Made by a program: the position numbers and the translations under genes. From a virus, in the IMG/VR virus record IMGVR_UViG_3300044611_000330, positions 1-28,069 of that record: 28,069 nt of DNA; one strand, written 5' to 3'. Under the pieces are notes generated by a model. The model saw only the letters and a program-made list of their open reading frames with translations. It was not told where the DNA came from and made no database searches. This document shows, one piece after another, positions 1 to 28,069 of this stretch; within the stretch, counting starts at the first letter, position 1; each line of letters begins with the position of its first letter.

Positions 1-15
1 TTGTTTTGTAGGCGT

Positions 16-77
16 GAAATGGTTGGAATCGAACCAACTGAAGGCGCTTCCCCCCGCCAACGCAAACCTGCCATTTC
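16..77 (-). other. tRNA-like three-way fold (T-arm plus acceptor-like stem), not a complete tRNA
   Basis: On the minus strand a textbook T-arm is visible: stem GTTGG/CCAAC (34-38 with 22-26) around loop TTCGATT. It is closed by an acceptor-like pairing of GAAATG (77-72) with CATTTC (21-16). Between them sits one further hairpin, GGCG/CGCC (55-58 with 43-46). Only about 33 bases separate the acceptor-like strand from the T-arm, where a tRNA needs about 41, so either the D-arm or the anticodon arm is missing. No good anticodon loop is present and no CCA follows. It lies just downstream of the last leftward gene. It could be a tRNA remnant, a 3'-UTR structure, or the tRNA 3'-end piece of an attachment site. 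No integrase is seen here. Confidence 0.35.
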
Positions 78-113
78 GTTCCCCGCCACGACGATTAAAC
101 GGGGAGATTTAGT

Positions 114-560
114 TTATTGCTTTTGTGCGCCTAATTGTGCCAAAAGAGCAGCAACTTCAGGTGTGATGCCTTCGGGTGTTGTTACCACCGCAGGGGCAGG
201 GGCAGTTGCCCCGCCAATGAAGGCATTTGCTTTGGCTACTGCTGCCGCATCGCCTGTGGCATCATTTAGAATCCAAGGTGCAGATTTACCTGGCTTGGCA
301 ATGCCTTGGCCGATGCGAGCTAAGACCTTTTGCCCAACCTTTGCCTTGAGTGCGTTCTTAAGTGCAACATTGAAAAACAAAACATTGTTATAGGTTTTGT
401 TTGAATCAAGATCAACAAGATTGACCTCAATGGCATCGGTTTCACCGTGAACGGTTTGAATTCCAACCTTATATTCGATTGGTTCGATTATTAACAAAGC
501 ACCGGCAAGGTCAGCAACTTTGACACTTTCGGTGGAACTGCTTGGTGCGCTGAATGTCAT
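114..560 (-). CDS. Putative OB-fold/ssDNA-binding-like phage protein
   Basis: This 148-residue soluble protein is the last gene of the leftward early operon. It has a beta-rich N-terminal two-thirds (about residues 15-105) with alternating hydrophobic strands and a conserved-looking run GKSAPWILNDATGDAAAVA, then an Ala/Pro-rich linker and an acidic helical tail ending AALLAQLGAQKQ. The layout of a beta-barrel-like core with a flexible tail, plus its place directly after a Cas4-like exonuclease, suggests a single-stranded-DNA-binding or recombination-accessory role. The tail lacks the acidic DDxPF tip of bacterial SSB, so this is inference from context and composition. The start ATG at 560 overlaps the TGA of the upstream gene by 4 bases, indicating translational coupling. 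Confidence 0.5.
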   Translation of the reverse strand: MTFSAPSSSTESVKVADLAGALLIIEPIEYKVGIQTVHGETDAIEVNLVDLDSNKTYNNVLFFNVALKNALKAKVGQKVLARIGQGIAKPGKSAPWILNDATGDAAAVAKANAFIGGATAPAPAVVTTPEGITPEVAALLAQLGAQKQ

Positions 561-709
561 TTGACATCCCCCGTTTCTGTTTGGGTGTTACTTTGGTTTT
601 GTTGGTTTTCCAACTCTATTGGTGTTTCTAGTTCAGCCAATTCTTTGGCTATGTCATTGATTGTTTTTGCGGGCATCCCGCAGGCGCAACCATCAGTGCA
701 ACACATCAT
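557..709 (-). CDS. Cys-rich mini-protein (50 aa), unknown
   Basis: The ATG at 709 overlaps the TGA of the exonuclease gene (ATGA), and its own TGA overlaps the next ATG in the same way, so it is embedded in a coupled chain. An upstream start at 817 would run deep into the exonuclease and is not needed. The product starts MMCCTDGCACGMP, placing four cysteines within eight residues (two adjacent, then CxC). This could bind a metal or an Fe-S cluster. A helical, acidic, Gln/Asn-rich tail follows. I do not recognise the family. The neighbouring Cas4-like nuclease also needs an Fe-S cluster, but a link is speculation. Confidence 0.6.
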   Translation of the reverse strand: MMCCTDGCACGMPAKTINDIAKELAELETPIELENQQNQSNTQTETGDVK

Positions 710-1449
710 TTGGCTTCCATATCTCCATTGCAGGCAACCGATAAATCGGTGCTGAACGGTCTGAAATAAGGGCAATAATTGCAATTGCGCGATGGCACCT
801 TCGGTATCAATTCCCACATCGCAGGTGAGTTCTCAACATCAACTGTTGAAAGTAATTCATAAACATTATCTAGGCGTTTAAGTGCGCCTATGGCAATTTG
901 CTCATCGTATGGATGCAATTCAAGGTGCATATCCGATATTTGGCCGCCAGTTGGGAGAAAGGCAAGCCCAACCTGCTTAACATCGTACCCCTCTTGCGCC
1001 TTGCCATAGGCGTACAACTGAACTTGGATTATCTGTTGTTGGCTCGCACCGCTACTGCGCTTCTCCTTCACATTAGCGGGTGAGGTTGTTTTCCAATCAA
1101 TGACAATCCCGTTTTCCTTATCGTAGAGATCAACTGTCCCGGAAAGATTGGCCCTAATCTTGACCTTACTCTCTACCTCAAACCGATCAGGAAACTTTGC
1201 AAAGATACCTTCCAAATGAGAGTGAATAGCAGTTCCAACTTGAGCTGCCCAATTGCCCCCACTTGATTCATTCACCTTTTCCCAATCAAGTAATTTATAG
1301 GCTAACTTGCGGGTACATTCTTGACCCACTTCACTTGGGCCAATATAAACCTGTTGCGAACGGGGCGAGAAAATACCCGCTTGAGTAATAATCTCGCCCA
1401 ATTCAATTGCAAGAGCCTTACTTGGAGTGTTCAAAGGTGTAAAAGGCAT
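706..1449 (-). CDS. Cas4-like PD-(D/E)XK exonuclease with Fe-S cysteines
   Basis: This 247-residue protein has the RecB/Cas4-type nuclease signature: His76 in GTAIHSHLEG, Asp107 in GTVDLY, Asp118-Trp-Lys120 in IVIDWKTT, and the QxxxY motif Gln144-Tyr148. One cysteine ahead of the core (Cys45, GQECTRK) and three near the C terminus (Cys223, Cys226, Cys240) match the four-cysteine 4Fe-4S arrangement of Cas4/AddB-type nucleases. The family resects DNA ends (5'-3' in Cas4), which in phages serves recombination or replication. No Cas1, Cas2 or CRISPR array is nearby, so this is a phage recombination nuclease and not an adaptation module. It lies just after a YqaJ-C-terminal-like gene and before a possible ssDNA-binding protein. 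Confidence 0.85.
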   Translation of the reverse strand: MPFTPLNTPSKALAIELGEIITQAGIFSPRSQQVYIGPSEVGQECTRKLAYKLLDWEKVNESSGGNWAAQVGTAIHSHLEGIFAKFPDRFEVESKVKIRANLSGTVDLYDKENGIVIDWKTTSPANVKEKRSSGASQQQIIQVQLYAYGKAQEGYDVKQVGLAFLPTGGQISDMHLELHPYDEQIAIGALKRLDNVYELLSTVDVENSPAMWELIPKVPSRNCNYCPYFRPFSTDLSVACNGDMEAK

Positions 1450-1452
1450 CGC

Positions 1453-1782
1453 TTATTCATCTCCATTTACAACGGTAAAACGGCGAGATGTTGAAACTAC
1501 CTCTAGCAAATCAATCACTTGAGCAGGCAGGATTTCTCGCGCCCGCTTAGTATCAAATCGTTTGCTTTCAACAACCGACCATCTGACAACAGGGCGATTG
1601 CCAAACATTCCAACTTGAGAATCACCAAGGGCAGATTCTAAGTGTGAACGGGCGATGTCAGCTACTTCTTGCCATTCCTTAATCTTTGCTAATGCTGACT
1701 TGTATTGCTCAAGCCACGCATTTGCATCGGCATCAAAATCAACGATGCCTTTCTCTATTTCAACGGTCACTTTAACCCCCAA
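1453..1782 (-). CDS. YqaJ C-terminal-like recombination accessory protein
   Basis: This 109-residue protein has a long charged helix (about residues 22-52, NAWLEQYKSALAKIKEWQ onward), then a small beta-rich piece and the run KRFDTKRAREILPAQVIDLLEVVSTSRRF. The helix, the short V-x-W strand pair and the RFD...SRRF ending resemble the C-terminal region of phage YqaJ-type exonucleases, as I recall that family. The nuclease catalytic residues are absent. It precedes the Cas4-like exonuclease by 3 bases, so it could be a detached helper domain for that enzyme. The similarity is by eye; the assignment as accessory subunit is inference. Confidence 0.55.
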   Translation of the reverse strand: MGVKVTVEIEKGIVDFDADANAWLEQYKSALAKIKEWQEVADIARSHLESALGDSQVGMFGNRPVVRWSVVESKRFDTKRAREILPAQVIDLLEVVSTSRRFTVVNGDE

Positions 1783-1788
1783 AGTTTT

Positions 1789-2175
1789 TTAGTACCATTT
1801 GTCTTTTTTGAACTTTGCCCAGGCAGCGCAGGGGCCACCTGAACCATATTTTCTGCCGATGTAAGCAAGGGCAGCAACGGTTTGGGCAACTTCAGATTTA
1901 CTGCGAGTCATCCCAAGGTTTCTATAAGTTGAATCTAACAATTGACCCACGCCTTCGGCTGAGCTTGTTGGATTCTTTTTATCTTTCCAGGCGCTTTCTT
2001 TGCCCATAAGCAAATTAAAGCACTTAAAATCTTTTTCAGTGAGCAACTCGCGGGCGAGTTCCTTGTGATTAACCTGTTCCAAAATTGGGCGTTCTTTGTA
2101 AATGACCAATTCAGGAATTGCAGGTGTTGGATTTATTGCTTGAACCAATAGTGAAGTCACGGTTGAAACCACCAA
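1789..2175 (-). CDS. Secreted lysozyme/transglycosylase-like (SLT) protein
   Basis: The C-terminal 80 residues follow the transglycosylase/lysozyme-like pattern: a likely catalytic Glu in LMGKESAWK, then NPTSSAEGVGQLLDSTY, a helix, YIGRKYGSGGPCAAWAKF and a terminal KWY. This is the arrangement seen in actinobacterial SLT-like cell-wall enzymes. From TTG at 2175 the N terminus is MVVSTVTSLLVQA, a hydrophobic half of a signal peptide without its positive end. Reading on upstream in frame gives KRVINRIALILVV, which would complete a signal peptide. A strong AGAAGGAG lies 7 bases ahead of an in-frame ATC at 2220. The real start may therefore be ATC, giving about 143 residues. A cell-wall role is likely; its place among recombination genes is odd. 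Confidence 0.65.
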   Translation of the reverse strand: MVVSTVTSLLVQAINPTPAIPELVIYKERPILEQVNHKELARELLTEKDFKCFNLLMGKESAWKDKKNPTSSAEGVGQLLDSTYRNLGMTRSKSEVAQTVAALAYIGRKYGSGGPCAAWAKFKKDKWY

Positions 2176-2627
2176 TATGAGGGCGATTCGGTTAATGACT
2201 CTTTTTGTGTTTGGTTTGATTGGATTGCTCCTTCTCTAGCTGCCTTCGCAAGTTGTGCCGAAACCTTGTAAACATATTGGCTCGAACATTCAACTGTAAT
2301 GGCAATTTCGTTGGCGCTTTTGTTTTCCCATAACATCTGATGAATCATAATTGCTTTCTTAGATATTACAGTTCGCCGGCTTTTGCGGTTAATACTATGC
2401 CGTTGATCGGCTGTGTACCCGCCCCAAAATCCGTAAACAATTCGCTTGTCAAGTGCGTACTCCAAACATTCCTCTCTATGAATACAACTCCCGCAGATTT
2501 GCTTGAGTCGGGGCAGGCGTTCTGCCTCATCGTGCTTCGTATCTGGAAAGAAATAATCTTTATCCTCAACTTTTGCACATTGGGCTTCTCGGAACTTGGG
2601 TGAATCGCTGAATATGTCAAAGTTCAT
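2157..2627 (-). CDS. WhiB-family Fe-S transcription factor with C-terminal helix-turn-helix
   Basis: The chosen ATG at 2627 overlaps the stop of the upstream nuclease gene (ATGA). It gives 156 residues with the four WhiB cysteines Cys17, Cys45, Cys48 and Cys54 (C...CGSC.....C), the pre-cluster FFP, and the GFWGGYT turn (residues 66-72) that follows the cluster in WhiB proteins. WhiB proteins hold a 4Fe-4S cluster and bind the principal sigma factor of actinobacteria. Phage versions can repress host transcription (TM4 WhiB is the known case). After a basic stretch (RKSRR) comes an extra segment, about residues 92-127 (AIMIHQMLWENKSANEIAI...QYVYKVSAQLAK), that reads as a helix-turn-helix. A typical WhiB ends near the basic region, so this is an extended architecture. 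Confidence 0.88.
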   Translation of the reverse strand: MNFDIFSDSPKFREAQCAKVEDKDYFFPDTKHDEAERLPRLKQICGSCIHREECLEYALDKRIVYGFWGGYTADQRHSINRKSRRTVISKKAIMIHQMLWENKSANEIAITVECSSQYVYKVSAQLAKAAREGAIQSNQTQKESLTESPSYWWFQP

Positions 2628-2977
2628 CTCCTTGTACCGTAGCCCGCTTCTCGCAGTAAATTGGTGATTTGTTCTAGCGACATAATCGCCCACCAATTTG
2701 CGGTGTTAGCAGTTCCAACACCGTTGGGTTTCACAACCAAAACGCCAAAGTCTGCCTTAGCGTTTTTGGTTTCCTGTTCGGTTTCTTTTAACCAAGCAGG
2801 AATCTTATAGGTTTTATGATTCTTAACTTCCCAAGCCAATGCAGGGGTGCCTGTTATATCGCCAAGATCAAGTGACCCGTTGAGCGCCCTTCTTTCGGCG
2901 TAAGGAAAACCGTTATCAATTAAGAATTTGACAACGGCTGTTTCCGCTGAGGTTCCCTTTGCTTTGGCTTTGGACAT
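2624..2977 (-). CDS. Holliday-junction-resolvase-like PD-(D/E)XK nuclease
   Basis: This 117-residue protein begins KAKGTSAETAVVKFLIDNGF, with Glu12 as the first acidic residue. The catalytic core is Asp40 in LGDITG and Glu50-Val-Lys52 in WEVKNHK. This E...D...ExK spacing fits archaeal-Hjc-like resolvases that are common in actinophages and cut four-way DNA junctions during recombination or before packaging. An LKETEQETKNAKADFGVLVVK segment follows the core, also typical. The ATG at 2977 overlaps the stop of the upstream 27-residue gene (TAATG), and its own stop overlaps the WhiB start. Nicking or VRR-NUC-type activity is an alternative. Confidence 0.72.
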   Translation of the reverse strand: MSKAKAKGTSAETAVVKFLIDNGFPYAERRALNGSLDLGDITGTPALAWEVKNHKTYKIPAWLKETEQETKNAKADFGVLVVKPNGVGTANTANWWAIMSLEQITNLLREAGYGTRR

Positions 2978-3060
2978 TAAATCTCACCATCATTATCAGC
3001 AAAAATGCCAACAACTGAAATCACGCAAATAATCATTACAACTAGAGCTAACCAAAACAT
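2977..3060 (-). CDS. 27-residue single-span membrane peptide
   Basis: This short frame begins ATG at 3060 and ends in a TAA that overlaps the ATG of the nuclease gene (TAATG). It encodes MFWLALVVMIICVISVVGIF followed by ADNDGEI: one hydrophobic span of about 19 residues and an acidic tail. An AAGGA lies about 9-10 bases upstream, and a promoter candidate sits just before that. The exact coupling and the clean membrane profile argue that it is real, but no family is recognised. Confidence 0.45.
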   Translation of the reverse strand: MFWLALVVMIICVISVVGIFADNDGEI

Positions 3061-3105
3061 TTGGCGTTTTCCTTTCCGTTCAAGGTCAAGGGTGACACAC
3101 GCTAC

Positions 3106-3135
3106 ACCATAAACCTGATCGCGACACGCTATCGG
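3106..3135 (-). promoter_or_regulatory. Candidate promoter with the TGTCGCGA...CAGG motif
   Basis: On the minus strand TGTCGCGATCAGGT (3126-3113) ends just before a -10-like TATGGT (3111-3106). A poor -35-like CCGATA lies at the position giving an 18-base spacer. The same motif, without the inserted T, stands 15 bases upstream of the -10 of the rightward promoter at 3784-3813, so the phasing is shared. It would drive the nuclease-WhiB-exonuclease part of the left operon independently of the hydrolase gene. Confidence 0.35.
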
Positions 3136-3701
3136 CTAAATTGAATCTCAACCTGAAATGGTGCGCTGGTGTTTACATCAAACTTAGCTGAAAGCACTAG
3201 GGCAGTTTTGATGGCGTTGGTGGCGGTGTCAATGTTTAGTGTTTGCCCTGTTGCCTCGCCATAAACATCTGCCATTGAAGTCAGATAGCCAATGGCGTAC
3301 GCGCTACCCGACCCGATGCCGTAGGTGAAGTCTATTGATTGTGAAATGCCTAGATCGTTGCCGATTTCAAAGATGTTGCCATTAAAGGCGAGCAGGTAGG
3401 CAAAACTCGCACCCTCTTTTTGGTAATCATAGCCATTGTCTTTGAACGCCTTGATAATGCTTGGAATCACTTTTTTGCCCATAAACCCAACGGGGTCGGT
3501 GCCATCGTATAGAGGCGGTTTCCAGTTATACATCAAGACATCACCGGGGCGGCAATCCCCGCAGACCCCTAATAGGTACTTGCCAACCTTGACGATTTTG
3601 GGCGTTGAAGGCGAAATGATGCGCTTGTCACCATCGGTGATTTGGCTGTCAGCTCCAAGGATAGCGAAGCCTTTGCCTTGGTAGCCTGCAATTGTGGTCA
3701 T
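3129..3701 (-). CDS. Proteasome beta/HslV-like Ntn (N-terminal threonine) hydrolase
   Basis: After removal of the initiator Met the protein starts TTIAGYQGKGFAILGADSQ. Thr1, Asp17 and a lysine in TPKI at position 34 match the Thr1/Asp17/Lys33 catalytic set of 20S beta and HslV subunits. GVCGD (46-50), GIGSGSAYAIGYL near the middle and AKFDVNTS near the end match the family's Gly47, Ser129 and Asp166/Ser169 regions. At about 190 residues it has no propeptide, as in HslV. A TTG at 3710 would add MTP before MTTI; it has a better-spaced AGGGG but would require processing. No alpha subunit, ATPase or Pup gene is near. It may form a self-assembled peptidase or join host factors. It is the first gene of the left operon. 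Confidence 0.82.
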   Translation of the reverse strand: MTTIAGYQGKGFAILGADSQITDGDKRIISPSTPKIVKVGKYLLGVCGDCRPGDVLMYNWKPPLYDGTDPVGFMGKKVIPSIIKAFKDNGYDYQKEGASFAYLLAFNGNIFEIGNDLGISQSIDFTYGIGSGSAYAIGYLTSMADVYGEATGQTLNIDTATNAIKTALVLSAKFDVNTSAPFQVEIQFSR

Positions 3702-3729
3702 AGGGGTCAATTCTACCCCTCTGAGGGGT
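3702..3729. promoter_or_regulatory. Triple AGGGGT/ACCCCT element in the hydrolase leader
   Basis: On the plus strand AGGGGT (3702-3707), ACCCCT (3715-3720) and AGGGGT (3724-3729) alternate. The middle copy can pair with either neighbour, giving two exclusive hairpins (loops of 7 and 3 bases). The last pair extends to the perfect palindrome TACCCCTCTGAGGGGTA. In the leftward mRNA the central copy holds the only purine-rich ribosome-binding candidate for the hydrolase, so either hairpin would hide it. It could be a translational switch or a protein operator. Confidence 0.45.
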
Positions 3730-3779
3730 ATCTGTGGGGTGGGTAACAGGCGGGAAATTAGCCTTATTTGCCTTGGGCG

Positions 3780-3803
3780 TGTCTTGACACTCTGTCGCGA
3801 CAG
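3780..3803. promoter_or_regulatory. Tandem TGTC-NN-GACA operator-like dyads
   Basis: TGTCTTGACA (3780-3789, flanked G/C to make a 12-base near-palindrome) and CTGTCGCGACAG (3792-3803, a perfect 12-base palindrome) share the half-site TGTC. They start 13 bases apart. The first covers the -35 hexamer and the second sits in the spacer of the rightward promoter, a position where a bound dimer would block polymerase. Candidate binders include the 41-residue ribbon-helix-helix protein of the same cassette or the WhiB-HTH protein. This assignment is inference. Confidence 0.5.
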
Positions 3804-3813
3804 GTGCTAATTT
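3784..3813 (+). promoter_or_regulatory. Sigma-70-type promoter of the rightward mini-gene cassette
   Basis: A perfect TTGACA (3784-3789) is followed after 18 bases by TAATTT (3808-3813), preceded by an extended -10 TG. Transcription would start near 3820, and the first good start codon with GAAGG upstream is ATG 3852. The short leader holds a small GGGG/CCCC hairpin. No equally clear promoter is seen in the leftward direction for the hydrolase gene between 3711 and 3800. Confidence 0.6.
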
Positions 3814-3851
3814 TCTCTTATGGGGAACGGCCCCAAGAAAGAAGGCTCAAA

Positions 3852-4079
3852 ATGAAACTAGTTCCAACAAATGAGAAAGTGCAAATCAAGTGGTTTGCAA
3901 TTTTTGCTGATGGTTCAAAAATGCGCAACAACCAAGGTTTTGTTCACAATGCTTGGGATGTAACTTGCTCTTGCGGTTGGGAAACAAAAACAGGTGGCGC
4001 AATTAAAGCATCAGTTCAATCAGATGTTGATTCACACAAAGTAATGGAACACAACTACACAAGAAAGTTTGGTGCGTAA
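3852..4079 (+). CDS. Small CxC zinc-binding-like protein (75 aa), unknown
   Basis: ATG 3852 follows GAAGG by 6 bases and lies downstream of the mapped promoter, so earlier in-frame starts (from 3768) are rejected. The product has an N-terminal beta-strand region (VQIKWFAIFADGSKM), then WDVTCSCGWETKTGGAIKASVQSDVDSHKVMEHNY. A CxC pair together with two later histidines (SHK and EHN) could form a zinc site. No family is recognised. It is the first of six coupled genes, and its TAA overlaps the next ATG by one base. Confidence 0.75.
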   Translation: MKLVPTNEKVQIKWFAIFADGSKMRNNQGFVHNAWDVTCSCGWETKTGGAIKASVQSDVDSHKVMEHNYTRKFGA

Positions 4080-4282
4080 TGACTTACACCGAACTTATTG
4101 CGGAGCGTTTAGAAGTAAATCTTGAAACTGCAACAAAAATTCAAAACTTTGTTAATTGTTGGTTTGATTTTCGTTGGAGTGGTTCTTTCAAAAGCGACAT
4201 TGTTAAAGTTTCAAAAGAGGCATATGCAATGATGCAAGACCCAAAATACGCAGAAATGACAAAGATGGCAGAGGAAAACTAA
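4079..4282 (+). CDS. Small helical protein (67 aa), unknown
   Basis: Starts at an ATG overlapping the previous TAA (TAATG). The sequence MTYTELIAERLEVNLETATKIQNFVNCWFDFRW... is predicted helical, with an aromatic middle (NCWFDFRWSG) and an acidic, lysine-rich end. The LEVNLETATKI part has a short helix-turn-helix feel but is too brief to call. The stop overlaps the following ATG by one base. Unknown function; likely a host- or regulator-directed partner protein of this cassette. Confidence 0.72.
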   Translation: MTYTELIAERLEVNLETATKIQNFVNCWFDFRWSGSFKSDIVKVSKEAYAMMQDPKYAEMTKMAEEN

Positions 4283-4593
4283 TGAATATCCGCGACAATA
4301 TGCGTGTTCGTGTTTCACACATTTCAGGTGTTGAATTTGGAACTATTGAAAGTGCAAAAGATGCCTCTCGCGCAATTCAATTTTGTATGAAAGTGACTGT
4401 CAAAATGGATGATGGCACTTTTTGCGCTTTCCCTATTGGATGGTTGGAAGAAGTTACTGAAACTTACTATTGCGTGTTTTGTGATAACAAGGTGGGCAAT
4501 TATCGCGTTTGCTTGAACTGCAACGAATACAAAGGCGTTGTTACCGAAGCCGAATTCAATCAATTCCAACTAGATTATCCGCGTGCAATATGA
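4282..4593 (+). CDS. Protein with C-terminal zinc ribbon (103 aa)
   Basis: The N-terminal half (residues 1-55) is strand-rich, RVRVSHISGVEFGTIESAKDASR...MKVTVKMDDGTFCAFPIGWLEEV, resembling a small SH3/KOW-like barrel. The C-terminal half carries YYCVFCDNKVGNYRVCLNC, that is CxxC...CxxC with a 9-residue gap, a clear zinc ribbon that could bind nucleic acid or protein. No named family is recognised. The final TGA overlaps the next ATG (ATGA). Confidence 0.75.
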   Translation: MNIRDNMRVRVSHISGVEFGTIESAKDASRAIQFCMKVTVKMDDGTFCAFPIGWLEEVTETYYCVFCDNKVGNYRVCLNCNEYKGVVTEAEFNQFQLDYPRAI

Positions 4594-4775
4594 GCGCAAT
4601 GAAATCTCTTTACCTTGACCTAACAACAGGCGTTGCCGAAATCAATCAAACTTTGGAAGAAGGATTTGACCTGCAAAATGCCACCTTTGAAACAATAGAT
4701 TTGGCACTTTGCCAATCAATCATCAAGTTATCTGAAATGCGCAACACTCTAAAAGAATTGGGAGCAGTAAAATGA
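4590..4775 (+). CDS. Small helical protein (61 aa), unknown
   Basis: The start ATG at 4590 overlaps the preceding TGA by 4 bases; an ATG three codons on is an alternative. The product MSAMKSLYLDLTTGVAEINQTLEEGFDL... is predicted to be mostly alpha-helical (DLALCQSIIKLSEMRNTLKELG), possibly coiled-coil or helix-bundle forming. No motif is recognised. Coupled to the next gene by another ATGA overlap. Confidence 0.68.
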   Translation: MSAMKSLYLDLTTGVAEINQTLEEGFDLQNATFETIDLALCQSIIKLSEMRNTLKELGAVK

Positions 4776-4918
4776 GAATGACCCGCAAATGGCGTTTGGT
4801 TAGAACCGCCTTTATCATCGTTGGCGTTTGGCTAGTAATTGAAATCTCAAAAAACCTTTGGTGGACATCTGAAGGTTACTGTTGGGGCGATGCTGCCAAG
4901 TGCGTTGGTGGTCTGTAA
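4772..4918 (+). CDS. Single-span membrane protein (48 aa)
   Basis: This gene is shorter than common ORF cut-offs but is fixed by overlaps on both sides: ATGA with the previous stop and TAATG with the next start. The product is MRMTRKWRLVR (positive, cytoplasmic side) followed by TAFIIVGVWLVIEI (membrane span) and a C-terminal WWTSEGYCWGDAAKCVGGL with two cysteines that would face outside and could pair. A role in superinfection exclusion or lysis timing is possible. No family is recognised. Confidence 0.65.
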   Translation: MRMTRKWRLVRTAFIIVGVWLVIEISKNLWWTSEGYCWGDAAKCVGGL

Positions 4919-5043
4919 TGGTTACCCCACAACGCTCAATTCGCATCAATGAAGAACTATGGCGCAAAGCCAAAGAGAAAGCTGAAAGCGAAGGCAAGAA
5001 CATAAGCGAAGTGATTGTTGCTTACTTGAAAGATTACGCCTAG
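4918..5043 (+). CDS. Ribbon-helix-helix DNA-binding mini-protein (41 aa)
   Basis: The product begins MVTPQRSIRINEELWRKAKEKA and ends ISEVIVAYLKDYA. It has the single basic beta-strand (RSIRI), helix A (NEELWRKAKEKAESEG) and helix B (NISEVIVAYLKDYA) of Arc/CopG/MetJ-type repressors, with almost nothing outside the fold. Such proteins bind DNA as dimers at short palindromic half-sites. It is the last gene of the rightward cassette, 8 bases before the terminator. Autoregulation through the TGTC-NN-GACA dyads at 3780-3803 is a plausible but unproved link. Confidence 0.75.
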   Translation: MVTPQRSIRINEELWRKAKEKAESEGKNISEVIVAYLKDYA

Positions 5044-5051
5044 CAAAAGGC

Positions 5052-5091
5052 GAAAGAACCCCCAACAGGAACGGCTGTTGGGGGTTCTTTC
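5052..5091. terminator. Bidirectional terminator between convergent operons
   Basis: A perfect 17-base-pair stem, GAAAGAACCCCCAACAG (5052-5068) with its complement (5075-5091), closes a 6-base loop GAACGG. The stem's A/T-rich feet supply a short U-run in either direction. It lies 8 bases after the rightward stop and 20 bases after the leftward stop at 5112, ending both operons. Confidence 0.9.
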
Positions 5092-5111
5092 TTGGGGGTG
5101 CGGTGAACGCA

Positions 5112-5378
5112 CTAAATCTGTGTTATGGTAAAAATTCTTTCATAGTTATCAGCAAATGAGTCAGCGTATTTTGGCAGTTGATCGGACAAATTCCCCGTTA
5201 GGTTCTTGTCCAATATGTAGCTGACATCGGCATCATCATAGGCGTTACGCATTGAATTGTTGGCATCCAAGATAAACAACAAGTCATAATCTTGAGGCAA
5301 CAAGTTAAACATTTCCTGTAGCGCCTTTGCCTGCTCAGGTTGCCCTTTTGAAGCAACTAGAAAAAGAATCTTATTCAC
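5112..5378 (-). CDS. Glycosyltransferase-like N-terminal fragment or unknown (88 aa)
   Basis: GTG 5378 overlaps the end of the previous gene and follows GGGGAG by 10 bases, giving VNKILFLVASKGQPEQAKALQEMF. The strand-loop-helix start, then YDLLFILDANNSMRNAYDDAD, resembles the first half of GT-A-type phage glycosyltransferases (usually S/TRGRPE... and a DxD). Here the metal-binding DxD reads DANN and the second half is missing. It could be a decayed transferase or an unrelated small Rossmann-like protein. It is the final gene before the terminator of the virion operon. Confidence 0.55.
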   Translation of the reverse strand: MNKILFLVASKGQPEQAKALQEMFNLLPQDYDLLFILDANNSMRNAYDDADVSYILDKNLTGNLSDQLPKYADSFADNYERIFTITQI

Positions 5379-5637
5379 GGGTGGCAATCTCCCCTGAAAT
5401 GCTGAAATACGCAGCGCCATCTATGAAACTATCAAGATGATCGGGCGTTTCAATCAAGCGAGCAACCTTGACCAACGCCAAGCAGATTGCGGCTTGGGCG
5501 GGAGTAATCTCAGTTTCAAGATATACCGACCAAAGCGCCGCAATTCGTTGATGATTTGTTAGCGGGTCACCATAGTTTTTATTTCGATCACCGTGCGTGA
5601 GGCGTGAAGCCTCTTGAAGAATATCCCCCCGGAGCAT
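5371..5637 (-). CDS. DUF6378-like small phage protein
   Basis: The 88-residue sequence carries the run ILQEASRLTHGDRNKNYGDP...RIAALWSVYL and ALVKVARLIETPDHLDSFIDGAAYFSISGE. The GDR-x-x-x-YGDP motif and the KVARL/H-x-DS-x-x-DGAAY helix are characteristic of the DUF6378 family found in many phages. The family's function is not established; all-helical acidic motifs led me to consider a nucleotide-pyrophosphatase-like fold, but that is inference. It begins 8 bases after the glycosyltransferase stop. Confidence 0.7.
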   Translation of the reverse strand: MLRGDILQEASRLTHGDRNKNYGDPLTNHQRIAALWSVYLETEITPAQAAICLALVKVARLIETPDHLDSFIDGAAYFSISGEIATRE

Positions 5638-5645
5638 TTGTTTTC

Positions 5646-6710
5646 CTATTCTGTCGGTTCTTGGCTTGCGCTTAATTTGTAAAACTTAACATTTTCTTTA
5701 AGCCTATCAATCCACGGCGCTAAAGATACTGCCTTTTCACCGTGTTCAAGTGCCTCTTTTGGTTTGTTTAGGTTGTGGCACGCAATCGCAATTAGATCGT
5801 GTGGCAGGTATCCCCAAGCATCTGACTCGTTTAAGTATTCTAGTGGTTGCTGCGTTATTCTCAATGCGGCGTGGGCTTGGGCGTAACAGTCTAACCATAA
5901 GCCTTTTGAATAGTAATGTTGAGCAAGATCAACTCTTGGCTCTCGACTGCCTGGCGATTCTGCAATGGCTTTAAGTAGCCAAGATTCGCGTTCGGATTCA
6001 TCCATTTTGGCTAAATAGCGCATTGAGGCAGCCCGTTCAGGTTTCCATACCGCCTTGGGCAACTCTAAATGGCGTTTAAACTCTTGTATTGCCTCTGCCC
6101 ATTTATTGTGAAAGAACAGTTCTCTTGCGTTGTAAAAGCAATTTCTATCATCTGTTGAATCTTCAAGCACCGATTGGGCGAGCAATTCAAAATACTGACC
6201 CCTTGATTTTGTATCGTCAGGGTGGTGATGGATTTCGAGCTTTGTCCAGGCTTGAAGTTCGCTTGTGGTACAAGTCAAGACTTCGTGAACAGGGTGCTTC
6301 CATCGGTAATTCTTGCGCGAGTGAATCTTATCCCCGCCGTAAACTAGGCCGGGCGAGCCGTCAGGGTTCCAACTCCAAGTGTATTTATACCTTGGGCGGG
6401 TAACTTGCGCTTCCAAAGATTCTAATTCCTTGCGCCACCCTGGTTGCAATTGCTCATCCATATCGAGTGCAATGCAGTAGTCAATGTCAAGTGGGATTGC
6501 GGCTAAGGATGCGTTGCGGGCATCGTCAAAGCGCCACGGGCTTATGCCAATGTTGATTACGCTGATGCCAAGGGCAGTTGCCAATTCAACAGTTTTATCA
6601 GTTGAGCCGGTGTCGGCAATGAGTAAGTAATCAGCATCTTTAGCTGAGTCATACCAACGCTGAACAAATTGTTCTTCGTTTAGCGCAATTGTGTAAATTG
6701 CTATTTTCAA
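5646..6710 (-). CDS. Family 2 glycosyltransferase with C-terminal TPR-like repeats
   Basis: The N-terminal 100 residues follow the GT-A fold of family 2: IAIYTIALNEEQFVQRW, LLIADTGSTDKTVELA, and the metal-binding Asp83-Met-Asp85 in CIALDMDEQL. The histidine-containing SRKNYRWKHPVHEVL (about residues 130-145) fits the acceptor side of this subfamily. From about residue 190 the protein is helical with repeated TPR-like pairs (CYAQAHAALRITQQPLEYL; ACHNLNKPKEALEHGEKAVSLAP). It transfers a sugar from a nucleotide donor. In a virion operon the target may be a capsid, tail or fibre protein, or the host surface. That choice is inference. Confidence 0.85.
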   Translation of the reverse strand: MKIAIYTIALNEEQFVQRWYDSAKDADYLLIADTGSTDKTVELATALGISVINIGISPWRFDDARNASLAAIPLDIDYCIALDMDEQLQPGWRKELESLEAQVTRPRYKYTWSWNPDGSPGLVYGGDKIHSRKNYRWKHPVHEVLTCTTSELQAWTKLEIHHHPDDTKSRGQYFELLAQSVLEDSTDDRNCFYNARELFFHNKWAEAIQEFKRHLELPKAVWKPERAASMRYLAKMDESERESWLLKAIAESPGSREPRVDLAQHYYSKGLWLDCYAQAHAALRITQQPLEYLNESDAWGYLPHDLIAIACHNLNKPKEALEHGEKAVSLAPWIDRLKENVKFYKLSASQEPTE

Positions 6711-6728
6711 GCGTTCCCCCGAACTTGG

Positions 6729-6962
6729 TTATTTGGCTAGTGCTGCGATTTCTTCAGGTGTTAAACCAAGGGCAGCCAACTTAGCTTGTGCTGATGCCTT
6801 AGCATCTGCCTCAGCTGCAGCCAAAGCGTCAGCTTCTGCCTTAGCAGTAGCAGCAGCGATAGCGTCTAGTTCACGTTGCTGGATTTCCTCTTGAGTTAGC
6901 GGAACTTCAACGGCTATTCCTGTAGCGCAATTAACTTCGATCTTGATTGGTGTATCAGACAT
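6729..6962 (-). CDS. Small Ala-rich helical tail-region protein (77 aa)
   Basis: Short protein with a beta-like start (IKIEVNCATGIAVEVPLTQEEIQQRE), a long alanine-rich helix (about residues 35-65), and the ending LAALGLTPEEIAALAK. Small proteins with this pattern often follow tail-fibre genes in environmental phages, but the role is not established. Its start overlaps the stop of the preceding gene. Confidence 0.6.
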   Translation of the reverse strand: MSDTPIKIEVNCATGIAVEVPLTQEEIQQRELDAIAAATAKAEADALAAAEADAKASAQAKLAALGLTPEEIAALAK

Positions 6963-7263
6963 TCTCTATCTCCTTGATTGTATGTGCTTCATTTGAACAG
7001 TTCCATCGGCAGGTTGCCTCATCTAGCGTTGCTTCATCGTGGCACTTAGGCGCAATGAAGGCATCACGGGTGGCATCATAGGTATCGCCAATGCCAGCGT
7101 ATTTGAATCTGATATTAGCGTTGTAACTTGTCTGTACCCAGACACCACCTAAGCCAAGGTCATTGGCTAGGAAGTCTTGACCGCGATGTTCTTGCTCATC
7201 TGGTACAACTAATACCCGTAGAACGGTTCCACCATTAGGGTCTATCTCTGCAAAATGACTCAC
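6955..7263 (-). CDS. Tail-fibre-associated protein of the cyanophage-like FAEID...ETCxW family
   Basis: The true start is a GTG at 7263 overlapping the upstream stop (GTGA). A longer frame to 7473 only reads the glycine-rich gene out of frame, giving an Arg/Trp-rich artefact. The product HFAEIDPNGGTVLRVLVVPDEQ...GGVWVQTSYNANIRFKYAGIGDTYDATRDAFIAPKCHDEATLDEATCRWNC matches a small protein widespread in cyanophages and pelagic phages: an N-terminal AEI/VxRVxVV strand, WxQTSYN, RxxYAGIGxTYDxxRDAFIxPK and CxW. It is usually beside tail fibres. Exact role unknown. Confidence 0.75.
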   Translation of the reverse strand: MSHFAEIDPNGGTVLRVLVVPDEQEHRGQDFLANDLGLGGVWVQTSYNANIRFKYAGIGDTYDATRDAFIAPKCHDEATLDEATCRWNCSNEAHTIKEIENV

Positions 7264-8582
7264 GCTAAATACCTCACAATTACTAGACCTGAACCGCCGT
7301 TGCCGCCAACACCAAACGCACCACCGCCGCCAGAACCTGTGTTCGCTACTGCCGCTGATCCGTTGCCAGCGCCACCGCCGCCTGAACCTGCTGCGCCAAC
7401 AGTTCCGCTTGAACCGCCACCACCGCCACCAGCAAGATAACCGCTTACACCTAAGCCTACAACTGATAGCCAAGATGAATGAGCATTTGAACCTGCGCCA
7501 CCTGCTCCTGCTGTTGTTGAAGCAATAACATTTCCACCGACTCCACCAGCGCCACCACCGCCCGCGGCAATTTGATTCTGAGTGCCGCCTGTATAATTTC
7601 CGCCAGCAAAACCCTGAACTGGTGAAGTTACAGGAGATGAAGCGCCGCCTGTTGATGAGTTGCCACCATTTACACCGCCACCGCCGCCGCCTGAACCGCC
7701 AGCTGCTCCATTATTGTTGGCAACCGCGCTAACATTTCCGCCTGAACCACCTGCGGTACTCGTTATGGTTGAAAATACTGAGTTATTGCCATTAGTTACG
7801 GTTCCGCTTGTCCAGTCAGCACCTGCTCCACCAGCACCAATTGTTACTGTTGTTGCCGAAGTAGTAAGTGCCAAACCTGTTGTTGATCGGTAACCACCTG
7901 CACCACCGCCGCCGTGATGACCACCACCACCACCTGCAACAACTAGCACATCGCAAGATAAGTTTGTGGCTGGGGTAAAGGTGCCTGAGCTAAGAAACGC
8001 GTGGTACCAGTAAGTTCCATCGGTCTGAATGATTGAACCGCCAGTTGCCTTTGGTGCCTTTGTTGGGGTAGTGCCAAGGGCAGATACGCCGTAAAGGGAG
8101 AAGGTTGAGTGTTGAACAAGTTGTCCAGTATTAGGAGTAAAAGTTATTGAAGTGATCGCTGCGGTACTAGACCATAAACCAGCAGACATATCAGCATAGG
8201 CAGTTGTTGCATTGTTTTCGCTTACGCTATCACCTGAATAACTTTTGAAGTTGGCGCTTGTATAATTTGGAAAATACATTTCACCATTTCCAAAAGTGTT
8301 AGCAGTAGAACTTGCTCCAGAGTATTCAATTACAAGTCTTGGAAAACCACTGCCACTTGAAGCACTTGCGCCATTTCCATTTAAGTAACGACCAGTAAAA
8401 CTTGTTGCGCTACCGTTTAAGGATATGTTAAGAAAGTTGCCGATATTTCCTGTGTTATCTCGCACAGACATTTTGACTACCAAATCGGTGTAGCCAGTTT
8501 GAGGGATGCTGTTGAATGTAACACTGCTTGCTCCCGCAGCGCCGACAGTAATTGTTTCTAGGAGTGTATATGTATTTGGCAT
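7260..8582 (-). CDS. Tail adhesin with glycine-rich C-terminal domain (440 aa)
   Basis: The first about 170 residues form a beta-domain that starts YTLLETITVGAAGASSVTFNSIP-TGYTDLV and ends STFSLYGVSA. This domain is shared with the two neighbouring genes. A bridge (GGSIIQTDGTYWYHAFLSSGTFTPATNLSCDVLVVAGGGGG) leads to a roughly 230-residue glycine-rich region with runs such as GGGGAGGYRSTTG and TVTIGAGGAG. That is the polyglycine-type receptor-binding domain of many phage adhesins. It likely contacts the host surface. The gene is GC-richer than its neighbours because of the glycine codons. Confidence 0.8.
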   Translation of the reverse strand: MPNTYTLLETITVGAAGASSVTFNSIPQTGYTDLVVKMSVRDNTGNIGNFLNISLNGSATSFTGRYLNGNGASASSGSGFPRLVIEYSGASSTANTFGNGEMYFPNYTSANFKSYSGDSVSENNATTAYADMSAGLWSSTAAITSITFTPNTGQLVQHSTFSLYGVSALGTTPTKAPKATGGSIIQTDGTYWYHAFLSSGTFTPATNLSCDVLVVAGGGGGHHGGGGAGGYRSTTGLALTTSATTVTIGAGGAGADWTSGTVTNGNNSVFSTITSTAGGSGGNVSAVANNNGAAGGSGGGGGGVNGGNSSTGGASSPVTSPVQGFAGGNYTGGTQNQIAAGGGGAGGVGGNVIASTTAGAGGAGSNAHSSWLSVVGLGVSGYLAGGGGGGSSGTVGAAGSGGGGAGNGSAAVANTGSGGGGAFGVGGNGGSGLVIVRYLA

Positions 8583-8594
8583 TTAGTTTCCCCT

Positions 8595-9104
8595 TTAAGC
8601 CGCGGCAATGCCGTAGAGATTGAATGTTGTTCCTACCGCCATTGTGCCTGAGAATGGTCTAATGTCTAGTTGAGTAATTGCTGAAGTGCTGGCATAGAGA
8701 TTAACAATTGCTCTAGTGCCTAACCCAGCAGAACCTACTCGGCTAAGAATTGTTTTATTTGTAGTGGTATTGGAATAGTTTTGAAAGTTCCAAATTCCAA
8801 CACCAAAACTTGTGCTAGTTGGAAAAGTATTTCCTTTTGTATAAATACCATTTCCACCTAAATCTGTTTGACTAAAGCGCTCTGAACTTGCAGCGCTTCC
8901 ATCTCCGCTCAGGAGTGTTGCTGAGTATTTGTTTGTAGTATCTGAATTGCATCGAATATAAAAGGAAGTATTATCGCTCATCTGTATTGAGCCAACTAAA
9001 ACTAAGTCAGTATAAGTTCCAGGAATACTAGAAAAGGTAACTAGCGAAGAAGCAGAACCAAGAGTGGTGCTGGCGATTTGGGTATATGTATTTCCTGCTG
9101 GCAT
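8595..9104 (-). CDS. Tail adhesin-domain protein, paralogue 2 (169 aa)
   Basis: This protein is little more than the beta-domain of its neighbour: NTYTQIASTTLGSASSLVTFSSIPGTYTDLVLVGSI at the N terminus and GTTFNLYGIAAA at the end. Between these lie a strand pair with NS/GDGSAASS and a GIWNFQNYSNTTTNKTIL core. It aligns by eye along its full length with residues 1-170 of the 440-residue protein. Probably a minor tail or receptor-binding component. Confidence 0.75.
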   Translation of the reverse strand: MPAGNTYTQIASTTLGSASSLVTFSSIPGTYTDLVLVGSIQMSDNTSFYIRCNSDTTNKYSATLLSGDGSAASSERFSQTDLGGNGIYTKGNTFPTSTSFGVGIWNFQNYSNTTTNKTILSRVGSAGLGTRAIVNLYASTSAITQLDIRPFSGTMAVGTTFNLYGIAAA

Positions 9105-9116
9105 TGTCGCTACCCC

Positions 9117-9719
9117 TTACTTAATTCCATATAAAGCCCAATGACTGTTAGCAGCAAATGTTGTACCGCTGACAGTTATTGAAATGCTATTAACTGCTGC
9201 TGTATTAAACCAAGCACCAGAAAACATATTTAACCAAGTGCTAGAACCATTCAAGTCAACGCCTGACAATGTACGAACTGTTGTATTTTTATTTGTATCT
9301 TTGTAGTCTAAAATGTCTATAATAATTCCTGTATAAGCACTTGCAGTATTTGTTGTTACTGGGCCTAACATATAACCATTACTTACTGAGCCTCCAGCAG
9401 ATGTTGTAGCACCATTGCCTTCTAAAAAGTGCCAAGAATAATTTGTGCCAGTATCTCCATTAAGTCTAATTACCATATTAGCCGCAGCCGCAGACGCAGC
9501 AGTTGCTCGTAATTGAAGATGACGATAAGTGCTAGGAATTGAACTAAAAACAACGGTAGTTGTGGTTGTGTAAGGCGTAACTGTCGCAATGCTGTCAAAG
9601 TCATTGGCAGGTGACCAAGGGTTCCAAGTAGTGTTACCCGCCAACATATCGGGATAGCGGTTTAAGGTCTTAAACCCACCCGCGTTTGACATCTTAAAGA
9701 TGTTGTTGTTTGAAGCCAT
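9117..9719 (-). CDS. Tail adhesin-domain protein, paralogue 3 (200 aa)
   Basis: A roughly 40-residue N-terminal segment (IFKMSNAGGFKTLNRYPDMLAGNTTWNPW) precedes the shared domain: TTTVVFSSIPSTYRHLQLR, LEGNGATTSAGG, IIDILDYKDTNKNTTV and the terminal SHWALYGIK. The N-terminal segment is often seen on fibre-type proteins of environmental phages and may attach the domain to the virion. ATG 9719 overlaps the previous stop by one base. Confidence 0.75.
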   Translation of the reverse strand: MASNNNIFKMSNAGGFKTLNRYPDMLAGNTTWNPWSPANDFDSIATVTPYTTTTTVVFSSIPSTYRHLQLRATAASAAAANMVIRLNGDTGTNYSWHFLEGNGATTSAGGSVSNGYMLGPVTTNTASAYTGIIIDILDYKDTNKNTTVRTLSGVDLNGSSTWLNMFSGAWFNTAAVNSISITVSGTTFAANSHWALYGIK

Positions 9720-10024
9720 TAGGAGATTTCCACGCCCGAAATGTGAAAGTTAATTGTGGTGGCTGATGCGCCACCACTGATGGTGTTTGTTGTAGCTAGG
9801 ACTTGCTTGAGTGGAATCACGGTTGAATCATAGGCGCCAACAGTTACAAGTGTGGCAATGTTTGTGCCGTTAAGCGCCATTGTGAATGAACCAATCGCAC
9901 CCGCCGTGTTAGTTACCACAATGTCTGTGACCACCGTTGTTGTTGATGCCGGCACTGTGTAGAGCGTTGTGGCAGTATTTGTTGTTGCAGCTCCGCGAAA
10001 GAGTGCCTTTGATGTTTGTGGCAT
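9719..10024 (-). CDS. Small beta-sandwich virion protein (101 aa)
   Basis: A Thr/Ala-rich all-beta protein: LYTVPASTTTVVTDIVVTNTAGAIGSFTMALNGTNIATLVTVGAY...NFHISGVEIS. The YTVPASTTxVVTxIVVTN...FTMxLNGT pattern is common in small phage structural proteins beside fibres. Probably a decoration or fibre-tip component. No enzymatic residues are seen. Confidence 0.65.
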   Translation of the reverse strand: MPQTSKALFRGAATTNTATTLYTVPASTTTVVTDIVVTNTAGAIGSFTMALNGTNIATLVTVGAYDSTVIPLKQVLATTNTISGGASATTINFHISGVEIS

Positions 10025-10049
10025 TAGTTACTGCTCCATTTTCTTTTCA

Positions 10050-11909
10050 TTAGTAAGCACCCATAAAAACCATTGTAAAATCTGATGGACCTGTAGCACC
10101 TGTAGCACCTGTAGCGCCAGTAGGTCCTGTTGCACCAACTGCTCCATTGGCACCCGTAGGTCCTGTTGGACCAGTTACGCCTTGAATACCTTGAGGTCCA
10201 GTTGGACCAGTTACAGTTGAAGCTGCGCCTGTCGCACCCGTAGGTCCTGTTACGCCTTGAATTCCTTGAATACCTTGCGCACCTGTAGGTCCAGTTACAC
10301 CTTGGATACCTTGAATTCCTTGCGCACCTGTAGGTCCAGTTACACCTTGAATACCTTGCGCACCTGTTGGCCCTGTTACGCCTTGAATTCCCTGCGCACC
10401 CGTTGGACCTGTAGCGCCTTGAATTCCTTGAATACCCTGAGCGCCAGTTGCACCCGTAACGCCTTGGATACCTTGGGCGCCTGTAGGTCCTGTGGCACCT
10501 TGAGTTCCTTGAATTCCTTGTGGGCCAGTAGGTCCAGTTACACCTTGGATACCTTGAACACCCTGAATTCCTTGAATACCCTGCGCACCTGTCGGTCCTG
10601 TTGGACCTGCGACACCTTGCGCACCTGTAGGTCCTGTGGCACCTACGGCACCTGCTGCACCTGTCGGTCCTGTTGCGCCATCAATTCCCGCAGGGCCTGT
10701 AGCGCCTGTCGGACCTTGAATACCTTGCGCACCTGTTGGACCTGTGGCTCCGGCAACGCCCGTTGGGCCTGTCGCACCTGTTGGACCTGTTGCGCCTTGT
10801 GGACCCGTGGCACCTGTCAAACCAACTGCAATGGTGATAAGCGAAAGAAGTTGAAAGTTTGCAAAGTTAGTTGTGCCAGTGCCGCCTGATGAATCAAGCA
10901 CAACTGGAAGTTCAACATAGCCAGTTAGCAATGTTGGGGCTGCGGTGACCTTAAATTTTTGAAAATTGTTGTTAACATCTCGATCTTGAATGATGATGAA
11001 ATCATCTGCCTTAAGCAATGCAAGCAAGAAATCAATGTCCTCGCCCGAATCGTCAATGTGATCAATGTTGATGCGTGTTGAGTTAATTTGTGTGGCATTG
11101 CCCCAACGAATATCTCCCGCACCAGGCTTGCCCGTGGTTGATGATGTGTCTGCGGCGTAATTGAAAATTGTAGCTGAGCCACCATTTGCACCTGCAGGTC
11201 CTGTAGCACCTGTTGGACCTGTTGGGCCTGTAACTGTTGAGGCAGCACCTGTAGCACCAGTTGGTCCTGTTGGGCCAGTAGCACCTTCAGATGCGGCGGC
11301 TCCTGTTGGACCCGTTACACCTTGAATACCTTGTGGACCTGTTGGTCCTGTTGCACCCGTTGGGCCTGTAACGGTTGAATCTGCACCCGTGGCTCCTGTT
11401 GCACCTGTTGGACCTACTATGCCTTGTGGACCTGTTGGGCCAACTTCGCCTTGAATACCTTGAACACCTTGAATACCTTGGGCGCCTGTTGCGCCGACTG
11501 CGCCCGTAGGTCCAGTTACACCTTGAATACCTTGTGAACCTGTAGGGCCAGTTGCGCCTTGAATACCTTGGGCGCCTGTTGGACCTGTAACACCCTGAAT
11601 ACCTTGAGCGCCTGTTGGTCCTGTTACACCTTGAATACCTTGGGCGCCTGTTGGACCCGTAACACCTTGGATACCTTGTGAACCTGTCGGCCCAGTTACA
11701 CCTTGAATACCTTGAGCGCCAGTAGCACCAGTTGCGCCGGTGGCACCTGTAGCGCCTGTGGCACCTTGGATTCCTTGTGAACCTGTTGGGCCTGTTGCCC
11801 CTGGCGGACCTTGCGGGCCTTGAAGGTTTGAAATAATAACTTCGGCAGGTGCGGCAATTTCAGCAATTACATCGGTGGTGCTTGAAGATACATAGATGAT
11901 TGAACTCAT
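10050..11909 (-). CDS. Collagen-like tail fibre with inserted globular domain (619 aa)
   Basis: About residues 1-32 form an N-terminal attachment segment ([27 protein letters not shown]). Residues about 33-240 and about 365-605 are Gly-x-y collagen repeats dominated by [12 protein letters not shown], which would form triple-helical rods. Between the rods lies a globular block (residues about 242-362: [27 protein letters not shown]..., [28 protein letters not shown]). The C terminus is a short aromatic cap, [11 protein letters not shown]. This suits a long flexible trimeric host-contact fibre. The block between the rods may be a hinge, trimerisation or receptor domain. Confidence 0.88.
10085..10810 (-). 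repeat. Collagen-type coding repeats, downstream rod
   Basis: Degenerate 9- to 36-base units encoding Gly-x-y triplets (typically [12 protein letters not shown]) recur through this stretch. The near-identical copies would favour recombination and length variation of the fibre. They are coding repeats, not a CRISPR array: there are no unique spacers and the units keep reading frame. Confidence 0.85.
11190..11815 (-). repeat. Collagen-type coding repeats, upstream rod
   Basis: A second block of the same in-frame units encodes the N-terminal collagen rod, separated from the first by the non-repetitive globular segment. Strings of ACCTTGAATACCTTG with GGGCGCCTGTTGG variants make the block easy to see on the plus strand. 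Confidence 0.85.
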
Positions 11910-12253
11910 CGAGTCACCTCTGCGCTAATAGCAAGTTCGCCTTGGACTAAACGGGTTACGGTGCCTGAGCCAGCAATTAGTTCAAGATCGTAAACATAAG
12001 TGCCTGCAGGTAAAAGTGTTGTTTGTGTAGCTGTTTGATCTAGGCTAATTGTTCCCAATGCGCCGCCAAGAGTGATGCCACCGTTTGCAGTTGTTAGCGT
12101 TAAAACTGTTTCAGTATCTTCAACATCAACGCGTGCTTGTAGGCGGGCAGTATAATTAGTTAGATTGACTGCAACATCGTTAATTTTCCAAGTCAAAAGA
12201 AGGTTAAAAGTTGCCCCTTGTTCAATCGTAAAATCTAAAGTACCTGCTGCCAT
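11906..12253 (-). CDS. Conserved tail/fibre-associated beta-sandwich protein (115 aa)
   Basis: The sequence starts [43 protein letters not shown], then a central [21 protein letters not shown] and [16 protein letters not shown]...[10 protein letters not shown]. The pattern of a QGATF strand, a W, DLTxYTARMQxR and a YDLEL pair belongs to a small protein family found beside tail fibres in many phages, resembling the N-terminal beta-sandwich of BppU-type baseplate proteins. Structural role likely, exact site in the virion unknown. Confidence 0.72.
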
Positions 12254-12281
12254 TTATTTACTCCAAAATTGAAAGGGTGGG

Positions 12282-12467
12282 TTACTTTGAGCCTCTGCCA
12301 AAATCTACGGCTGAAGCATCTAGCCACTTGAGGATTGGACCAGCAGCGCCAGCAAGGGCGGCATATCCAAGAGTCTTAAGGTCGGTTTCACCGGCAAGAT
12401 ATAGAGCTATTGCAGATGCAGCAGCGGCGCGAAACCAAGTTAATGAGATTTGTTTGAATTGTTCCAT
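12282..12467 (-). CDS. Holin-like membrane protein (61 aa)
   Basis: WFRAAAASAIALYLAGE forms one membrane helix and LGYAALAGAAGPILKWLD a second, weaker one. The run W-x-RAA-x-A-x-x-A-x-YLAGE...AGPxLKWLD resembles small r1t-type phage holins. GGGAG lies 9 bases ahead of the ATG. Standing directly beside the endolysin gene supports a role in making membrane lesions at lysis. Confidence 0.68.
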   Translation of the reverse strand: MEQFKQISLTWFRAAAASAIALYLAGETDLKTLGYAALAGAAGPILKWLDASAVDFGRGSK

Positions 12468-12481
12468 TTTTGATTGCTCCC

Positions 12482-12979
12482 TTATTTCTTGCCGTGCAGT
12501 TTACAACAGGTGCAAACTTCGGCTTTGTCGGCTTTTTTAGCAGGAATTGGTACAATTTTAGCACCAAGTTGTGCAATTATTTTAGGCTGATTCATCCACC
12601 AAAACCAAGGTGAGGTGTCTTTTGAAAGTTCTTTTTTGATTGAAATGTGAAGATGCTTGGTATGTTGATTTAAACCTGTGTATTTGCGGTTGCCTTCTTT
12701 AGCTCTTGCCTTTGACCAAATCTTGCCGTTGAAAATTAAGTATTCAACGCGCTTATCATCTTTTAACTGCTCAAATATGTCAGCACAATCAATGCCGTTC
12801 TTAGGGTCGTGGGTGAGGTCAACGGCTAAACCTGTGTTGTGATCTGAACTTGGGTTTTGCTTTTGATGGGCAGCCGATGGCAATAATCCATCAGATGCCT
12901 TTTTGCGTGATGGCTTCAGGGCAGTGGCTTGGCGTAGCACTGCCACTGCCGCAGGTGTTGCCCTTTTTGCTAGTTTCAT
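12482..12979 (-). CDS. M15-family peptidase endolysin (D-Ala-D-Ala-type)
   Basis: The zinc-site motif Ser45-x-His47-x-x-Gly50-x-x-x-Asp54 (SDHNTGLAVDLTHD) and the later HxxHLH (His106-His111), with a Trp just after (SPWFWW), match the M15/VanY group of phage endolysins that cut peptidoglycan peptide cross-links. The 30 residues after the enzyme core are basic and end KAEVCTCCKLHGKK, where three clustered cysteines might bind metal or anchor the enzyme. There is no signal peptide, so export relies on the holin. Neighbours on both sides are membrane proteins. Confidence 0.85.
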   Translation of the reverse strand: MKLAKRATPAAVAVLRQATALKPSRKKASDGLLPSAAHQKQNPSSDHNTGLAVDLTHDPKNGIDCADIFEQLKDDKRVEYLIFNGKIWSKARAKEGNRKYTGLNQHTKHLHISIKKELSKDTSPWFWWMNQPKIIAQLGAKIVPIPAKKADKAEVCTCCKLHGKK

Positions 12980-13167
12980 TTTTTTACCAAATCTAAGATT
13001 ATTTCCATTTGAGCTTCAAGTCTGTTAATTGAATCGCGCATTGAGTTGCCACCGTTGGGCTTGAGTTCTGCCAAGTAATGTTTTACAAGCCATCTTACCG
13101 CACCCGCAAATGCGCTTACAATTGCGATTATAGATACGATTAAGCCTGCCCAGTTTGCTGGTGTCAT
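12976..13167 (-). CDS. Membrane protein, second holin or lysis-regulator candidate (63 aa)
   Basis: One strong span (WAGLIVSIIAIVSAFAGAVRWLV) is followed by a charged helix with coiled-coil character (SMRDSINRLEAQMEIILDLVKK). This outline is common to actinophage proteins encoded beside the endolysin. The stop overlaps the endolysin start (ATGA). It may be the holin proper, an antiholin or a spanin-like helper. Confidence 0.65.
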   Translation of the reverse strand: MTPANWAGLIVSIIAIVSAFAGAVRWLVKHYLAELKPNGGNSMRDSINRLEAQMEIILDLVKK

Positions 13168-13181
13168 TTGCGCGATCTCCG

Positions 13182-13301
13182 TTATGAGTCAGTGGTAAGT
13201 TTTATGATTTGTGCTTTAAGGATTGCGTTTTCTTGGGCATAGTTGCCAATAGTTTCACGCATATTTTTTAAGACTTCCTGAATGTCAATCTCTTGTTCCA
13301 T
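13182..13301 (-). CDS. Small helical protein (39 aa)
   Basis: A gene shorter than the usual cut-off, immediately after the fibre gene (its ATG directly follows the fibre TAA). It encodes MEQEIDIQEVLKNMRETIGNYAQENAILKAQI, an amphipathic helix with a heptad-like pattern, ending IKLTTDS. Small acidic helical genes of this sort are often found between fibre and lysis genes in environmental phages. Function unknown. Confidence 0.6.
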   Translation of the reverse strand: MEQEIDIQEVLKNMRETIGNYAQENAILKAQIIKLTTDS

Positions 13302-15086
13302 TTATGCCCCCTCTAGTGCTTCTATTCTTAGGATTGCTTCTTTTAACGCGCCTGTTAAATATGGAATTAGGTTAGTTGCCAAAATTGATTGATAGGCAGG
13401 ATTGCCATCTTCATCAATAGCATCTTTCTCGCCCATAACTAATGCTGGCAATACCTCTGCCAATTCGTGAGCAATAAAACCAACTTGAGGTTCTTCAGGG
13501 TCTTTGATGAATTCAAAAGAACGCAAGTTGATTTGCTTTATTATGGAAGCAGCAGAATCAAAACTTTGAATGTTTTGCTTTAGTCGGTAATCCGATGCGT
13601 TTCTAAATGCAGGCACGCCGCCTGATGTGGTTGTAATACCGCCAGCATCTGCGCCGTTATACACCAAACGAATCAACTCTGAGGTGCCGCTGGCATTCCA
13701 TCTATGAGCAAAAATTGGAATTATGTTATCTCTGCGGGCAATCAACGCTCCTGTTGATGATATGTAAACGCCCGAAGTTTGACTTGTGCTTGAAGATGTG
13801 CTTGTGCCTGAAGTAATTGTTGGACCATTAAATTCACCGACTACTGAAAGCGATGAGGCATTGACACCTGTTGAGCCAATTGTTAACGAGTTTGTAGCAT
13901 CTGGTTGCAAAATGATTGATGTAGAGCCAATAGCAATTGCAGGAAATGCCGAAAAACCTGCGCTAGGAGAAGCGCCATAGTTGAAAACCATTCCATTGCT
14001 TGAATAGGGGAGAATCCAACCAACTGCGGTTCCGCTGCTATTAGTAAATTTTAGCGCGTTGTTTGCACCGTCAAGAGAAACACTTGCCCCTGATGCGGCT
14101 GTTCGAATAGTGCCACCTGTGATTGTTGATGCACTTAATGTAGAACCGCCGATAGTTCCTGAAGTAGCTGTTAGAACTCCAGCCGATGTAACGGAAAATG
14201 TTGAACCAACCGTTAATGAGCCACCAGTAATGGTTGCGTTTGTTGATGTGATTGTGCCAGTAAAAACACCATCGGTTGCAGTAAGCACACCAGTATTAGT
14301 AACTGAGAACTTTGAACCGATGGTAAGAGTGCCACCAGTAATGGTTACATTGCTTGAAGTAATTGTTCCTGTGACAGTTGCGCCTGTTGCAGTTAAAAAG
14401 CCAGAGGCATCAATAATGGCGTTGCCACCAATGTTAAGCGTTCCACCCGTAATGGTTGAACCTGTAACGCTTCCTGAAAATACCGCCGCGCCCGTTGTTG
14501 CGCTGATTGAAAAAGTGGCAGTGCCACCTGAGTTAAAGCCAGCCAAACCTAAAGAGTTAAGAACAACACGCGCACCGCTAGATGCAGATGCACCTGAGTA
14601 AACAGTAATGCCACCGCTATTGATGGCTGTCATTTGGTTGCTTGCGTTTACAATCGTGTTAGCACTTGGTTGCAATGAGCCAATTGCAGCGCTGTAAGCA
14701 ATGGCAGCATCCGCAAGAGCTTCTGTCGCATCTGCCTGCGCTGCGACACCTTTAGCATCTGCAATGGCGGCATTTGCAAGGGCAGTGTTGGCTGCAGATT
14801 GAGCCGTTGCAATTGAACCATCTTGAGCAGAAACCCAAACTCCTGAACGGAAAACATAGGGCTTATTGCCATCATCTGTATCGTACCAAAGGTCGTTTTG
14901 TGTGACGGTAGCGCCAACAGGGGCAGTTGTTTGATAAAAAATTTCAGCTTTGCCATCAACAAGAACTTCGACTTCGGCTAGTTGCGTTGTTGTCGCAGCC
15001 ACTACCGGCAAAACGCTAGAAACCGTGAAGTCTGCAGTTTGTGTAACTGTGATTGGTGTGTTAGTAATTTGCGGGCAAAGTGGCAT
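13302..15086 (-). CDS. Tail fibre/spike with S74 intramolecular chaperone domain (594 aa)
   Basis: N-terminal about 60 residues include a beta-segment, then a APVGATVTQNDLWYDTDDGNKPYVFRSGVW motif (about residues 56-85) and an alanine-rich coiled stretch (AQSAANTALANAAIADAKG...). Residues about 200-335 are repeated beta-rungs (GTITSTNATITGGSLTVGS-type units), fitting a trimeric beta-helix or prism. The last 97 residues are the endosialidase-type S74 domain: SDYRLKQNIQ with Ser498 and Lys503 at the catalytic +5 spacing, then GFIAHELAEVLP and YLTGALKEAI. This domain folds the trimer and then cuts itself off at the Ser. A host-receptor fibre or spike is expected. Confidence 0.9.
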   Translation of the reverse strand: MPLCPQITNTPITVTQTADFTVSSVLPVVAATTTQLAEVEVLVDGKAEIFYQTTAPVGATVTQNDLWYDTDDGNKPYVFRSGVWVSAQDGSIATAQSAANTALANAAIADAKGVAAQADATEALADAAIAYSAAIGSLQPSANTIVNASNQMTAINSGGITVYSGASASSGARVVLNSLGLAGFNSGGTATFSISATTGAAVFSGSVTGSTITGGTLNIGGNAIIDASGFLTATGATVTGTITSSNVTITGGTLTIGSKFSVTNTGVLTATDGVFTGTITSTNATITGGSLTVGSTFSVTSAGVLTATSGTIGGSTLSASTITGGTIRTAASGASVSLDGANNALKFTNSSGTAVGWILPYSSNGMVFNYGASPSAGFSAFPAIAIGSTSIILQPDATNSLTIGSTGVNASSLSVVGEFNGPTITSGTSTSSSTSQTSGVYISSTGALIARRDNIIPIFAHRWNASGTSELIRLVYNGADAGGITTTSGGVPAFRNASDYRLKQNIQSFDSAASIIKQINLRSFEFIKDPEEPQVGFIAHELAEVLPALVMGEKDAIDEDGNPAYQSILATNLIPYLTGALKEAILRIEALEGA

Positions 15087-15094
15087 TTTTCCCC

Positions 15095-16243
15095 CTAAAT
15101 TGTAATGCTATAAGGGTTGATGTCGGATGTGTTAAATGAAACAATCCAATTATTTTGAGTAATTGTGTGTTTCATACCTTCAACCACAAGGTTCCATTGC
15201 AAAGATCGGCCATCGTAGGTTGTGCGCTGAACGCTTACTTGATCGGCTAATTCTGTTGATAGGAAGTCAGGGTATAGCAATCCATTCTTGGCAACAACAA
15301 GGCCGTTAAAATCAATGCGTTCAACATAAGTATCAGGTGTGGCAAGTTTGCGTGATTCATACAAAGCTAGATTGGTTGCGTTTGTGTCAGTGTTAACAGG
15401 TGCAAAGATTTCCTTTTTCACTACACCGTAAGCGGCAACACTTGGATTATATGTTGATGTAACTTGGTTGTTATCGCCACGCATAATAATGGCTTGATTT
15501 ACCACATACTTTGTGCCTGGGTTAGTAATCAAATCTTGAAAAGGTACTGTGTTAGATGCGCCTGAATCGCTAAAAAGCAATTGAGTTGGGCGGCTAAACT
15601 TGTCAGATAATGGCACCAAAGTTGCCACGCCTGATTTTGAAATATAGAAACGCCCTGAAATGGAATCAACGCACTCGGTAATTGCCTGCATACACCCACG
15701 GTTTTGAACTGTAGCCAACATTGTTACCGAACCTGATAGTGAGCGTGAAAATCCATTAGCGGTTGTCCAACCCGCATAATCTAACATTCTGCCAGCGCGA
15801 ACCGCTGCCGTTTCTGAGTTAGCGGCGGTGGCTAAAGCGGGCGCGAAAGCATCGGCAATGTAGCCAATGCCATCGTAGAAAGTCATTGTCACATTCGGCA
15901 GGTAACCTTGATTCGTAAAGTTATTTTCAAGAAAGCCGTAAAACAATGGATAAGCTATTGAATTCCAAGTTGCAACAATTCGCATTTGCAAACCATCACG
16001 AAGGATGCTTACACCGCCAACAACCCACGGACTTGAAACGCTTGTGTTATCAGGGTCATAAATGCCACTGGTGTTGTTAAAAACAATGCTGGCAAAGCCT
16101 GCCTCATCACGCAAATCTGCGCGTTCGCGACCACGGCGAAAATCTATTTGAACAACATCACTAATTGTAACCGAAGTCCAAGTTCCGCTTTTAAGAAACT
16201 GAACCGCGATACTAGGCGAAGTTACTCCGTCAAACGCTGGCAT
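15095..16243 (-). CDS. Minor tail/baseplate hub protein (382 aa)
   Basis: Its place straight after the tape measure and before the fibre is that of the distal-tail or hub protein. The sequence has a beta-rich N-terminal region (SVTISDVVQIDFRRGRERADLRDEAGFASIVFNNTSGIYDPDN), typical of siphovirus proteins that ring the tail tip, and a long strand-rich body with Gly/Ser/Thr, ending NWIVSFNTSDINPYSITI. The RGRE...FNN...YDPDN run is found in actinophage minor tail proteins. No peptidase residues are seen. ATG 16243 overlaps the tape-measure stop by one base. Confidence 0.75.
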   Translation of the reverse strand: MPAFDGVTSPSIAVQFLKSGTWTSVTISDVVQIDFRRGRERADLRDEAGFASIVFNNTSGIYDPDNTSVSSPWVVGGVSILRDGLQMRIVATWNSIAYPLFYGFLENNFTNQGYLPNVTMTFYDGIGYIADAFAPALATAANSETAAVRAGRMLDYAGWTTANGFSRSLSGSVTMLATVQNRGCMQAITECVDSISGRFYISKSGVATLVPLSDKFSRPTQLLFSDSGASNTVPFQDLITNPGTKYVVNQAIIMRGDNNQVTSTYNPSVAAYGVVKKEIFAPVNTDTNATNLALYESRKLATPDTYVERIDFNGLVVAKNGLLYPDFLSTELADQVSVQRTTYDGRSLQWNLVVEGMKHTITQNNWIVSFNTSDINPYSITI

Positions 16244-17787
16244 TAGAGGATTGTCGTTCTAGCGTAGCGACCCACGCCAAGAGTTCCACCATTACGGCGG
16301 CCAGCAGTTTCAAGCCCATTTTTAACAACCTCAACAAGTGCATCAGTTGAGCCAACAATTGCGCCGGCATTTACATTCACATTTATAGCGCCTTGAGCAT
16401 TGCGGGTGCCGTATATCTTACTGCCACCGCCAATGGCGATTGAACTGCCGCCTGAAAGTGCCTTTTGGCGCGCTGCTAGTTCTTTCATTGCGTTTTCAGT
16501 GGCAATATCCATAACTGATTTTGTGTTTTTATTTGTAGCAACCGTGTTCTTGTTAAGAGCAGCAAGCCAAGCTGAAAGCGCATCAGTGCCGCCGATTGTT
16601 GGACTAGGATTTTCATAAACTCTATTTGCCGACATTGAATAATTGCCAACTGCACCGCCACCCGTGCTGCCTGGAATAGCGGATTTACCTTTAACAATAT
16701 CAAAAAGATTTTTGGTAACTAAGGCTGTTGCACCTACTGCGGCTAAGGCTGCGACTGCTGTTCCAACGCTAACGCCACCTGTTGCAAGTGCTGTAGCAAC
16801 TGCGGCTCCAAGAGCCGTTGCGCGTAAAGCTGCCATTGCTGTTGTAATTGTTCCAATTGCTATAACAAAAGCCGAAATTCGGCCCACAACAAACATTCCA
16901 GCGATTAAGGCTGCCATAGTTTTAACTAATCCCATATTGTTTGCAATCCAATTGCTAAAACTAATGGAAGCATTTAGTAGGGTAATTGCAGCATCCGCAG
17001 CAAAGGTAAATGAAGCAACAAGTTTAGTTTGATTTGTTCGAACAAAATTCTCAATTGCGGGCAAAATCTTTGTAGTTACAGTAGTTGCAAATTTTTCAAG
17101 AACTGGAATCAGCGCATATCCTAAAGTTTCTAAGATTTCGCCAAAGGCTATTTTTAACCCTGCTAACCGATACTCAAGTGTTCCAGCGCGTTGAGCTGCA
17201 GCACCGCTTGTTTCTTTACTTACTTCCGCAAGAGCCTTTGCAAAGTCTTTAGATTTTATGGTTGCATTACTTAAACCAGGCACAAGTTGCTTTAAGCCCT
17301 TAAACTGCCCTGATGTCGCTTTAATAATTGCGCTTACTGATGCCTCTAAATTGGCACCCGATGAAGCGCTAACATCTAACGCAGTTTGCATCAAAGATTG
17401 CGCTGCCGAAATTGACCCCGTAGCGGCAGTCAATCTCGCCATCGCTGGCCTCAAATCATCATCAACAACTGAGAATTGCTTTTGAAGCGCGGTCACATAA
17501 TTTTCTACACCGGCAATTGCGGCATCACTAGCATCTGCAGTGTTGCGCAAAGAATTAGCAAGAAGCACCTGTGACTTCTGATCTGCTATTGCAGCTTGAA
17601 CGGCATCCTTGCCAATTTTAATTGCAAATGCTGCACTCGCTGCTGCTGCCAAACCAAATGCTTTTGTAGATTTCTTAGCAAAAGAATCAATGTTTTTGCC
17701 AAGTTTGGCAATATCTTTTTGAGCAGCCTTTGAACCTTTGTCTGAATACTGGGTGAGGATGCGAGCTACAATTGCGCCAACTGCCAT
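16243..17787 (-). CDS. Tape measure protein (514 aa)
   Basis: The N terminus (ILTQYSDKGSKAAQKDIAKLGKNIDSFAKK) and following helices are Ala/Lys-rich and coiled-coil-like. The middle (about residues 280-375) contains long hydrophobic segments, such as LIAGMFVVGRISAFVIAIGTITTAMAAL and VATALATGGVSVGTAVAALAAVGATALV. The C terminus is Gly/Asn-rich. This is the usual make-up of a tape measure, which sets tail length and enters the cell membrane on infection. By the common rule of about 0.15 nm per residue the tail would be around 75-80 nm, short for a siphovirus. The position right after the tail chaperones supports the call. Confidence 0.88.
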   Translation of the reverse strand: MAVGAIVARILTQYSDKGSKAAQKDIAKLGKNIDSFAKKSTKAFGLAAAASAAFAIKIGKDAVQAAIADQKSQVLLANSLRNTADASDAAIAGVENYVTALQKQFSVVDDDLRPAMARLTAATGSISAAQSLMQTALDVSASSGANLEASVSAIIKATSGQFKGLKQLVPGLSNATIKSKDFAKALAEVSKETSGAAAQRAGTLEYRLAGLKIAFGEILETLGYALIPVLEKFATTVTTKILPAIENFVRTNQTKLVASFTFAADAAITLLNASISFSNWIANNMGLVKTMAALIAGMFVVGRISAFVIAIGTITTAMAALRATALGAAVATALATGGVSVGTAVAALAAVGATALVTKNLFDIVKGKSAIPGSTGGGAVGNYSMSANRVYENPSPTIGGTDALSAWLAALNKNTVATNKNTKSVMDIATENAMKELAARQKALSGGSSIAIGGGSKIYGTRNAQGAINVNVNAGAIVGSTDALVEVVKNGLETAGRRNGGTLGVGRYARTTIL

Positions 17788-17790
17788 TTG

Positions 17791-18345
17791 TTACCCTCGC
17801 TCTTTGTTTAAGTGTGCTTGTAATTGAGCCTTGGCATCATTAAGAGCCTGCTCAACATTTTTTTCAATTCTAGCTTTATCTTTATCAACAACGCGCCATA
17901 CTACACGCGATGCCTTACCAAATCTGTTGCCCAAAGTACGCAGAAATTGTGCAGAACTACCGCCACCAGTGCCAGCTTTAGTTTTACGGCCAGCAACTTC
18001 AAAGATTGAACCCGCTGCAGACTTGTTAAGTAAAGCTCCCGCACTTGTGGTGTAATCGCCTCGAACTTTACCTTGGGCTTTTGTCTTAGTAATTTTGCTT
18101 TTAATTTCACCAGCGTTCCAACCTGGCCAACCAGCACCACCGCGAGTGCGACCCGTAGCAGCATCTGATTTACGCCAACCACTCATCGGTGGGTCTTCGC
18201 TAATTAAACCTTTGGCATCTTTTTCAGCGCCTGCAAGTTCACTATTGATAACTTTGTTAAAACGCCTAACTGCATCTTTATCAAATTCTTTCAATGCAGT
18301 AAGCGTTTCCTTAACGCCGTTAAGAACAATTACTTCATCAGCCAT
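17791..18345 (-). CDS. Putative HK97-gp10-like tail-completion protein (184 aa)
   Basis: The helical N-terminal part (GVKETLTALKEFDKDAVRRFNKVINSELAGAEKDAKGLI) looks like the opening of HK97-gp10-type tail completion or head-tail joining proteins. The middle is basic and Gly/Ser-rich (GRTRGGAGWPGWNAGEI), and the C-terminal helix carries KNVEQALNDAKAQLQAHLNKERG. In most siphoviruses such a gene precedes the tail tube; here it sits between the chaperones and the tape measure, so the assignment is tentative. The start overlaps the end of the frameshifted chaperone frame. Confidence 0.5.
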   Translation of the reverse strand: MADEVIVLNGVKETLTALKEFDKDAVRRFNKVINSELAGAEKDAKGLISEDPPMSGWRKSDAATGRTRGGAGWPGWNAGEIKSKITKTKAQGKVRGDYTTSAGALLNKSAAGSIFEVAGRKTKAGTGGGSSAQFLRTLGNRFGKASRVVWRVVDKDKARIEKNVEQALNDAKAQLQAHLNKERG

Positions 18346-18489
18346 TAGATTTAGCTCGTTCCTTTAAGTAAACCGTCATTGCTTCAAAAATACCATCAGG
18401 GGCATCAAGTAATTCATTGGGTGAAATCCCCGTTTCGCAGGCCACCGCAGCAACCGTATAAATTAGGCTGTTGCGGTGGATTCGAAAGA
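18338..18489 (-). CDS. Tail chaperone second frame, reached by -1 frameshift (GT-type)
   Basis: In the -1 frame relative to the gene ending at 18463, an open frame without its own good start runs from about 18489 to a TGA at 18338-18340. It encodes IYTVAAVACETGISPNELLDAPDGIFEAMTVYLKERAKSNG, which reads like the C-terminal part of tail assembly chaperone fusions. The frame is closed upstream by a TAG, so the shift must fall in 18465-18490. The P-site TTC of TCT-TTC-GAA can re-pair as TTT after a -1 slip. No canonical X-XXY-YYZ heptamer is present, so the exact slip site is uncertain. Confidence 0.7.
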
Positions 18490-18756
18490 ACTATCAGCAT
18501 CCAATTCGGCGCTAACTATTGAATCTAAATACTCAGGGCCAAAAAGTTTTACAGGTGTTCCACCGTTATTTTGCGCATCAACTTGCTGACATTTCCAAGC
18601 CAACCAATAGATATGCTCTACTTTTTGTTGTTCGCCTAGCAACTTAGGCATACCTGCACCAAAGTTTTGTTCAAAAGCAACAATTATGCGTGGTGTTAAT
18701 TTATATGATTTTTCAACACCATCAATTGTTTTTACCTTAACTGCTAATCCATCCAT
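18463..18756 (-). CDS. Tail assembly chaperone, short form (G-type)
   Basis: This 97-residue protein (VKVKTIDGVEKSYKLTPRIIVAFEQNFGAGMPKLLGEQQKVEHIYWLAWKCQQV...LFGPEYLDSIVSAELDADSS) sits between the tail tube and tape measure genes, as the lambda G gene does. WLAWKC and the FGPEYLDSI run are typical of actinophage versions. It coats the tape measure during tail assembly and is normally expressed with a frameshifted longer partner, which is visible here in the -1 frame. GGGGG lies ahead of the ATG. Confidence 0.75.
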   Translation of the reverse strand: MDGLAVKVKTIDGVEKSYKLTPRIIVAFEQNFGAGMPKLLGEQQKVEHIYWLAWKCQQVDAQNNGGTPVKLFGPEYLDSIVSAELDADSSFESTATA

Positions 18757-18774
18757 CTTTTCCCCCTTAGTTGA

Positions 18775-19209
18775 TTACGGTGTGATTGTTTTTGTGATTT
18801 GACCTGAGATGGGCCAAGTTGCTGAAACCGTGGCAAGTTCGCCCACGGCGCCTGATACTGGTTGCCATTCGGCAACAAGCGCGTTAAAAGTAAATTTTGG
18901 ATTGCTTGCGCTAACTGTTGTGTTAACTGGGCGAATCTCCATTGCCACAACTAAACCAACAGTTCCGTTTGTTGTTGTTGTGCCATTGATTAGTTCTTCA
19001 AGCGCGTTGTCTGCGTAGTCTTGATTAAACTCAATTGTAATTGAGTTATCAGCAAGGCCAGCAACGCGGGTGCGAGCTGCGCCTGTAGTTGAGATTCCTG
19101 TGGTGTCAATAACATCATAACTCGTGCTTAAACTTACGGAAGTTACATATTGAGAGATGTCGTTGCTTGCAAACACCACATAAGCATTTGTTAAAACTAG
19201 GCGCGGCAT
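18775..19209 (-). CDS. Major tail (tube) protein, copy B (144 aa)
   Basis: It begins MPRLVLTNAYVVFASNDISQYVTSVSLSTSYDVIDTTGISTTGAARTRVAGLADNSITIEFNQDYADNALEELING and ends with GAVGELATVSATWPISGQI. The VxLSTxxDVIDTTG, RTRVAGLxDNSxTxEFNQD and AVGELATxSATWPISG strings are those of short actinophage tail tube proteins, which stack as hexameric rings. It closely resembles the next gene along its whole length, so the two arose by duplication. It is the later copy in the transcription order and starts straight after the other's stop. Confidence 0.82.
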   Translation of the reverse strand: MPRLVLTNAYVVFASNDISQYVTSVSLSTSYDVIDTTGISTTGAARTRVAGLADNSITIEFNQDYADNALEELINGTTTTNGTVGLVVAMEIRPVNTTVSASNPKFTFNALVAEWQPVSGAVGELATVSATWPISGQITKTITP

Positions 19210-19632
19210 TTAGGCAATTGCCTTTGTGATTGCGCCTGAGATTGGCCAAGTTGCACTAATTGTTGCAAGTTCGCCAACGGCACCTGAAAGGGCTTGCCAT
19301 TCTGAAACAACGGCTGAAAATGTGTAGCTAGGATTGCTCGCACCAACTACTGCTGATGTTGGCTTTACTACACAAGTCACATTTGTTCCAACAAGTGATG
19401 AACCAACTGCGTTAATTGTTACTTCAGGCGCAGATGTTGCAAAATCTTGATTAAACTCAAAAGTAACTGAATTATCTTGCAAGCCGCTAATTCTAGTGCG
19501 TGCGCCAGCAGAGGACATCCCGGTAGTGTCAACCACATCTTCGCTTGTGCTAAGAGATACGCTTGTAATAAATTCGCTAAGATTTATGCCATTGATTACA
19601 ACTGAGGCATCTGTCAATACGGTACGGGCCAT
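19210..19632 (-). CDS. Major tail (tube) protein, copy A (140 aa)
   Basis: The 140-residue product opens MARTVLTDASVVINGINLSEFITSVSLSTSEDVVDTTGMSSAG, contains ARTRISGLQDNSVTFEFNQDF and ends GAVGELATISATWPISGAITKAIA. It shares strings and spacing with its downstream neighbour and has the same tail tube fold signature. Which copy forms the bulk tube and which a special ring (for example next to the neck or tip) cannot be told from sequence alone. Confidence 0.82.
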   Translation of the reverse strand: MARTVLTDASVVINGINLSEFITSVSLSTSEDVVDTTGMSSAGARTRISGLQDNSVTFEFNQDFATSAPEVTINAVGSSLVGTNVTCVVKPTSAVVGASNPSYTFSAVVSEWQALSGAVGELATISATWPISGAITKAIA

Positions 19633-19800
19633 TTATTTTGTTTCCTCTACTGTTGCTGGTTTAGTTGTTACGGTTTTCTTGAGATGTTCGCTTGCAACTA
19701 AAGCATCAATGTTCAACTCTAGTTCAAGTAATTCTTTTTCGGTAATTGATTCATTTTTTTTCTTTGCCTCGAAATTGTCCGAGATAACTGTGTAGCTCAT
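19633..19800 (-). CDS. Small acidic tail-region protein (55 aa)
   Basis: ATG 19800 follows AAGGAG by 4 bases; an earlier in-frame start at 19818 is less likely. The product MSYTVISDNFEAKKKNESITEKELLELELNIDALVASEHLKKTVTTK has a predicted central helix and charged ends. No family is recognised. It lies between the tail terminator and tail tube genes and ends directly before the tube start. Confidence 0.6.
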   Translation of the reverse strand: MSYTVISDNFEAKKKNESITEKELLELELNIDALVASEHLKKTVTTKPATVEETK

Positions 19801-19808
19801 TTTTCTCC

Positions 19809-20207
19809 TTATCCCCAAACGGTAATTCGGTAACGGTACGAAAGAAACTCAATATCCCCTGATGTGTAATTGCCCGCTTCGGCTGATGTAACACGCAAAG
19901 TGCTGCAAGCCCCACCAAGAGTTAGATCAGCTTCAATTGCTGCCTTGATTGAAAAATCCCCGCTACCTGCAAGGTATTTGTCAAGTTCATTTTGACCTGA
20001 ACGCTCAGTGAAGCGTTGAACCAAAACAACAACATCTAGGTTTGCCTGGTCAAGTCCACGGGCATTGTTCAAGTCAAATGTGAAGTCCAATTGGCCAACA
20101 ATGGCTGCTGGTGCAACTGGCACCGTAGGGATTAACTCGTAAGTACGCATCCCTTTAATCGCCTCTAAGTTGGCTTTTAAGCCGTTTCTAACCGCACTTG
20201 GTAACAT
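19809..20207 (-). CDS. Tail terminator/neck protein (132 aa)
   Basis: The run LKANLEAIKGMRTYELIPTVPVAPAAIVGQLDFTFDLNNARGLDQANLDVVVLVQRFTERSGQNELDKYLAGSGDFSIKAAIEADLTLGGACSTLRV is typical of the actinophage tail terminator or neck gene. The VVVLVQR strand, the GQNELDKYLAGSG loop and the helix IKAAIEADL are recurring features. It caps the growing tail tube for joining to the head. The gene lies between the head-tail connector and the tail tube genes, as expected. Overlaps its upstream neighbour by one base. Confidence 0.75.
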   Translation of the reverse strand: MLPSAVRNGLKANLEAIKGMRTYELIPTVPVAPAAIVGQLDFTFDLNNARGLDQANLDVVVLVQRFTERSGQNELDKYLAGSGDFSIKAAIEADLTLGGACSTLRVTSAEAGNYTSGDIEFLSYRYRITVWG

Positions 20208-20815
20208 TATACCGCCAAGCCGTTGTTCTTGCGTAGGGGGCGCAGCAGTGCCTCTACATCGGCATCTAATTTGGCAGCCAAACGCACTGTTCCTAAATCT
20301 GTATTTCCAGCAATTCCAAATGGTGACTGGTTACGAAGGAACAGGCGAGAGGCTTGAATCTTTGCTGCGGTCTTTACTTCATATGGCACCGCTGACCATC
20401 CAAAAACGCCTTTAACCCTTATGGATTGAGGCAGGTTAAATGGGAAAACATAAGAGCCGACTGCTAATAAGCGGCTCATCGGCCACCCGCGAGAAGGATT
20501 ATTGACAGGTTCAAACATTGAATCATCTGCAGCCCAAACGGTGCCGTATGTGCGGTCAAAGTTATCATCGGTTGCAATTTCGCTAATGCTTACAAAATCA
20601 TCAACAGGTTGAATGTAGTAATCGGTTGGGGTGTAGTAACGAGTTGCCGGCAATAACTCTGTGCCATCCTTGTAAAAGAAACGGCCACAATAATCATCTA
20701 TCTGGCGTGAAGCGGTAGCAATTGCCATTTCAAGAGCTGCGTTATCAATCGAATCTTCAAGATTGAGTGCATCCTTAACTTCATTTAGGGTTACATACCC
20801 GTTAGTGATCGCCAC
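20207..20815 (-). CDS. Head-tail connector, gp6-like adaptor (202 aa)
   Basis: The helical N terminus (YVTLNEVKDALNLEDSIDNAALEMAIATASRQIDDYCGRFFY) is that of HK97 gp6/lambda-like head completion adaptors, in which a helical bundle sits on the portal. The middle beta part (TRYYTPTDYYIQPVDDFVSISEIATDD) and the C-terminal helices (VKTAAKIQASRLFLRN...LDADVEALLRPLRKNNGLAV) also fit. GTG 20815 is the start, with GAGAACC upstream. The next gene downstream is the tail terminator, so it bridges head and tail. Confidence 0.78.
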   Translation of the reverse strand: MAITNGYVTLNEVKDALNLEDSIDNAALEMAIATASRQIDDYCGRFFYKDGTELLPATRYYTPTDYYIQPVDDFVSISEIATDDNFDRTYGTVWAADDSMFEPVNNPSRGWPMSRLLAVGSYVFPFNLPQSIRVKGVFGWSAVPYEVKTAAKIQASRLFLRNQSPFGIAGNTDLGTVRLAAKLDADVEALLRPLRKNNGLAV

Positions 20816-20927
20816 GCGTGGTTCTCGTTTCTACTTTGGGAAGCATTGCGCGTTCCAATTGTGGAACGGCGGTAGCGGTTTCCTTTAATTTTACCTTAAT
20901 TCTTAAAATTCTTTTTATGCGTTCCAT
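20802..20927 (-). CDS. Possible basic mini-protein (41 aa)
   Basis: This short frame starts at ATG 20927 overlapping the glycosyltransferase end and stops at 20802-20804 inside the connector start. It encodes MERIKRILRIKVKLKETATAVPQL..., strongly basic at the N terminus. There is no other gene in the interval between the two neighbours, and the overlap fits the operon style, but no RBS is evident and the family is unknown. Confidence 0.35.
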   Translation of the reverse strand: MERIKRILRIKVKLKETATAVPQLERAMLPKVETRTTRGDH

Positions 20928-21592
20928 ATATCGTGCTGCCTATCATCTAACCAATAATTCTTTGAATGAGGCAGTATCGCGCCTGTATGAACATAGATTG
21001 GAAAACCAAGTGAACGAACACGGCGGCAAAATTGCAAATCTTCGCCAATCCATTCACCGTTGATAGGGCCATCCCAAAACCAACACCAATCTTGCCCTTG
21101 GTGTGGGTCGGCATCTGCTCTGATTGCTTCCAAAACGCTGCGGTGAATTAGTAAACATCCAGTGCCAGCAGCATCTACTTGGAAAACTGAATTTTTATCG
21201 TACTTGTTAAGTGGCAAAAAGCCTTCAGGAGCATCTTGAAAAATTGTTGGTACTGGTTGCGGGTATGGATAACCCGTTTCAAAACTAGCAAATACCAAAC
21301 CTGCTACAACTGGGCGTTCTTTATCGTGTGCAGTTTCAATTAACTTATCAAATGCTTCAACGGATAGTTGCTCATCTGAATCCATCATTAGTAGCCAATC
21401 GGATTTAGTTTCTAAGAATTGCTTAACTAACCGATTGCGTTGCTTTGAAAGTAAACCTGAACCCTTGATGCGAATAAACGGACCAAGGCGTGCTGATCTT
21501 GATTGAGCAACTTGAATTAAACTAAATGCGAACCCGCCATTAACGGTTCCTGGGTCGCAACTGCCGATTGAAACTTTATGTGCTGATTTCAT
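20915..21592 (-). CDS. GT2-like glycosyltransferase in the head module (225 aa)
   Basis: The GT-A signature is visible: KVSIGSCDPGTVNGGFAFSL as the donor-binding start, WLLMMDSDEQLSVEAF with Asp71-x-Asp73 as metal ligands, AAGTGCLLIHRSVL, and GEWIGEDLQFCRRVRSLGFPIYVHTG with the catalytic-type ED pair. It is placed between the major capsid and the head-tail connector, following a terminator hairpin. Likely it decorates a virion protein or modifies a host or phage polymer. The acceptor is unknown. Confidence 0.82.
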   Translation of the reverse strand: MKSAHKVSIGSCDPGTVNGGFAFSLIQVAQSRSARLGPFIRIKGSGLLSKQRNRLVKQFLETKSDWLLMMDSDEQLSVEAFDKLIETAHDKERPVVAGLVFASFETGYPYPQPVPTIFQDAPEGFLPLNKYDKNSVFQVDAAGTGCLLIHRSVLEAIRADADPHQGQDWCWFWDGPINGEWIGEDLQFCRRVRSLGFPIYVHTGAILPHSKNYWLDDRQHDIWNA

Positions 21593-21616
21593 AGATTCCC
21601 CCGAATCATTTAAGAA

Positions 21617-21658
21617 GTAAGAGGCGGGTTAGCCGGGGGAGAAAAACCCGCCTCTTAC
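21617..21658. terminator. Hairpin between capsid and glycosyltransferase genes
   Basis: A perfect 14-base-pair stem, GTAAGAGGCGGGTT (21617-21630) with its complement (21645-21658), encloses a 14-base loop. In the leftward transcript it falls 18 bases after the capsid stop codon. Its trailing bases are only mildly U-rich, so partial termination is likelier than a full stop, raising capsid mRNA over downstream genes. Confidence 0.7.
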
Positions 21659-21675
21659 AATTTGTTAACTTTGGA

Positions 21676-23028
21676 TTAGAAAGTTGGAGCTACTAAACCA
21701 GTACCGCTAATGATTGAAGCGGCCTTTGGATAACGCTCAGCAGAGAAAGCACCAAATCCGTAAACAACGGACTTGATTGTGAGAGTTGAGGCACCTGTTG
21801 CATCAAATGACAATGCAAATGGTGAACCTGGTTGCTCCCATAGGTGCATTTCAGGTGCTGCTACGCAATAGATTTCATCCTGATTTGTTGCTGCGCCGTA
21901 AGCGGTTCCAACATTTGCATCAGAAATGATTGGCAAGCCAAGCATTTGATAGCCAGTGTTTGCATAAGCTGCAACGCCTGCGCCTACACCTGATGCGTTC
22001 ATTGGACCGTTAGCAGTTGGAACTACTAATGGGCGGCCTGAAGTATCAACTGCTGCTAACAAAAATGCTAGGCGGCGTGGGTGCATAATCCAGTGTGTAG
22101 GTGTTTCAAACACATTTGACTGAATTTGCTGAATTGCATCAGCTAGTTTTGGATATAGCAACGCAACTGTTGGTGTTGTTGCTGTGAATGTAATTGCGTT
22201 TCCACCTGAAGCGCGGATTCCCTTGAACTGGCCGTTTGAGCCTGTTCCGTTTAGAACCTGAGCATCAACTGTTGTGTGCCAAGAACGGATTAGGTCAGCA
22301 ACAACGAATGTGTCAATGCCTGTTCCGCGCTCAATTGCCTGGCGTGATAGGTCCTGCTGTCCAGCGATTGTGCGTACTGGAATTGATAGCAGTGTGTCAT
22401 CGGCATCAGTTTCTGAAACTGCAGTGTTCTGAGTTTCTTGAACTGCTGTTGATGTGCCTGTGGTCATACGGCTAATTTCTAGCGACATACCGGCGGCTGG
22501 AAGTGTGTGCTTTGCAGTTGCGAAATCTGCAGTTGGTCGGCCAGCGCGTGCAAATGGTGCAGCAAGGTCAACTAAGTATTGAGGAACAACTAAACCAGCG
22601 AAGTTTGATGTGTCAACATCGCGGCGCTCGATTGATTCTTCCTTTGTGTGGCGAGCAAGGCGCTCTTGTGCGTTGTAATCTCCGCGAACCTGTGCGTTGA
22701 ATACATCCTTAACGAATGAAACGCCAGCATCAGGTGAGTATGTGCGAGCTTCGCGAGTAACTGTTGCGCCGCCTACCTTTGGTGTGATTACTGCTGCAAC
22801 TGATGAGCGCATTTCTGCAACCTTTGCATCTGCTGCTGCCTGTGTTGTGAACTTTTCGATTTTTGCATCTAGTGCGCGTGCTTCTTCTACAAGAGCATCA
22901 ACCTTATCGGTTTCCTCTGCAGTAAGGTCGGTGCGAGATTCTGCGGCTACTGCCTCAAGAACTGCATCCATTTCTGCCTTAACTGCATCACGGCGCTCAA
23001 GAGCAACATCAAGATATGACTTTGACAT
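21676..23028 (-). CDS. HK97-type major capsid protein (450 aa)
   Basis: ATG 23028 follows GGAGAAATA and is preferred over the earlier in-frame start at 23070. The N-terminal about 95 residues form a charged coiled-coil delta domain (DVALERRDAVKAEMDAVLEAVAAESRTDLTAEETDKVDALVEEARALDAKIEKF) removed by the prohead protease. Then comes the HK97 core: SFVKDVFNAQVRGDY, VVPQYLVDLAAPFARAGRPTADF, HWIMHPRRLAFLLAAVDTSGRPL, LGLPIISDANVG and SFALS/FDATG followed by a YGFGAFSAERYP ending. The protease and portal lie directly upstream. It builds the icosahedral shell. Confidence 0.93.
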   Translation of the reverse strand: MSKSYLDVALERRDAVKAEMDAVLEAVAAESRTDLTAEETDKVDALVEEARALDAKIEKFTTQAAADAKVAEMRSSVAAVITPKVGGATVTREARTYSPDAGVSFVKDVFNAQVRGDYNAQERLARHTKEESIERRDVDTSNFAGLVVPQYLVDLAAPFARAGRPTADFATAKHTLPAAGMSLEISRMTTGTSTAVQETQNTAVSETDADDTLLSIPVRTIAGQQDLSRQAIERGTGIDTFVVADLIRSWHTTVDAQVLNGTGSNGQFKGIRASGGNAITFTATTPTVALLYPKLADAIQQIQSNVFETPTHWIMHPRRLAFLLAAVDTSGRPLVVPTANGPMNASGVGAGVAAYANTGYQMLGLPIISDANVGTAYGAATNQDEIYCVAAPEMHLWEQPGSPFALSFDATGASTLTIKSVVYGFGAFSAERYPKAASIISGTGLVAPTF

Positions 23029-23139
23029 TATTTCTCCAATGAGTTTGTAATTGTTTTGAGGTGGTGGCAATGCTCTCCACGGCGCTTTTAGGGTGTGGGA
23101 TTTGCTCCGACTTCGATCTGCTACTTGTGCAGCAGAAAC

Positions 23140-24084
23140 TTATTTTGTGTTATTGATAATTGCTTTGGCTAAGCGCAGTGAAATTGAACGCGCTGGCACA
23201 TCGGTTGGCTCTAACTCAACTTCAGGTTCTTCAACTTCAACAGTTGGGGTTAGTGTGTTTAATCCAAGCAAAACTTCAAGCATTGTTTTTCCTTCTTCAA
23301 GGCTGTCATAAGAATCAGATACCTTTTCAAGAATTGAATTGATAACAAGAGTTGATTCGCCATCTAATGCGCGACCTTCTTTAATTGCTTCCATTGCGTT
23401 TTTGATTGCCTCTCTTGCTTCAACTGAGGTGGTTGGGTAGGCCGGATAAGTAACCACGCTAACATCGCCATCGGCCAATGAAACTTCGGTAAGCGTACGA
23501 GTTGAGCGATCTTCGCTCCACTTTTGGCGAATCACACGAAAAGCAAAACTCATTTGGTCAACATCTCCGCGCTCAACTAATTTGTAAAGGTCGCGCCCCT
23601 CGCTAGTGTCTGCAATAACTGCATCCATAAACAAGCCGCGATCATCTTCAGTAAGGGTCAAAGTGCCATTCTTTGTGCGAGCTAATGGCAAACCTTCGTG
23701 ATTGATAAGCAAACGAACATCAGGTGTTTCGCTTAATGTTTTACGGAAAGCGCCGGGGGCGATAGTTTCCTTAAATGGTAGGGGAACGCTTGCATCATTG
23801 AACACTGCTGCGTAACCACGCAACCGCATTGTTCCATCATCTGCTTGGCGTGCTTCAACATCTTGAACCGTAAATGTACGGCGTTCAATTTCTTTCACTT
23901 TGCTCCTTGAGTTAACTTCCCCGCCTGGTTCCATATCTTCAGAGATTGAAACTGCAACCATTTGATCTATTGCATCTTGCTTATTATCGTGACACGCAAG
24001 CGTTGTATAAGAACCATCTGTTTCTTGCTTTACTGTTGCCCATCCTGAACAATCAGCTTGTTTATTACTAATAAAGTAAGGCAT
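23140..24084 (-). CDS. Prohead protease, HK97/U35 family, with extra N-terminal domain (314 aa)
   Basis: The protease core (about residues 68-225) opens RRTFTVQDVEARQADDGTMRLRGYAAVFNDAS, has the catalytic His129 in LLINHEGLPLARTKNGTL and Ser179 in DQMSFAFRV, and the LADGDVSVVTYPAYPTT loop. It processes the capsid delta domain inside the prohead. The first about 50 residues (MPYFISNKQADCSGWATVKQETDGSYTTLACHDNKQDAIDQMVAVSISED) form a separate small domain with Cys12 and Cys31 that HK97 gp4 lacks. The C terminus is acidic and may bind the scaffold. It overlaps the portal stop by one base. Confidence 0.9.
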   Translation of the reverse strand: MPYFISNKQADCSGWATVKQETDGSYTTLACHDNKQDAIDQMVAVSISEDMEPGGEVNSRSKVKEIERRTFTVQDVEARQADDGTMRLRGYAAVFNDASVPLPFKETIAPGAFRKTLSETPDVRLLINHEGLPLARTKNGTLTLTEDDRGLFMDAVIADTSEGRDLYKLVERGDVDQMSFAFRVIRQKWSEDRSTRTLTEVSLADGDVSVVTYPAYPTTSVEAREAIKNAMEAIKEGRALDGESTLVINSILEKVSDSYDSLEEGKTMLEVLLGLNTLTPTVEVEEPEVELEPTDVPARSISLRLAKAIINNTK

Positions 24085-25478
24085 TACTGAACCTCATAAA
24101 CTGCAGTTGGGTCGGTTGGGTCAATTGTTGAAATCTGTTGTAACTGACTTGATGGAACGCCAGTGTGTTTCATATCAGGCAAGCCAACTGCCTTTGTAAC
24201 CGCTGCAGGGTCAAAGCCGACTTGAATCAATGCAGCAGCAATTTCGGTGCGTAGCTTGAGGCCAACATCTTTAGCATCTGAAGCATCAATGTTTTGCAAT
24301 GGAACGCGGTATTGGTCACCATCTTCAATCGGTGCCATATCTTCGTAAGCGTGAACATCGTTGAGTGAAAGGAAACCTTCGCGTAATCCCTTAGTGTAAG
24401 CATCATAACGCTCAAGAGTTGTGCCACGAAGTAGCGCATCAAGGTTGAATCGAATAAAACCATCAGGCTCAGGCAACAATGTTGAAAGAGATTGTTCAAT
24501 TCGCTCCAAGATTGGGCGCAAAGAGTGTTGAACAAATGAAAGATTTTGCGCTTCAACTGAGGCAAATGACATCGCACCAGCAACAGGGTGACCTAAAAGG
24601 CTAAGCGGAACACGGAAAATGCGAGCAATTTCTTCCACACTAAAACGGCGGGTGTCTAATAACTGCGCATCTTGAGCGTTGATCTGTAGCGGTTGGAAAC
24701 TTGCGCCACCTGAAAGGATGCCAATTTTGCCAGCGCGGTAAGGGCCAGTGTGTGTAAGGTTCCAATCACGGCCAATATCTTGTGCTTGTTCTTCAGTTAA
24801 TTCGCCGGGAACTTCAATTACACCGCCAGGGTTGGCAGCGTTGCCGAAATAAGAGGCGGCATAAACATCTGCTGCCATTGCAGCGCCAAGTGTGGTGCGG
24901 CAGGCACCAATTGGTGAAAGGCCATAACGATCACCAGGCAAACGGAAATCAGGAATGTGTAAAAGTTCTTTGTCTGTTAGGCGTTGCTCATAAACGCCTT
25001 GTGAATCTTTAACCTGCACAAAATAAACCAATGGCTCACCTGGCGCTAGGCGCTCAATGCGAACATTGCGGGGATTCAAAACATAAAGCTCTTGAACATC
25101 GCCCATATCATCGCGCACTGTCAAGATGTAAGCGTTACCTTCAAGTTTGAATGAAGTAACAATTTGCTCATAAAATTCAAGGCGTGTTGTTTCAGGATTT
25201 GGGCGTGACACCCACGCTGGTTGATCGCCATAAATTGTTGAGTATGGCAAGCGGTTACGGCCACGGCGCACATAAGCACCTACTGGCAAAGATGAAACTG
25301 TGTCTGCCAAAAGGCGCACGCAAGAATAAACTGTGGACATTCGAATTGCAGTTTCTGAATCTACAGTTACTCCCGCAAGAGATTGAAATTGGGGGCGGCC
25401 GGGAATCAATGGCTCAACATATTGATTATTGGCTGATCGCTTTGAACCTGACCCCGCCAAACGCTTTGATAAACTCAT
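24084..25478 (-). CDS. Portal protein, HK97 type (464 aa)
   Basis: SLAGVTVDSETAIRMSTVYSCVRLLADTVSSLPVGAYVRRG, then FYEQIVTSFKLEGNAYILTVRDD, YVLNPRNVRIERL, DKELLHIPDFRLPGDRYGLSPIGACRTTLG and FSVEEIARIFRVPLSLLGHPVAGAMSFASVEAQNLSFVQHSLRPILERIEQSL are all landmarks of HK97-type portals. The product forms the dodecameric DNA gate at one head vertex and docks the terminase. Its ATG overlaps the stop of the 46-residue membrane gene by one base. Confidence 0.93.
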   Translation of the reverse strand: MSLSKRLAGSGSKRSANNQYVEPLIPGRPQFQSLAGVTVDSETAIRMSTVYSCVRLLADTVSSLPVGAYVRRGRNRLPYSTIYGDQPAWVSRPNPETTRLEFYEQIVTSFKLEGNAYILTVRDDMGDVQELYVLNPRNVRIERLAPGEPLVYFVQVKDSQGVYEQRLTDKELLHIPDFRLPGDRYGLSPIGACRTTLGAAMAADVYAASYFGNAANPGGVIEVPGELTEEQAQDIGRDWNLTHTGPYRAGKIGILSGGASFQPLQINAQDAQLLDTRRFSVEEIARIFRVPLSLLGHPVAGAMSFASVEAQNLSFVQHSLRPILERIEQSLSTLLPEPDGFIRFNLDALLRGTTLERYDAYTKGLREGFLSLNDVHAYEDMAPIEDGDQYRVPLQNIDASDAKDVGLKLRTEIAAALIQVGFDPAAVTKAVGLPDMKHTGVPSSQLQQISTIDPTDPTAVYEVQ

Positions 25479-25618
25479 TAGTTAGCCTTCTCTGTAATCC
25501 ATACTAGAAAAATACCCGCAACAACTAAAGCAAGTGGAACTGAAATCATCGCAAGCCCTGTTGTAACTAGCGTTACCCCAACAACTTCAACTGCAACTGA
25601 TAAATCAATCTTCTTCAT
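25478..25618 (-). CDS. Membrane mini-protein between terminase and portal (46 aa)
   Basis: A previously easy-to-miss frame of 46 residues: MKKIDLSVAVEVVGVTLVTTGLAMISVPLALVVAGIFLVWITEKAN. Two hydrophobic segments or one long hairpin are expected, with charged ends. GGGAG sits 4 bases before ATG 25618, and the TAA overlaps the portal ATG by one base. Similar tiny membrane genes at this spot occur in some actinophages, though their role is unknown. Confidence 0.7.
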   Translation of the reverse strand: MKKIDLSVAVEVVGVTLVTTGLAMISVPLALVVAGIFLVWITEKAN

Positions 25619-25626
25619 TTTGCTCC

Positions 25627-27150
25627 CTATACCTGAATTGAAAAGAATCTAGCCACTGGTGCAGGTGGTTCAGCCGGTTGTGTTGCGCGGTCATATCCAA
25701 AAATGGAAGCAACGGCGGCATCTACCTTGCGGCGTGAACTTGCTTTGGCAACCATAACTCCGCGAGATGATTGCTTTGTCACGCAGTTTGCAATGTGTCT
25801 AGCAAGTGCGGGGTTTCCATCGTGAGTAAACGATTGGTTCACAACGGCTTCGTAGAATTTTTGCGTGGCGGGAACCATTCGTTCAGCAGAGTTCGGATAG
25901 CTGACAACGGGAAGCCCTGCCTCATCCAATACCATAAAAGTTCGCTGCCAACGGGCGGGGTCAAAGACAATTTCTCTGACACTGAATCTTTCATCTCTGA
26001 AGGTGGCAATGATTGTTTCTTCGACTTCGGCAACGGGAATGTGCCAGTCTTGTTCAGCATCATCTGGCCTTTCCCATAAACCGACAACCATTAAATGCGG
26101 CTTATCGCCACCAAGTAACCACATTACTAAGGCCGTTGAGTCATTTGAAAATGCGCCATCAAAGGCAAGAATTACATCCTCACCAATTTCAGGGTAACGA
26201 TCTTGGTCCTCTAACGCTTCCCAAGCACCTGTTGGCAACCAAGCAACCGAAGTATTTACAAAACAATTAAGGCGCTTGGTTCTAAACTCAGCTTCAGGTG
26301 TTCGCAAAACTGCAGAACGCATTTCATCCAAGTCGGTAATGTCACCAAGGCCAGGGTTTGCTTGAGGCCAAAGTTCTTCGTTGCGGTGATCGCCTTCAGG
26401 CTTCTCAGGTTCCCACCAAGCAAAGAAAAATGATTGATCTTTCTTTTCTTCTTTAATTATTTGCTGCCCGTATTGATAAAGTGAGTAACAAAGAGAATCT
26501 TGACCGTTGCTTTGTGACTTAATGCCCGCAGTTGTAATACCTAAAAGCAAAGAATCTTCACGCGCACCACCGGCAAGTGAAAGCACATTCCACAATTCCC
26601 AACTAGGTTGGGCGTGAACTTCATCAAAGATAACAAGCGGGGAAGGGTTCAAACCTTCTTTTGAATACGCTTCAGCAGAAAGCACTCGGTAAACCGAACC
26701 CTTATCTTTGAATTCAATCGCATCGCGGTAAAGCGTGAACATAGATGAAAGCTCTTCATCCATCTCAATCATTCGCTTGGCGGTGCCAAATACAATTCGC
26801 GCTTGTTCCTTATCGGCTGCGCAAGAATAAATTTCCGAACCGTTACCGCCTAGAGTCAAACCTGCTAAGCCGATTGAAGCGCCAAGTGCTGACTTGCCTG
26901 ACTTACGCGCCATCCCAATCAGGGCGGTGCGATGGCGAAAGCGCCCGTCATCGCGGCGGGCAAGGGCGTGATTTAACAATTCCTTTTGCCAATCGCGCAA
27001 GACAAGCAACTTGCCCGCAGGCGAGCCAACTGAATCTTTAGTTACTCGGCAAACCGCTTCAGTGAAGTTGGCATAGAGTGGGCCATCGCCGCGTTCACGA
27101 TCTTCAATCGGAACAGGCGTGAGCCATTTAGGGGGCCAAGAATTAGTCAC
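25627..27150 (-). CDS. Terminase large subunit (507 aa)
   Basis: The ATPase half has Walker A at residues 79-87 (GMARKSGKS) and Walker B/catalytic Glu at 172-177 (LVIFDE, with VHAQPSWELWN after it), plus the coupling motif GITTAG. The nuclease half begins at Asp331 (ILAFDGAFSNDSTAL) and continues with Asp397 in IVFDPARW and a C-terminal Asp in KVDAAVASIFGYD, the three acidic residues of the RNaseH-like packaging nuclease. It pumps and cuts the genome at the portal. The ATG overlaps the small-subunit stop by 4 bases. Confidence 0.95.
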   Translation of the reverse strand: MTNSWPPKWLTPVPIEDRERGDGPLYANFTEAVCRVTKDSVGSPAGKLLVLRDWQKELLNHALARRDDGRFRHRTALIGMARKSGKSALGASIGLAGLTLGGNGSEIYSCAADKEQARIVFGTAKRMIEMDEELSSMFTLYRDAIEFKDKGSVYRVLSAEAYSKEGLNPSPLVIFDEVHAQPSWELWNVLSLAGGAREDSLLLGITTAGIKSQSNGQDSLCYSLYQYGQQIIKEEKKDQSFFFAWWEPEKPEGDHRNEELWPQANPGLGDITDLDEMRSAVLRTPEAEFRTKRLNCFVNTSVAWLPTGAWEALEDQDRYPEIGEDVILAFDGAFSNDSTALVMWLLGGDKPHLMVVGLWERPDDAEQDWHIPVAEVEETIIATFRDERFSVREIVFDPARWQRTFMVLDEAGLPVVSYPNSAERMVPATQKFYEAVVNQSFTHDGNPALARHIANCVTKQSSRGVMVAKASSRRKVDAAVASIFGYDRATQPAEPPAPVARFFSIQV

Positions 27151-27614
27151 TTAGACTTTTGCTGCTCTAACAACTGGGCTAACTTGCCCTTTGTTGTTAC
27201 TTCAGCAACCCCCAACTTACTGCGATCAACTGGCGTTAAGCCAAGCAATGAAAGCAATTTTACAATGTCATTCTCAACCGTGTTTAACATTCCAAACAAC
27301 GGGTTGGCATAGGCGTAACCCTTGTCGGTAAAAAGCACATAGTCCGTAGCAGCTAGTTTCTCTTTTAGCTCGTACTTCTTATCCATCTTTTCACAAAGTT
27401 CTATAAGCAATTTGGCATCGGTGTTAGCAATCCAAGGTGCCATTGATCGAACATCTGCCCACATCTTTTGACCCGCATCGCTAAGGTGTAACGGCGCATC
27501 GCCTTTGATTGCTGGCAACGCAATCACATTCTTTAGGTCAGGCAATGAACGCTTGCCAGGGTTTCCGTTCTTACGCTTTTGTTCTATCGGCTTTGGTGGT
27601 CTGCCTGCTGTCAT
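27147..27614 (-). CDS. Terminase small subunit, P27-like (155 aa)
   Basis: The opening AGRPPKPIEQKRKNGNPGKRSLP is the signature N terminus of P27-type small terminases, rich in basic residues for DNA contact. The central helices (HLSDAGQKMWADVRSMAPWIANTDAKLLIELCEKMDKKYELKEKL) and the LLSLLGLTPVDRSKLGV motif near the end are also characteristic. It recognises the packaging start site and hands DNA to the large subunit, whose gene it overlaps. Confidence 0.88.
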   Translation of the reverse strand: MTAGRPPKPIEQKRKNGNPGKRSLPDLKNVIALPAIKGDAPLHLSDAGQKMWADVRSMAPWIANTDAKLLIELCEKMDKKYELKEKLAATDYVLFTDKGYAYANPLFGMLNTVENDIVKLLSLLGLTPVDRSKLGVAEVTTKGKLAQLLEQQKSK

Positions 27615-27623
27615 TTGTTCCTC

Positions 27624-28022
27624 TCATAAATCCACCGCCCCCGGTAGATGAACCGCCTGCGCGATTGGTAAAAAGCCAACGGCTTTTTCAACCAACTGCG
27701 CATTGCCAAAATCTGTTGTTGCAGGCATCGGGTGATTTTCCCAAGTGACTTGAACCTTATGCAAGTTGAACGCATAGATTCCCTGCGGTGTTGCGTTGAT
27801 GTAGCAAGGAGCAAAGCCAATTTCATCAGCTCGCTCAACTAGCGCATCAAACTTTTTCTTTTCAATAAGTAAATCTTCATAGTGAGTTCGCCTGCACTTG
27901 AGTTCAATGTGCAGCTTGGCTGCGCTTGATTCGCAATCAAAGCGCGAAAATTGCTTGGCGCTCTTTTTCAAATCAGGCAAAAAACTTTTGCGCAAAATCT
28001 CAAACAGTTCTAATTCGGACAT
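27624..28022 (-). CDS. Possible small PD-(D/E)XK-type nuclease or DNA-packaging accessory (132 aa)
   Basis: ATG 28022 is preferred to a TTG at 28040; GGGGGG lies about 10 bases ahead. The core FDCESSAAKLHIELKCRRTHYEDLLIEKKKFDALVERADEIGFAPCYINATPQGIYAFNLH has an Asp/Glu strand followed by ELK, a long helix and a second beta-hairpin, resembling compact restriction-type nuclease folds. Catalytic assignment is not certain because the first acidic ligand is ambiguous. Located 10 bases upstream of the small terminase, where HNH or related nucleases are common. Confidence 0.55.
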   Translation of the reverse strand: MSELELFEILRKSFLPDLKKSAKQFSRFDCESSAAKLHIELKCRRTHYEDLLIEKKKFDALVERADEIGFAPCYINATPQGIYAFNLHKVQVTWENHPMPATTDFGNAQLVEKAVGFLPIAQAVHLPGAVDL

Positions 28023-28069
28023 TTGGTACAAACCCCCCAAGTTTCATTTCGCGGAAAGATGCGCGGTGA

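Follow-up and report, generated by a model that had tools for sequence, protein, structure and literature searches.

A Proteasome-like Threonine Peptidase Gene Conserved in Phages That Probably Infect Actinobacteria

The stretch of viral DNA analyzed here, 28,069 nucleotides at its full length and referred to below as the window, carries a gene for a protein whose sequence places it in the proteasome-like family, on the side of HslV, BPH, and AAH. Sequence and structural model together make it highly probable that the protein adopts the fold of the proteasome-like Ntn-hydrolase superfamily and is catalytically competent. The reading that we propose as a whole, to which we give an even chance, is that of an active, ring-forming, ATP-independent threonine peptidase that would be used early in infection.

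3129 to 3701, minus strand: proteasome/HslV-like threonine peptidase gene, 190 amino acids, beginning Met-Thr1, with its stop codon at 3131-3129

An initial annotation of this DNA had placed the gene at 3129-3710. The gene itself is real, but it lies on the minus strand, where the frame is open, and its likely start is at 3701 rather than 3710; a plus-strand reading of 3129-3710 contains 11 stops and was rejected as not open. The TTG at 3710 is the start of the listed 193-residue open reading frame. In 10 printed rows of relatives (L005, L007, L012, L013, L015, L017-L020, and L024), Ile stands in the place of this codon, which was rejected as a start because it is unconserved. Because the codons preceding the ATG at 3701 also differ among relatives, whereas T-T-I following ATG or GTG is conserved, translation most probably begins at this ATG (3701-3699), which would yield M-TTIAGYQG... 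with Thr1 directly behind Met. Given this start, immediately 5′ of Thr1, the protein lacks an N-terminal propeptide, as the annotation had stated. Met-aminopeptidase takes off Met when Thr follows. In one close relative, at L022:3486-3944, the match begins only at residue 41, though the contig runs on upstream; either the copy is broken or frame-shifted, or the sequence contains an error.

Family searches agree with the naming of the product as a proteasome/HslV-like hydrolase. The Pfam Proteasome profile (PF00227) matches at 26.8 bits, over its cut-off of 22.4, and phrog_1040, labeled “peptidase HslV family”, matches with an E value of 1.3e-22; the NCBIfam HslV profile scores 15.1 bits, below its cut-off of 137. 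A Pfam match to GHMP kinase (15.5 bits, under its cut-off) was regarded as noise. The AlphaFold2 model, calculated from 33 rows (pLDDT 92.8, pTM 0.88), has the proteasome fold and matches BPH, HslV, and the 20S β subunit. Foldseek comparison with the PDB returns BPH, at ~20% identity, and HslV/ClpQ as top matches; VIA-align gives HslV a Z score of 19.9, with BPH and 20S β chains tied at 19-20; and the family profile has BPH 5ovu as its top match, with almost the entire length covered (E 4.8e-12). The modeled subunit is compact and of group I, without insertions or a C-terminal extension, and its helices 50-59 and 70-88 precede the next strand, with no helix earlier than residue 50. Near neighbors in a viral structure library include a 134-residue protein of an uncultured phage (93% identical), one from Gordonia phage Daredevil (18% identity), and several others annotated as HslV or proteasome. 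Both the structure prediction and the profile search suggested in the annotation thus place the protein inside the Ntn-hydrolase fold.

Genes of this kind had been described as occurring in phages only sporadically, a view that the distribution contradicts. The family phrog_1040 exists as such; phage-borne PPH and AAH have been named and described by Fuchs, Alva, and Lupas (2021), according to the part of that text available (PMC8665760); relatives are present in 13 GenBank phage records (two phages entered twice); and an IMG/VR scan with the alignment found at least 484 relative-encoding stretches among at least 599 pattern matches. The scan with the window protein alone gave 42 loci. Clade 1 comprises phages like that of the window, at 62-100% identity; clade 2 lies at ~50%; and clade 3, which is ct2KA10-like, was found at 34-35% in the scan. 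The peptidase is held by 39 of 41 contig clusters anchored on the neighboring exonuclease gene and by 36 of 38 anchored on the gene at 5371-5637, two sets that overlap and in which loci sharing sequence were merged; the scan behind the second anchor kept 80 of 198 relatives. The peptidase is near-core in the clade-1 group, not sporadic. Two related contigs, L242 and L250, retain the neighbors without the peptidase. The 88-residue product of the anchor gene at 5371-5637 matches PHROG families labeled phosphofructokinase, a name that is doubtful at that size.

None of 158 pattern matches in genome_contigs encodes a close cellular relative of the window branch. A phrog_1040 search of 396 sampled genomes from the phylum of a Frankia gave matches in 115, among which are a Frankia AAH-like gene (L196), a gene read as HslV and followed by an HslU-like gene (L195), a divergent gene amid phage-looking genes (L194), a copy in pieces with a stop (L197), and, at lower scores, PrcB-like loci (L198-L200). 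The cellular AAH-like set, so named by distribution and features rather than by a published accession, spans Rhizobiales, Frankia, Streptomyces, Actinoplanes, Paraburkholderia, Paenibacillus, and others. On a Sinorhizobium americanum plasmid (L122:1359-8522), the AAH-like gene lies amid rpoN, nifQ, nifS, and homocitrate synthase genes. Within the flanking sequence covered, nif-type neighbors occur at 5 of 62 cellular AAH-like loci, all in Sinorhizobium/Ensifer, and a general tie of AAH-like genes to nitrogen fixation was rejected as a local matter.

The residues expected of an active enzyme are in place. The annotation's set of Thr1, Asp17, and Lys33/34 is present, with the lysine at 34, one residue past the Lys33 position; together with G47, S130, and D174xxT177 (numbering from Thr1), these residues align with the 20S β catalytic set. 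Of 44 clade-1 rows, 43 retain T1, D17, and K34 (8 contigs entered twice; the remaining row, L022, lacks the N-terminal part, as judged by its match range), as do 52 of 52 clade-2 rows and 11 of 11 clade-3 rows. G47, S130 (Thr in clade 3), and G131 are also conserved wherever rows extend; in the clade-1 alignment, one row is blank at 129-131 and two at D174, consistent with where contigs L021 and L032 end. In an alignment of distant relatives, all 19 rows from the three clades have D174 and T177 aligned with the Asp and Thr of all five PrcB rows, whereas HslV rows have Cys and Thr at these positions, and all 14 AAH-like rows lack both equivalents, with Ser/Asn and Val instead. Because D174 and T177 are as in PrcB, unlike HslV and AAH-like proteins, the window branch has a more 20S-like residue set. 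In the available text on yeast β5, a role is described for D166, S129, and S169 (PMC4792962), and the D166 and S169 positions correspond to D174 and T177. Median dN/dS is 0.08 in clade 1 (17 rows, 136 pairs) and 0.094 in clade 2 (13 rows, 75 pairs). The conserved catalytic positions and low dN/dS speak for an active enzyme and would disfavor a decoy.

The tree was computed from 53 hand-chosen rows (L055 omitted; Anbu and BPH not included), after L045, L050, and L054 had been trimmed at their C-terminal ends and PrcB beyond 200 residues. PrcB and HslV rows are separated from everything else by starred branches, although the tree program warns that these two branches are long and join each other; the five PrcB rows are set apart from the window branch at 100/99 (starred). 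Clades 1 and 2 are united at 99/98 (starred), and clade 3 and Actinomycetia phage DSL-LC01 join them at 94/91, unstarred. Cellular AAH-like rows and seven T-C-I type phage proteins, two of which have other second residues, form a separate group at 98/99 (starred), and the window branch lies beside this group, not inside it. L049 (Tunturi_5) is on a long branch, and its placement is unsure. The tree placement proposed in the annotation thus gives an actinophage branch that neighbors the AAH-like proteins and is separate from HslV and PrcB.

Similar to AAH as described in the available text, the window protein is a compact group-I subunit, phage-borne and propeptide-free, with Thr1 behind Met, D17, and a K33-type lysine; the cellular AAH-like set used here also agrees with the AAH distribution given there (PMC8665760). 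The main differences from the AAH-like proteins are T-T-I rather than the T-C of 54 of 59 cellular rows, GDxR rather than an SSFRMGQ-type motif, and G47, S/T130, and DxxT rather than mostly S/T47, C130, and SxxV, in addition to the starred tree branch that separates the cellular rows. These cellular counts cover 59 of the 62 loci (L185-L187, which are short matches, were omitted), and L177, L182, and L183, which are frame-broken or of odd length, were read unaltered, L177 in A6 as well. On these comparisons, the window branch would be an actinophage neighbor of AAH, or AAH in the wide sense. PPH is likewise phage-borne and proteasome-like, but it is described in the available text as having ~140 residues and no helix H2 (PMC8665760), whereas the window protein, at 190 residues, shows two helices in the model; its predicted structure and size rule out PPH.

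Among solved structures, both the profile and Foldseek rank BPH (5OVU/5OVS) first, although the identity is only ~20%; the same text describes it as a barrel of two rings that apparently has no unfoldase (PMC8665760). HslV shares the fold and the Thr1/D17/K33/G47/S130 set; the window protein differs in its low NCBIfam score and its separate position in the tree, and no HslU was found in 17 records, some of which may be fragments. The window protein differs from 20S β (PrcB) in being grouped elsewhere in the tree and in having no propeptide. Annotated phrog_1040 genes are found in phage DSL-LC01, Geobacillus virus E3, and Tunturi_5, each as a single gene. Other phages have been reported, in the parts of the sources available, to carry HslV without HslU (a Salmonella phage, PMC7823757) or a “BPH” together with an AAA+ protein (a Citromicrobium phage, PMC8953757). 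The relative in DSL-LC01, a phage from a lake, is 34.8% identical and adjoins whiB; the available part of the DSL-LC01 paper makes no mention of the peptidase. No paper characterizing a phage member was found in searches of an open-access library, and the literature examined contains no report contrary to the annotation's statement that the function of such phage genes is not established.

The peptidase gene heads a leftward block and faces a divergent gene across a short intergenic region. The features considered are as follows.

114 to 3701, minus strand: leftward gene block, with the peptidase as its first gene
706 to 1449, minus strand: PD-(D/E)XK / Cas4-like exonuclease (phrog_1674, PF12705), a neighbor in two phage clades
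1789 to 2175, minus strand: transglycosylase-like protein (phrog_12661)
2157 to 2696, minus strand: WhiB-family regulator (PF02467), a pointer to an actinobacterial host
2624 to 2977, minus strand: RusA-like resolvase (phrog_244), the next gene downstream of the peptidase
3702 to 3851: divergent intergenic region from the peptidase to the rightward gene
3714 to 3730: TACCC-N7-GGGTA inverted repeat, the sole copy in the window
3780 to 3789 and 3793 to 3802: two TGTCNNGACA palindromes, the sole two in the window
23140 to 24084, minus strand: HK97-type head maturation protease (phrog_80), a separate virion protease of the window phage

The order in the window runs from divergent small genes through the control region to the peptidase, the RusA-like, WhiB, and transglycosylase-like genes, a small gene, and the exonuclease. 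The start of the rightward gene opposite the peptidase is read as ATG 3852; the open reading frame list has TTG 3768. Two or more TGTCNNGACA palindromes arose anywhere in 7 of 100 shuffles, and the TACCC-N7-GGGTA repeat in 1 of 100; the arms of the latter are conserved throughout the closest sequences, 17 counting the window, but not in six remoter clade-1 rows. Both elements look like putative operators. A simple scan of 2900-5200 found no σ70-like site on the peptidase strand. The annotation's description of the peptidase as the first gene behind a control region is thus supported by its place at the head of the block and by the palindromes in the divergent gap. Farther along, at 10050-11909 among tail-side genes, the window encodes a 619-residue protein with long collagen-like GPTG-type repeats.

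This context recurs in two clades. Counted by loci rather than contigs (for clade 1, 43 loci on 35 contigs, 8 of them present twice), and with some neighbors lost at contig ends, the exonuclease lies near the peptidase in 36 of 43 clade-1 loci and 50 of 52 clade-2 loci, and WhiB in 39 of 43 and 46 of 52, respectively. In clade 2, the exonuclease starts ~0.8 kb and WhiB ~2.1 kb past the peptidase start. By BLAST, neither gene was found near the peptidase in any of the 11 clade-3 loci. In other annotated phages, homologs lie close to nucleotide-metabolism, methylase, ligase, or PhoH genes. In Vibrio phage V6Aob (L051:3283-4528), a peptide deformylase gene and one small gene precede the peptidase homolog, a neighborhood that may matter because exposure of Thr1 requires deformylation as well as removal of Met.

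A search for WhiB was positive in all 16 long records examined from the three clades; among 14 control genomes, only Corynebacterium was positive. The nearest terminase to that of the window phage is from a Pontimonas phage (47%). WhiB and terminase together point to actinobacteria as the probable hosts; the DSL-LC01 paper, in its available part, likewise takes WhiB as a sign of an actinophage. At the DNA level, window positions 1-14000 have a single near match among GenBank phages, a 43-base piece of a tail fiber gene.

As the annotation had noted, no ATPase or α subunit accompanies the peptidase in the window. The window gives no AAA_2 or AAA match, and AAA_2 (HslU/ClpX-type) matches are absent from all 17 records searched, some of which may be fragments. 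PF00004 (AAA) matches only the three clade-3 records, and in ct2KA10 the match coincides with the DnaB-like helicase. A Pfam Proteasome search of the window record gave one match, and therefore no α subunit is seen. Because the record is a 28-kb linear piece, an unfoldase may be encoded by the host or by another part of the phage genome.

Clade 3 has a different setting. In all eight loci examined (of 11), the peptidase gene begins 15 bp behind a gene for a protein of 595-611 residues and shares 4 bp with the gene that follows. In ct2KA10, the preceding gene encodes the portal, the terminase comes before the portal, and the major head protein follows further on. At L046:18201-21470 and, near 6001-6534, in L036 and L037, the peptidase lies between the portal gene (or whichever gene takes its position) and further virion-block genes; in other phages, this slot is where the head maturation protease sits. 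Among 20 chosen ct2KA10 proteins, the peptidase included, comparison with PHROGs named no head protease, and the phrog_80 protease family, with members in 6 of 7 clade-1 records and in the window, gave no match in any of 6 clade-2 and 3 clade-3 records. A virion role is therefore conceivable in clades 2 and 3, and especially in clade 3. Many phages whose capsid and portal are of such types lack a head protease or can dispense with it.

A virion-associated protease that processes capsid, portal, or ejection proteins would account for the clade-3 gene being packed behind the portal position and for no head protease having been found. However, gene position alone is weak evidence, and because several large ct2KA10 proteins are of no known function and the records may be fragments, a protease may have been missed. 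In clade 1, the peptidase lies outside the virion genes. The window phage has its own HK97-type protease at 23140..24084 and should not need the peptidase for its capsid; the annotation's suggestion of a virion-protein cleaver, taken as a capsid maturation protease of this phage, was rejected on that ground. Overall, a virion protease is unlikely, and it is most plausible in clade 3 rather than in the window phage. A combined version, in which an actinophage-own lineage serves as virion-processing (head- or ejection-protein) proteases in ct2KA10-like members and acts early in the cell in window-type members, strikes us as rather improbable.

The place of the gene at the head of the leftward block, before the resolvase, WhiB, and exonuclease genes, and its absence from L242 and L250, which retain those neighbors, would also suit a protease for counter-defense or host takeover, directed at a single host protein that it would eliminate. 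PADLOC matched none of the four proteins tried, with a library that covers defense, not counter-defense, and near-core presence would be unusual for a strain-specific counter-defense gene; we regard this function as improbable.

A monomeric specific ligase or single-target processing enzyme has a precedent in connectase, which the available text describes as a monomeric ligase of the proteasome fold marked by a two-helix S3/S4 insertion (PMC8665760). The lack of an unfoldase partner in the 17 records is in keeping with such an enzyme. However, the model, with no helix before residue 50, is predicted to lack the S3/S4 insertion, and the top profile match is BPH, which makes a connectase-like function quite doubtful. 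An inactive or dominant-negative subunit that poisons the host 20S proteasome, as the annotation had also entertained, has a possible target, given the 115 of 396 genomes that match phrog_1040 and the PrcB-like L198-L200, but it is very unlikely in view of the conserved catalytic positions, the dN/dS of ~0.08, and the starred branches that separate the window branch from the five PrcB rows.

The ring-forming, ATP-independent peptidase stays the preferred reading. In the proposed mechanism, removal of the initiator Met would expose Thr1 as the nucleophile, with D17 and K34 as the probable general-base pair and S130, D174, and T177 as a putative second proton-relay set. By analogy with BPH and HslV only, the subunits may assemble into a homo-oligomeric ring or double ring, which would work without a dedicated unfoldase and hence, presumably, without ATP. 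Such a particle may clear proteins that are small or unfolded, or may instead remove a single regulator of host or phage origin. Early timing is proposed from gene position alone, at the head of the leftward block. Against this reading, connectase shows that the fold may serve a specific ligase without rings (PMC8665760), and two related contigs, L242 and L250, do without the gene.

The phage-borne class itself was already known, and the actinophage branch is an addition to it, with carriers that probably infect actinobacteria; the available text on AAH places it in many phages, with no Actinobacteria-specific phage found to carry it (PMC8665760). That text also reports no genomic context hinting at a function for PPH or AAH, whereas here the context is fixed, with WhiB, the exonuclease, and a divergent control region. 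This fixed context, together with the place of the clade-3 gene in the virion block, makes both intracellular and virion roles testable. A near-core, conserved enzyme in widespread actinophages would offer a handle on the role of phage-borne proteasome homologs.
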